NCBI GenBank assembly: GCA_023974075.1
Contig: CM043798.1
Span: 20,152,941 to 20,216,940 of the forward strand
Source of the DNA: Chaenocephalus aceratus
Taxonomy: Eukaryota > Chordata > Actinopteri > Perciformes > Channichthyidae
DNA length: 64,000 nt
Reading direction: 5' to 3'
In this document: piece after piece, positions 1 to 64,000 of the stretch
Layout: each line of letters starts with the position of its first letter
Position numbering within the stretch: position 1 is the first letter of the stretch
The notes under the pieces: model-generated
What the model saw: only the letters and a program-made list of their open reading frames with translations
Database searches by the model: none
What the model was told of the DNA's origin: nothing
Program-made: the position numbers and the translations under genes

Positions 1-16
1 CGGGGTGTGATGCAGC

Positions 17-1525
17 GTGTGGAGACCCCTTCACAGCCCTTCAGGGTGGGGCCCCCCTTGGGTTGCGTCACGAGCAACGGCGGCAAGGGCTCTGGCATGG
101 CTAGTCACCATGACTACCACAGCACAAGAAAAACAGGTACGCCCGCTCTCAGAGCGATGCTCAGAGTGGAGGCGGCTATGTTTAATGGACGGATGGATGA
201 GCAGGCTGATCAGCAGAGGGTACTCTCTGCTATTTTCCTCCCCCCCCCCCGCAGTTCAATGGGATTCAGGAAACACTTCTGTCATCCCAAGAACAGTGCC
301 TGGCGCTCCAGATGGAGCTGCAGGAACTCCTGGTAAAAAGTGCGATTTCCAGGGTTCCTCAGGGGGAAGAAAATCGGGGGTTTTACTCCCGTTATTTTCT
401 TATCCCGAAAAAGGCCGGGGGGATGAGACCCATCCTAGATCTGTCAGCATTCAACAGAGTGATACGGAAAAGACCGTTTCACATGCTGACAATCAAACAG
501 GTAATGGAGTGTGTTCACCAGAGAGATTGGTGCACCTCTATAGACCTGAAGGATGCTTACTTCCATATAACCATCATCCCAAAACACAGGAAATTCCTGC
601 GTTTTTCATTCCAGGGAATATCGTACCAGTTCAATCGACTGCCGTTCGGATATTCCCTGGCTCCACGCACTTTTTCAAAGTGTGTGGAGACGGCGCTGGA
701 GCCGCTACGCAGAGGAGGGATGAGAGTGTTATTTTATCTGGACGACCTGCTGTTGCTGGCTCGCCCCAGAGAGGAAGCTGCTTTACAGACGGTACAGCTC
801 GTATCTCACCTGTCAAGCCTGGCTTTCATAATCAATTGGGAAAAGAGCTGTCCTCTTCCATCCCAGATCATCATGTATTTGGGGATGGAATTCAACTCAG
901 CCCGCATGAGAGCACGACTCTCACAGCGGAGAGTGGAGAATCTGACAGCTCTCCTCAGGCGCGTCACACCCGGCAGGGTGGTGACAGCCCTTTCCGTGAT
1001 GCAGCTGTTGGGCATGATATCAGCTGGTCACGTGGTGATCCCCTGGGTCTCCTTTACATGAGGAGACTTCAGAGGTGGTTCATTCGCCTGTGCATCGACC
1101 CCGTGCGTCAGAGGAGACGCATGGTGTGCGTTCCTCCATCCGTAGGGTTAGATCTGACCTACTGGAAAAATCCTCACATCCTGTCGGTGGGGGTTCCCCT
1201 CAGCAGAGTGACGTCACACACCTCGGTGTTTACAGACGTATCACTCTCAGGGTGGGGAGGAACATGCATGTCGCAGGCAGTGGGGGGACAGTGGCCGCCG
1301 CACATGTCCCTTCATATAAATGCGCTGGAATTACTCGCCGTATGGAGAGTAATTCAGCACTTTGCCCCGTTGCTGTGGAATCATCATGTGATGATTCGGA
1401 CAGACAACAAAACGGCGGCAGCCTACATAAATCGTCAGGGAGGTGTACGATCAGCGCAGCTGCTGGACACAGCCAGGCGGCTGGACACAGCCAGGCGGCT
1501 GTTGTGCTGGGCGCGCACACACATG
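17..1525 (+). pseudogene. DIRS reverse transcriptase / RNase H, frameshifted and split
   Basis: The enzyme would copy element RNA into DNA. The RT core runs about 255-1040: an FYSRYFLIPKKAGG block, then ILDLSAFN, a DLKDAYFHI block with the first catalytic Asp, and YLDDLLLLA (the YxDD box) near 738. RNase H follows in the next frame from about 1040 to 1525, with an FTDVSLSGWGG strand, ALELLAVWRV and a RTDNKTAA motif. The frame changes at two C-rich runs (about 245 and 1040), each consistent with a 1-nt indel. An 18-nt tandem duplication (about 1465-1500) repeats the residues LDTARR. The coding region is cut at 1530 by a LINE and resumes at 2108. Seen directly: motifs and frame changes. Inferred: loss of function. 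Confidence 0.88.
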
Positions 1526-1530
1526 ATCTC
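1526..1530. repeat. Target-site duplication ATCTC, left copy (LINE insertion)
   Basis: ATCTC here is repeated at 2108-2112. Removing 1531-2107 plus one copy restores an uninterrupted RNase H reading frame across the junction, so these are the exact borders of the insertion. Confidence 0.85.
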
Positions 1531-2107
1531 AGCGGGTGCAAAATGCTGCAGCAAGGCTCCTAACTGGCACACGGAAGTTTGACCACATTTCCCCTGTTTT
1601 AGCTTCTCTCCACTGGCTGCCAATTTATTTTAGGATCCATTTTAAAATTATTTTATTTACTTTTAAATCCCTAAATGGCATGACCCCACCATACCTTGCT
1701 GAGCTGCTACAGCACTACACGCCGAGCCGCCCTCTCAGGTCAGCGGACCAACTGCTCCTGAATGTGCCTAAAACCAGGTCAAAGCTCAGAGGGGACCGTT
1801 GCTTCTCTGTAGCGGCTCCCAAACTGTGGAACGCTCTGCCCCTGGAGATCAGACAGGCCTCCACACTGCCTGCTTTTAAATCGCTTCTTAAAACCCACCT
1901 CTTCTCCTTAGCGTTTTAACATTTGGCGTTTCAACATCTTTTAGAGTGTTGCTTTTTTGCATTTAAATTGTTTTTTAAATTGTTTTTTGTTTTTACTTGT
2001 ACTTGTTTTATGGTGTGTGAGCTGAGCTGTGTTTTATTTGCCTGTACAGCACTTTGGTCTGGAGGTTTAAAGTGCTTTATAAATAAAGTTGTATTGTATT
2101 GTATTGT
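1531..2107 (+). mobile_element. 5'-truncated L2/CR1-type LINE fragment
   Basis: This is a 577-bp insert in the DIRS RNase H region. It holds the end of a LINE ORF2, an A/T-rich 3' UTR and a terminal pentanucleotide tail (TTGTA repeated, about 2088-2107). There is no poly(A) tail, and this short tandem tail is typical of L2-clade LINEs. A 5-bp duplication (ATCTC) flanks it. The 5' truncation fits target-primed reverse transcription. Confidence 0.85.
1538..1919 (+). pseudogene. C-terminal fragment of L2-type LINE ORF2
   Basis: About 126 codons remain open. The block NAAARLLTGTRKFDHISPVL, then SLHWLP, LNGMTPPYL and a SKLRGDRCFSVAAPKLWN segment are the conserved C-terminal domain of fish L2/CR1-type LINE polyproteins, downstream of the RT fingers and palm. 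No start codon, endonuclease or YADD box is present because the copy is 5'-truncated. The frame is uninterrupted to TAA at 1917-1919, so the insertion is fairly young. Confidence 0.8.
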
Positions 2108-2624
2108 ATCTCGATCAGAGCAGTGTATATTCCCGGCGAGCTGAACAGAGGGGCAGATCTCATGTCCAGAGGAGGTCCTCGACAAGGGGACTGGAGCCTC
2201 CACCCCGAGCTGGTCTCCCAAGTGTGGAGCAGGTTCGGGACAGCAGAGGTGGATCTGTTCGCTGCTCGCGGGAACGCGCAGTGTGCTCGCTGGTTCTCCC
2301 TGAGAAGGCAGGATCACCCCCCTCTGGGGGTGGACGCGTTCGCACACAGACCTTGGCCCAGGGTGTTTACTGTACGCTTTCCCACCAGTCCCTCTGATCC
2401 CTCGGTTCCTGGACCGAGTGCAGGAGGAGCGACTGGTAGCGGTCTTAATAGCCCCGGAGCGCACGGGAGCGTCCTGGTTTTCCCGCATGCAGCGGATGCT
2501 GTCAGGGAGACCGTGGGAAATTCCGTGGCGGAGGGATGCTCTCTCCCAGGTGGAGGGAGCAATCAGCGGTCACCCAGTATTAGGCCAACGTTTGTGGGCA
2601 TGGCCCCTGAACGGGAACACTTAG
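2108..2624 (+). pseudogene. DIRS RNase H C-terminus and linker, resumed after the LINE
   Basis: This continues the reading frame interrupted at 1530. An AVYIPGELNRGADLMSRGG block is the usual C-terminal RNase H motif of DIRS elements, followed by a segment reading AEVDLFAARGNAQCARWFSL. Near 2368 the meaningful frame shifts by one base. The next block (ERLVAVLIAPERTGASWFSR) runs in the new frame to a stop at about 2624, overlapping the recombinase start by about 25 nt. Such RT/YR overlap is normal for DIRS elements. Confidence 0.8.
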
Positions 2625-3649
2625 AGGGGCTCGGCCTCTCTCAAGATGTTGTGAGGACTATTCAGGGATCCAGAGCCGCGTCCACCAGGGCGTTGTACAC
2701 AACCAAATGGACGGCGTTCCAACGGTGGTGTGTAGGAAAAGGCGTGGACCCCGTGGCGTGTCCCCTGCCTCTCGTGCTGTCATTTCTCCAGCTGTTGCTG
2801 GACAGGAAATTGGCCCATAGCACGATAAAAATGTATGCGGCTGCCATCTCGTCATGCCATGTAGGGTTTGGGGTCAGCACGGTGTTTAGTCACCCGCTGA
2901 CAAAACGTTTCCTACGAGGAGTACAGAGACTCAGACCGGTATCACGCGCTTTAGCGCCTCAATGGGATTTGGCTGTAGTGCTGTGCGCACTAAGTAAAGC
3001 CCCTTTTGAACCGCTGGATCAAGTTCCCCTGAAGTTTCTGTCAGCCAAGGTAGCGCTGCTCCTGGCTCTGACGTCAGCTAAAAGGGTGAATGATTTGTCT
3101 GCTCTCTCTGTGGCTCCTTCATGTCTCCAGATCCAAGGAGATGGTAGCTCAGCTGTGTTACGCCCGAACCCGGCGTTTATGCCGAAGGTGATCACAAACT
3201 CGTTCAGATCGAGAGTGATAACGTTGGAGGGCTTCTTTCCTCCGCCTCACACATCAGAGGAGGAAGCCACATCTCATCTCCTCTGTCCCGTGCGCGCGCT
3301 GGCATGCTATGTTACACGCACGGCTGCGTTACGCAAATCCCAGCGTCTGTTTGTGCATTATAGAGAGCGCTCATTAGGGCAGCCTCTATCTGCACAGCGC
3401 CTGTCACACTGGCTGGGTGAGGCGGTGTCACAGGCGTATGTTTCCTCTGGGTTGGATCCACCGGAAAACATTAAAGCGCACAGCACCAGAAGAATATCAA
3501 CTTCTACGGCATTGTTCGGAGGAATGACAGTGGAAGACATTTGCATTGCTGCATCTTGGTCTTCACCCTGTTCGTTTATTCGTTTTTATTTGAGGGATGT
3601 CTCCCATTCCTCTCTGACACACTCAGTACTGAATAGTCTGCCAGATTGA
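2600..3649 (+). CDS. DIRS tyrosine recombinase (YR), intact reading frame
   Basis: The product (349 codons from ATG at 2600) is a tyrosine recombinase that would insert the circular DNA form of the element. Visible catalytic residues are Arg about 161 in SAKRVND, the H-x-x-R pair at about 294/297 in HSTRR, and Tyr about 330 in the block FIRFYLRDVS. The N-terminal half (RAASTRALYTTKWTAFQRWC, then a helical LLLDRKLAHSTIKMY segment) matches the core-binding domain. The start was chosen because the ATG falls in the overlap with the preceding ORF. No stop or frameshift is seen, unlike the RT part, so it may have been supplied in trans. Confidence 0.85.
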   Translation: MAPEREHLEGLGLSQDVVRTIQGSRAASTRALYTTKWTAFQRWCVGKGVDPVACPLPLVLSFLQLLLDRKLAHSTIKMYAAAISSCHVGFGVSTVFSHPLTKRFLRGVQRLRPVSRALAPQWDLAVVLCALSKAPFEPLDQVPLKFLSAKVALLLALTSAKRVNDLSALSVAPSCLQIQGDGSSAVLRPNPAFMPKVITNSFRSRVITLEGFFPPPHTSEEEATSHLLCPVRALACYVTRTAALRKSQRLFVHYRERSLGQPLSAQRLSHWLGEAVSQAYVSSGLDPPENIKAHSTRRISTSTALFGGMTVEDICIAASWSSPCSFIRFYLRDVSHSSLTHSVLNSLPD

Positions 3650-3971
3650 GGAATATCGGGGTTTTTCCAAATTGCAGGCCTCTCTCCTGCCTGTCGGCAT
3701 GTAGAACGCGGCCGTTGCTCCCCTCTCTTGATCGTTTTTAACAAGTAAGACCTAAAAAAACTCTACTTTTTAAACGACAGGTAGCCCGAGTAAGCCTACC
3801 TTCGTTCCTTGATGGGGAAATATTCATTGTTTAATGCTATATTCCCTGGGAACGTGATGCTCCATTTACGCACGGCGAAATGGACATGGGTTATTAACTG
3901 AGTAGGTGTGTTTTGTGCTTCTGGTAACGGACGGAACCAGTGGGGCGTAGACTACATCCTGCTTCGCCCTT
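3650..3971 (+). other. DIRS 3' noncoding segment
   Basis: There is no reading frame of note. The segment lies between the recombinase stop and the internal complementary region and is taken as element 3' UTR. Confidence 0.6.
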
Positions 3972-4073
3972 AACCCAATAGCGATAGCCTTAGAGGGCGA
4001 AGCCTTATACGAAATAGACTAGGGTTACGTATTGTAACCCAGCTTCTATGAGTATAGGCGCAGCCCTCTAAGG
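3972..4073 (+). repeat. DIRS internal complementary region (ICR)
   Basis: The second half (4018-4073) is the reverse complement of the right terminus (4249-4303). The first half is expected to be the reverse complement of the missing left terminus. It closely resembles the right ITR in direct orientation, with the shared block CCCAATAGCGATAGCCTTAG at both sites. In DIRS elements the ICR templates circle closure. Confidence 0.8.
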
Positions 4074-4231
4074 TTCGGGCCCCTCTGGTGCCGCGAATAG
4101 CAGAAGAAAAGCTGTGGGAGCGGATTGTAGGGCCTACTTCCTATTTATACGGAAGTGAGCCCGGAGGTGGGGCCCACGTCGTAGGTGGGCGTGGAATAAG
4201 TCTGTCAGTGCTGCACACGTGCAGTGGGGTT

Positions 4232-4303
4232 TACCCAATAGCGATAGCCTTAGAGGGCTGCGCCTATACTCATAGAAGCTGGGTTACAATTCGTAACCCT
4301 AGT
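4232..4303 (+). repeat. DIRS right inverted terminal repeat
   Basis: It pairs as an inverted repeat with 4018-4073 over more than 50 bp with few mismatches. It ends near CGTAACCCTAGT, which is taken as the right edge of DIRS copy A. Confidence 0.75.
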
Positions 4304-4888
4304 TACTAATAATACACTGTGCAGCTACTTCGCACAGTAGGAATGCACATTGTAAACATGTCAATAAGTTCCTGTTGTCCAAAAAACGGTTTAACAGCAA
4401 CAGGTTGCAATCCTTGTCGACACAAAGAAAATATCAGATGTGTGGCTCAGTATGGTGATAATATGATTCTCTCTGAGAAACTTTCAAATCTTTAAATAAA
4501 TATCAAAAGTGTACGCGTGCCAGTAAGGGCTTCAAACAAGTAAATTGTTTACCATAACAATAGCAGAGAGCTTGACAAGTAATTATAATTTATCACGTCT
4601 GATATCTGTTTCTCAACCGTGTGTTCAATATTTTGAAGAGTGTCAGATTCACTTGTCTGAATAAGCACAAGTACTCTGAAAGATATGGTCTTTGTGATAT
4701 CGATGCTTTAAAAAAAAAAATCCATCCCTCATAACTTTGAAATAAAGATCAAGTATAAATCTGATCAGCCACGGAAAATGTAAAGACTCACAGAACAGTT
4801 TAGCCCATGCTCAAAGTCATATATTCTAACTTTTTCTTCCACGCCTTGTGAGGGGATTCACTTTAAAGATTTCACATGTTCATGCTAT
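4304..4888. other. Flanking host DNA, no gene seen
   Basis: This is A/T-rich sequence between DIRS copy A and the Polinton palindrome. I see no ORF, repeat family or RNA signature. Confidence 0.6.
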
Positions 4889-4894
4889 GTTCTC
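4889..4894. repeat. Polinton target-site duplication, left copy (GTTCTC)
   Basis: The six bases GTTCTC precede the element's AG start and recur exactly after its CT end at 17871-17876. A 6-bp duplication is the known Polinton/Maverick value. Confidence 0.85.
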
Positions 4895-4950
4895 AGTAGT
4901 GATACAAATGCGGTATCAATCTCATTAGTATGCAGAGAAAGTGACAGGTC

Positions 4951-5101
4951 GCCCCGCCCCTTTTTGACCGGAAGTCCCGCCTCTTTATTTTGAAAACCGG
5001 AAGTCCCGCCTTTTTATTTTATTTTGAAAACCGGAAGTCCCGTGTCATTCTACCGGAAGTCCCGAATCGTTCGACCGGATGTACAGCCACCGCTTCCGGT
5101 T
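4951..5101 (+). promoter_or_regulatory. Terminal GC box plus six-site ETS-like (CCGGAAGT) array
   Basis: A GC box (GCCCCGCCCC, 4951-4960) is followed by ACCGGAAGTCCCG-type repeats at 4967, 4996, 5030 and 5052, a variant ACCGGATGT at 5074, and one inverted copy (CTTCCGGT, about 5093). ACCGGAAGT is the consensus for GABP/ETS factors and GCCCCGCCCC for Sp1. The array lies 56-206 bp from the terminus, where a terminal promoter or enhancer for the first gene would sit. Spacers of TTTATTTT separate units two and three. Binding is inferred only. Confidence 0.6.
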
Positions 5102-5361
5102 TACAAAATAAAATTAAAATTAAATTAAAATTAAAAAAATGAGAAAAATTAAATGCAGTTGTTTTCAATCAATTAATATACATAGGATATATATCCCGCC
5201 TCCTAACCACTTCCTGTGTGATTAATCCTGTATATAGTATTGAATGTAACTTGCAAATAACATGAAATTAATCTAAAGTAAAGCATCTAAAAAAATGTAT
5301 ATTTAAACCTCTCTATTTTTGCAAACAGGACAGGAGGGGAGAAAACATATGGTGGAGGAGG

Positions 5362-5398
<37 letters not shown>

Positions 5399-5477
5399 TC
5401 CCCGCCCATCACCCCATCTCCCACTGTCTAAATAAAAAGCCAGCTTCACTCTTAAATATTTCTCAAGTCGAGAGAAA

Positions 5478-5642
5478 ATGGCCAAGAGACGTCTTGATAT
5501 GAATTTAATCAGCGAGACACCGGTAACAACTTACAACCATCCGTTGGGTGCTCCAATCAAGAAACGAATGAAGTTTGTATGCCGGGTTCAGACACCTACA
5601 GCCGAAGAACTTCGCCTCTCTGTTTTTGCGAACAGGACATGA
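5478..5642 (+). CDS. Small basic ORF (54 aa), Polinton left arm, function unknown
   Basis: ATG at 5478 in an AAAATGG context, stop TGA at 5640-5642. The product begins MAKRRLDMNLISE and is rich in Lys/Arg (KKRMK near residue 30), with no signal peptide or membrane segment. A TATA-like CTAAATAAAAAGCC lies about 50 nt upstream. The reading frame spans both units of the tandem module, so the downstream copy is shorter. I do not recognise the family. Its position next to the terminal ETS array suggests an early or regulatory gene, which is inference. Confidence 0.5.
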   Translation: MAKRRLDMNLISETPVTTYNHPLGAPIKKRMKFVCRVQTPTAEELRLSVFANRT

Positions 5643-5677
5643 GGGGAGAGACCATAGGGTGGGCCGAGGGGAGGGGG

Positions 5678-5711
<34 letters not shown>

Positions 5712-5788
5712 ACACACACACTTTCCCCACCCCCCACCCCATCTCCCCTTAGAGGTTGTTTAAATAAAAGCCAGCGTCTCTTGTGGCC

Positions 5789-5872
5789 ATGAGACGTCTT
5801 GATATGAGTTTAATCAGCGAGACATCGGTGACAACTTACGACCATCCGTTGGGTGCTCCAAATCAAAAGTAA
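5789..5872 (+). CDS. Shortened duplicate of the 5478 ORF (27 aa)
   Basis: Starts at the equivalent ATG and matches the first half of the 54-aa ORF with substitutions (for example MSLISETSV against MNLISETPV). It ends at TAA after the conserved HPLGAP block. A TATA-like TTTAAATAAAAGCC lies about 30 nt upstream. It is probably a degenerate duplicate, though splicing from the AAAAGTAAAG downstream is possible. Confidence 0.35.
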   Translation: MRRLDMSLISETSVTTYDHPLGAPNQK

Positions 5873-5880
5873 AGCATATA

Positions 5881-6473
5881 AAAAAACAGATATTTTAAAA
5901 AGGCAGCTTTTTTGTTAAAGGATAAGGGAGGGGGAAAAAAAAAACCAAACCCCCTGTGGAGGAACCGTAAACCCCCTATGGAGACAACCATGCGGTAATT
6001 AGGGGGAGGTAGGTAATATACTTAAAATATATATAGAAAGTCAGAGAATATTTATCAGAGGATAACGCATATACATTTTATACAAGTCGACACGAGTGGA
6101 TTTTGTAAGAAAACAAAGTTTTCGTTCTCAGACCGCTGCAGCATTTTCAAGCAGATCTCTGCGATATGCAATCGCTGTCCGAATATAATGATGACTTTTA
6201 ATTATTTGTTAACAGTCATAAATGTATTTAGAAAAAACCTGTGCTCAAACATTAAAAAGAAAAAGAAGGGTAAAGTTACCAAAGCTTTTTGATATAGTTT
6301 TTAACACACAGCGAGATCCCTAAAAAAAAAGTTACAAACAGCTGCGGGGTAAGAATTCTTTACTAAAGTTTTTTTCAAAACTTGTTGAAGAAAAGAGGTA
6401 TTGCACATTATATAACCGCCAGTGACATAAGGCATGTACGGTAGAAAGATTTAACCGTACGCTGTAAACTAAA
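5881..6473 (+). other. Polinton arm, no clear gene
   Basis: There are G/C-run stretches (5925-6010) and an A/T-rich part. A short open stretch about 6085-6195 (reading TRVDFVRKQSFRSQ) lacks an ATG. It could be a remnant exon, but nothing supports this. Confidence 0.4.
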
Positions 6474-6696
6474 ATGTGGAGGTATTTTACAGCTAAAAAC
6501 ACTCCTAGACCTAAAAATCTGAGAAAAACCAAGTCTCTCCCCACGATATGCAGCCTGGATCAAATGCCTACAGGACCGCCATCCTCACCAACATTTAGGA
6601 CACCAGATCTGGACAGCGCTATGGCTGACATTGATATCACGGGGTGGCTGGATATGCCTCAACCTCCATGTGAATTACACACAAATCTGCAGAGTG

Positions 6697-6735
<39 letters not shown>

Positions 6736-6767
6736 TTTATTTAACAGGTAAAAAAAAACCTCATTGA
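6474..6767 (+). CDS. Acidic/proline-rich ORF interrupted by a TA microsatellite
   Basis: Codons 1 to about 75 look like genuine protein: MWRYFTAKNTPRPK, then LRKTKS, a Pro/Ser/Thr-rich segment and an acidic DLDSAMADIDITGWLDM stretch. The rest is a (TA)n tract and a host repeat tail, so the true C-terminus is lost. Twenty bases encoding the LRKTKS region are identical to the start of the gene at 11107 and both continue toward an acidic D-x-W segment, suggesting paralogy. Function unknown. The acidic block could be an activation domain (inference). Confidence 0.4.
6703..6732 (+). repeat. (TA)n microsatellite
   Basis: Uninterrupted TA dinucleotides, mirrored at about 16031-16061 in the right arm. 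Confidence 0.9.
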
Positions 6768-6990
6768 GATTAAAATCTCTTTTTCCAAGAGTGACCTGAC
6801 CAAGAAGGGCAGCATGTACAAAGTTACAACATATAAAACACAGACATGAAAGGCAGACAAATACAGCTGTAAAACACAAATAAAATGGCACATTAGCCAG
6901 TCAATATAAAACCTTTATTTAACCAGATTGGTCCCATTGAGATCATAGATCTCTTTTTCAAGGGAGACCTGCAGAAATATGCAAAGTAAA
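6733..6990 (-). repeat. Two teleost interspersed-repeat tails (LINE/SINE 3' type) inside the arm
   Basis: Read on the minus strand, 6910-6975 and 6733-6800 carry a CTC(T/C)TTG(A)AAAAGAGAT...CTCAATG.G...TTTAACCAG/AAATAAAG pattern common in fish genomes as the 3' tail of an interspersed repeat. Two diverged copies sit about 170 bp apart. They are present in both arms, so they were acquired before the palindrome formed. Confidence 0.55.
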
Positions 6991-8439
6991 ACAAACTATT
7001 AAAATCATTCAAAAACTGGCAACATTTTTAAAACGATTTCAAGATATACGAGCACTCACATCGACCAAAACTAAAAAAGTGTTACACAATGACTGACATT
7101 CTGTACGGGAGTTCACACCCCCAGCTGCTGTAGGGAGTTGAAATATGTTAAGGCTCTCGGGGGATGGTGGTTAAGAGACAGATTCTTAGTTTTTGGACTG
7201 CCTCAGGGGGTTAACGACATCTACTAAAAACAAAGTACTTCATAGTGTTAGTGTTCCCTGCCCTTATCCATTTATTTTTCTTTATTCAGCAATCGGCAAT
7301 TGTGTCACCTTGTTTTTTCTTGTTAATTAGGAAAGTGCTTGCTTAAATGTTTGTATTTTAAGTGCATATTATAGAACAGGTATAGGGCAATATCAAAATT
7401 AGCCCAAACTTTTTTTTTATTCATAATGTTTACTGATAATCATCAAAATATGCAGGGGGTCCAATTCTTAACTTTTCCCTAAAACATTCTAGAATTTCTT
7501 TATCTAACACAAAAAACATGAATTTTAAAAACATTTGACAACAATAGATACGTTGTTCCTGTTTTTATTACGATTATCAGATACAAAATGATAAGTATAA
7601 ATAAATCTATGCTTTCAAATGCATTATTCAGAGATATTAGGCCTGTCAAATCAAAACTGGAGCATGTGAATAAGAGAGAGCAGAGTCCTAACCAGCAGCC
7701 CCTCTGATCCAAACCAAACTCTGAGCAGCAGGCGGCTGAGACGGAGCCAACCAGCATGCGGACCAAACTGCTGCTATTGATATTTGTCTATATTGATGTT
7801 AAACATGGAGCTGCTGTGATGCAAGTCAAATTTGATCTGACCATTAAAGTATTATCGTATTATCGTATCGTATTTCTGCAGGAGATCCACACATAGACAA
7901 CTCAACATCACAAAGAGGTCAAAAACTTCACAACAGCCCTTTCAATTGGGACAAAATGTATCGACAGTCATTTAAAAATGACCCCTCTCACAACTAAGAA
8001 GAAGTTAAGAAAATGGACACTGCAAATATAGCTAGGTAAAATGCCAAGTGGGTACAGCTCATTACAAATGTTAATCTTGGGTTTGCTTTCACTCGATGAA
8101 GCTCAGTGCAAGTTCTTTCATGAAGTGCAGGGTCTTTAATGAAGACTTTCACCTTTCCTAGTCGGATTCTCGTACCCCTAAATCTATCACAGCAAGATGG
8201 AGTCTAATCGCCAAAGTTTAATATATATTGCTCTTTGTATACACAGCAATAAATATGTTTATCGCACTAAACAAACTTCAACTGTCAATCATTCCAAACA
8301 CTCTTTAAACCGAGGAGGAGGGGCAGACTTAAAATATTGTAACGCAATTTAATCACATTACAAAGTTTGACCCAAAGTTGCTCCCACGCGGATGTTCCCC
8401 ATGAATTGAATGGTTTTGGAAGAGCAAAGGCAGATTTTG
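6991..8439. other. Polinton arm, noncoding
   Basis: Apart from the LINE-like tail listed separately, I see A/T-rich sequence and no ORF with protein-like composition. An open minus-strand frame at 8285-8590 (100 codons) lies partly in the iterated repeats and is not called. Confidence 0.4.
7680..7885 (+). repeat. LINE-like 3' end with short tandem tail
   Basis: A moderately G/C-rich stretch ends in ATTAAAGTATTATCGTATTATCGTATCGTATT, a tandem ATCGT(ATT) tail like those of L2-type LINEs. It is mirrored at about 14878-15083. It interrupts an otherwise A/T-rich viral-type region. Confidence 0.45.
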
Positions 8440-8960
8440 GCTTTTTTTCTCTTGCCAAGATACTTTTAGACACACTTTGAGGGATGCAAAACCTTAAAAC
8501 TAGAAAATGAAGTACAGTCTGATTAGATTTTTTCTTAAAGACTGTTTCTCTAAAAGGTAAGTTTGTGATTTTAACAATTTTCCCTGACACTTGGCAGATT
8601 TGTGTGTAATTCTCTCACAACGGAACTGTAAGATACACTTTTTATGTATGCAAAACCTTAAACTTTTTTTTTTTTTTTTTTGAAAATAAAATACTTTGTC
8701 TGAATACATTTTCTTTAAAGGCACTTTTTTTTATTTTAACGCTATTTCAGTGGAAAAATACAGTTTTGTTGACATCAAGCCTTTTTTCTCTTTTCTTGTG
8801 TTACTAAGATACTTTTAGACACACTTTGATGTATGCAACACTTGTTCAGTTAAACAATGGGTTTTTTTTTTTTTTCTGATAAACTTACATATTTTAGTTA
8901 TTTTATGTTACCAAGATACTTTGAGATACACCCTGATGTACGCAACACTTAACAAAGGGT
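8440..8960 (-). repeat. Iterated repeats, inward gene block upstream side (inverse orientation)
   Basis: Three or four degenerate copies of a unit containing GATACTTT(T)AGA(C)ACAC(T/C)TTGATGTATGCAA(C)AC. On the minus strand they read like the 10541-11010 units (AAAGTGTATCTT...GAGAATTA...CA(C/T)AAATCTG). A further single copy sits at 6664-6702. They are the inverse-orientation partner of the array on the other side of the two-gene block. Confidence 0.6.
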
Positions 8961-9262
8961 ATAATATGAAGTACTTGGTAAGGAAGGGGTTTTTCCTTAA
9001 GGGTGCAAAACTTTAGAACAGGGTAAAATATTCATTAAATTGTATTGAATTGAGTTTTCTTTTTTGATTTTCAACATACTATTTGTACACAATGACTTTT
9101 CCATATTTCTGATAAACTATACTTTTGACTTTTTTCCGTAAAATCATGACAAACTATTACTTATTCTTAAATTTCACCTATTGCTGGAGATGAGATGAAA
9201 AAGCTACAACGCTTAAAGAACTTTTTTTTCTAAAAACTCTCAATTCTATAATTGACTCCCCC

Positions 9263-9345
9263 ATTCAACGCAATGAGCCCCACCCTCCACTCAGCAAATC
9301 ATCTAAAACGAAGGACCTCACTAAGACGATCGTTGTAAACTAGCC
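9263..9345 (+). promoter_or_regulatory. Promoter-leader cassette 1 (TATA-like)
   Basis: TCAACGCAATG..., CACTCAGCAAATCATCTAAAACGAAGGAC, then AACTAGCCATGG. The same blocks in the same order occur at 11039-11106. ATCTAAAA at about 9300 sits where the TATA box of the second cassette sits, about 45 nt before the ATG. Confidence 0.6.
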
Positions 9346-9909
9346 ATGGAGCAGAGAAAAGCCAAGACTCCCCCCGCGAGTTGCAGTCAGGAACAGAGTC
9401 TACCAGCAACACCACCATGTGGGAAACCCGAATCTTGCAGTACTACTGCTGCTGATGCTACTCCTCGGGTCAAGAAGTCTCGGTTTAGGGACACAGTGAA
9501 ATCGGAGTTGTTTTATATTCTGGAGATGGTGATGTATCGGTACAGAAAAGAAATCTGCAAAGAATGCCGACGCAGTAACCCCGACCAGAGGCAACACGAT
9601 TGTCGGAATGACATGCCCGATTTCTTCTTCAGAAACAATTACAATGCGTTAATGAAAAGACTTTGGCTCGCCGACTTCGTTGCAGTGATTGACCAGAGTC
9701 TTATTGAAAAAGGCATTTGCGAGGATAAACTGAGGATAGGACGCGCTTCGGAAGCTTTTCTGCACAAGCTTGTAAAATGCAGATGCCTCAAGGAGAGACT
9801 TGAAATATCCATACAGAGTTGGATGGAGAAGAAGAAGACTAACAAACAACAGTCGGATGGAGAAGAAGCCAGGGACTTGTTCAATGCAGTGACTTTTTTC
9901 TTTAAGTAA
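9346..9909 (+). CDS. Virus-like protein with CxxC...HxC motif (187 aa)
   Basis: ATG at 9346 (CCATGG context), stop TAA at 9907-9909. The N-terminal 45 residues are Ser/Pro/Thr/Cys-rich (MEQRKAKTPPASCSQEQS). From about residue 50 there is an ordered, helix-rich domain. Residues about 69-84 carry ICKECRRSNPDQRQHDC, a CxxC-x9-HxC putative zinc site with a PxQxxHxC core. I associate that pattern with small proteins of animal DNA viruses (adinto-, adoma- and parvo-like), by memory and without a search. The C-terminus is basic. Only 7 nt separate it from the next gene, suggesting a bicistronic unit. The identical copy is at 12853-13416. Role unknown; nuclear regulatory function is a guess. Confidence 0.6.
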   Translation: MEQRKAKTPPASCSQEQSLPATPPCGKPESCSTTAADATPRVKKSRFRDTVKSELFYILEMVMYRYRKEICKECRRSNPDQRQHDCRNDMPDFFFRNNYNALMKRLWLADFVAVIDQSLIEKGICEDKLRIGRASEAFLHKLVKCRCLKERLEISIQSWMEKKKTNKQQSDGEEARDLFNAVTFFFK

Positions 9910-9916
9910 AATAAAA

Positions 9917-10381
9917 ATGGGAAACTACTTTGCAAAACGCTCTGTATATATTGATCATAATGTAGTCATTACCCGTTTAATAAATGTGGTGATGGGGACG
10001 ATTGAAAACAGAACGAGTAGTGACCCCTGTGTAAAAAGAATGGCTGAAGTTTGTAAACTACAAGACATTTTGGATATCGTTCGTTCTGGCAGTACTATTC
10101 AGGGTCATTGGGAAACGCTTGTAAACGAAACATTTAAAGTGGTCCTGGAATCTTCATTTTCCGAAACATTCTGTAACATTATCTCAGAAATGAAACAAAC
10201 ATCAAAAGTGTATCATGTGCTCTCATTGTATGCTCTGTTTGTAGATGTAATGCATCTGTGTGTTGAAAACAGCATACACGTGAATATTTTGACTGAAGTG
10301 AAAAAACTCCATCACGATATCTCCAATAATATGGGGAATTCTAAGCTGGAGACTGTCCTGGGGATGCTACAATCAGTATAA
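9917..10381 (+). CDS. Helical protein, possible Bcl-2-family-like (154 aa)
   Basis: ATG at 9917, stop at 10379-10381, followed by AATAAA at 10405. The predicted product is all-helical without signal peptide. Residues about 90-125 (SFSETFCNIISEMKQTSKVY, then HVLSLYALFVDVMHLCVEN) have the spacing of a Bcl-2 BH1 helix pair: an aromatic/Phe-x-x-hydrophobic helix, a short turn, then a small-residue hydrophobic helix. A GHW...ETFK segment lies just before. The canonical NWGR is not present, so the call is weak. DNA viruses of the adenovirus/adintovirus type commonly encode anti-apoptotic Bcl-2 homologues, and coupling to the preceding gene resembles such early regions. Duplicate at 12381-12845. Confidence 0.45.
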   Translation: MGNYFAKRSVYIDHNVVITRLINVVMGTIENRTSSDPCVKRMAEVCKLQDILDIVRSGSTIQGHWETLVNETFKVVLESSFSETFCNIISEMKQTSKVYHVLSLYALFVDVMHLCVENSIHVNILTEVKKLHHDISNNMGNSKLETVLGMLQSV

Positions 10382-10404
10382 CTATTGATTTTGTGGGTGA
10401 AAAA

Positions 10405-10410
10405 AATAAA
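10405..10410 (+). terminator. Poly(A) signal AATAAA after the two-gene block
   Basis: AATAAA lies 24 nt past the stop of the 9917 gene, with T/GT-rich sequence downstream. Mirrored at 12352-12357. Confidence 0.5.
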
Positions 10411-10540
10411 AAAAGTGTTCTTTACATCTAAAAACTGTTGTCATCATTATAGCAAGGGGAGCGTGTCTGATACATGTGTATTACAGTCCTTCTTGTTGTG
10501 TTTTTCAGTGTTTTCTGTGTGTCTGTACACACAAAGCACA

Positions 10541-11010
10541 CTTCATTATCTACTTTTCAGCTTCTTTAAAAAGAAAAGTGTATCTTTCGGTAACTTTCTC
10601 AGAGAATTTAAGCATAAATATGTCAAATGTTCAAAACAGCATTGTTTCACTGAAATACCCTCAAAATGACAAACTGCCATTAAGAGTCAGATTCTTAACC
10701 AAATCTACTGACACAAAGTCCTTCATTATCTACTTTTCAGCTTTTTAATACAAAAGTGTATCTTTCGGTAACCTTCTTGAGAGAATTAAGCATAAATCTG
10801 TCAAAGATTCTTAACGAAATCTACTGACACAAAGTCTACTTCATTATCTACTTTTCAGCTTGTATACACAAAGTGTATCTTTCAGTAACTTTACCAGAGA
10901 ATTTAAGCATAAATCTGTCAAATGTTCAAAACAGCCTTGTTTCACTGAAATACCCTCAAAATGACAAACTGCCATTAAGAGTCAGAATCCAAGCGAAATC
11001 TCCTCAAACA
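10541..11010 (+). repeat. Iterated repeats (three units, 120-180 bp) upstream of the 11107 gene
   Basis: Each unit starts CTTCATTATCTACTTTTCAG, then AAAGTGTATCTTTC(G/A)GTAAC, GAGAATT(T)AAGCATAAAT and TGTCAAA. Units 1 and 3 continue with GTTCAAAACAGC, CACTGAAATACCCTCAAAAT and CCATTAAGAGTCAGA. Unit 2 (about 10721-10840) lacks about 70 bp of this. Their position directly 5' of a promoter suggests enhancer or origin elements (inference). Mirror copy at 11752-12221. Confidence 0.75.
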
Positions 11011-11038
11011 GAGTACTTTCTACAGATGAAGCCTCCCA

Positions 11039-11106
11039 CTCAACACAATATGTCCCACCCACTCAGCAAATCATATAAAACTAAGGACGCCCGTTAAAAA
11101 CTAGCC
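11039..11106 (+). promoter_or_regulatory. Promoter-leader cassette 2 with TATA box
   Basis: CTCAACACAATATGTCCCAC, CACTCAGCAAATC, ATATAAAACTAAGGAC (TATA box at about 11074-11080), then AACTAGCCATGG. The TATA box lies about 27-33 nt before the ATG, so any 5' leader is very short. Closely related to 9263-9345. Confidence 0.65.
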
Positions 11107-11319
11107 ATGGATCTGAGAAAAACCAAGTCTGACGTAGCCTGCCCTTATTATCACCAGGATAATGGATACGGGCTTAATGACTGGATGTTACAAAGTAGGG
11201 GAGAGGATGTCCCAGAAGAAGAGCTTTCTTTAAAAGATGGTATTATAGATAACCTTTATAGAAACAGTATATCTCATACCACTCGCAAGATCGCAAACGA
11301 CAATAGCAGAAAAGAATAG
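11107..11319 (+). CDS. Small acidic-then-basic ORF (70 aa), probable N-terminal part of a longer protein
   Basis: ATG at 11107 in a CCATGG context behind a good TATA box. The start MDLRKTKSDVACPYYHQ resembles the starts of the 9346 and 6474 ORFs. The middle is acidic (EDVPEEELSLKDGIID). The frame stops at 11319 (SRKE, stop), but the +1 frame stays open and becomes extremely Lys/Arg-rich through the palindrome centre. A splice or frameshift, natural or mutational, could fuse them. Function unknown. The mirror gene is at 11443-11655. Confidence 0.5.
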   Translation: MDLRKTKSDVACPYYHQDNGYGLNDWMLQSRGEDVPEEELSLKDGIIDNLYRNSISHTTRKIANDNSRKE

Positions 11320-11347
11320 AAAAAGTAAAGAAAAACGAAGAAAAAGC

Positions 11348-11414
11348 AACATGAAAAGGAGAAGAAAAATTAAAAGCAAACGCAGAATGCGAATGAAAAG
11401 AAAAGGGACCATCA
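11348..11414. repeat. Unpaired spacer at the palindrome centre (67 bp)
   Basis: Pairing stops at 11347/11415. The spacer is purine-rich and encodes Lys/Arg-rich peptide on the plus strand. It looks like single-copy sequence beyond the fold point, as expected for a template switch or foldback within a gene. Confidence 0.9.
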
Positions 11415-11488
11415 GCTTTTTCTTCGTTTTTCTTTACTTTTTCTATTCTTTTCTGCTATTGTCGTTTGCGATCTTGCGAGTGGTATGA
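11351..11488 (+). CDS. Lys/Arg-rich ORF crossing the palindrome centre (45 aa)
   Basis: ATG 11351, stop TGA 11486-11488. The first 18 codons are almost all Lys/Arg (MKRRRKIKSKRRMRMKRK). After the fold point the frame reads the antisense of the left arm as a Phe/Leu-rich string, so the C-terminal half is an accident of the palindrome. The basic stretch, which is open upstream to about 11280, probably belongs to a truncated nucleic-acid-binding or nuclear-localising protein of the parent element. Confidence 0.35.
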   Translation: MKRRRKIKSKRRMRMKRKGTISFFFVFLYFFYSFLLLSFAILRVV

Positions 11489-11655
11489 GATATACTGTTT
11501 CTATAAAGGTTATCTATAATACCATCTTTTAAAGAAAGCTCTTCTTCTGGGACATCCTCTCCCCTACTTTGTAACATCCAGTCATTAAGCCCGTATCCAT
11601 TATCCTGGTGATAATAAGGGCAGGCTACGTCAGACTTGGTTTTTCTCAGATCCAT
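11443..11655 (-). CDS. Mirror copy of the 11107 ORF (70 aa)
   Basis: Same predicted protein as 11107-11319, in the right arm. Its promoter cassette is at 11656-11723, with TATA box at about 11682-11688. Confidence 0.5.
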   Translation of the reverse strand: MDLRKTKSDVACPYYHQDNGYGLNDWMLQSRGEDVPEEELSLKDGIIDNLYRNSISHTTRKIANDNSRKE

Positions 11656-11723
11656 GGCTAGTTTTTAACGGGCGTCCTTAGTTTTATATGATTTGCTGAG
11701 TGGGTGGGACATATTGTGTTGAG
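11656..11723 (-). promoter_or_regulatory. Mirror copy of promoter-leader cassette 2
   Basis: Reverse complement of 11039-11106. Confidence 0.6.
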
Positions 11724-11751
11724 TGGGAGGCTTCATCTGTAGAAAGTACTC

Positions 11752-12221
11752 TGTTTGAGGAGATTTCGCTTGGATTCTGACTCTTAATGGCAGTTTGTCA
11801 TTTTGAGGGTATTTCAGTGAAACAAGGCTGTTTTGAACATTTGACAGATTTATGCTTAAATTCTCTGGTAAAGTTACTGAAAGATACACTTTGTGTATAC
11901 AAGCTGAAAAGTAGATAATGAAGTAGACTTTGTGTCAGTAGATTTCGTTAAGAATCTTTGACAGATTTATGCTTAATTCTCTCAAGAAGGTTACCGAAAG
12001 ATACACTTTTGTATTAAAAAGCTGAAAAGTAGATAATGAAGGACTTTGTGTCAGTAGATTTGGTTAAGAATCTGACTCTTAATGGCAGTTTGTCATTTTG
12101 AGGGTATTTCAGTGAAACAATGCTGTTTTGAACATTTGACATATTTATGCTTAAATTCTCTGAGAAAGTTACCGAAAGATACACTTTTCTTTTTAAAGAA
12201 GCTGAAAAGTAGATAATGAAG
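11752..12221 (-). repeat. Mirror copy of the iterated repeats
   Basis: Reverse complement of 10541-11010, with the same three-unit structure including the short middle unit. Confidence 0.75.
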
Positions 12222-12380
12222 TGTGCTTTGTGTGTACAGACACACAGAAAACACTGAAAAACACAACAAGAAGGACTGTAATACACATGTATCAGACACG
12301 CTCCCCTTGCTATAATGATGACAACAGTTTTTAGATGTAAAGAACACTTTTTTTATTTTTTTCACCCACAAAATCAATAG

Positions 12381-12845
12381 TTATACTGATTGTAGCATCC
12401 CCAGGACAGTCTCCAGCTTAGAATTCCCCATATTATTGGAGATATCGTGATGGAGTTTTTTCACTTCAGTCAAAATATTCACGTGTATGCTGTTTTCAAC
12501 ACACAGATGCATTACATCTACAAACAGAGCATACAATGAGAGCACATGATACACTTTTGATGTTTGTTTCATTTCTGAGATAATGTTACAGAATGTTTCG
12601 GAAAATGAAGATTCCAGGACCACTTTAAATGTTTCGTTTACAAGCGTTTCCCAATGACCCTGAATAGTACTGCCAGAACGAACGATATCCAAAATGTCTT
12701 GTAGTTTACAAACTTCAGCCATTCTTTTTACACAGGGGTCACTACTCGTTCTGTTTTCAATCGTCCCCATCACCACATTTATTAAACGGGTAATGACTAC
12801 ATTATGATCAATATATACAGAGCGTTTTGCAAAGTAGTTTCCCAT
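12381..12845 (-). CDS. Mirror copy of the possible Bcl-2-like gene (154 aa)
   Basis: Predicted protein identical to that of 9917-10381. Lies 7 nt after the mirror CxxC...HxC gene. Confidence 0.45.
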   Translation of the reverse strand: MGNYFAKRSVYIDHNVVITRLINVVMGTIENRTSSDPCVKRMAEVCKLQDILDIVRSGSTIQGHWETLVNETFKVVLESSFSETFCNIISEMKQTSKVYHVLSLYALFVDVMHLCVENSIHVNILTEVKKLHHDISNNMGNSKLETVLGMLQSV

Positions 12846-12852
12846 TTTTATT

Positions 12853-13416
12853 TTACTTAAAGAAAAAAGTCACTGCATTGAACAAGTCCCTGGCTTCTTC
12901 TCCATCCGACTGTTGTTTGTTAGTCTTCTTCTTCTCCATCCAACTCTGTATGGATATTTCAAGTCTCTCCTTGAGGCATCTGCATTTTACAAGCTTGTGC
13001 AGAAAAGCTTCCGAAGCGCGTCCTATCCTCAGTTTATCCTCGCAAATGCCTTTTTCAATAAGACTCTGGTCAATCACTGCAACGAAGTCGGCGAGCCAAA
13101 GTCTTTTCATTAACGCATTGTAATTGTTTCTGAAGAAGAAATCGGGCATGTCATTCCGACAATCGTGTTGCCTCTGGTCGGGGTTACTGCGTCGGCATTC
13201 TTTGCAGATTTCTTTTCTGTACCGATACATCACCATCTCCAGAATATAAAACAACTCCGATTTCACTGTGTCCCTAAACCGAGACTTCTTGACCCGAGGA
13301 GTAGCATCAGCAGCAGTAGTACTGCAAGATTCGGGTTTCCCACATGGTGGTGTTGCTGGTAGACTCTGTTCCTGACTGCAACTCGCGGGGGGAGTCTTGG
13401 CTTTTCTCTGCTCCAT
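12853..13416 (-). CDS. Mirror copy of the CxxC...HxC virus-like gene (187 aa)
   Basis: Predicted protein identical to that of 9346-9909. Both copies are open, so either the duplication is recent or gene conversion keeps them the same. Confidence 0.6.
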   Translation of the reverse strand: MEQRKAKTPPASCSQEQSLPATPPCGKPESCSTTAADATPRVKKSRFRDTVKSELFYILEMVMYRYRKEICKECRRSNPDQRQHDCRNDMPDFFFRNNYNALMKRLWLADFVAVIDQSLIEKGICEDKLRIGRASEAFLHKLVKCRCLKERLEISIQSWMEKKKTNKQQSDGEEARDLFNAVTFFFK

Positions 13417-13499
13417 GGCTAGTTTACAACGATCGTCTTAGTGAGGTCCTTCGTTTTAGATGATTTGCTGAGTGGAGGGTGGGGCTCATTGCGTTGAAT
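13417..13499 (-). promoter_or_regulatory. Mirror copy of promoter-leader cassette 1
   Basis: Reverse complement of 9263-9345. Confidence 0.55.
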
Positions 13500-13801
13500 G
13501 GGGGAGTCAATTATAGAATTGAGAGTTTTTAGAAAAAAAAGTTCTTTAAGCGTTGTAGCTTTTTCATCTCATCTCCAGCAATAGGTGAAATTTAAGAATA
13601 AGTAATAGTTTGTCATGATTTTACGGAAAAAAGTCAAAAGTATAGTTTATCAGAAATATGGAAAAGTCATTGTGTACAAATAGTATGTTGAAAATCAAAA
13701 AAGAAAACTCAATTCAATACAATTTAATGAATATTTTACCCTGTTCTAAAGTTTTGCACCCTTAAGGAAAAACCCCTTCCTTACCAAGTACTTCATATTA
13801 T

Positions 13802-14323
13802 ACCCTTTGTTAAGTGTTGCGTACATCAGGGTGTATCTCAAAGTATCTTGGTAACATAAAATAACTAAAATATGTAAGTTTATCAGAAAAAAAAAAAAAA
13901 ACCCATTGTTTAACTGAACAAGTGTTGCATACATCAAAGTGTGTCTAAAAGTATCTTAGTAACACAAGAAAAGAGAAAAAAGGCTTGATGTCAACAAAAC
14001 TGTATTTTTCCACTGAAATAGCGTTAAAATAAAAAAAAGTGCCTTTAAAGAAAATGTATTCAGACAAAGTATTTTATTTTCAAAAAAAAAAAAAAAAAAG
14101 TTTAAGGTTTTGCATACATAAAAAGTGTATCTTACAGTTCCGTTGTGAGAGAATTACACACAAATCTGCCAAGTGTCAGGGAAAATTGTTAAAATCACAA
14201 ACTTACCTTTTAGAGAAACAGTCTTTAAGAAAAAATCTAATCAGACTGTACTTCATTTTCTAGTTTTAAGGTTTTGCATCCCTCAAAGTGTGTCTAAAAG
14301 TATCTTGGCAAGAGAAAAAAAGC
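13802..14323 (+). repeat. Mirror copy of the inverse-orientation iterated repeats
   Basis: Counterpart of 8440-8960. An A-run near 13888-13903 is one of the few places where the arms differ in length. Confidence 0.6.
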
Positions 14324-14877
14324 CAAAATCTGCCTTTGCTCTTCCAAAACCATTCAATTCATGGGGAACATCCGCGTGGGAGCAACTTTGGGTCAAACTT
14401 TGTAATGTGATTAAATTGCGTTACAATATTTTAAGTCTGCCCCTCCTCCTCGGTTTAAAGAGTGTTTGGAATGATTGACAGTTGAAGTTTGTTTAGTGCG
14501 ATAAACATATTTATTGCTGTGTATACAAAGAGCAATATATATTAAACTTTGGCGATTAGACTCCATCTTGCTGTGATAGATTTAGGGGTACGAGAATCCG
14601 ACTAGGAAAGGTGAAAGTCTTCATTAAAGACCCTGCACTTCATGAAAGAACTTGCACTGAGCTTCATCGAGTGAAAGCAAACCCAAGATTAACATTTGTA
14701 ATGAGCTGTACCCACTTGGCATTTTACCTAGCTATATTTGCAGTGTCCATTTTCTTAACTTCTTCTTAGTTGTGAGAGGGGTCATTTTTAAATGACTGTC
14801 GATACATTTTGTCCCAATTGAAAGGGCTGTTGTGAAGTTTTTGACCTCTTTGTGATGTTGAGTTGTCTATGTGTGGA

Positions 14878-16027
14878 TCTCCTGCAGAAATACGATACGA
14901 TAATACGATAATACTTTAATGGTCAGATCAAATTTGACTTGCATCACAGCAGCTCCATGTTTAACATCAATATAGACAAATATCAATAGCAGCAGTTTGG
15001 TCCGCATGCTGGTTGGCTCCGTCTCAGCCGCCTGCTGCTCAGAGTTTGGTTTGGATCAGAGGGGCTGCTGGTTAGGACTCTGCTCTCTCTTATTCACATG
15101 CTCCAGTTTTGATTTGACAGGCCTAATATCTCTGAATAATGCATTTGAAAGCATAGATTTATTTATACTTATCATTTTGTATCTGATAATCGTAATAAAA
15201 ACAGGAACAACGTATCTATTGTTGTCAAATGTTTTTAAAATTCATGTTTTTTGTGTTAGATAAAGAAATTCTAGAATGTTTTAGGGAAAAGTTAAGAATT
15301 GGACCCCCTGCATATTTTGATGATTATCAGTAAACATTATGAATAAAAAAAAAGTTTGGGCTAATTTTGATATTGCCCTATACCTGTTCTATAATATGCA
15401 CTTAAAATACAAACATTTAAGCAAGCACTTTCCTAATTAACAAGAAAAAACAAGGTGACACAATTGCCGATTGCTGAATAAAGAAAAATAAATGGATAAG
15501 GGCAGGGAACACTAACACTATGAAGTACTTTGTTTTTAGTAGATGTCGTTAACCCCCTGAGGCAGTCCAAAAACTAAGAATCTGTCTCTTAACCACCATC
15601 CCCCGAGAGCCTTAACATATTTCAACTCCCTACAGCAGCTGGGGGTGTGAACTCCCGTACAGAATGTCAGTCATTGTGTAACACTTTTTTAGTTTTGGTC
15701 GATGTGAGTGCTCGTATATCTTGAAATCGTTTTAAAAATGTTGCCAGTTTTTGAATGATTTTAATAGTTTGTTTTACTTTGCATATTTCTGCAGGTCTCC
15801 CTTGAAAAAGAGATCTATGATCTCAATGGGACCAATCTGGTTAAATAAAGGTTTTATATTGACTGGCTAATGTGCCATTTTATTTGTGTTTTACAGCTGT
15901 ATTTGTCTGCCTTTCATGTCTGTGTTTTATATGTTGTAACTTTGTACATGCTGCCCTTCTTGGTCAGGTCACTCTTGGAAAAAGAGATTTTAATCTCAAT
16001 GAGGTTTTTTTTTACCTGTTAAATAAA

Positions 16028-16061
<34 letters not shown>
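14878..16061. repeat. Mirror of the LINE-like tail, interspersed-repeat tails and TA tract
   Basis: Counterpart of 6703-7885: LINE-like end with ATCGT tail (14878-15083), noncoding sequence, two repeat tails (about 15773-16033) and (TA)n. Confidence 0.6.
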
Positions 16062-16066
<5 letters not shown>

Positions 16067-16289
16067 CACTCTGCAGATTTGTGTGTAATTCACATGGAGG
16101 TTGAGGCATATCCAGCCACCCCGTGATATCAATGTCAGCCATAGCGCTGTCCAGATCTGGTGTCCTAAATGTTGGTGAGGATGGCGGTCCTGTAGGCATT
16201 TGATCCAGGCTGCATATCGTGGGGAGAGACTTGGTTTTTCTCAGATTTTTAGGTCTAGGAGTGTTTTTAGCTGTAAAATACCTCCACAT
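15996..16289 (-). CDS. Mirror copy of the interrupted 6474 ORF
   Basis: Same first 75 or so residues, disrupted by the same TA tract. The disruption therefore predates the duplication that made the palindrome. Confidence 0.4.
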
Positions 16290-16889
16290 TTTAGTTTACA
16301 GCGTACGGTTAAATCTTTCTACCGTACATGCCTTATGTCACTGGCGGTTATATAATGTGCAATACCTCTTTTCTTCAACAAGTTTTGAAAAAAACTTTAG
16401 TAAAGAATTCTTACCCCGCAGCTGTTTGTAACTTTTTTTTTAGGGATCTCGCTGTGTGTTAAAAACTATATCAAAAAGCTTTGGTAACTTTACCCTTCTT
16501 TTTCTTTTTAATGTTTGAGCACAGGTTTTTTCTAAATACATTTATGACTGTTAACAAATAATTAAAAGTCATCATTATATTCGGACAGCGATTGCATATC
16601 GCAGAGATCTGCTTGAAAATGCTGCAGCGGTCTGAGAACGAAAACTTTGTTTTCTTACAAAATCCACTCGTGTCGACTTGTATAAAATGTATATGCGTTA
16701 TCCTCTGATAAATATTCTCTGACTTTCTATATATATTTTAAGTATATTACCTACCTCCCCCTAATTACCGCATGGTTGTCTCCATAGGGGGTTTACGGTT
16801 CCTCCACAGGGGGTTTGGTTTTTTTTTTCCCCCTCCCTTATCCTTTAACAAAAAAGCTGCCTTTTTAAAATATCTGTTTTTTATATGCT

Positions 16890-16973
16890 TTACTTTTGAT
16901 TTGGAGCACCCAACGGATGGTCGTAAGTTGTCACCGATGTCTCGCTGATTAAACTCATATCAAGACGTCTCAT
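16890..16973 (-). CDS. Mirror copy of the 27-aa ORF
   Basis: Counterpart of 5789-5872. Confidence 0.35.
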   Translation of the reverse strand: MRRLDMSLISETSVTTYDHPLGAPNQK

Positions 16974-17050
16974 GGCCACAAGAGACGCTGGCTTTTATTT
17001 AAACAACCTCTAAGGGGAGATGGGGTGGGGGGTGGGGAAAGTGTGTGTGT

Positions 17051-17085
<35 letters not shown>

Positions 17086-17120
17086 CCCCCTCCCCTCGGC
17101 CCACCCTATGGTCTCTCCCC

Positions 17121-17285
17121 TCATGTCCTGTTCGCAAAAACAGAGAGGCGAAGTTCTTCGGCTGTAGGTGTCTGAACCCGGCATACAAACTTCATTCGTT
17201 TCTTGATTGGAGCACCCAACGGATGGTTGTAAGTTGTTACCGGTGTCTCGCTGATTAAATTCATATCAAGACGTCTCTTGGCCAT
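17121..17285 (-). CDS. Mirror copy of the 54-aa basic ORF
   Basis: Counterpart of 5478-5642, with the same start and stop. CA tracts flank it at about 17041-17084 and 17366-17400. Confidence 0.5.
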   Translation of the reverse strand: MAKRRLDMNLISETPVTTYNHPLGAPIKKRMKFVCRVQTPTAEELRLSVFANRT

Positions 17286-17364
17286 TTTCTCTCGACTTGA
17301 GAAATATTTAAGAGTGAAGCTGGCTTTTTATTTAGACAGTGGGAGATGGGGTGATGGGCGGGGA

Positions 17365-17403
<39 letters not shown>

Positions 17404-17663
17404 CCTCCTCCACCATATGTTTTCTCCCCTCCTGTCCTGTTTGCAAAAATAGAGAGGTTTAAATATACATTTTTTTAGATGCTTTACTTTAGATTAATTT
17501 CATGTTATTTGCAAGTTACATTCAATACTATATACAGGATTAATCACACAGGAAGTGGTTAGGAGGCGGGATATATATCCTATGTATATTAATTGATTGA
17601 AAACAACTGCATTTAATTTTTCTCATTTTTTTAATTTTAATTTAATTTTAATTTTATTTTGTA

Positions 17664-17814
17664 AACCGGAAGCGGTGGCTGTACATCCGGTCGAACGATT
17701 CGGGACTTCCGGTAGAATGACACGGGACTTCCGGTTTTCAAAATAAAATAAAAAGGCGGGACTTCCGGTTTTCAAAATAAAGAGGCGGGACTTCCGGTCA
17801 AAAAGGGGCGGGGC
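17664..17814 (-). promoter_or_regulatory. Mirror copy of the terminal GC box and ETS-like array
   Basis: Reverse complement of 4951-5101, with CGGGACTTCCGGT-type units and a GGGGCGGGGC box near the right terminus. Confidence 0.6.
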
Positions 17815-17870
17815 GACCTGTCACTTTCTCTGCATACTAATGAGATTGATACCGCATTTGTATCACTACT

Positions 17871-17876
17871 GTTCTC
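17871..17876. repeat. Polinton target-site duplication, right copy (GTTCTC)
   Basis: Exact repeat of 4889-4894, immediately after the terminal ACTACT. Confidence 0.85.
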
Positions 17877-18594
17877 TGAACAGAAACACGTGGACAAGAT
17901 TATTTTTAAGACTTACATACTCAATACTTTGGGCAATCCCCACAGGAGCAATTTGGGGTGAAGTGTCTTGTCCAGGGACACAACGACATGCTGTCTGCAG
18001 TGGGGTTTGAACCTGTGACCCCCTGGTCCCAACACCAAGGCTCTATCCACTTCTCCACACACCTCCCCAAGTTTTTGTCAAGTAGATGCGCCGCAGCTTT
18101 TCTTGGCTGCAGCTATCACCCAACTCTTCTGCCAGGAGATGGAACAAGATTTTTCTTTTTGGCAGCTTTAAGTGTTTTTGTTGGAGAGCTTATACCAAAT
18201 TCAGGGGTGCTTAAGTACCACTTTATCCTCAATATTTGAGACGCTGTTCCAGCTGCCATGGAGTCCCTGTCTGGAGACAACATCATCATCAATTATCTAC
18301 AGGTTTCTTTCCGTATAACTCTTTGAGAACTCCTCATATCTTAAAAGATGAAAAGACGTGCAGGAAAGGCTCAGGGTATTTGATGCTTTATTTTCTCATT
18401 TCAACATACTAGAGCTAGACATTTTATCTGGTATTTCTAAATATATCCCTTTGAGCATCCTCCGTTTGGGTGTGGAGAACAAATAAGAAATGTTTGGAAT
18501 AATATATTAAAATGCAAACACCTATACCCATATTTTTTATTTATGTTGGAGGAGCCTGGGACTTTTCATTGACACAATTACATAGCTATTGTGC

Positions 18595-18598
<4 letters not shown>
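17877..18598. other. Host DNA with one interspersed-repeat fragment (17935-18065)
   Basis: 17935-18065 (GTGTCTTGTCCAGGGACACA, then GGGGTTTGAACCTGTGACCC, ending TATCCACTTCTCCAC) is a common fish interspersed repeat with a B-box-like GGTTTGAACC. The remainder shows no gene. Confidence 0.45.

Positions 18599-18628
<30 letters not shown>
18599..18628 (+). repeat. (AAT)n microsatellite
   Basis: Nine to ten TAA/AAT units, directly followed by a repeat fragment at 18632-18690 (GCAGCTCAAAGTGCTTTACA), a common 3'-end motif of fish LINE/SINE repeats. Confidence 0.8.
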
Positions 18629-18690
18629 GCTTTATTTATATATTCACTTTTCATACAACACATGCAGCTCAAAGTGCTTTACAAAATGAC

Positions 18691-19700
18691 ACATCACAAG
18701 TTAAAAACAAACAACAATAAATTCCCCTCAGATTATTTGTTAAGAACTTTAAAAGGTACATGATAGGTTACAAGGAGGTAAAATGTATGATAATAAAAAT
18801 AAAATAAATAATGGTTTCTCTCTGACAGATAAGACACAAGACAACTGAGTCGATGCAACAATATAAAATATAATATAAAACCCCATAAAACAAGGTGAAC
18901 ATATAGGTACAACAGAAGATATACATATGACAACAAGCCTTTCAATCTTGAATATGTGCTAGTATGTCACCAAGCAGCATGATCTTGTTCCACAACAGAT
19001 GACCAATGGAGAGCTGGACCTTGAAAAAAACCTAAAAAGTCTGATGAAAGTCTATAAATTATAAACTTGTGGACCCTTTGGGTTCTTTTTAAAGATCTAA
19101 CGAAGTCCGGATTATTAGAGATCGACCCCATATCACAATATTTCTGTGACTTTAATCAGGGCCATGTCTTTGTATAACGTCCCCTTCAGTTTCCTTTTGA
19201 ACCTTTCCCATGAGGCTGAGGCAGAGGGGACAGCTGGGAGATATCCATGCTGTCAGCACATCAGTAAAAACATTACTTTCATTAGGCTCCATTATATCAC
19301 CACAGACATCCTTGTTAAAATGTCATTCGCTAATTCCTTTCGATACTCATTTCCACCCTGCTGTCCCAGCAGGATTAATGTCCTATATATCGGGATGTGG
19401 ATAAAAAACAAGCTCAACTTTGATTAAACAGAGGGAGAAAGAGAGAGAGGTACAGTTCCTTAATTGATTTCACATCCATGGCAGCCATATTAAGCTGAGC
19501 TGGCAAATCTATATGTTTTTGTTGTATTTACAGACACATTTATGGCTTTTACTCCTGCAAAGTAGTAATAAGCTAAACACAATCTTTCTAATTAAATCAT
19601 TTTAAATGAATTTTAATTAGAGATGTATTTGTTGTGTGGGCATTTAGACAAGTAAGAAGAAGATTAGCTTTTCAAAAGTGTTAATCTTTCCCCCCGGAAG
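18691..19700. other. Host intergenic DNA, no gene seen
   Basis: A/T-rich. Short open frames have no protein-like composition. Confidence 0.5.
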
Positions 19701-19740
19701 TTGTGTCAAGTTGTGTCAAGTTGTGTCAAGTTGTGTCATG
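19701..19740 (+). repeat. Four tandem copies of a 10-mer (TTGTGTCAAG)
   Basis: Four consecutive units, the last ending ATG instead of AAG. Confidence 0.9.
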
Positions 19741-20176
19741 CTTAGCTATGTTAGGTAGGCGGGTTGTGTTCAGTTAAACATGTATGGCACTCGCTGGGGG
19801 CTATCACGAGTGTTTCTGCTACCAACTCAAAGTTATTAAAAGTGTCACTGAAAAAACATCATAACATAGCGTATTAAAATATATAATTTTCTGCTCTATA
19901 AAATAATGTCTTCTCAATGTTCACATCCACTGGAACTCAGAGTACGGATAATCTATGTCACTAAGATTCATCAACAAGGTACCATAGAAGTCTGCATCAG
20001 ACTGCATGCTCTTTGCACAAAATCCCTTTATAAAAATGCAGAGCTCCTCCACATTTACATTAATATATACAGCACCTTTAGTTTTTTGGCTAATTTGACA
20101 TATTCTTACTGTATTTCCTTTTTTTCTAAATGCATATTTCTATATTTGCTTTTACTTTTTATATGTTTTTGTATGG

Positions 20177-20184
20177 GTTTTAAC
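20177..20184. repeat. hAT target duplication GTTTTAAC, left copy
   Basis: Repeated exactly at 21235-21242. Confidence 0.85.
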
Positions 20185-21234
20185 TAGGGCTGTCAAACGA
20201 TTACAATTTTTAATCAGATTAATCACAGTTTAACAATGAATTAATCATGATTAATCACCATTCGAACTATGTCCAAAATATGCCATTTATTTATGTATAT
20301 TGTTGTGGGAATGGAAAGATAAATGAAAGAAGGCGGATATATCCATTTAACATACAGTATCTATGTTTATTATAACATTTTTTCTGCGTGTCAAAATGAA
20401 AGACAACCCACACACCTATCAATCATCAAACCGTGGGGTCTTAATTCATTACGTGTTGATTTCTATCAACGGGGGAGTACTTCAGGAAAGTCGACAGAGG
20501 GGGGGGGGAGGCGCTAGTGGAGTACTTCGTGACCACAGAGTGTAAACGTTGTGATCAGCTGTTTTAGCGCAGTTCTCCAGTGAAGGGGGGGGGGAGTCTC
20601 CGTCCGCAGCCGGTTGGCGTAGTTTGACACAATTCCGTTGTACAGACCTACGTTAACAGCAGCCCTGTCTGTGCACACGGAGACCGACTCTGTCGTCCGG
20701 TGATCGAACCGCCTTCTGGAAAATCTTCACAAGTACGTCGGTACGCAAATGCGCTTTGTGACACAAGTGACGGTACGCATTTCAGATTACGCACATAACC
20801 TGCAGTTATGTGCACCCCTGTACTACAGCAAAAGTATTCTCCGTCGGGACTTCCTGCAACAACACCACGCCGTTATCTTGATTCTGATTGGCCAGAAGAC
20901 ATTATCAAAGATGTTCTATTGAGAAGTCGATCACTACGTGACAAAAGTTTTCAAAACCGTGGCTACTGAAATCAATCTGACTAACTGCTGTCTGTGCAAT
21001 TTACTCCGCGCGAGTTGGCAGACTTTATTTTGCTTACTTTAACATCATTTTTCATGGTGGGGCTAAGCCATTTATTGGTATGGGTGTAGCCTACCCCAGC
21101 CATACCCTGGCGCTGCCACTGGTGGAACGTATGGGGCGGGCCATTCTGCACATGCGTTAAATGCGTTAAATATTTTAACGCAATTAATTCAAAAAATTAA
21201 TTACCGCCGTTAACGCGATAATTTGACAGCACTA
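20185..21234. mobile_element. Non-autonomous hAT transposon (1,050 bp)
   Basis: Ends TAGGGCTGTCAAACGATTA and (inverted) TAGTGCTGTCAAATTATCG, with an exact 8-bp duplication GTTTTAAC, the hAT value. The sub-terminal ATTAATC/TTAACG repeats are typical of the abundant fish MITE with these ends. No transposase frame. Contains two G runs (20502-20514, 20585-20594). Confidence 0.85.
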
Positions 21235-21242
21235 GTTTTAAC

Positions 21243-22670
21243 AAATGTTTTTTGGGGAACCAGTGCCTTTATTTAAGGGACAGTGTTTACATGGGCAGAC
21301 ATAGGGGACGACACGCGGCAGAATTCTAACTCGGGTCCTTCGCATTGGTGCCTAGCCCCAGTACGCCGCAAGCACTACCAACTGAGTTACACAACTTCCA
21401 AAGTATGCCATTTTTTTTCTCCGACAGAAAGGAATCATTAGAACATTGCTGTTTTAAAATGAAGTTAGCAAAAACCTGTGCATATTTAACTGAAGAATAA
21501 TTTCTCTAACTTAAATACTATGTTACACTAACAAATGGCAAGTGCTCTAAACTGTTCTGGGTTTTAAGATGCTTTCAGTGGATCTACGACTTGTTCAAAT
21601 AGCTCTGTTTATGTATGAAACCTTATGTGTGTGCTCTCACCTGCATACGGAGCACACAGTACACTGCTGTGTATAAAGAAGTCTCTTTCTGGATGGCTGC
21701 CTATTGAAGTGGAATAAGCCAGAAACCTCAGTAAATGGGTTTGGGCCACAGCCACAACACAGCACATTTCTTTCTGCAGGAGTCAGGACACCAACCAAAC
21801 ACACAAACGTCTCCTCTGTCAGGATTGTTCTGTTCTCCTGAGTCTGATACTCCGGAGTCTGACGGGAATAATTGATATGTTGTCTTGTGCCATTGTGTTC
21901 GTCTCCATGAAAAGACATAAACACTTGAGTTTCAGTTAGAAATCATGGAGCGGCAGGAGCAGCAGGGAGCGGCCCCCCTCCTCACGCTGGGCCCTCGAGG
22001 GGAATATAAATGAAATGTGCACCTGTGCAACCACTGAGACTGCAATCCCTCTTCCCTACATGATAACACACATTTTTATAGAGCGGAGGAAGGCAGTGTT
22101 ATGTTTATCTTTAAGTCCGTCTTCAGGAAAAACGATAATAGCTGTTAACTTGCAGGAAAACAGCAAGCCTTTTTCCTCCTTTTAGCAGCAGACGTAGAGC
22201 GGGTGTTTGTCAGACCCAGCACCTTGATTCTGTTTCACAATGGCCCAGACGATTAAACTGCATATTTCTGCACTTAGAGCTGATGTGGGGCCACGTTGAA
22301 ACATTGCATTTATGTTTTAGGTCATGTACCTAATGTTCCTGTCAAGGACCCATTTAAAATAATTGCAAACTAAATTGCATCCATTATCCCCTTAAAGCCT
22401 TACACATGATGTTTTCCATCATGACAACAGCAAGTGACATGATTCAAATATAGAATAAGCAAGCCTTTACAGCTTATTTAGTGTACATTTGTATGGATGC
22501 GGTAGATACACATTAATATATAAATGCATGATAGGCAAAATGTTGTAATCATTCATTGAGTTACAATATAAATGTTATGAGGCATTATTATGAACATTAT
22601 GGGGCTTTCTGTTACATAATGGGTAAAGATGTATTCAGTAGAGGTATACAAATACAAACCACACACTCCC
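21243..22670. other. Host DNA with a tRNA-SINE-like fragment (about 21295-21395, minus)
   Basis: On the minus strand the fragment starts GTGTAACTCAGTTGGTAGTG (A-box-like) and continues to GACCCGAGTTAGAATTC (B-box-like), as in a degraded tRNA-derived SINE head. No gene is seen in the rest. Confidence 0.4.
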
Positions 22671-23720
22671 GGGGGGTATACTACGAAGCAGGATTTTCGC
22701 TTAGCCGGCTAAATTCAGGGGAAACTCCGGCTTTCTCGGCCCTACGAAGCTGGTTCTCTTTTTAGCAGGCTAGATCTCCATGGTAACTTATGCTTAGCGG
22801 CTAACCTGGTCGGGACCAGGTTAGGTTTCAGGCTAAGAGCTCAACTCAGTGAAAGCACGCCTGCTGACCAATCAGAAGCTCAGTGTGCGGAGTTAAAGCG
22901 ATCAAGTCATATTACAGGAGAAAGGAAATACAGAAAATGCCATCGCAGGAAAGACGCCGGCAAAAATCACGACTGTGTGAACGTGACATGATTAGAATAT
23001 CACCTCCATCTTCAGAGCAATCTGACTATTATAACATAGCGTAAGAAAGCACTTAAATCGCTGCCACCAACATAAGTACACTGAGTGAGACGTCGATGTG
23101 TCCCATTACATTCATATGATATCACATCATAATGTATCATATATCTCCTGATCTGAGTCAGCTGAGCGTGTCTGGCCGTGCAACACTCACAGTGTCACAG
23201 GACTGGATGCAGAAGTACTTATTTTAAGCAACACATTAAGTTGAGGAAACACTCGAGACAAATGTAGTGAAAGTCAGATGTGTGTTAGACGGGCAGTGAT
23301 ATCATAAACCTGTTAATGTACGCATGCAAACACATTTTATTTTGCCAGCTGTATTCACCTTGCAGGTGCAGCTATGTGGCTTTTATCCTGGATAAAGTGT
23401 TTAAGTCATGGATGTTTTAAAGTTTAACTTCTTCATATTTGACTAGTATTAAAGTTCACTTTTCATTCAGGAAGTATGACGCTGCGCTGTCAGTGCGCTT
23501 CTCCATGTTGTGATTGGTCGAATGCTCCAGATCCCACCCCTTTCATGTGAACGCGCACCTAACTAGATAGGACACGGCTGGCTTGAGCGATCAACTTGAT
23601 AACCCGCGTCGTAGTACAGTTTAGCGAGAGCGCGTACATGTATGTTTTGGATTAGGCCAACCGGCTAACTCCAAACATATCCAGGTTAGGTTGAACCAGC
23701 TTCGTAGTATAGGCCCCCGG
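22671..23720. mobile_element. TIR element of the TATACTACGAA family, copy 1
   Basis: Ends GGGGGGTATACTACGAAGC and, inverted, (GGGGGCC)TATACTACGAAGC. Interior is shared with copies 2 and 3: a CTTAGCCGGCTAA block, TAGCAGGCTAGATCTCCATGG, GACCAATCAGA, and TCAGGAAGTATGACGCTGCG near the right end. No coding capacity. Superfamily unassigned. Confidence 0.75.
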
Positions 23721-24824
23721 TTTTTTAAATAGTTTAATGTATTCAACAAGCATAAATTCAGTCTGTTCAAATTGGTACATTCATTTCAGTGCAAAAACAT
23801 GTACTCTTTAAGCAATGTTTATAAGATGAATAGCTCAGCAACTGCAGCAGATTTTTCACATCATAATATTTTCCGTGGATTCAGCAGCTTATAAACATTA
23901 ATAAATAGATACAATCAATGGCTTTTCTATTATATGTCACCAAAACAAGTAAATGCACAATGTTTTTACTGGAATATGTTTTTGTTTTATTTGAGAAAAT
24001 AATAGATTGCCTTTTTTTCTGCAAATGATGCAAAAAGAGTCCAATGGAAAGAGTATATTTTAGTTTATGATACAACTCAGAAATAGCAGTACAGCTGAGA
24101 GATGAACTTGAAAAGATCCAGCGCCTTCAGGAAAGAAGGAACAGAATATTGGTCTGAAAAAAGTCCTGAGTCTATTCTCATTTCTAAAGAGAACTGAAAT
24201 AATCTTTTCCCCAAATAAATCAGCATAGAGAATAAGCCACAACCCATATTTCAGTACTGAGATATTTCATTCCTTCTTTACGTTTTTTTGTTAAAATAAG
24301 TAGCTACAGGGGTCTTAAAAGTCGCCAGATCTACAACTGGTTGTAGATATCTTAAATGACGGTACATTTACAGCGCTACGTGTGCTTGTTGTAAGGGAAA
24401 ACTGTGTGGTACAAAATAATGTTTGTGGACACAGTTCTGTGATGGGCACCATGGAGAGCAGCACATATATTTACATTGTGTTACCAAGCCCTTAAAGATC
24501 AACTTGCAGGTTAGAGACCCCAGTGAATAAATGTGTAGGAAAATGATGTATACACTAGAAAAATATAAAATTCAAAAATTCAAAACAGTATACAGAAATA
24601 TACACTAAAGTGACATCTGGCGTCGTTTTTGTAAAACATTTTTACTTCCGCATAAAAAAAGACCACCCGCGTGTGATGTCACATCAGGGAGAGCGGCCGG
24701 TCTAACGTATGAATAAACATGGTTCACAATGCTAGTTTTGCACAGAAGAGGTTTAAAATGTATATTCGTATGCATATGACGGACCACAACCTTATAATTA
24801 TGAGCCTGCTAGGCGTCCAAGAGA
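23721..24824. other. Host intergenic DNA, no gene seen
   Basis: A/T-rich, no recognised repeat or coding exon. Confidence 0.5.
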
Positions 24825-25893
24825 CCAGGGGCCTATACTACGAATCAGGATTTTCGTTTAGCAAGCTAACTTCAGGGATTTCCGGCCTATGAAGCTGGTT
24901 CACTTTTTAGCGGGCTAGATAACTTATGCTGAGCAGCTAGCCTGCTCCGGAGCAGGATAGGTTCCAGGATAAGAGATCAACTCAGTGACAGCACCGCCTG
25001 CTGATCAATCAGAGCTCAGTGTGCGGAGGAAATACAGTTTAAACTGCCGTTGCAGGAAAGACGGCCGTCCAAAATCACCGACTGTGTGAACGTGAAGATT
25101 AATAGAATATCACCATCTTCAGAGCAATCTGACTATTATAACTATTATACTATTATTATACTATTATGTTAAATAAGCTTAATTAAATATCTGCCACAAC
25201 ATAAATAATCGGATCAAAGTAACATTACGTAGCCTACAGTCCGCGGCACTGTGGTGCAGACGTCGATGGTCCCATTATCATTCATATCACTTCATATCAC
25301 ATCATAATATATCATATATTTCCTTATCTGAGTCAGCTGAGCCGTATCTGGCGTGCAACACTTACAGTGTCACATACTGTATGCAGAAGTATTATTTTAA
25401 GCAACACATTAAGTTGACGAAACACTCGAGTCCAAATGTAATTAAAGTCAGATCCACTCGTGTCTTAGACGGGGCAGTGATATCATAAACCTGTTAATGT
25501 ATGCATTCAACGCTTTTTCTTTTACCAGCTGTATCCTTGCAGGTGCAGCTATGTGGCTTTTATCCTGGATAAAGTGTTTAAGTCATGGATGTTTTAAAGT
25601 TTAAATTCTATTATATATCTAATATTATAGTTGACTTGTCATTCAGGAAGTATGACGCTGCGCTGTCAGTACGCTTCTCCATGTTTGTGATTGGTGGAAT
25701 GCTCCAGGATACCACCCCTTTCATGTGAACACGCACCTAACTAGATAGGACACGGCTGGTTTGAGCGATCGAGTTGATAGCCAGCGTCGTAGGCACAGTT
25801 TAGCGAGAGCGGGTTTGTTTTGGATTAAGTCAACCGGATAACTCAAAACATATCCAGGATATGTTGAACTAGATTCGTAGTATAGGCCCCTGG
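24825..25893. mobile_element. TIR element of the TATACTACGAA family, copy 2
   Basis: Cleanest ends of the three copies: CCAGGGGCCTATACTACGAA and its inverse TTCGTAGTATAGGCCCCTGG. Interior is co-linear with copy 1 but more diverged, with several small deletions. Confidence 0.8.
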
Positions 25894-26276
25894 AGCAGCC
25901 AAGGATTAGAAGAAACTAGAGAATGCAATTCCTGAAGAAATTGCTAGTGGGAATGCTTTATGCTGAAAAGCTGACGCTGAACTGCTATGCTGAAATATAA
26001 TGTGTAAGAAGAAAGTGAAGAATAAATGATACATGAACACTGGGGGCTTGAATGTGTGATGAGAGAAGAAAATAAAGTAAGAAGGCTTGGAAAAGCAGAA
26101 GAATATTTAACTGCAACTTTTGAAACTAACTTGATGGCGAATGATCTGTCGCCATGCCAACGGCATTTGATGATATCCCATAATACGCTTAGATGTGTTG
26201 ATGGCTGCATCGTTACCAAACCTGTGAAGTTTTGGGCCGTTTGGAGCATTTTCACTAAAGTTATGAGAAAACCCGT
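25894..26276 (+). repeat. Repetitive flank into which DIRS copy B inserted
   Basis: 26123-26276 matches 31257-31420: GCCATG(C/G)CAACGGCATTTGA, a TGTTGATGGCTG/TGTCTTCACGGCTG segment, then GTGAAGTTTTG...TTTTCA...AGTTATG. It is one unit of a repeat of roughly 130-170 bp. Confidence 0.5.
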
Positions 26277-26465
26277 GTTCTCATTCATAACACTCCGTTC
26301 GATGTCTCACTATGAGATGCGCCTCATCGCGGAGCAAACAGAAGCATCAATCTCATTATGCCAATCCTGATTGGCTGGTGATCTTGACGTCAGCGTCAGA
26401 GGAAATCACCCCCTATAAGTAGCTTGCGCCACAACGCATGCGTCATTCAAACACCTCTTCTCGCT
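26277..26465 (+). repeat. DIRS copy B left inverted terminal repeat
   Basis: Pairs with 31040-31232 in inverse orientation over about 190 bp, including CCTGATTGGCTGGTGATCTT and AAGTAGCTTGCGCCACAACG. Contains a TATAAGTAG box near 26413 that could be its promoter. Confidence 0.9.
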
Positions 26466-26839
26466 TCAGAGCATATCTCACTGTAGCCGGGCAAGCTTCA
26501 CTGTCCACAGACTGAACCCAAAATACCATTTCGGTCGACGGGCGCTAGCCGGCTACTCCTTCTGCTTCGCAGGAAGACGGTAGTACTAACGCCGTTAGGG
26601 AAAAATCGACCTCGCCATTCTCTATGAGAAAGTAAGGTAGGTCCGATTTTTTTAAAGCTAGCAACACACCTGTGCTAGCTCGCTCCCTCTCTACCGACAC
26701 CACGATAGCGAGGAAGTTTTTTATTTTCTCTTCCCCACGGGGGGGAAAAGGATTAAAAGAGGAGCATACTGCCACACCAGTCAGTATTCTCCGGGATTAA
26801 AAGACCCACACCGTCCTCTTTCCCCGGATTAAGGACAAG

Positions 26840-27868
26840 GTGGTAATACCTTTTTTTCCCGTCCCACCTGTCGAGAGAGGGCCCTCTCCCACGCCACGAG
26901 GCGACAAAGGATGGACGCCCCTCTCCCTCACACCAGAGGAGTCAGGGACTCGGTTGGCTCGACCCTGCGGCTGCGGGTTGAAGATCTCGGGCACAGACAC
27001 ACACCAGGTCTGTTCGTCCTGCCTCGGGCTGGAACACGCCCGAGGCGCTATCGACAACCCCGGCTCATGCGGGACACTGTCAAGAGCCTCCGCCGACGGC
27101 TAGCGAGACAAAGCTAGCCTGTCAGAACAGGACCCCCCCATGTCCATGGACCCGCCGGCCGGCAGTCAAGACACGGGGGCGTCTTGCCACAGAGAGCGAA
27201 CCCCTCTCCGTGTCGGTCTGGGGCTCATTGTCAGCGATGAAACCGGAATCCCGCGCCCTGACAGGCCGGGACCCGGTGACGACAAGACACAGCTTTACCA
27301 AGCTGGGGCTACCGGTTGGACATCACCATGGTCTCACCCGCGGAGGATGTCCTCGTAGTTGGACTATGAGGAGGACGAGGAGGGGGACGCCCTGGCGTTC
27401 CTCCTGTCCGAGTCGGATGACCAAGAAGAGGACACCTTCATGTCATCGGCCCAGCTGCAAAGCCTGGGCCGAGGAGGACGAGGCACTCCACGAGGCACTC
27501 CACGAGGCACTCCACGAGGCACTCCACGAGGCACTCCACCTCCTCGAAGGGTCCAGCCGCTGCCCTCGCAGCAGCAGTCCTTCACCCAAGCGAACTCTGC
27601 CCGGTTCAAAGCACCGGTCAAGCAGAGGTCGCAGCCCACCCCGAGTCCCCAGCCCAGGCTGGAGACAAGGGCAAGTTGGCCGAGAACATCTCCGGTTTCC
27701 GGCTGCAGCTCAGGCTCAGCCAACCCAGAATTTCGGCCAGCAGTCGAGGAAGAAGAAGCGAGCGGCGTGACAGCCCCTCCTTCTCCCCTCCGTGAATGTG
27801 TTCCCCGCCGCCTCGAGAGATGCCTAAACACCATCTTCAAGGCCGCACAAACACATGTCACATGCTGA
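26840..27868 (+). pseudogene. DIRS gag-like protein, stop-interrupted
   Basis: Segment 1 (26840-27103) holds a cysteine/histidine cluster (CGCGLKISGTDTHQVCSSCL, then a GLEHA block and a C-x-x-x-x-L segment), which looks like the small zinc-binding region at the N-terminus of DIRS gag proteins. A stop at 27101 separates it from segment 2 (27359-27868) in the same frame: acidic EDEEGDALAFLL, a GTPR repeat string, and a Gln/Pro-rich tail. Gag would package element RNA. Too degraded to function. Confidence 0.55.
27481..27540 (+). repeat. 12-bp minisatellite in gag (CGAGGCACTCCA, about five units)
   Basis: Perfect 12-mer tandem repeats keep the frame and encode GTPR repeats. Confidence 0.95.
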
Positions 27869-28032
27869 TTGATTCCTCTGTCATAAAACATTTGCCGCTG
27901 ACGCATCCAGGCTTCAGGCCGAGGGCGCAGCTCAAAAAAAATGAAAAGAAAATCAATAAACCAACAGCCCGCCAATTATTCCCCTTTTGAGAGCAGCAAC
28001 GGCATCTCTAAAAAGGCGGATTGTTGACGGGT

Positions 28033-28225
28033 CTGTGAAGGCACCACCGCCACGCGCACGCGCAGTGCCGGCTGGGGCTTTAAGGGCACCACCGTCACGC
28101 GCATGCGCAGTGCCGGCTGGGGCCGTAAGGGCTCCACCGTCCACACGCATGCGCAGTGCCGGCTGGGGCTTTAAGGGCTCCACCGTCACACGCATGCACA
28201 GTGCCGGCTGGAGCCGTAAGCGTGA
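28033..28225 (+). repeat. 43-47-bp minisatellite, four units, each with a GCGCATGCGC-type core
   Basis: Units share CACCGTCACGCGCATGCGCA, GTGCCGGCTGGGGC and (T/CG)TAAGGGC. The CGCGCATGCGCA core matches the palindromic NRF1 site in unit 2. Units 1, 3 and 4 carry one- or two-base variants. Confidence 0.9.
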
Positions 28226-28243
28226 CATCTCAGCTGGCTCTAA

Positions 28244-29040
28244 TGCCCCTTTCACACCAGCGCTTTTTTCAGCTCCGGCTCGGAGCTGGAGCCTGAAAAG
28301 CGCCGGTTTTTCCTGTTCACACCGCAGCAGCGCCGGCTCTTAGCTCCGGAATCGGGTTCACTTCCAGCTCCAAAAAATTGTGCGGTCTAGAGGCAAGAGC
28401 TTCGAGCTAAGAGGGTGGCGTCGCTTACGTCTCTCTTACGTCGAGGCGTGCAGGAAACTAAACCCACCTCCCCTGAACATGGGTCGACTGTTATGCCTGC
28501 CTACAAGCAGTAGTGCTTATAAACACACTTTATAAAGTCAGGCAACACTAACCAGGCTTCGTGTGATTCTGTTTATTTGTACCTTACTTTGACCATCCGT
28601 TCACTGTTATCGATCATTGTGGAGAGACGCAGACGTGTTGTTTTGTATTATTGCAGCTATCGGATGCAAGTAGGTCAGTTTAGCTTCGGTTGCTATGCTA
28701 ACATCCACCCGTTTTATACCAGAGAAACTTTCATAACAGCGTTGTGATACCAAACAGCGTCAATTCAGGACTGACACACATTCACTTAGGCTAAGGGGAA
28801 CTGGGGATATGCATCAGCTGCTTGTGTGAGTCGGACAGTGAATACTTAGAGCGGCCGCTGCAGTGTGAGCTAACCGGGAGCTAACGGAGAATAAACTCCT
28901 GTGGAAGAGCAGCCACTGCAGCGGTCGGTAAATGCTGCAAGAAACACATTAATAAACAATGAACCACGGCACTCGGAGCAAAAGTATAAGGTTGGAGAAG
29001 TCTTTATTTAATTTATTCTGGCTTCGTGTGATTAAAAGCA
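28244..29040 (+). mobile_element. TTCACACC-family TIR element, copy 1 (right end missing)
   Basis: Starts TGCCCCTTTCACACCAGCG after TAA. It is co-linear with 46693-47314 plus 49181-49366 of copy 2, then stops, lacking the last about 225 bp. It preserves the uninterrupted GTGTGAGC site that holds a P-type insertion in copy 2. Inserted in the DIRS copy B interior. No coding capacity. Confidence 0.8.
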
Positions 29041-29155
29041 TGTCAGACAGGCTGATAGGGTATTTACGAAGTCGCCCGGTGAGAGGTCTCTAGAGCAGAG
29101 ACCTCCAGCGGGCGCACGTAAATTACCCGGAGCTTTTAGCGGTATCTCCCCACCC

Positions 29156-29480
29156 CTAAAACGCTTCCTGCCTTCTCTCAGAGGACACCATGTCCTCGTG
29201 AGGGACAGACAACACGATATCGTGTATGAACCGCCAAGGGAGGTTGCGTTGTCTCCAGTCACACACACTGGCACACAAAACTGATCCCTTGGAGCGGCAG
29301 AAATCTCCTCTCTCTGAGAGCGACACAGGTACCGGGAGTTGATGCACCTCGGGACAGAACTACTGTCCAGAGGTGCACCACTCTATGCAGACTGGACTCC
29401 ACATCCAAGGATCGTGAGTTCGCTGTGGGTGCGTTACGGCGGAGCCGCGTTAAATCTGTTCGCATAAAGAAAAAATGCTC
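29156..29480 (+). pseudogene. DIRS RNase H remnant
   Basis: With frameshifts, fragments read TDNTI.YMN.QG..RCLQ, then LRATQVPGV-like and EFAV...LRR-like pieces, matching the RNase H tail of copy A (RTDNKTAAAYINRQGG...). Identified by pattern only. Confidence 0.45.
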
Positions 29481-29790
29481 AATGACAGCTGTTCTCAATG
29501 ACAGCTGATTTTAAACGCACTGTTAGGCGGGGACGCATTCGTACACGATTGACCTCCGGGTCCTCTGTACGCGTTCCCACCCCTGGCTCTGTTACCCCCA
29601 ACTCTGGCCAGAGTGAAGGAGCAACGCCACACACTTACTCTGATGTTTCCGCCCTAGCCCGCAACGTACGGGCTGGCGGAGATATATCAGCTGTTGTGCG
29701 GGCAGCCATGGCAGCCCCCACCACGCAGGGACAGATTGTCTCAGGCGGGGGGGGGGTGATCCTTCACCCACGTCCAGAGCACGGGGCACT

Positions 29791-30868
29791 ATGGGCCTGA
29801 CCCGTGAGTGGTACAATCTGAATACAGTGGGGCTCCCTCAGAAGGTGATAAACACTATTCAGAGTGCGAGAGCTTCCTCCACCAGGTCTCTTTACACCTG
29901 TAAGTGGAGGGGTTTGAGAGTGGTGCCTTCAAGAAGGACACATCTCTTTTCAATGTCCTGTCGGGGTGATTTTATCATTTCTACAGGACTTGATCGATAA
30001 ACAAAGAGCTTTCTCCACGATCAAGGTGTACCTGGCTGCTATTGCCTGCATGCCATGTGGGCTTTAGGGTAAGACGGCTAGCCAACATCCTTTGGTTTGC
30101 CATTTTATGAAGGGAGCTCGCAGGCTCCTCCCTGTCTCCAGGTCGCTGGTGCCCTTATGGGACCTGGCAGTGGTTTTAAATGGGCTCAGAATGACCCCAT
30201 TTGAACCCCTGGAAGGAGCTGACATGAAACATCTGTCACTCAAGACAGTGCTGTTTACTGGGCCCTGGCATCCGCCAAGCGGGTCAGCGATATTCATGCA
30301 CTGTCTTTACATTCCTCATGCACTCAGTTCGCCCCAGGGAAAACGAGAGAGTTGTGTGAAGCCCAACCCTGCCTTTACACCAAAGGTGGTTGGTTGGTGT
30401 ACCCCAATTGACATTGAGGCATTTCCTCCGCCGCTGGTTTCCTCCGGGGAGCAGCAGCAGGATCTGTTGTGTCCAGTCCGGGCTTTACACACATATATGG
30501 TCAGATCAAAAGAGCTTCGTCTTAATGACCAACTCTTCGTGTCCTGGGCTAACCCTCACAAGGGCAAGCCTGTTACTAAGCAACGGCTCTCCCACTGGAT
30601 TGTGGAGGCAATTGCTTTGGCCTATACGAGTCAGAATTTTGCAAGCACCTTCGGGTTACGGGCTTCACTCGACTCGGGGCCTGGGCTACATCCTGGGCTT
30701 TGTTTCAAGGGTGTTTCCATCCAAGACATCTGTGCCAGCGGCGAGCTGGTCCTCGCCGCTCACTTTGTCCGCTTTTACAGGCTAGACGTCTCCGCTCCAA
30801 GCGTGGCCCGAGCAGTGCTGGGCACCTTTGTTGAGTCGGGACTCTACCTGTTACATGTCCTGGATTGA
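29791..30868 (+). pseudogene. DIRS tyrosine recombinase, frameshifted
   Basis: Starts with GLPQKVINTIQSARASSTRSL (core-binding domain; compare GSRAASTRALYTTKW of copy A). Frameshifts occur near 29930-30090, near 30260 and near 30650. SAKRVSDIHAL (catalytic Arg) is readable about 30273-30300 in one frame and HSTR about 30664 in another, and the terminal HFVRFYRLDVSAPS carries the Tyr in the 30092 frame. Inactive. Confidence 0.8.
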
Positions 30869-30925
30869 TCGGTGATTTTCGAGATAAGCTCGTCTGGCAA
30901 TACGGGAGCTACAATATCCCATCGT

Positions 30926-30990
30926 GAGACATCGAACGGAGTGTTATGAATGAGAACTATAGGTTACTTACGTAACCCCAGGCTCAGAGT
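30926..30990 (+). repeat. DIRS copy B internal complementary region
   Basis: GAGACATCGAACGGAGTGTT...GAGAAC is the reverse complement of 26277-26308. TATAGGTTACTTACGTAACC...GAGATGTCTCAC is the reverse complement of 31199-31253 with few mismatches. Confidence 0.9.
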
Positions 30991-31039
30991 AAAATGAAGT
31001 GAGATGTCTCACCAGACGGCCCTCCTTGCTATGGTGAAG

Positions 31040-31256
31040 CGAGAAGAGGTGCTTATTTTGAATGACGCATGCGTTGTGGCGCAAGCTACTTATAGGGGGT
31101 GATTTTCCCCTGACGCTGACGTCAAGATCACCAGCCAATCAGGATTAGCGTAATGAGATTGATGCTTCTGTTTGCTCCGAGATGAGGCGCATCCCATAGT
31201 GAGACATCTCACTTCATGTTACTCTGAGTCCTGGGGTTCGTAAGTAACCTATAGTT
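31040..31256 (+). repeat. DIRS copy B right inverted terminal repeat
   Basis: Inverse of the left ITR, followed by the unique right extension that is mirrored in the ICR. Confidence 0.88.
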
Positions 31257-31717
31257 TCATGGTGAGCATTGTGTTGCCATGGCAACGGCATTTGAATAAA
31301 TCTCAAAACTGTCCTGTAGATGTCTTCACGGCTGGACTGTTAGCACACATGTGAAGTTTGAGCACTTTTTGAACATTTCATAGGAGTTATAGCGACATCG
31401 TCTTTTATGGCATATGATAACACCCCATAATTGACGTAGAGCGGTTGAGGGCTGGACCGTTAACCATTATCTGAAGTCTGGTGCTGTTTTGATCCTTTTC
31501 AATAGGCGTTACGACAACATTGTGTTTAATGGCGAGGATGCGTTTCCATGGAAACGGCATATGGTGAGATGTCAAATTTGTGAGAGGAGAGCATTTTCAT
31601 TGTTCTGAATGAGAGATAAACCTCTTACGTTTTGTTGAAGAACCGTAACAGATATCGGGGAAATTTCAAAGCGTGAAGCATGTCAACTTGAGCATCTGAA
31701 GTGTTCTTTTTGTGTAC
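31257..31717 (+). repeat. Repeat units flanking DIRS copy B (three further partial units)
   Basis: Units begin near 31262, 31415 and 31525 with ATGG(C/T)GA(G)..., then CCATGG(C/A)AACGGCAT, and contain CTGGAC(T/C)GTTA..CA, GTGAAGTTTG and AGG(A/C)GTTA(T)...GACA(T/A)C. Together with 26123-26276 they form a diverged tandem array. Confidence 0.5.
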
Positions 31718-31997
31718 TTAACACTAGAACCGCCAACGGGTACATTTTACCCGCAGCTGTTTTTTGATTGTATGTCACTTTTTTTCAATAACATAAGTCT
31801 CCCAGTCGTGACTTTTCCTGAAAGTGTGTTATGTAGCACCCTCTGTTGTTAACAATTGTCAATATGAAGTCAGATTGAAAAAATTGTCAAAAAAATTGCC
31901 ATTTATACCTATATCCGCCAGCGGGTAATATTTACCTCATAGAAAATGCAGCGTAAACATGACGTGTTGCTATAGCAACTCCTTTAGTCTACTGCGG

Positions 31998-32100
31998 TTC
32001 CTTATAGATAGAGAGATAGATTGAGAGAGAGATAGATAGATAGATACAGTATATTGCTCGATGGATAGAGAGAGAGAGACACAGATAGATAGTTATAGAT
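31998..32100 (+). repeat. Interrupted (GATA)n/(GAGA)n tract
   Basis: Degenerate GATA/GAGA repeats. A related tract is at 34334-34386, on the other side of the nested element, as if one tract was split by the insertion. Confidence 0.8.
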
Positions 32101-32242
32101 ATATCTTAGTTATATAGATAGTTATTTAACATCTTGGAGAATACAAGAGGCTTGTTTGAGACGAGCTGCGGCTCGCCTCGAAAGTAGACGAGAATAGCCG
32201 ATCGCAGCCGGGGGAGGTCTCAAAAAGCTCACCTGTAGTCGG

Positions 32243-32366
32243 CTTCTTCTTCTTCTTCTTCTTCTCTTCTTCTTCTTCTTCTCTTCTTCTTCTTCTTCTT
32301 CTTCTTCTTCTTTCTCTTCTTCTTCTTTCTTCTTCTTCTTCTTCTTCTTCTTCTTCTCTTCTCTCG
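32243..32366 (+). repeat. (TTC)n microsatellite, about 120 bp
   Basis: Imperfect TTC/TTCTC repeats that give spurious poly-Lys/Glu/Arg frames on the minus strand. Confidence 0.95.
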
Positions 32367-32578
32367 GTTTTTTGGCGGATTGCAAACAACTTTAAGGTGC
32401 ATACCGCCACCTCAAGAGTCTGCTTGACTCGGTTTGCATTTATAAAGAATGCACAAATTGTTTAATGTCAGATATGTACTAAGTAAATACATGTGTTCCT
32501 GCTCAAGATTAGATTCAACTTTATTGTTATTGCACAGATTACAGGCACTGAGACAACGAAATGCAGTTTAGCTTCTAA

Positions 32579-33601
32579 CCAGGGGGGTATACTATGAAGC
32601 AGGATTTTCGCTTAGCCGGCTAAATTCAGGGAAAACTCCGGCTTTCCGGTCATCCGAAGCTGGTTCTCTTTTTAGCAGGCTAGATCTCCATGGTAATATA
32701 TGCTAAGCAGCTAACCTGGTCGGGACCAGGTTAGGTTGCAGGCTAAGAGCTCAACTCAGTGAAAGCACCGCCTGCTGACCAATCAGAGCTCAGTGTGCGG
32801 AGTTTAAAGCGATCAAGTCTATTACAGGAGAAAGGAAATACAGAAAAACTGCCATCGCAGGAAAGACGGCCGGCAAAAATCACCGACTGTGTGAACGTGA
32901 ACATTAATAGAATATCACCTCCATCTTCAGAGCAGTCTGACTATTAGAACATTAGCGTTAAGAAAGCTAACTTACATATCTGCCACAACATAAGTAACCG
33001 GATCAGAGTAACATTAAGTACAGTCCGCGGCATATCACATCATAATGTATCATATTTTTCTTATCTGAGTCAGCTGAGCCGTATCTGGCCGTGCAACACT
33101 CACAGCGTCACATACTGTATGCAGAAGTATTATTTTAAGCAACACATTAAGTTGACGAAACACTCGAGACAAATGTAATTAAAGTCAGATCGTGTTTTAT
33201 CATAGTGATATCAATAACCTGTTAATGTATGCATTCAAACACTTTTTTCTTTTACCACCTTGCACGTGCAGCTCTGTGCTTTTATCTGGATAAAGTGTTC
33301 ATGGATGTTTAAAGTTTAACTTCTTCATATGTCTAATATTATAGTTCACTTTCATTCAGGAAGTATGACGCTGCGCTGTCAGTATGCTTCTCCATGTTTG
33401 TGATTGGTCGAATGCTCCAAATTACCACCCCTTTCATGTGAACGCGCACTAACTAGATAGGACACGGCTGGCTTGAGCGATCCACTTGATAACTAGCGTG
33501 TAGGACCGTTTCGCGAGAGCGCCTATGTTTTGGATTAGGGCCAACCGGTAACTCAACATATCCAGGTTAGGTTGAACCAGCTTCGTAGTACAGGCCCCTG
33601 G
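32579..33601. mobile_element. TATACTACGAA-family TIR element, copy 3, nested
   Basis: Ends (CC)AGGGGGGTATACTATGAAGC and inverse of GCTTCGTAGTACAGGCCCCTGG. The uninterrupted host sequence (TTCTAACCAGGAGTGCAA on one strand) is visible at about 35870-35890, and a near version at about 46395-46415, fixing the insertion point. Confidence 0.8.
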
Positions 33602-34653
33602 AGTGCAAAAAGCAGTAAGTGAAAAGTAATGTACACAATCTACAGAATAAAATATAAAATTAATTGAATGATGAATACCATATACACAGCAGCCTGTGAG
33701 CAGTATGAGCAGTGTGTATGAATATGCTAAGATATTAAAGTATGAAACGTAAGCAGTGCAAGTATAGTATAACATATATAGATATTAATTTCATGATGAT
33801 AAACATTGTGGAACACAATGATGAAAAATGGGAATGGAAAGTAGCGACGTTAAAAACTGACACAAAACAACAAACAAACTTTGCCGAGCCAATTGGAGAG
33901 TTTCATCAGCAGCACAGGGGTAAAAACCACCAATGAGCGCTCAGCTGAGATACCAGCGAGTCGTTTCCCATTCAAGCATTTTGCTTCCGCAGCCCCTGGA
34001 GAGGAACTGCGCCGCCTCGCCGCACCTCGCTCTCAAGTCTGCGGGCGTCTTTGTCCCGCGAGATTTCAACGACTCATGTAGGAGAGCCTCCAGAGCAAGT
34101 CAGACAAAATGACTAACCATCATGCAACGCACTAGCAAGACATTGATCACAATTGCGCAGGTCTCGCTTGTCTCAAACAAGCCTAAGATCTTGGATAACT
34201 GAGCTGACGTTGAGGACGTAATGCATGTGTGCAGGTTACGTGCCAGTTGAATAAAGATGGACACTCGGAATGAGAGAAGTAGTCCGCATCGTCTGTTTAT
34301 GTAAACAATTATGTCCATAGAACAGAACATTACAGATAGATCGATAGATAGTTATAGATAGATAGATAGAGAGATAGAGAGAGATTTGTACCTAACAAAA
34401 CACAAGTCTAACACCAAGCGTTTAAATCAGCACTCTTAGCGATATTTTATACTTCATGCTATCTGCACAAACTATATCATATGAAAAGCTGAGAGTCCAC
34501 AGATTCTATTGTATAGTTTCATCCCTGTGCGATCAAAAACTCACTGTTCTGTATGAAAAATAAAAGAACATTGTACCTTGAAAATCAATAGCGGTACATT
34601 TTACCCGTTGGCGGTTTTAGGTATACAGCGACCTCTCGCGGTTCTAGTGTTAA

Positions 34654-35475
34654 GGTTAATAATGTGGCCTTTTTGGCAGATTAACTTAATGTGTGCGGCT
34701 GCTGTGGTGGGGAAAGATGAGGCTGAATTTACAATGGGGTTTAATGGAGACATGTTGAACGTTTTTGTCACTTCATGCCCTCAAGAGGCATTTTGTTTAA
34801 TTATTAGCTTAATTATTTTTTTTTATTTTCAAGCTACGAGATGATTTCCTACGTTGTCAGGAAAAATATTTCTCAGGAATGTAGGGTTTGGGAATTATGT
34901 CAGATTTAAAAACAAGGCGAAAAGGCTAAATTAAATCTGTCCTCCACTCTAGCTGTTGACATCAACACTCTGAAGAAGGCCTCTTTACCAAGGTCTGAAC
35001 AATGTTTAATATCTCTAAAAGTAAGAATCAAATTTAAAAGTTGTGTAACACAAATCATTTCAGAAAGATGTGTAACATTTTAAAGTTGGAATGAGGTTTC
35101 TGAGTGAAAGTATGAAGGGCAGTTAGCAGTTGAAGTCACATGAAGATTGTTCAAGTCTGAAGAGTTTCTCCATTGACTCCCATGTTAAAAATGTGATGTA
35201 TTATGGGATATATCTCTGGAATTATGGAAGTTATGAATGAGAAAAAAGTAATACCATCGATTCCCGACCGAGCTGAACGTTTTGATGTTCGAACAGAGTT
35301 TCTGCGATGTGGAATGTGGAGCAGAAGAGGCGCAAAATAACCTGGCGGAATAATAAAGAATTTCGTGCGTCGAATAACAAGTAGTTGGAATGCTGTATCA
35401 GCATTGCCACTAAAAACGGCCATCGGAGAGGAAATGGAGCCTGTGGTGTGAGGAGAACAGTGTTGGGCAAGTTAC
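34654..35475. other. Host DNA, no gene seen
   Basis: Weak similarity to the 130-170-bp repeat (34700-34790, 35145-35230). No ORF with protein character. Confidence 0.4.
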
Positions 35476-35725
35476 TTTTAAAAAGTAACTAGTATAGTTA
35501 TAAGATGGACGTTTATTAATCCCTCGTGGGGAAAATTGTTTCTCTGCATTTGACCCATCATAGGAGCAGTGTGCTGCCATTTTGAACGGCGCCCGGGGAG
35601 ATGTGTATGGAATGGTGCCTTGCTCAGGGACACCTCGGTGGCACTTGGTCTTGCTGGGACTTAACTGGTGCCCTTCCAGTTGCCAAGCAAAGTCCCTATC
35701 AACTTCGCCACCACGCCATCTTAGC
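35476..35725 (+). repeat. Teleost interspersed repeat (GGGGAAA(A)TTGTTTCTCTGCATTTGACCC type)
   Basis: Order: TTTATTAATCCCTCGTGGGG, CTGCATTTGACCCATC, GAGCAGTGTGCTGCCATTTT, GCGCCCGGGGAG, GGTGCCTTGCTCAGGGACAC, and a CGCCACCACGCCAT end. This modular repeat is frequent in fish genomes. Confidence 0.55.
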
Positions 35726-35910
35726 ATATTCTACACACTGTTCATACTTGCTCACAGGCTGCTGTGTATATCTGTTTATTCATATGCAATTCCTTCTATA
35801 TTTATATTCTATATCTATATTTGTATTATTTTATTCTGTAGATGTGTAACATTACTTTTCACTTTACTGCTTGTTGCACTCCTGGTTAGAAGCTAAACTG
35901 CATTACGAAA
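35726..35910 (+). repeat. Fragment of the sequence carried inside the AGGCTTG family
   Basis: Co-linear with 46255-46440 and inverse of parts of copy A. It supplies the empty-site version for the nested insertion at 32579. Confidence 0.6.
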
Positions 35911-37346
35911 CTAATGCGCAAGTATCAGCCGTATCTCGCTTTATCTAATGCAACTCAGAGAGAGAGAGAGATGAGAGCAGCGAAGGGTGGGGGGGAGAGA
36001 TGTAATACAGTTTCCTGATAAACGTTTTGTTTGATAGGTGCTTGTGTGGGAAATGCCAGCCATGGCCTCTGGAGAGAGTATGTGCTGCAGGGGGGGTGGA
36101 TGCACCTCGCACCCAGGAACGAAAGCTAGCTCTGGTCCTTTTCCTGTTAGGGAAACTGTGGACTCGATGTCCTGACAGGCTGGAGTTTGTGCAACCTGCA
36201 CAAACACAATAGCTCACCATGATTAACAATGGTGAAATGCAATGTAAAAATTACCTAAAAGTACCAGCTCACTAAATCACAACCGCTCAACACAAACTAC
36301 CAACTACTACCGCGAATTGGGCAGAAAAGGAGTCCGAGAAAGTTGCTCCCCTATTTCACGTAATATGACTGGTTTGACGTATGACGTTAAAAAAAAGTTT
36401 TTAGTAGCAGAGCTCAAAACGGCTACTTTCCCCTCTGAATTCCTGCCCTTATGTCTCGTAAAACATTAAATCCTGCATAACTTTTTTAATTGTAATTTTC
36501 AGGCAAGGTTAAGCATAGATGTAGTAAAAAAAAAAAAGTTGCTCTTTAACACTCTTGCTACAGTATAAAAAATACAGTAAATGAAAATATGGGAAACAAC
36601 CCTCAGAGGGTTAACGTATCTGACACTGTTTCTGAAAATATGTGCAAAAATAGAACTTGTAGGATTATCTTAGAGTTTATTTCCTCCTCCTGGAGCAGAA
36701 AGTGTGATACATTCAAATGTCAGTGTCACTTAAATTATTCACATTAACAAGACCTCAGCGTGACTTTTCCTATTTTTATATATTTATCTGTGTTTTTTGA
36801 TTATTTTCTCCCACACCCATGAATCATGTATAGAGAACACAAGATACTTTGATTTGTGTCACTCACTTCACCATAACTGTCATCACATGGAGCACTAATA
36901 TTTGTCATTATTACTCACATCTCTGCTGTAATCATAGTGATTTCATTTGGCCTCACAGTGACAAGTACGCACGCACCAACTGCACTGTAGGTTTCCCTGT
37001 GACATTTCATATTTATGACCGTTGTTATTTTTTACTTCATACTTACTTATACTTTATATACTTACTTATACTTTATATACTTATACTTTATTTTTACTAC
37101 ATCTTTACACACATTCTTGTCAAATTACTGTCAACATTTTTTTGATTTTCTCTAACTCCCTCCATCAGCACCTCCCCTGTGATGGAGGCATCACTGCTGT
37201 TCATCTTATTGATGAATTGTCCACATTTCATACTGCAACCAACAGAAATGGGTTCTACTATTCTGATGTGTTTTCATACTACAACGAAATATATATTCAT
37301 CACAGACTCCTGTAAGAATCAGTAACATTTCTGATTTTGATCTTGA
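35911..37346. other. Host DNA, no gene seen
   Basis: Includes a tandem of TATACTTTATATACTTACT units about 37035-37090. No coding exon recognised. Confidence 0.5.
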
Positions 37347-37354
37347 CTGTAAAG
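37347..37354. repeat. Putative hAT target duplication CTGTAAAG, left copy
   Basis: Matches 51960-51967 exactly. Confidence 0.6.
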
Positions 37355-38108
37355 CGGGTGTTCCCAACCCAAGGTGTTACTGCCGGGCCGCAAAATAGCT
37401 GTGAGTTTATCGTAATATTTGCAGAATTATAATATACAAATATTTTATCATAATATTTTTTTCAATATAATTTCAATATTTATTTCAAGTGTTTCGTTTT
37501 TGCACCTATAGCCTACCAGTCATATTATTTCAAACAGTAGCCTAGTTAATCTTTCACCAGAAAACCGTTGAAAATGGCTTTTATGATGTTCCGAGGGATT
37601 CGGCGGATAAGGTCTCAGCCTCTTGTGCGCACGAGAAAGTTACCGGTGCGCCAAGTAGAAAGAGGATTGCACAGGAGACAACCGTTTAACCCTTGTGTTA
37701 TGTTCACATTTCGCACCCTTTGGTAATGTTCGGGTCAAATTGACCCGGGACATATTTCAGGGTTTAAAAAAAATACAGAACTAAATTCAACATGCACAAT
37801 TCCTTATATATATTGTCTTTAACTCATTCCCCAACAACATAAATGAAATATATGATTAGTTTTTGAAAATACTCTTTGCTGGATCAAATGTAACAATGGA
37901 AGTGTCCATCGTTTTTTGTGATAAAAATGTAATTTATGTTAAAAAAAATACACTGTAATAAAAACTAGGTTTACATTTTGCTCATGCTTTTCTAGGACAA
38001 ATGTAAATGAAACATTTTTTCATTAATGTTTATTATTTTTAATCTGTCATATAATAATCAAAGCCCTGAAGGAAATAAATCAATTTATCAGCAATTGGAA
38101 CACAAGAA

Positions 38109-39684
38109 CCACACTGTAAAATGTTTGGCTGTAAAATTACAGTAAATTACTGGCTACTAGTTGCATGGATTTCACAGTAATTGACTGTAAATATTTCACA
38201 GTAATTTACTGTATATATTTTACAGTTAATCACATAAAAGTACAACTAAATACTGTGACTTTACAGTTGCCATGCCCATGGAATTACTGTGATATAGCAG
38301 TACAGAGCTGTGGTATTATGGTACCTTGCTGTACATAAATTACAGTAATTACCTGTATGTTCACACTATTACTGTAGAAGTAATGCAACACAGTAGCCAG
38401 TAATTTACTGTAAATATACAAATCTAAATAATACGATAATATATTGTAAATTTGACTGGGATTGTACCATAATTCAATCAGCTCAATCAACAAAGAAAAA
38501 CAAAGAAAATGCCCATTTTAACTTGTTATTACTCCATTGAAGTGCAAAGCACATTTCACAGTGTCTTGGAAATGTTGTTACGGCCCCAACCTCTAATCCG
38601 CGGTAGTGGCTTGTGTTGAGACCCGCAACATGAAAGAATACACGCAATAACCGGTACTTGGTAATGAGCATTTATTGATAATCAGCCGTTTGCTCACACA
38701 AGCGAAATGGGAAACAAAAAGAGGTCTTGAGGACTGGCCAAAAGGAACAAACAGAAGGAGGGAACCCGAGCCAGCCACACCACGGGCCGTAGGACCCAGA
38801 ACTCCCCCGCCTAACCAAAAATCTAATATAAACCCTATGGGAAAAAAAATAAAGCCACAAAAACTGGACTACCAGGTCCTCCAGGCTAAACATAAACACA
38901 TCTGCAAAAAGATGGCCTACAGCTCAGAATGGCACAGAGGTATCCTAAGGACAGTGTCTCCGGCGTTAGGATAGGTGAGACATCCTTCTCCTCCAGCTTC
39001 TCTTTATATATACACACGGCTGAGTGGAATTTGGAACACCTGGGCAGAGGCGGAGCCAGGGGCAGACCAGGTGCACCTGGGCAGAGGCAGAGCCAGGGAG
39101 ACAGAAAACAAGGAGGGGAGCACTTACATGTCTACACAGACATCCACTCAAAGTCAACAATTTTTCTGAAGAATGTGCTGACATGGGGTTTTAAATTGCC
39201 ATGCCTCTTTTTGGCTTTATAGCCCGTCTCAGGATTAATGCCCAGGATGCACCTGAAAACAATAAGCCAAGACAACAATTTCAATTTATGTATATGTTGC
39301 CTCATTTATTTTAAGGCACATGCAGCGGTGCCCCTTTCAATTTAAGTAAAACCTGCACCAAAGAAAGACATTTGTATTTAAAGCCAAGCAAGAGCGATGA
39401 AAGCAAGAAAATCACTTAATTTGTTGTGTTATCACAGAGGATGGTCTGAATACAGTATTTTACTGTGAAATAATACAGTAACATGTTGTGAAATCCTGGT
39501 AATCATTGATCCTGTACATTCACAGTAATTAACTGTGCCTGTATTGATTTCACTGTGAAATTCTAAATTACAGTGTTATATTGTGAACATTACAGGTAAA
39601 GACTGTAAAGTGGTAAAACAGTAATTTATTGTAAAATATTACAGCTAAATATTGTGAAATCATGGTAATATTTTACAGTGCACA
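38109..39684. mobile_element. Palindromic CAGTAA/TTACTG-rich repeat, split by an LTR-like sequence
   Basis: Ends CACTGTAAAATG and inverse CACTGTAAAATATTACC. Both flanking blocks (38109-38425; 39440-39684) consist of tandem ACAGTAA(T)TTACTGT motifs. Duplicated target not identified. Confidence 0.5.
38575..39158 (-). mobile_element. Solo LTR-like sequence
   Basis: Read on the minus strand it begins TGTTGACTTTG and ends GGGCCGTAACA, giving short TGTT...AACA ends. A TGTATATATAAAGAGAAGC promoter-like box is at about 39000-39015. This resembles a Gypsy-type LTR. No internal domain or clean target duplication was found, so the exact 5' edge is uncertain. Confidence 0.4.
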
Positions 39685-39811
39685 CAGCCAAAAGTATTTG
39701 GCTGTGAAATATAGAGGGAATGAAACATCCATATAAATTACATAGAACAGATATAAACACAAAGCAAATAAAAACAATTAACAGTCACTATTCATAAAAT
39801 ACATCCGAAAA

Positions 39812-40172
39812 CTATATTGATGAAGTGACGCTGCAGAACATCAGAACAGAACTTCTTCGTGTGTATAGCAGAGATGTACTTGTTGCAGTTGCTGCATGTA
39901 GTCTGTGTCTTTGAGTCCGTTGAGGGTCCACAGACCTCACAGCTGGCTGTGGGGGTCTTTCAGAAGCTGACTGTGGGGGTCTTCTTGCGGCTGGCTGTGG
40001 GGGTCTTCCAGCAGCTGGCTCTGAGTCAAGTTCATCTTCCAATTTGCTGTCAAATTCTGAGTTTACCTCCACATTATCCTCATCTTCAGAAATGTCTTCC
40101 TGTCCCACTTCACCGTGTTCTTCTAATGCATTCCACTCACTCTCATCCATTATTAGCTCCAAGGCTCTCTGA
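39812..40172 (-). pseudogene. piggyBac transposase N-terminal region (second part)
   Basis: On the minus strand: RALELIMDESEWN, followed by a strongly acidic stretch (EDISEDEDNVEVNSEFDS...) and a Pro-rich repeat region. The acidic, Glu/Asp-Ser-rich N-terminus with an ALELI start is characteristic of piggyBac transposases. The first codons lie beyond the nested element (41058-41080). The frame ends at 39812 in unrelated sequence, and the catalytic DDD core is absent. The Pro-rich part is encoded by a minisatellite (about 39940-40020). Confidence 0.6.
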
Positions 40173-41057
40173 TACCTCATTCACACCAACGCAACTCCGG
40201 TTCAAGCTCCGTGCTAGAGCTTTTCAAGTTCAGAACCAGTTCTTCGGTTTAGCTCTGGCTCTTTTCACACCCCCAGAGTCCGACTGGTAATGCGTCGTTG
40301 CGTCATCGTTTGCGTCATGACGTAACCGTTTGCGTGTCTGCTTCATAAAGCCAAACCGCGCGGATGAAATCAGTTGCATTCATTTCTTATGGCTCTATCT
40401 GCCGCTTTTCCGGAGTCATTTCTGTGGTTTAGTTATATTCTTATAAAAAAGTGTACTCGTGTCAATAAAGTTTTTTTAAAAACACAACTGCTTCCGAGGT
40501 CGGTCTTATTTCTTAAGGTGGACTGAACCATGAGTGTGGAGTAACGTTGTATCTTTCATTTAAATGAACTGTAACCTTCACCCAGGTATGACAGCTGTTC
40601 GTTCTCAAATGAACACGTGAAGTAAAGTTTAATATTTATAGTTTTATAGATTTATAATGAGTTATAATGAGAGGTGATCAACGTGAATGCTCAGGTTCCA
40701 CCTTAACACGCAGACACGTTGCTTCACCATGAGCAGAACACTTTATATATAGCCTACAGTCTATGGCAGAAACACTGAAACTCTTGTTACGTTTCTCCAT
40801 CGTTGTGTACAAACTGGATAAAACGCGGACTTTTTGTTGTTGTTCAGGAGTTGATCTGTCTCTGCCCCTGCCCCCGCCTCGACGTAAGCGTGATGTATGT
40901 GGTGCTTTTGCTCTGGCCGGACAATTTTTTGGTGCTTGAAACGAACCGGATTCCGGAGCTAAGAGGCTGCTCCGCTGCGGTGTGAAGAGGAAAACCCGGT
41001 GCTTTTCAAGCTCCAGCTCCGAACCGGCCCTGAAACACCGTTGGTGTGAATGAGGTA
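40173..41057. mobile_element. TTCACACC-family TIR element, copy 3, inserted in a transposase ORF
   Basis: Ends TACCTCATTCACACCAACG and perfect inverse, flanked by TGA on both sides (40170-40172; 41058-41060). Interior keeps GCTCC(G)-rich palindromic segments like copies 1 and 2 (TTTTCAAG..CCAGCTCCGAACCGG). The 3-bp duplication suggests a PIF/Harbinger-like superfamily. Confidence 0.82.
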
Positions 41058-41080
41058 TGAGCAGAATATCTTTTGGCCAT
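41058..41080 (-). pseudogene. piggyBac transposase start codon and first codons
   Basis: ATG at 41080 (minus) reads M-A-K-R-Y-S-A and then meets the right end of the nested TIR element. The frame continues in phase on the other side at 40172. TSD copy TGA (41058-41060) is shared with 40170-40172. Confidence 0.6.
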
Positions 41081-41298
41081 TTTGCTGGTAGATAATTGTA
41101 GTTCTGCACTACACTGTAATGTGAGGTTATGTCTCTGTTTAGTCCCTCCTCTGGCGTGCAGGTGCGAGGGGGACAGTGCGAGAAAATTTAAAATGTTTAT
41201 ACATTTCTGGAAGATCTAAAATGTTTATAATGTTCTAGGATAGTTTTGTGTACACACTACAAAGGGTAAAGATCAAGGGAAAACAGGATCAAACATAC

Positions 41299-41302
<4 letters not shown>

Positions 41303-41357
<55 letters not shown>

Positions 41358-41358
41358 T
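41303..41358 (+). repeat. (TG)n microsatellite
   Basis: Pure TG tract followed by degenerate TGTGTCTTT(A/C) repeats to about 41425. Confidence 0.95.
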
Positions 41359-41653
41359 TTAGTTTGTGTGTTTCTGTGTGTGTCTTTAGTGTGTGTCTTT
41401 CTGTGTGTTTTTCTGTCTGTCTGTCCTGGTATTGTATCCGAGTCAGATTGACCCGAACCTCTTATGAAGGACATAAATGCGGGTGGGCATTTTTTCATAA
41501 GTGGAAAAACATAAAAACAATTCCACATGTCCTTCACAATAAATAGGCCCCGGCCATTGAGTTTCACGTTGAACGAAAATATCCTTATATTTTTTGTTAT
41601 TCAATGAAAATGGAAATCGGGTCAATTTGACCCGAACGCCACACAAGGGTTAA

Positions 41654-42285
41654 TTGCAGACTGTTATGTTTATGTGGGGAAATGGCAGTGCATACATTAG
41701 TTGAGATATATCTCAAACTCAGACTTCATTTTAAGGATATGTCGGCCAGGGGTGTAGAGCTATTTGTTTAAGCACCGGATTGGCAAAACAGGAGAGTAAA
41801 CCAGTCTGCCTTGATCTATGAATTCATGTCCGGGACTCTCACGGTATCTGCTGCCACAGCTGTTTATAGAAGGAAAACCTCCTTCACTTCATGAAATGGC
41901 TGCAGGCAGCATCAGGAGGCAGCGGGACGTATACTCCGCCTCTGAGAAGTGCAGCACCAGCGGGTAAAGAGCTGTGCCTTTTTACGCACCGCCTTCGCTG
42001 TGTTTACCTTCATCAGAACAGCTTAAGAGTGACTGCAGGCTGCTACGTGTTAACCACACACACACCTCTACACACATCTCTGCACACATCGAACTGCCCG
42101 ATTACTCCCCCTTTTATTTGTTTTATGAAGGAGATGTCCAGTCACCAAGGCGCATGATGTGTGTGTATATGTGCTCTGCTCAGCTCTGTGTGTTCGGTGT
42201 GTTTGTGTCTGTCCGACACCGGCATTTGTTTTCAAATGACCATGAACAGTAATTTACACACATCTGGCTAACTCCATAGGTAGCC
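41654..42285. other. Residual hAT interior or older insert, no gene seen
   Basis: No recognised coding exon. CA/TG-rich in its second half. Confidence 0.4.
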
Positions 42286-42292
42286 TATATGC

Positions 42293-45050
42293 CAACACAC
42301 TCTCACTCCCTAAGCGTCCAATAGCGACGTTTGGTCAGTGTCCGTGGCGTCCAATTGTGACGCTCCTAGGCTCCTTCAGCGTCATAAAGGGACGCAAATA
42401 GCTTTCAACTGATTGCAATGTATTCCCATCTGCGTCGGGATTTGACGCTCATGGAAGCACGGCATTCGTTTATGCCGGCTGCCCTTAAAGGCAATGTGAG
42501 CATCCATTCCCATTGGATAACGGAGAATTTTACACCCGGAAGTAAGTACTCCTCTTACTGTCGATTGATTTTACAGTGATATCTGCACTACTCATCGACT
42601 AAAAAACACCAGATTATCCTTGTTAATTACACAACATTGATTGGTTTAAATTGTGTGCAATGCTTTTGTATTTTTCCCCTTCGATTCGGAGAAACAAATA
42701 TGTTTTCTGAGTAAAGGATGGCAGAAGACACTACACTACCCAGAATCCCCAGCTATCGTTTGGCCTACACCATGTGCTCTGTTTGACAAACCCCGTTTTT
42801 TTCACCATTCATTCCGATGGCTGTCGTCTATGTCACGTGATCTTCAAATTTCTCCCTGCAGAAAAAGAAAACATGGCCGAAATTCGTTTTATTCTCGTGG
42901 AAAATGTCTATTTTAAAGTTAGTTTGGCCATTAAAATGCGTTTTGATGTCATTTGATGCGAGAAATATGAGTTGTTATTTCTGATTATGTGTGCAGTGGA
43001 TGTACATGATCTTTAGTTTGCTAGTTATTACGAAGATTACTTCAGGAAATCGCAACGTTTTCATTGTTACCAAGGTGGTTGCTAGGGACGCTGCTATCGA
43101 TATTATTTCTGTTATGTTGTGTAACTGTTTAATGGTGTTATCTGTATTGCTACCCCCTTCCCCGTCAATGTATAGTGTTGGTCCACAGCCTAAACATATT
43201 AGTTTAACAAAATCCGCATCTAAAGATAGCCTACGTTATTTCCCCCCTGTGCAATTCCAGTCTCACATCTCAGAGCACATTGTCATTAACAAATACCGGA
43301 AACAGACCAAAATAATAATAATACCTTATTCCGAGTGTGCTTGCTTTTCTCTTTGAAAGTCATCACATAACGGCATTGTAATACACGGTTCAGCTGCATT
43401 ACATATCTGCCGTAATTCTGTATTTATAGAGCCCTGATGAGAAGACAAACATGAGGAACTGAAAACGTGACGTGGATCATAAATATATCAGCCATTAAAC
43501 AACATCTTACATTTCTTTTCACACAATACGTCTCCTTGCAGTATCAACACTAATTCGGCTCACTTTTATATTTGATCCAATTGGTAGATAGGCTGTATTT
43601 ACACCATAAAGGTGCACAGATGATATAAAGGGACACTTGGTGGTTAAAGCATGTTATTGAATTTCAATATTTTTATTATTAGATATTAATACGATCCCTA
43701 TAAAGTATATTCATTACTCGTTATTCTCTACTAATTGTTAATTAAAGACTGTATGTAATGACTATTTTGCACATCCCTTTCAAGATTTGAAGATTTTCTA
43801 AGGTTTATTGACATATCATATAGGCCTACACAACTGTGGTGTAGTTCTGCACTGAATGAAAAACTTGGGTTGCAGGTTCCTCAATAGTGCATTACAAGAC
43901 ATCTATCAATATTTGTGCATGCCTCCAGCAATGTTAACTATGTTGAAGCACTTATTTTAACTGATAGTATACATAATGTATTACACTCCTATAAGATGTA
44001 TGTAGATATTTCATCTCCGGCCTTTTCAGGTATTGAACAATCAATAAATAAAGAACACAGAATTGTTGAATATAAAACACAGAATTTATGTGATTATACT
44101 AAATGATTTTCAAATAAACACAACTGCATATTTAACTGTTACACATGCTGATGTAACGCAAATGTTCCAACTTGGGATCAATAAAGTATATCTTATCTTA
44201 AGCTGATCGATGGCTACTGCCATATTTGCAAAATGTGCCTCTGAACCTTGACAAGTGCATTTTTCAGGCTTATCAATTAATGTAATGTAATGTTATCACA
44301 GGGGTCACACACATAAGACCAGCTGTTAAATAAAGCTTTTCTGACCTTAGCTGGCATGTGGGTATATATATTAATACTGCCCATAATGGGCACAAGCAAT
44401 TTTCACCCATTTATTAATTATATGTTTTAAATGTGAGTGTTTCCTGTCCCCTAAACCTCCAGGGATGTACACAGTTTAATACTGGCAACTTCTTATTATG
44501 GGAAATACGAAAACGTATTTTAAAACTACAACTCCCAGTAGAGACGTGCCATAGAGAACATGTTGCGAAACAGAATAGCCAGCATGTGTAGTTCCGGGGA
44601 CGGGGTGGGGGAGGGGGGACACGGTGGACCCGTTCAAATCCAGTTTTGGACAGTCTGCCGTGGTTCCATCCCATTTCAAGTGCTGTTCGAGAATCGGCTT
44701 AACCCTCGGAGCACACTCTCCAATCACAGAGCTTGAGGACTATCACAGGGTTTGTCAAGAGCACATGGTGTAGTCCAAACGATAGCTGGGGATTATGGGT
44801 AGTGTAGTGTCTTCTGCCATCCTTTACTCCTGGGAATGGACGCTCACATTACCTTTAAGGGCAGCCGACATAAACGAATGCCGTGCTTCCATGAGCGTCA
44901 AATCCCGACGCAGATGGGAATACATTGCAATCAGTTGAAAGCTATTTGCGTCCCTTTATGACGCTGAAGGAGCCTAGGAGCGTCACAATTGGACGCCACG
45001 GACACTGACCAAACGTCACTATTGGACGCTTAGGGAGTGAGAGTGTGTTG
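42293..45050. mobile_element. Long-TIR DNA transposon, 7-bp target duplication
   Basis: Ends CAACACACTCTCACTCCCTA and exact inverse. TATATGC flanks both sides (42286-42292; 45051-45057). The inverted repeats extend inward to about 42795 on the left and 44745 on the right (CAGAAGACACTACACTACCC, CCCAGCTATCGTTTGG). The right arm lacks about 200 bp present in the left. The interior has only weak frames (for example 42991-43356) with no known domain. Superfamily unresolved: 7-bp duplications are reported for few groups, for example Dada-like (6-7 bp), and an 8-9-bp MULE-type site with one mismatch is the alternative. Confidence 0.7.
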
Positions 45051-45173
45051 TATATGCGGGTGTTCCCAAAATAAATTAGTTTAATCTTAATCGATGTAGT
45101 GCTAAATGCTGTCGGACGTGCACCGGAACGAACGTCGTCACTATCATAATATCTTCTGAACACAAATGCCAGT

Positions 45174-45802
<629 letters not shown>

Positions 45803-46688
45803 AGGCTTGTTTGAGACAAGCAAGACCTGCGCAGACCTGCGCAGTTGCGATCAACGTCTTGCTAGTGCGTTGCATGATGGTTAGTAATTTTGTCCGACTT
45901 GCTCTGGAGGCTCGCCCACATGAGACTTTGAAATCTCGCGGGACAAAGACGCCCGCAGCCTTGAGAGCGAGGCGAGGCGAGTTGGCGCAGTTGCTCTCCA
46001 CGAGCTGCGGAAGCAAAAATGCTTGATGGGAAACGGCTCTCTGGTATCTCGAGCTGAGCGCTCATTGGTGGTTTTTACCACGTGCTGCTGATGAAACTCT
46101 CCAATTGGCTGGCAAAAGTTTGTTGTTGTTTTGTGTCAGTTTTACGTTGCCACATCCATTCCCATTTTTCATCATTGTTCCACAATGTTTATCATCATGA
46201 AATTAATATCTATATATTTTATACTATACTGCTTACCGTTTTCATACTTTATATATCTTAGCATATTCATACACACTGTTCATACTGCTCACAGGCTGAT
46301 ATCTAGTGTATTCATACCCCACTGTTTATTCATCATTCAATTCATTCTATATGTTATTCTATAGATTGTGTACATTACTTTCCACTTCACTGCTTGTTGC
46401 ACCTGGTTAGAAGCTAAACTGCATTTCGTTGTCTCAGTACCTGTAATATGTGCAATAACAATAAAGTCATGTAATTCTCCATACAATACATGTGGGATTT
46501 CTATTGCATCCACTTCATCTGCAACGAAAAACGCCAACGCAATTTCCGCCATTGCAAACCCAGCCAGTCAAGCCGACTCCGAGTCCGAGCTGTCCGACTT
46601 AAGACGAGCTTTTTGACACCTCCCCCGGCTGCGATCGGCTACTCTCGTCTACTTTCGAGGCGAGCCGCAATGTGTCTCAAACAAGCCT
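45803..46688. mobile_element. AGGCTTGTTTGAGAC-family TIR element, copy B
   Basis: Ends AGGCTTGTTTGAGACAAG and inverse AGGCTTGTTTGAGACACA. Co-linear with copy A in inverse orientation but without the nested element. Flanks are ATACT and AGTAT, so no clear 3-bp duplication is left. Confidence 0.75.
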
Positions 46689-47306
46689 AGTATGCCCCTT
46701 TCACACCAGCGCCTTTTCAGCTCCGGCTCGGAGCTAGAGCCTGAAAAGCGCCGGGTTTTCCTGTTCACACCGCAGCGGCGCCGGCTCTTAGCTCCGGAAT
46801 CCGCTTCATTTCCAGCTCCAAAAAATTGTCGGTCCAGAGGCAAGAGCTTTGGAGCAAAGAGGCGACGTCGCTTACGTCTCTCTTACGTCGAGGCGTGCAG
46901 GAAACTAAACCCACCTCCCCTGAACATGGGTCGACTGTCATGCCTGCCTACAAGCAGTGTGCTTATAAACACACTTTATAAAGTCAGGCAACACTAGCCA
47001 GGCTTCGTGTGATTCTGTTTATTTGTACCTTACTTTGACCATCCGTTCACTGTTATCAATCATTGTGGAGAGAGGCAGACGTGTTGTTTTGTATTATTGC
47101 AGCTATCGGATGCAAGTAGTCAGTTTAGCTTCGGTTGCTATGCTAACATCACCCGTTTTATACCAGAGAAACTTTCATAACAGCGTTGTGATACCAAACA
47201 GTGTCAATTCAGACTGACACACATTCACTTAGGCTAAGGGGAACTGCGGATATGCATCAGCTGCTTGTGTGAGTCGGACAGTGAATACTTTAGAGCGGCC
47301 GCTGCA

Positions 47307-47314
47307 GTGTGAGC
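47307..47314. repeat. Target duplication GTGTGAGC, left copy
   Basis: Repeated at 49181-49188. Occurs once at the empty site 28863-28870 in copy 1 of the host element. Confidence 0.95.
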
Positions 47315-49180
47315 CAGAGCTATTTAATAGAAGAGTTACGACATCTCCGTTCACTCCAATGGACCACTTTTTTACAGCAATGGCGGATCGTGGAGCCTCT
47401 CAATCGTTCCCCGGAAGTTAGCGCCAAGGCTGACAGAGCTGTGGAGTTGCAGCATAATACACCGTTCGTGACGGACTTTTAAAGGTAAGAAGAAGTTTAA
47501 AGATGTATATTGCGGATATTATCAGTACATCTGATTCAAATGAACATGTGTATTAAAGGATGTCAGTGGATTATCCCTAAATTAGTAGATTTAGGGAATG
47601 TTTACAGATAACAGATTAAGCTAGCATACCGAAGCAAGTTAGCAACACACGTTGAACAGCCTTTTAATTGTAAATTCCGTTCTCTTAATGTCATTTCGTC
47701 CAACATGTTGAATTAGAGAAGAGGGGTTTCTAAACGGGATTGTATGCGGGGGTGGAGGGAGTTAAATATTAGATAAATATAACTTTGGTGCGTGTAAGAG
47801 TGAGTGTTTTTAGCAGAGCCATATTGTGTCCTTGTGATTCTGTTGATTATTACCTGTCTGTATAATGTTGCAGCTCAGCTGATTTTGGATTGATGGCAAA
47901 GGGAGAGGGACTTAAGTGAGAGTGAAAACACAAGGTAAGTTTAATACTACTGTTTTTTATAAGTAAACACCTTATCTCCCCAAGGCAATAGGTGTGCTAG
48001 GTGTGTATAACCCTTTCTCCTGTCTGTTGCTCCCTCTCTCAGCACAAGAACCAGAGGGGGGTTCAATGGAGCCTGAATACCTGCACTGAGACCCTCACCC
48101 TGCACCCTGAGTCTCAACTCTCAGTGTTTTTCAAGCCTTTCCCTGTTTTTTTGTATTAAACAAAACATTAAGCTTTCCCAATGGTGTGGTTTTCGTTTTG
48201 TGAAAAAGTGCAAATGCAGTGTTTGTATATAAATCACATATGTTGTTGCTGTTGGTCGTAAAATTGCTCCTGCTTCCTCCGCTCTGTGTCAGTGGGGAAG
48301 CCGTACATTCGTACTCCTTTCTCTGAGTGATTTGAGCATCCCCAGGCAGCACAGCAAACCATGGTGGCGACTAGGAGGCAGCACAGCAAACCATGGTGGC
48401 GACTAGGAGGCAGCACAGCAAACCAGGACAACACGGAGGAAAAGGCACCGACAAACTGCATGATATGCTCTTCAATGTTTATTGAATTCCATGTATTTGC
48501 AATGGATGTTCCTAAAACAACACATTTAACATCATCATCATCATCATATGCTGCTAGTCCTGCTGCTGCTGCTAGTCCTTTGATAGTCACCTGTCCTTTC
48601 TGAAAGCCATAAAGACTGACATTAGTCATTTAGATAACTTGTGTCCTCAATTACCATGGGATTACTGAAACTACCATGGATTTAAGAAAATGGTAGAAAT
48701 GAATCCAATCTGAATTTTAAAGCATTACTTTAAATCCCCTCCCTCTAAATGTATCAATAAACATTAGAAAGTGATCCTCCTGACTACCATACAAGTTTAA
48801 GAAGATAATATTGGTTTGAAAGAATTCAAAGCTATAAATAAACAGCAACAGGCTCTTTAACCAAGGCACTGTTAGCCTAACATGTAAACTAGTTGTTCAC
48901 ACTAATCCTAATATTATCACTTAATATTAGCAAATTCGATTTTATTTTTGAAAACATATTGATGTAAATACATACACATATCGATTTGTTGTATAAATAT
49001 TGCAAATCAAAACCTTTATTCACTAATAATTACCAAAAATCGTAGTTCTATCTCCTGTTATCAATGCATTCACATTGCCTGCCATGAACTTCCGGGGAAC
49101 GATCCCTCGTCTACATGAACCACGTGACGATAACCGTTTTTGGACTTCCGGTGTCGTAACTCTTCTATTAAATGGCTCTG
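47315..49180 (-). mobile_element. P-type DNA transposon 1 (1,866 bp, non-autonomous) with THAP exon
   Basis: TIRs CAGAGCTATTTAATAGAAGA / CAGAGCCATTTAATAGAAGA continuing GTTACGACA, a 29-bp imperfect inverted repeat. 8-bp target duplication GTGTGAGC is proven by the empty site at 28.86 kb. Carries a THAP zinc-finger exon on the minus strand. THAP domain plus 8-bp TSD points to the P superfamily. Most of the transposase is missing. Confidence 0.78.
48234..48362 (-). pseudogene. THAP-domain exon of P-type transposase (42 codons)
   Basis: ATG at 48362. MVCCAAWGCSNHSEKGVRMY followed by FPTDTERRKQ is the N-terminal half of a THAP (C2CH) DNA-binding domain: Cys-x4-Cys pair, then the FPxD/E motif. 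The expected W and second C-x2-H half are missing, and the frame ends at a stop. A duplicated 36-bp segment follows the start (48350-48425). Confidence 0.7.
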
Positions 49181-49594
49181 GTGTGAGCTAACCGGGAGCT
49201 AACGGGAGAATAAACTCCCGTGGAAGAGCAGCCAGCACTGCAGCGGTCGGTAAATGCTGCAGAAACACATTAATAAACAATGAACCACGGCACTCTGGAG
49301 CAAAGTATAAGGTTGGAAAAGTCGTTATTCAATTTATTCTGGCTTCGTGTGATTAAAAGCAACACGATCATCGACCCGACGCAGTTGTTGTTGTTGTTGT
49401 GAGCGCCGTAATGGCTTCCGTTGGGGAGCAAATCAGCGATGTAAACGGTGACGCCATGACGCAGCAGGGGCAGCTCTGGGGCGCCAGTGGGCTGTGTGAA
49501 CAGAGCGGGAGCTGAAAAGGGAAACCGGAGCTGAACCAGAAAAGCTCCCGCTCGGAGCTAGAAAGGGAAAAGCGCTGGTGTGAAAGCCGCAGTA

Positions 49595-49981
49595 GTGATG
49601 TGTCGGTCGCGAACGAGCCGGCTCTTTTAAGTGAACGACGGGAGCCGGCTCTCGCCCGCGAACGAGCCGTTTTTTGTTTTGTTTTTGCGGAGGGATCTCG
49701 ATCGGAGGGTTTCTGCCCCATTACTTCTCTTCTTACTTCTATAAGAATAAAACACGGAGTAGAGGACGGAGATCTCTTTTTGTCCCCCTCTTCTCCCCGC
49801 TGCAGCCTTGCAGCTGATCTCAAAGCACGCTCCCCTCTCCTGCAGGGTGGCGTGGTCAGCTGCAGAGAATCAGCCCCCTGCAAAAACAGCGCTGGAAAGA
49901 GCAAATAGAGCGAAATGAGGCATGGATGCAGGATGCAGGATCTTTTTGGTATTTTTTTTAAATAGTTTTTATAGGTGTTCC
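49595..49981. repeat. GAACGAGCCGGCTC-type repeat and flank
   Basis: GTGATGTGTCGGTCGCGAAC, then GAGCCGGCTCTTTTAAGTGA and inverted GCGAACGAGCC: a short inverted-repeat sequence of a type often seen at ends of fish repeats. No gene. Confidence 0.4.
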
Positions 49982-50756
49982 CAGAGCCATATAATAGAAG
50001 AGTTACGACAACGGAAGTCCAAAAACGGTTATCGTCACGTGGTTCATGTAGACGAGGATCGTTCCCCGGAAGTTCATGGCGGGCAATGTGAATGCAATGA
50101 TAACAGGAGATAGAACTACGATTTTTGGTAATTATTAGTGAATAAAGGTTTTGATTTGCAATATTTATACAACAAATCGATATGCGTATGTATTTACATC
50201 AATATGTTTTTAAAAATAAAATAGAATTTGCTAATATTAAGTGATAATATTAGGATTAGTGTGAACAACTAGTTTACATGTTACTAACATGTGCCTTGGT
50301 TAAAGAGCCTGTTGTTGTTTTGAATTCTTTCAAACCAATATTATCTTCTTAAACCTGTATGGTAGTCAGGAGCATCACTTTCTAATGTGTATTGATATAT
50401 TTAGCGGGAGGGGATCTAAAGTAATGCTTTAAAATTCAGATTAGATTAATTTCTACCATTTTCTTAAATTCATGGTAGTTTCAGTAACCCCATGGTAATT
50501 GAGGACACAAGTTATCTAAATGACTAATGTCATCTTTATGGCTTTCAGAAAGGACAGGAGACCGACAGGTGACTATCAAAGGACTAGCAGCAGCAGCAGC
50601 AGCATGATGATGATGATGATGTTAAATGTGTTGTTTTAGGAACATCCATTGCAAATACATGGCATTCAATAAACATTGAATAGCATATCATGCAGTTTGT
50701 CTGTGCCTTTTCCTCCGTGTTGTCCTGGTTTGCTGTGCTGCCTCCTAGTCGCCACC

Positions 50757-50885
50757 ATGGTTTGCTGTGCTGCCTGGGGATGCTCCAATCGCTCAGAGAA
50801 AGGAGTACGAATGTACGGCTTCCCCACTGACACAGAGCGGAGGAAGCAGGAGCAATTTCACGACCAACAGCAAAAATATATGTGA
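50757..50885 (+). pseudogene. THAP-domain first exon (42 codons), P-type element 2
   Basis: ATG in a perfect Kozak context (GCCACCATGG). N-terminal half of a THAP domain as in element 1 (MVCCAAWGCSNRSEKGVRMY, FPTDTERR). The normal continuation would be supplied by a spliced exon; read straight on it stops at 50883-50885. Confidence 0.7.
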
Positions 50886-51392
50886 TTTATATACAAACAC
50901 TGCATTTGCACTTTTTCACAAAACGAAAACCACACCATTGGGAAAGCTTAATGTTTTGTTTAATACAAAAAAAAACAGGGAAAGGCTTGAAAAACACTGA
51001 GAGTTGAGACTCAGGGTGCAGGGTGAGGGTCTCAGTGCAGGTACTCAGGCTCCATTGAATCCCCCTCTGGTTCTTGTGCTGAAAGAGGGAGTAACAGACC
51101 GGAGAAAGGGTTATACACACCTATATAGCACACCTATTGGATGGGAAATTGCCTTGGGGAGATAAGGTGTGGTCTCTGTTCCCAACTGAAGTTATGGAAC
51201 TTTATTATTTGTGAGTTTAACAAAGTATGACAAATGGCATCAGTAACAGATGTGATATGAATTTCTATAAAGTTGTCTCACATTCTTGGTCATATTTTAT
51301 ATACAGTATGTAATGAGTATAACATGACCAGTAGGTATAAAGTGTTTCCTAATACTGTGTATTCAACCACTATGGAATATGTATGTGGGCAG

Positions 51393-51588
51393 ACAAAACT
51401 GAGTTGTTCTGTGTGTGAAGTAACCTCAAGTCACTCGTTTGTCAAGACAAAAAAGGGCAAGACTAGGCTGAGAGCAGAGGCTATACCCACCATCTTCGTG
51501 CATCGCCCTGTGGTCAAAAAGAGAAGGGCCCCTGTATCTACAAAGCCCATAGCTCATGATCACAGCGATAGTGTGAAAGGTGACACAG
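51393..51588 (+). pseudogene. THAP-domain second exon, P-type element 2
   Basis: Begins after an AG acceptor and ends at a CAG|GTATAA donor. SCSVCEVTSSHSFVKTKKGK, then RLRAEAIPTIF, matches the C-terminal half of THAP domains (Cys-x2-acidic...F, ending in the signature AxPTIF). Basic KKRR follows. The zinc-ligand His expected after the second Cys is not visible. Catalytic part of the transposase not found. Confidence 0.6.
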
Positions 51589-51959
51589 GTATAATAAGTA
51601 TGAACTCTTAGTAACAAAAGTAATATTTCTTATTTTTAAGTGGTATAATATTTTAAATGTTCGAACATTTACAGTGCCATTTCTTCTACTTACATTAGTC
51701 TCAAAGATTGAAGGAAGAAGGGAAGGGATCACTGCCCTCCACCTGCCAGCACCCAGCCAGAGGAGCGCAAACAACAAAAACAAGCAAGGTGACCCGTCAT
51801 GTAGAGGACACCTTGCTTCAGCACCCCCCAGGATTAGCCTCTGTTGCTACCTGCTGGTGGTAAGTAAATATTAAAATCAGTTAAAATTGACAACCGGTCC
51901 TGCGATTTTTTTTTAATGTATCTGCCGGTCCTTGGCACAATAAAGGTTGGGAACCCCTG

Positions 51960-51967
51960 CTGTAAAG
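51960..51967. repeat. Putative hAT target duplication CTGTAAAG, right copy
   Basis: Follows the terminal GGTTGGGAACCCCTG. Identical to 37347-37354. Confidence 0.6.
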
Positions 51968-54900
51968 GATACATAGTATCTAATATTGCAAATACAGGAT
52001 GAAAGAAGGACTAACTAAACGTGAGTAAACTGTAGCTGTTTTGAGCTTTCGTTCAGGTGAACTGACTATCACTTGTTTTACTGTCTTGATTGTTGACTGA
52101 TTTGAACTAATAGAGAATAGAGAACAGGTTTTGTAGATATTTGATTCAACCAAAATGACTTTCCCGTTAAACATTTTTATTATTTTTTTTTAACAGTATA
52201 TGCATATCTGTTTGCTCACTTGTAGACTGCTTTATGATATATTCCTGTAAGACTTTGGATATATGTCATACCCTGATATGTCACAAATCCTTCTTGGCAC
52301 CTGCTCTTATCATTGTGTCTCTGCCCAGAAATGTTGTATCTACTAACTATGAACATAATCAGATGTCTTTTCATATATTGTTTGTTTAGTTTTTAAACTG
52401 CAATAAAGGATGCATTGATGCAAGATTCCTCGATGTCTGATGCTCTCACTGTGAGAAGCAGCCCTAATGATGAAAACATTACTCTTGTGTTTCTCTATGA
52501 GTGTTTCAAAGGTGTCATCATACTATAGCAACAGTGCAGAGAAACCAACTGTGAGTCAGCTCCTCATGTTTTTACTTGTTACTGTACCGTGTCTTTTTTT
52601 GTATATGCTGTGAATGATACATGACAGGGAGTTCTGCTGCTGTGTTCTCAGTCAGCCTGCAGTATCACACTTGATGCTGAGGACACCGCCTCCTGCAACT
52701 CCATTTTTTCTTGGGTCGGCTCACTGCTTTCATCCTGACTGAAGTATCTGCACAAGTGTTGGATGGATTACCATGAAATGTGGTACCGATATGGATGAAG
52801 CTCAGACGACCCTGTTTTTTTTTTACCTAGCAACGCCAACGTTTTTACTTATCCAGTGGAATATCTTATCGACGGATTTGTCCTCAAATCAGCATACTAA
52901 CATTGCATGTTGACGTTATAATTTAGCTAGATGCACCATTGTGTTTAAGTAAGGATTTACACATGTTTGTAAGACTTTTATTTTCTTTCTATTTGGTCCT
53001 TTTTGCCTTTATTACAAGAAGATACATATAGGACAGTATTTTGTTTAAATGACCTTGAATTTGTTCCAACGCAAGAAGTTTTAGATCTTGGTCTCCTTAC
53101 ATTTTAATGAAGGAAGGATACAAAAAAGGTTTCACACACCTGTTGAAACTAAAGTAATTATTTTGACAGTCCAATGTTGTGATTTCCTCTTGTCTTCGAA
53201 GGTTTTCACACACTTTAAAAGCTGCATATGGTCTTGTTAAATAAAAAAACTTTCTCTAGGCAGCTGTTTTCCCAGCACAATAAAACAAGCCATTGCAAAT
53301 GCATGTCTGAGTGGTTTAATTCTCAGCTAATACCAAAATAAATTCCACTCTGGGTATACAAAAAAGTCTTATTATTTATTTAACCAAAGCCTAAGCAGAT
53401 TAGTTGCCCGACTGTTATTCAGACATTAAGCCTGCTTTCACCAAAACTGTTTACTTTCCTAAATATCACTAAAATATAATCTTTTAATGTGCCAAACAAG
53501 TGACAGTGGCGTGTCCAGCTACGGCTGCTATCACATTTAATGTTGGAATAATTCAATTATCACCTAATCCACCAAACCTAATCCTCAGAGTTTGTATTTA
53601 CTGATATTTTATGACAGTTTTGGTAAACAAACTTATGAAAAAGAAGAGTTTACATGGTAGAAGAGTCAACATCTGGCCCTTGGAAAAAAGTCATATTATA
53701 GTATGTCGAAAATAATATAAAAAGAGTCATAGTATAGTATGTCGATAATTATCTTCAAGAAGTCTTATTTTAGTTTGTTGAAAAATAAAGTGATTGATAA
53801 AGAATTGAAGGTCATATGGATAAAGTAAAGCAGTTGAGAGATCACTTCTCATTGTTGCCAGTTCATGTTGATATCAGATTGAAAACCTTTTTATTTGCAG
53901 CCCTTCGGAAGAGGATGGATGTGTGATTATGTTGTGGTTTGTCCACAGATATGTCAGTAAGCCGTGGATGAAAGCCGGCGTCTTCCTGTCTCCACTCTGT
54001 TGGGATTCACAGGAAATTGAAGCAGGCGTGAACAGGAAGGTAATTATCTGTGTGATCGGATTGTCCTACATCACCGATGTTTGGCTCCAGGAAGTCTTTT
54101 CTTCTCCCTTTCACCTCATTGTTTCACTCTGAGGCTGAGGGGATATTGACATCGTCTGTCAGTAGAGCAAGTAATGGATGAATGGCCATGGATTGTCAGT
54201 GTGCGTTAAGACAATAGATAACATTACCATTACATTAACTTTCACCGTAGTGAAGGGCGGCTCGATGCACGCCTATCACTGGACCAAGACTATTAATGGC
54301 CGTGTGGGCAGGGATGGGGAACGGATGTCACATCACATCTGGGGACTTGTACCAAATGTCCTGTCATTTTACAGAGGCTAATTTTCTCATTGGTGTTTAT
54401 ATGAATGTTTTTTGCATCAGCAGCTAGTCTTCTGATGGTCATTTAACTTAACAGTTAAGAAATAACATAGTGTAACATATTTGGTTATGATTGAAATTAT
54501 GCATGGTTTTCCTGTTCTTACATTCAGGTCATATTTGTATTCCCCTTGTTTAAGATCACTAAGGACTTCGAGGACGACGACTTCAAGTTGACTTCTTTTT
54601 TTTTCTGGGCGTCTTAATCTTAATAATATTTTTGATTTGTTAATTACCATTTTTGATTTGTTAATTACCATATGAATCAATTAAGCAGCTTAAAAAGTCA
54701 ATTATTGTTTAGTTGTATTGATTTAAAATCAACTCACCTGATTTTAAAAGGTGAGATGATGGTACAAATTATTATTAATAAGTTATTGTCAGACTTATTG
54801 TTTTAGGACTAAAACAAAATAGTTTTAGTTTTCATTTTTCAAGCAACAGTGAAAAACTGATTCAAGTTTCTGGATTTGATGCATTTCAGGAATATTTTAA

Positions 54901-57900
54901 ATAAATTGTAATTAGCATTTTCTTAAATATTTATATAAATACTTTACTATTAATCAAGAAGGTCATTTGACATTGCAAACAAGGGAACAACAACATAAAT
55001 TCCTATCAATACATTCAAGAAAACACATCAACTTGACTGATTTTTACAATATATTTAATTTGATTTTTTCTTACAAAACAATTCCCTCATAAACCAGAAC
55101 ACACAAAATGCATAAAGAAAACTGTACAGTCAGTTTCGTCATGTCTGAACGTGTTCTAAACATGAACAATGTTATCTACAACAGTGGTTCCTATCAATGT
55201 CTATCACACCAAGCGGGTCAGCTGAGCAGCCCCTCACAGGAGGGTTCGAGGAGAGGGATGCAAATATTCATGTGACACTGAAGGTAGATCCAAACAAACA
55301 ACACGAGCTAGCCAATTATTTAGTAATGTCAGCGAGTGTGCTGCAGTCTCTTTGTTCTTGATCTCCGGGGCTCTAGTAGCGGTGTCAAACTGCTGAATCG
55401 ACCTTAAGAGATAAGCTGACGGACGTGTCGAAGAGAGGGAGGGAAGGTGACTTTTTCACAAGTAAACCGTGAGTGAGTGCGAGAGATCATTGAGAGATGA
55501 TCATGTTGAAGGTCTGTTTTTATTACATGCATGTCTCAGAGCCGCCCAATACTGTAGATGCTCATTTAGAGCCACCAGGGGAGTGACTTTGGATGGGAAA
55601 GTGACTTTACGAAGCATCAGAGCCTTTTTTTAAACAGTAATAATATATTTATTTTTGATACAGTGAGAAAACTGGGCTACCAATTTGACATATTACCATT
55701 CATAAACATAAATGTATGTCAAGATAGTATATTTTTCTCCTCAGTGCAACAGTGGTCTATCATTGAGTCATCAACAGGCTTTCATGCCAGAAAGTAACTT
55801 CATGGCTGATTAGCAGCAAATACCTAAATTACAAACAAGAACGACTAATCGGCTTCACTCCTGCGTTTTCTTTTTTCCCCTACCCTACACATTGCATCGC
55901 ATTGGGGAGTTACAGGCACAACTACGTATTAGGAGATGATAGTTAGTATGTTAGATGTGGGCCGTTGTTTATTCCTGGGGAGGAAAAGCAAACCACATTA
56001 GCAAGACTCCAGCTGGACTTATGGTGATACACTTTTCCTTAAGCACTCCTGCTGTGGAGTTGTATGTAACTGCCAAAAAAAGGGTCAACAACTGCACATT
56101 TCTATAGGCTGTGAGTATTTGTACAGTGATCACATACTGTATAATATACAAGAGAGCTTGCTGAGATCATTTAGAAGATATCTATCTTTCCATGCATCTT
56201 TCATTAATGCTACTTTTTCTAAAGTCCTTTACTTTTACAGTTTACATTGTATTTGATATAAAAGATGTATTTTTATGAATTAATTGATTATACTATGTTG
56301 CCTATAGCTGGTCTATGCTGATTAAGGAAGTTCATTTAAAAAATAAATTAAAGTATATATAAACAATATGCAATTAAAGTGTTCTAAGTGTGTCTGTTTT
56401 ATAAATAACAATTCATTAAATGTGAATTTAGGGAGAACACAAATGTTGCGTGTAAAACAGCCAATTCACAGTAACTCATCATTTATTTTATAACCTAAAA
56501 GGAGAAAACATCTCTGCCAGATGGTAAAGGATATTAACACTGAATATTAGGGGATAGTAATTGTTTTTAGTATGTCACTTTGAAGCTTGGAGGCTTTGCA
56601 ATGACAAAAAAACAAAGAAAGAAAAAGTGTTTTCCCCAAGACTGGCACTAATGTTAGCCCTACGTCTACGAGACATTAAGTGTGAATGCTGGATACATAT
56701 TAATGTTCCTCATCACTACCGTCAAGAGGCAGAGATGTTTGAGAGATTCCAGTAACTTCTGATATCATTATTACATCTGCAGAGCTGCAGTGGCGTTGTC
56801 TTGTTGCTAATGGATCATCATTACGATTATTAGTGCAAATGGGAAAAAGCTAATTACACAACCACAGAGTGAACATACCTGCTATTTTGAAGGACAAAGA
56901 GTTGCTGGTGTTTATTCGGTTCCTGCCTCGAGACAGATAATACCAGGGTTGTTCAAAATTAGTGATACAATGTCGATGTTTAAAACAGTACGGTAGTTTA
57001 GTGTCAGTGAAACAGGCTGTTATTCCTGTGCAAATGTGGTTGCTTTTAAAAGTTTTTCTTGCAGACTAGACAGAAAGAAATACAAAAATGTTCTACGTGT
57101 AACAAAGTGGAATAACTACCACATGGCAAGTGTAGTACCTGCCTTAGAGATTGATCTTGATGCACAGCTCTCAGGGAGGAAGTAAAAATGCTCACAGCCC
57201 GTTCGATAGCGAGTTGATGGCACTTTGGCGCGGCCTCAGCATGCGGGGTCAGAGTAAAGAGGAGACATTACCCTGAGGAAATCTGTGTGGCATTTTCAGG
57301 CTCTGCAGATCAGAATTGTGCTGCAGGTACAGAATAAATGTGAGGGACAGCGGGGGAGAGATTACACCATTGCAAGAGACCGCAATATGTACTGTTCATT
57401 TCTGGTTAGGCTGCCTTTGCGAGCGAAAACATCCAATGACAACGGCTAATGGACCAATCGGGCTCTTTGGAGAGACAATGTAAATAGAAGGAATTACACA
57501 TGTGCATAAAGCCAACCTCTGCCGGCATGAGAAGAATGAGAGCTTTCAGAGGGAGGATACAGTACAATACCATGACAAAGGCCAATAAACGGATGGGTTG
57601 GTAGCTTTTAAAAGGACTCAGAACACACATACACTAGAGGCAGACAGGACAGACGGACAGTTTCTGGTGATTATATGCAGCACTGGTGATAACGACAAAC
57701 ATTGTTGAGATAAACAAAATCGGAAAGCTTTTTACTCTAAAAAAAGTGAGCATTGTGCATAGTTCATAGTTTGTTAATAACCCCTCTTCAGGTACCTATT
57801 TGCTGTGATAACATGGAAGGAAGTGCAATAATGTACAATTCTGTATAGTTAAGTGAACATAGATCACTGTTGCACTGAACGGCATTGACACTTTCTCCCA

Positions 57901-58129
57901 ATAGAAATATCACAACAGGGTTTCTTAATGTTTTTCTCAATTACTCTAATTTTAAGTTTAGTTTTGTTACAATAAACCCAGGCATGTATCCCTCTCGCTC
58001 AGTCCCAGGGTTGAGTCCACAACTGATCTTCACATAAATCTTTATAATAGGTAATTTGGCCTGATCTTTCCTTTTTTTCCATTTACGTTTGTCTCTAATC
58101 TTCATCTTTCTTTTTTTCCCCCTTTTTAC
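51968..58129. other. DNA 3' of fstl4, no coding exon seen
   Basis: Mostly A/T-rich sequence. Small items: two to three units of AGTCATA(G/T)TATAGTATGTCGA (about 53688-53750), a 24-bp direct duplication (TTTTTGATTTGTTAATTACC at about 54630 and 54650), and A/T runs. The proximal part (about 57.7-58.13 kb) may include fstl4 3' UTR on the minus strand. I could not pick a poly(A) signal. Confidence 0.5.
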
Positions 58130-58832
58130 TCATACCTCGCCGACCCAGACGATTGTGTTTCCTCTCTTGATGTCTGACACTTCACAGTGAGGCGTTCTCT
58201 GTTTGCCATTCAGGACAAAGAGGGACTCGGCTGACGGCGTCACGAGGTACTGTCCAAACAAACCGCTGGAGACCACTACTCTGTTGGGGCCTCCCCAGGG
58301 CCAGGCTTGGGGGGCCAGGGGCTCCTTGAGGCTCCGCAGAACCTCAGTGCGGCCCAAGGACAGATCGGCAAACAGCAGGTCCGTCCCTGAGCGCGAGGTG
58401 GCGACAACCACGTGCTGGTTGGACTCCGTGAAGGACGGCTGGAAAGCCAAATCGGACACAGCTATTGGCTCGTCCACTTCCTGGTTCAGACCCAGTTCCC
58501 CCTGGAACGACACTGTCTGTACTATCAGCTTAGAGCTCTGAGGGTCGGGCGTCACAATGTAGCGGCCATCCGGCGACACAAAGGCCTGCCCAGTGATGTT
58601 CAGGTTTGGACCAATCACTGCGTCCGTCACGCTGTCGATGAGCAGCTGGGGCGGGGCTTTCAGGTGGCTCTTGCTCTCGCACTGGACGAAGTAGAAGCCG
58701 CTCAGATGTGTGTACGCCATGCTGACCGGTATGCAGCTGTAGTTCTTCAGGCTGATGGTCTTGATGCGATGGAAGGTCTCAAGGTCGATCTTGTGTACCG
58801 CAGGTTCGTTTTTGAGGAAGACGAAGGCAAAC
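58130..58832 (-). CDS. fstl4: Follistatin-like protein 4, last coding exon
   Basis: The exon encodes 233 residues to a stop TGA (58130-58132). FAFVFLKNEPAVHKIDLETF, SPDGRYIVTP, DLAFQPSFTE, SLKEPLAPQAWPWG, SGLFGQYLVTP and the C-terminal WVGEV match the beta-propeller-like C-terminal domain of the secreted SPARC/follistatin-related proteins FSTL4/FSTL5. The PWGG and WVGEV features favour FSTL4 over FSTL5, from memory. The acceptor is a pyrimidine-rich tract then AG at 58833-58834. The first base completes an Arg codon from the previous exon. Family role: secreted glycoprotein with Kazal, EF-hand and Ig domains, which lie outside the window. No disruption seen. Confidence 0.8.
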
Positions 58833-59036
58833 CTAAATTGACAAAGGTCAGAGGAAAGGTTAATAGCCTTTCTAGATTTTTGGGGGCAGTGATTATCAAA
58901 CATGGAGATTCTCATTAGGATTCTCATTTGCTCTTTTCTCCTTCACTTCAGAAGGACAGCCGTGATGAGCGAGCAATGAGGTCGGAGGACGATGAAGGGG
59001 TTAGTGTGAGTGTGTGTGCGCAGGTTTGCTGCTTTA

Positions 59037-59147
<111 letters not shown>

Positions 59148-59540
59148 CTATAGACAGTGCACAGAGCAGTATAAACATTAGGTATCTATACGAAGGATTA
59201 TTACCATGATATGGACAATGATATTTTCCATTTTAATGTATTTTGGGAGCAGAGACTGTAAGCAAATGATTTACACAATTCCAATTAAAAATTGTATTCA
59301 TTGACTCATCGACTTTGCAGATGGATATGAAAATAGTTAACTTCAAATCTGGCCAGCACTGCAATGTCAGAGTTGCAAAAACATGAATTTAAAAACCAAA
59401 AAGAACGGCATAATTAAAATACTATTTTTACTGAACCAAAATGTTAATGCTGCTTGAGATATTTTACTACAACCACAATGCTTCTGTACATTCCTATGAA
59501 TATAACTACAGCCAGACAAATTGTTTCTTTTTGGAAAATA
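59148..59540 (-). other. fstl4 intron, proximal part
   Basis: No exon-like sequence. Ends at the Rex1 insertion. Confidence 0.5.
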
Positions 59541-60893
59541 TTAAATCAAAAATGGAGGAGGAGGCATTGTTGGAGCAATCTTCTTAGATCTTAAGAAAGC
59601 TTTTGATACAGTCAATCATCAAGTACAAAATGTTTTATTTTAATTTCTCACCCAGTGCAATAGACTGGATGAGCTCCTATCTGTCAGATAGAGTTCAGTG
59701 TGTAAGGGTAAATGGCGAGACATCACCACCCCTGAGGAATGAACTGGGTGTACCCCAGGGATCTATCATGGGCCCAATTCTATTCAGCCTTTATATAAAT
59801 TACTTGCCATCAGTGTGCACTGGATGTGAGGTGCAAATGTACGCTGATGACACTGTCATTTATGTCCATGCAAAAACTAAGGCCCAAGCTGCTGCCAAAC
59901 TAAGTGATGCAATGGTTCATGTAAATCAATAGCTTACTGACTCCCAGCTATATCTAAATGTTAAGAAGGCAGTCTCTATGTTTTTTTTTAGCAAGACCAA
60001 CACTGTGAACTCAAGTTATATGTGTCTGGGGAGGTCATTCAAACAATTACACATTTTAAATATCTAGGCATTATCCTTGACACTACTCTGTCCTTCAAAA
60101 AACAAGTGAGAAAGGTAATGCAAATAACTAAATACAATCTAGCAAACTTTATATATATAAGGAACTGTTTGACAACACCTGTAGCAAAAGTCTATATGAC
60201 TGCCATGATCATTCCCCACATAACATACTGTATGACTAGCTGGACCCAGGTGAATTAACAACATTAAGGCCTATCCTATCACTTCACAAACAAGCTCTCA
60301 AAGTTTTGGACATACAACCTAAGCTATACCACCATTGCAAAATCCTGGACAAACATAACCTTCTCAGCTGGGAAAATCTTTTAAAACACACTGATGCATG
60401 TCTCATTTTTAAGATTATGAACGGCAAGGCACCCCCACCACTCTGCACTTTTATACAGCAGACAAATTCAAACAGCAGAACCACAAGGTCTGCCCTAAGA
60501 GGGGACTGTGTAGTCCCTCTTAGGTCCAGTTCCTTTGGTAAACACTGTTTCTCTGTGAGGGCATCAACACTTTGGAACACAATACCGATACAGATAAGGA
60601 ATAACACCTCCTATCATACATTGAACCACTATCATAAGAACTGGCTTTTAAGTAATCAAAAATGTGAACACTTTTAACTGTATCATAGTATGATAGTATT
60701 TCATCTGTTTGCATGTTTGTCTGTTCCTATTCATTGTTGTACTGCTGTTCCTATTTATTGTTGTACTGCTGTTGTTTGTTGTATTCTTTTTAATTATGTT
60801 TTTATTTCTCTAGTCTTGTTGTGGTTATCTTGCCAACTTTATTTTAATTTTGTTTTAATATCTGTTTCGGTAATTGAAAAAAAAAATACTTGA
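59541..60893 (+). mobile_element. Rex1-type LINE, 5'-truncated and frameshifted, antisense in the fstl4 intron
   Basis: Starts in the RT domain at a GGIVGAIFLDLKKAFDTVNH block, then MSSYLSDRVQCVRVN, GVPQGSIMGPILFSLYI, and the catalytic MYADDTVIYVH box. The C-terminal domain follows (60306-60677: NGKAPPPL, TRSALRGD, NTIPIQIRNN). Frameshifts occur near 59625, 59930 and 60020 and around 60260. The order and motifs fit fish Rex1. The 3' end is an A-rich TTGAAAAAAAAAATACTTGA. Confidence 0.82.
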
Positions 60894-63800
60894 AAACTAA
60901 TTTGCCATCAACCGGTAAAATAGCATCCAAACTTTTAATGAGAAATACTTTCTATGCAATGTTAGAACCAGTTACAACAAGATTGAGATCTAGTGCAGAG
61001 CTAGACAGATCAGACACTGACATTTATCCAAGCTGAATCAGTGTTGGGGAATATGCCAACAAGTAATACATTGCAGTGCATAATTGTCAAAGAAATGTTA
61101 ATTAAATGGTAATTTGGAAACAGTATCTATATTACATAGTCTACCACAGATCTCTGACAAGTTTATGATTCACCTGGTCACAATGTTCAACTAATTATAG
61201 GGATCCTTATCAAAAACATCTCACTCCTTAAATGGTGGTATGTGCCTCAACACTCCAGTATTGGTTACTGCTATATATGAGTACTGCTCATATAAAACCT
61301 GCGATAGTTAAACCCGTGACCTTTAAGCTTCATCAGAATAAAGCCTTATATTTCAGGACTTAACAGCCGGAGCTTGTCCAGATGACATGCCCATAAATCC
61401 TTTAACAGATAAACATCTACAGTGCATGACTCCGGCTGATGAAGAGCGGCTCCACCTCCGTTATCTGATAAAGCATCTTACACAAAGATGGTTGTCTTCG
61501 ACGCACACCCGACAATAAAAGCTCCATTTCTCATGTCACACACCTGGTACTGAATCAGCATGTTTGTAAAGTGCAAGGTGGGGAGAGCGCACACTTTTGA
61601 TGGGCACCGCCTCGTCCATGACACAAGCTTCATCATGCATGCCTGCTGATCAGGTCATAGCCAAGGACAAGTGGAGGTGTTTATGGGACCTTCACATGTG
61701 ACACTGTGCATGTATTAAAAAAAGCAACCAGTCAACTCCTGCCCCTGCTTGCAGAATAAAACCAGCTCTTTTTCTTCAGATTTGTACAGATTTGATATTC
61801 TCAGAGAAACTTGGCTTATTGAAGCGACTCCAGGTATAGACACCTAGGCAAATGTTGCTGGAGCGCATATAGAATATTGTATTAAAAGAAAGAACTAAGC
61901 TTAAAATCTGTTTTGATGTCCACGCCTACGCAGCTCTAGCTGAACCCCTACCTGATGCCCAGTGGGGGGCAAATCCACGCTCCTCCCTCAGAAGTAAGAA
62001 ATGCAGGAAATAAAAATAGCAGTTTAAGTTGCACTTCTTCTGCAATACTCCTCAAAAGCTTTCTCTGTCTCATCTTTTTTTAAAGAAAATAATAGATCTG
62101 CAGGTTTTTATTCCGTGTGAAACATGAAAAGAATCCTCATTAAAAAACAGTCATTACAACAGTTGCAGAATACAATGAGGACAGTTAATGAGGTTCAATG
62201 GAGTATCGCTCATGTATTATTAGGCAGCAACTCAGGTCTCCAGGGCTGCAGGTGCTCTCGACTTAATGCCACAGGCTTCTCTTTGTCATCGCTCATGCTT
62301 GGATTTCATATCCACACACTCAGCAACGAGGTCAATTGAGTTTTACTCCGGCCCCGCCTCGCCGGCTGCACTGATACCTGTGGGGGATTTGGTTCTGACT
62401 GAGTAGCTTTTTCTTTACAACAACATTCCCTCAACCTTATTTTTTTTAACTTTCCCATCTAACTACAGAACACCCATATAAGATGGCACTCCTCAAATGC
62501 TCCACTGTATTTGTATGATTTGAATTGAATACATCTTACAAGGCACTTTTATGTTTTACAGCGCACCACATGTTACATGTTTTATTGTTTTATGTACTGT
62601 CAGATAACTCATCCTGTAGCTCATGGGGAGCAATAAAGCACATTATGGATTCCCTGGAAGACTCAACGGCACGCTGTTCGAGATCAATGCAGAATTTTAA
62701 AACTAAAATGAATACTAAGTATTCATTGCAGTTTTTACGCCTCAGGAATTAAAAGACACAAAGTCTTTGTGTCTTTTAATTCCTGAGGCGTAGATCATTG
62801 ATTTATAAAAGCATGCATTAGAAAGAAAGGAGACAGATGTTTGCTGATATGCAGATCAGATCTTCATGTATTATACTCTAACAAAACACATTTGATTGGT
62901 TGCCATCAAATGTCTGCAGATTCATAGCCTTGTTAACTTGTTCTTTCATCAGATATGTATTGATTTAAGTCTTGTTATTGGACAGCGACAGTATAAACAT
63001 GCAAAGGTCACAGGCTTGAATCAAATCAATGTTGCTGTTATATGGCGTGTGTTTAAATACCAAGCTACCAGATGCTTCTAATTATACAACAGTCGTTTTC
63101 AGACTATTTTATTTATGTAATTATTGTAGGAGATATCAAACCAACTAATAACCAAATGTATAAAAAATACCTTTTAATGGATAGATTTAAAAACTAAAAG
63201 TATGTTACCAGCCTGAATTGAAAACATGTAGTTTCCTCACGAGTTTTTGAAATAATGATTTAATTACAAGACTATTTGAGAGATAAATGGGGAGGCACGG
63301 AGAGCAATCAAAGAGTTAAGGTCTCCCTGACACGTAGATGCAGAGTGGACTGACAGTCTGAATGGCCACGCTCCTCTCTGCCCGGCAGTGATTCCTCCAT
63401 TTATCTTCTCTAATGAATTGACAATCACACTCCCTCTGATGTTTACATAGAGGTATTGAGCCATCCTAAAATGTGGCTCCTTAAAGAAACCCCACACACT
63501 GAGCTGACTACACAACTTCCCATCATGTGCAGACACAGTCATAAACATGTATGGAGCGAAGCAGTGCCTCTGTTAGTGACAGGCTGCTGCTGAACGGGTC
63601 AATTACTTTCAGCCCAAATGATGATGACATTATCAAACAATTTATTTGTGGTGTGATCCCCGTGGCCTGCACACCATTATGCAATTTTCCTGCAATTGCA
63701 TTTTTGAGTGATTCAACCACTGCTCTATAATTATTCATTGATGCAGAACAACTGCAGGAAGTGGATACATTAATAAGATATAAAAAACCTTAATGTGTTT

Positions 63801-64000
63801 TCTGCAGTTCAGGAAGCAGCCATAAATGTTATGCAAAACTGCTCTGATTGTTTCAAATTATATGAGGTGGAAATGGTTTTGTCTGTGATTTACAAAAACA
63901 TATTTTCAAATAATGTTCTACTTCATTTAAAACTATAACCTCTAAAAGAAGTTTAAAAAAAACTACAAAAAAGCCCTGACAGCCAAACAGAAACAAAGTA
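60894..64000 (-). other. Presumed fstl4 intron, no exon seen
   Basis: I searched for exon-like blocks bounded by splice sites on the minus strand and found none. Apart from the hairpin at 62736-62792 the region has no recognised repeat. Confidence 0.5.
62736..62792. repeat. Perfect 28-bp inverted repeat with a 1-nt loop
   Basis: TACGCCTCAGGAATTAAAAG continuing ACACAAAG, T, then the exact reverse complement. No mismatch in 28 bp. Outside it, pairing stops at once. Confidence 0.95.

What the first reader, a model, noticed from the sequence alone, without database searches (positions are those of the whole stretch)
4889..17876. A 13-kb near-perfect palindromic Polinton-like element with intact 6-bp target duplication
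Seen: two arms of about 6.45 kb are reverse complements with only a few indels in homopolymers and CA tracts, separated by 67 bp. The outer ends are AG...CT and both are flanked by GTTCTC. Known: Polintons/Mavericks have AG/CT ends, inverted termini and 6-bp duplications. Inferred: this is a snap-back derivative of one end of a Polinton or endogenous adinto-like virus. Because a foldback dimer keeps both terminal repeats, it could be mobilised in trans like a defective-interfering genome. I know of no described class of palindromic non-autonomous Polintons.
Basis: partly seen in the sequence, partly recalled or inferred. Interest (0 to 1): 0.95.

Follow-up and report, generated by a model that had tools for sequence, protein, structure and literature searches.

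The report
Palindromic fish Maverick, snap-back derivative
A 13-kb virus-like transposon remnant in what is probably a fish genome is two mirror-image copies of one end of a Maverick (Polinton) with no core gene recognised in it, which is what a replication accident followed by integration with borrowed enzymes would leave behind.

Summary
The element is 12,976 bp (4895-17870): a 6,453-bp arm, a 67-bp unpaired loop (11348-11414) and the same arm inverted. The arms have 0 substitutions and differ only by length changes in four simple tracts. It has AGTAGT...ACTACT ends and a perfect GTTCTC duplication: the commonest end motif, (AGT)2//(ACT)2, and the 6-bp duplication reported for intact vertebrate Mavericks (PMC8097293). 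The size fits the published intact range (12,723-24,620 bp), but the inverted repeat is over four times the longest published TIR (1,447 bp). No core-gene domain was found in 17 ORFs of the arm. Two accessory ORFs have relatives, one in the icefish Champsocephalus esox.

Best explanation: a Maverick nascent strand snapped back during protein-primed replication, became a two-ended palindrome, and was integrated with enzymes supplied in trans. Rivals: foldback repair of a chromosomal Maverick ending in its right TIR; assembly error. The host genome could not be searched, so copy number, parent and read support are unknown. New variant of a known kind; one copy, mechanism inferred.

The parts
4889..4894 (.). 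Left copy of the 6-bp target-site duplication, GTTCTC
4895..11347 (+). Left arm (6,453 bp), begins AGTAGT
4951..5060 (.). GC box (4951-4960) and four ACCGGAAGT ETS-type sites (4967-5060); mirrored at 17705-17814
5478..5642 (+). 54-aa ORF, no reliable family match (mirror about 17121-17285, - strand, computed from the arm alignment)
6474..6767 (+). 97-aa ORF that runs into a TA repeat (mirror 15996-16289, -)
9346..9909 (+). 187-aa accessory ORF with relatives, one in Champsocephalus esox (mirror 12853-13416, -)
9917..10381 (+). 154-aa accessory ORF with three unnamed relatives (mirror 12381-12845, -)
11107..11319 (+). 70-aa ORF, TATAAAA at 11074, facing the loop (mirror 11443-11655, -)
11348..11414 (.). 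67-bp unpaired loop; holds the start (11351) of a basic reading frame that runs into mirror sequence at the fold
11415..17870 (-). Right arm (6,456 bp), ends ACTACT
17871..17876 (.). Right copy of the target-site duplication, GTTCTC

Best explanation
A palindromic derivative of a vertebrate Maverick without recognisable core genes. Shown: two identical copies of one Maverick end, joined by a 67-bp unpaired loop, with correct Maverick termini at both outer ends and an intact 6-bp target duplication. Inferred, in order. (1) A nascent strand begun at one terminus stopped about 6.5 kb in, its 3' end turned back on itself and copied its own strand out to the terminus, leaving a hairpin with a 67-nt loop. 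(2) Protein-primed replication from the single open end opened the hairpin into a linear palindrome with two proper ends. (3) The integrase of a helper Maverick inserted it as one unit, giving the 6-bp duplication; polymerase, integrase and, if it was packaged, capsid proteins came from elsewhere. This is the Maverick counterpart of a snap-back defective genome.
For: Arms with 0 substitutions over 6,453 bp and only four simple-tract length changes. Sharp change from perfect arm to unpaired loop. Ends AGTAGT/ACTACT next to GTTCTC on both sides, matching the (AGT)2//(ACT)2 motif and 6-bp duplications of intact vertebrate Mavericks. Total size 12,976 bp within the published intact range 12,723-24,620 bp, whereas published TIRs are 46-1,447 bp. 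No core-gene domain in the 14 left-arm ORFs of 80 aa or more plus three shorter ones. The inverted match stops at the duplication, so the flanks differ. The authors of PMC8097293 expect the end-motif repeats to serve jumping-back in protein-primed replication (passage). Snap-back genomes holding one moiety of a viral genome are documented in AAV, where they replicate when Rep and helper functions are supplied (PMC8235507, passages).
Against: Only one copy is seen, so mobility is not shown. No full-length parent could be compared, so the fold junction and the parent's TIR length are unknown. The same structure could arise in the chromosome if foldback repair ended in the right TIR. About 2.5 kb of the arm (6768-9345) holds no ATG-started ORF above 85 aa, and both arms share this, so the parent may already have been a decayed chromosomal copy; that fits in-chromosome formation as well or better. 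The loop is no better hairpin than shuffled sequence (z -0.96). Core genes broken into pieces under 80 aa would have been missed by my scans. No raw reads were available.
Confidence: 0.6

Rival explanations
1. In-chromosome conversion. A full-length Maverick inserted here and made the GTTCTC duplication. Later a break inside it was repaired: the left-hand broken end folded back and copied the left arm outwards to the terminus, then annealed to the right TIR, which has the same sequence, and so rejoined the right flank. The palindrome would then be a local scar, never a mobile genome.
For: Needs no helper and no free DNA. It explains intact termini, the duplication and identical arms equally well. 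The arm's long stretch without sizeable ORFs, shared by both arms, suggests a decayed resident parent.
Against: Needs a foldback synthesis of more than 6 kb followed by a template switch exactly within a homologous right TIR. No arm-to-arm substitution is left even in the outer few hundred bases (first 503 bp identical), where right-TIR differences might have survived.
Confidence: 0.18
2. Assembly or library artefact: a foldback read or a mis-joined pair of Maverick copies.
For: Palindromes are a known product of long-read and amplification artefacts (recalled). The only arm differences are in homopolymers and CA tracts, where consensus errors are commonest. No reads or second assembly could be examined.
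Against: A foldback read would mirror the left flank too; instead the inverted match stops at the duplication and the right side has a proper terminus, a matching GTTCTC and a different flank.
Confidence: 0.12
3. A distinct element family with naturally giant TIRs, not an accident: a foldback-type transposon that took over Maverick ends.
For: The arm carries its own conserved accessory ORFs with relatives elsewhere.
Against: The fold lies just after the start of a reading frame, as if cut at random, and no second copy with the same fold is known.
Confidence: 0.06

Closest known systems
Vertebrate Mavericks/Polintons (PMC8097293: abstract start in a listing, sections 7 and 16, and found passages seen)
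   Same: (AGT)2//(ACT)2 ends, perfect 6-bp duplication, inverted termini, total size, accessory ORFs in a terminal region
   Different: No core gene recognised; both halves are the same end; inverted repeat about 6.45 kb instead of at most 1,447 bp
AAV snap-back genomes (PMC8235507: abstract and found passages seen)
   Same: Self-complementary genome made from one moiety, some with a loop; depends on supplied functions
   Different: Parvovirus with a different replication mode; free genomes, not an integrated element with a target duplication
Adenovirus incomplete particles (Daniell 1976: seen only as a reference in PMC12090768; inverted duplications recalled)
   Same: Protein-primed linear dsDNA virus; [quoted passage not shown]
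   Different: Not integrated; adenoviruses have no integrase (recalled)
Adintoviruses (definition seen in passages of PMC11071296)
   Same: Animal-associated, integrase- and PolB-encoding relatives of this broad group
   Different: The defining PolB, hexon and integrase were not found in this element, so the identity of its parent is open

Membership tests
Vertebrate Maverick/Polinton | (AGT)2//(ACT)2 or (AG)3//(CT)3 termini | tested here: met
   AGTAGT at 4895, ACTACT ending at 17870; definition
Vertebrate Maverick/Polinton | Perfect 6-bp target-site duplication | tested here: met
   GTTCTC on both sides; definition
Vertebrate Maverick/Polinton | TIRs within the published 46-1,447 bp | tested here: not met
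   The inverted repeat is the whole 6.45-kb arm; range
Vertebrate Maverick/Polinton | Protein-primed PolB, integrase, ATPase, protease and capsid genes | tested here: not met
   No such Pfam domain in 17 left-arm ORFs (7, 10); pieces under 80 aa mostly not scanned. Hence called a derivative, not an intact member
Vertebrate Maverick/Polinton | A full-length relative sharing this arm | tested here: inconclusive
   The genome search unanswered in 9 tries; 5 scans of viral contigs empty (13, 14, 37, 38, 40)
Snap-back defective genome | One end duplicated as an inverted repeat around a short unpaired loop | tested here: met
Snap-back defective genome | Replicates and moves with helper functions | not testable with these tools
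   No further copies, helper or experiment available
Adintovirus | PolB with OTU-like domain, recognisable hexon, integrase with chromodomain | tested here: not met
   Not found in the arm by Pfam; the parent cannot be judged

The most novel reading that the evidence does not exclude
A mobile class of palindromic, core-less Mavericks that act as defective interfering elements: maintained in trans by intact Mavericks and, because the genes of both arms point at the loop, producing self-complementary RNA that silences the parent. A TATAAAA at 11074 faces the loop and no AATAAA lies on that strand between 10405 and 14028, so read-through RNA would fold into a long hairpin that covers both accessory ORFs; ATTAAA at 11369 (inside the loop), 12013 or 12781 could end it earlier.
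Probability: 0.12. Interest if true: 0.92.

Novelty: new variant of a known kind. Interest (0 to 1): 0.68.

Why it matters
If the palindrome formed before integration, this locus records a free, replicating Maverick genome that made a typical protein-primed replication error and was then integrated by enzymes it does not encode. That would be genomic evidence for extrachromosomal Maverick replication and for trans-mobilisation; the abstract of PMC8097293 (listing) says Maverick particles have not been observed. It would also mean a hidden class: the vertebrate screen in that paper required integrase and polymerase hits 4-40 kb apart (section 16), so an element like this could not have entered it. 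A census by terminus and palindrome, not by core gene, would settle it.

Tried and rejected
Chance inverted repeat: rejected. Decayed or gradually mismatched centre: rejected, the loop is simply unpaired. Loop as an unusually stable hairpin that would explain the turn: not supported (z -0.96, 35 of 200 shuffles fold at least as well). Microhomology at the fold: cannot be judged without the parent's sequence beyond the fold. Internal-deletion (MITE-like) derivative: rejected, since that would keep two different ends.

Function of the accessory proteins: Pfam gave four hits at E up to 1 among 17 ORFs, all below the curated cut-offs: DUF1679 (E 0.006) and Prolamin_like (E 0.025), TSP1_2 (E 0.0034) and RickCE_cat (E 0.1). 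PHROGs gave five hits for the two main ORFs, best E 0.15. Solved-structure profiles gave nothing below E 0.26. The AlphaFold models are poor (mean pLDDT 44.2 and 50.6), so I ran no fold search. I considered a Bcl-2-like fold for the 154-aa protein and a core-protein-X-like identity for the basic peptide at 11351; both are recalled resemblances without a test behind them and are not claimed. LxCxE motif: none in five ORFs. Rfam and tRNA scans of the window: no hits.

Age: 0 substitutions in 6,453 sites gives a 95% upper bound of 4.6e-4 per site between arms, at most about 23,000 to 116,000 years for assumed rates of 1e-8 to 2e-9 per year; the rates are recalled, and arm-to-arm gene conversion or consensus polishing would make it look younger.

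Prior art: 10 paper searches. The six phrases for non-autonomous or defective Maverick/Polinton gave 0 papers. Polinton with palindromic and inverted repeat gave 22 papers, none of which describes such an element in the title or the shown start of the abstract; I did not open them for this. I found no description of palindromic Mavericks in these searches; the library lacks most subscription papers, and the adintovirus paper and Daniell 1976 were not held.
Full report
What is there. The element proper spans 4895-17870 (12,976 bp) and is flanked by GTTCTC at 4889-4894 and 17871-17876. The left arm (4895-11347) and right arm (11415-17870) are reverse complements without a single substitution; they differ only by 1-2 nt length changes in two CA-type tracts, one A-run and one T-run. 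The 67 bp between them (11348-11414) are unpaired: 10 of 67 positions are self-complementary. Blastn of 4001-19000 against its own minus strand gives one match of 12,995 columns covering 4894-17871; its 35 mismatches and 14 gap openings include the alignment through the loop, which the arm-by-arm alignment resolves. The arm has no match (E 1e-4) in the rest of the window.

Family of the ends. The outer ends are AGTAGT and ACTACT. PMC8097293 (section 7) gives 5'-(AGT)2//(ACT)2-3' as the commonest end motif of vertebrate Mavericks, and for intact ones TIRs of 46-1,447 bp and total sizes of 12,723-24,620 bp; a passage gives 6-bp target duplications for the 134 intact elements. Ends, duplication and total size match; the inverted repeat is more than four times the longest published TIR. 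Just inside each end lie four ACCGGAAGT sites (9 in the window, 0.31 expected) and one GC box (3 in the window, 0.01 expected), so each terminus also looks like a promoter region; that reading is inference.

Content of the arm. Seventeen ORFs of the left arm were scanned against Pfam: 7 and 10. They are the 14 stop-to-stop ORFs of 80 aa or more plus three shorter ones, the last of which (11351) runs over the fold. No hit reached a curated cut-off; those seen at E up to 1 were DUF1679 (0.006), Prolamin_like (0.025), TSP1_2 (0.0034) and RickCE_cat (0.1). No polymerase, integrase, ATPase, protease or capsid domain appeared; core genes broken into pieces under 80 aa would have been missed. The 187-aa ORF (9346-9909) has relatives: Champsocephalus esox CesoFtcFv8_002097 (95% identity over 66% of the query) and three unnamed ENA proteins (4 of 34 candidates); with the alignment, 6 of 1,353 candidates, two of them new. 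The 154-aa ORF (9917-10381) has three unnamed relatives (3 of 18 candidates). Shared cores are visible in the alignments. Most relatives are shorter than the window's ORF; decay or short contigs could both explain that. Five scans of viral contigs found no relative (the tool warns that records of the window's own genome may be left out). The host is therefore probably a teleost close to notothenioids; this rests on one named protein and is weak.

Fold point. A very basic reading frame begins in the loop at 11351, reads 21 residues (13 of them K or R) to the end of the loop and then runs into mirror sequence. So the arm looks like a terminal region plus the beginning of a further frame, not a naturally delimited unit. 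This argues for an accidental turn within a longer parent.

How it most likely arose. If a chromosomal segment had simply folded back and been copied, the left flank would be mirrored too; instead the right side has a proper terminus, the same 6-bp duplication and a different flank. The simplest route is that a nascent strand of a replicating Maverick snapped back, the hairpin was copied into a two-ended palindrome from its single open terminus, and the palindrome was integrated by a helper's integrase. The expected product is seen; the route is inferred. The rival that keeps me from higher confidence is repair of a resident Maverick by foldback synthesis that ends by annealing to its right TIR. 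It needs more steps but leaves the same sequence, and the long stretch without sizeable ORFs shared by both arms (6768-9345) would suit a decayed resident parent. An assembly artefact is unlikely, because it would have to place a correct terminus and a correct duplication beside a different flank, but no reads were available.

Possible activity. The accessory genes of both arms point to the loop. A TATAAAA at 11074 faces it, and no AATAAA lies on that strand between 10405 and 14028, though ATTAAA occurs at 11369, 12013 and 12781. Read-through RNA would be self-complementary. In AAV, 5' snap-back genomes are reported to down-regulate rep, to improve packaging at low ratio and to inhibit in excess; double-stranded RNA from the dimer is the authors' proposal (PMC8235507, passages). 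Whether anything similar happens here is open.

What is not known. The source genome could not be searched: the genome search returned busy nine times. Hence copy number, a full-length parent, orthologous sites and read support are all missing, and every statement about mobility is inference. The published vertebrate screen used integrase and polymerase hits 4-40 kb apart as its entry condition (section 16), so it could not have found core-less palindromes; their absence from it says nothing about how common they are.

Verdict. Observation confirmed; interpretation partly supported; new variant of a known kind (a palindromic, non-autonomous Maverick derivative), from one well-formed copy.

Noticed in passing
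window 11-1579 and 210-1058, + strand: RNase H-like (PF17917) and reverse-transcriptase (PF00078) domains in overlapping frames: retrotransposon pol at the left edge, about 3 kb from the element.
   Followed up: no
window 47967-49181 and 49981-51170: A second inverted pair: 1.2-kb arms, 90.7% identical, about 0.8 kb apart; a 32-bp minisatellite (48344-48425) lies in one arm.
   Followed up: no
window 22668-23720, 24824-25895, 32579-33601: Three direct copies of a roughly 1.05-kb repeat, 78-87% identical.
   Followed up: no
window 62736-62792 and 4018-4073/4248-4303: A 57-bp near-perfect palindrome, and a 56-bp inverted repeat with 98% identity about 175 bp apart, MITE-like in shape.
   Followed up: no
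window 9260-9369 and 11035-11130: The regions around the starts of the 187-aa and 70-aa ORFs are similar (110 columns, 74% identical) and both ATGs lie in AACTAGCCATGG, so a promoter-leader unit seems to have been duplicated; the unnamed relative P0002 starts with the same eight residues as the 70-aa ORF.
   Followed up: partly
window 6700-6980: Sequence after a TA repeat, where the 97-aa ORF ends, resembles a teleost interspersed repeat as I recall it; both arms carry it, so it would predate the palindrome. Not tested against a repeat library.
   Followed up: no
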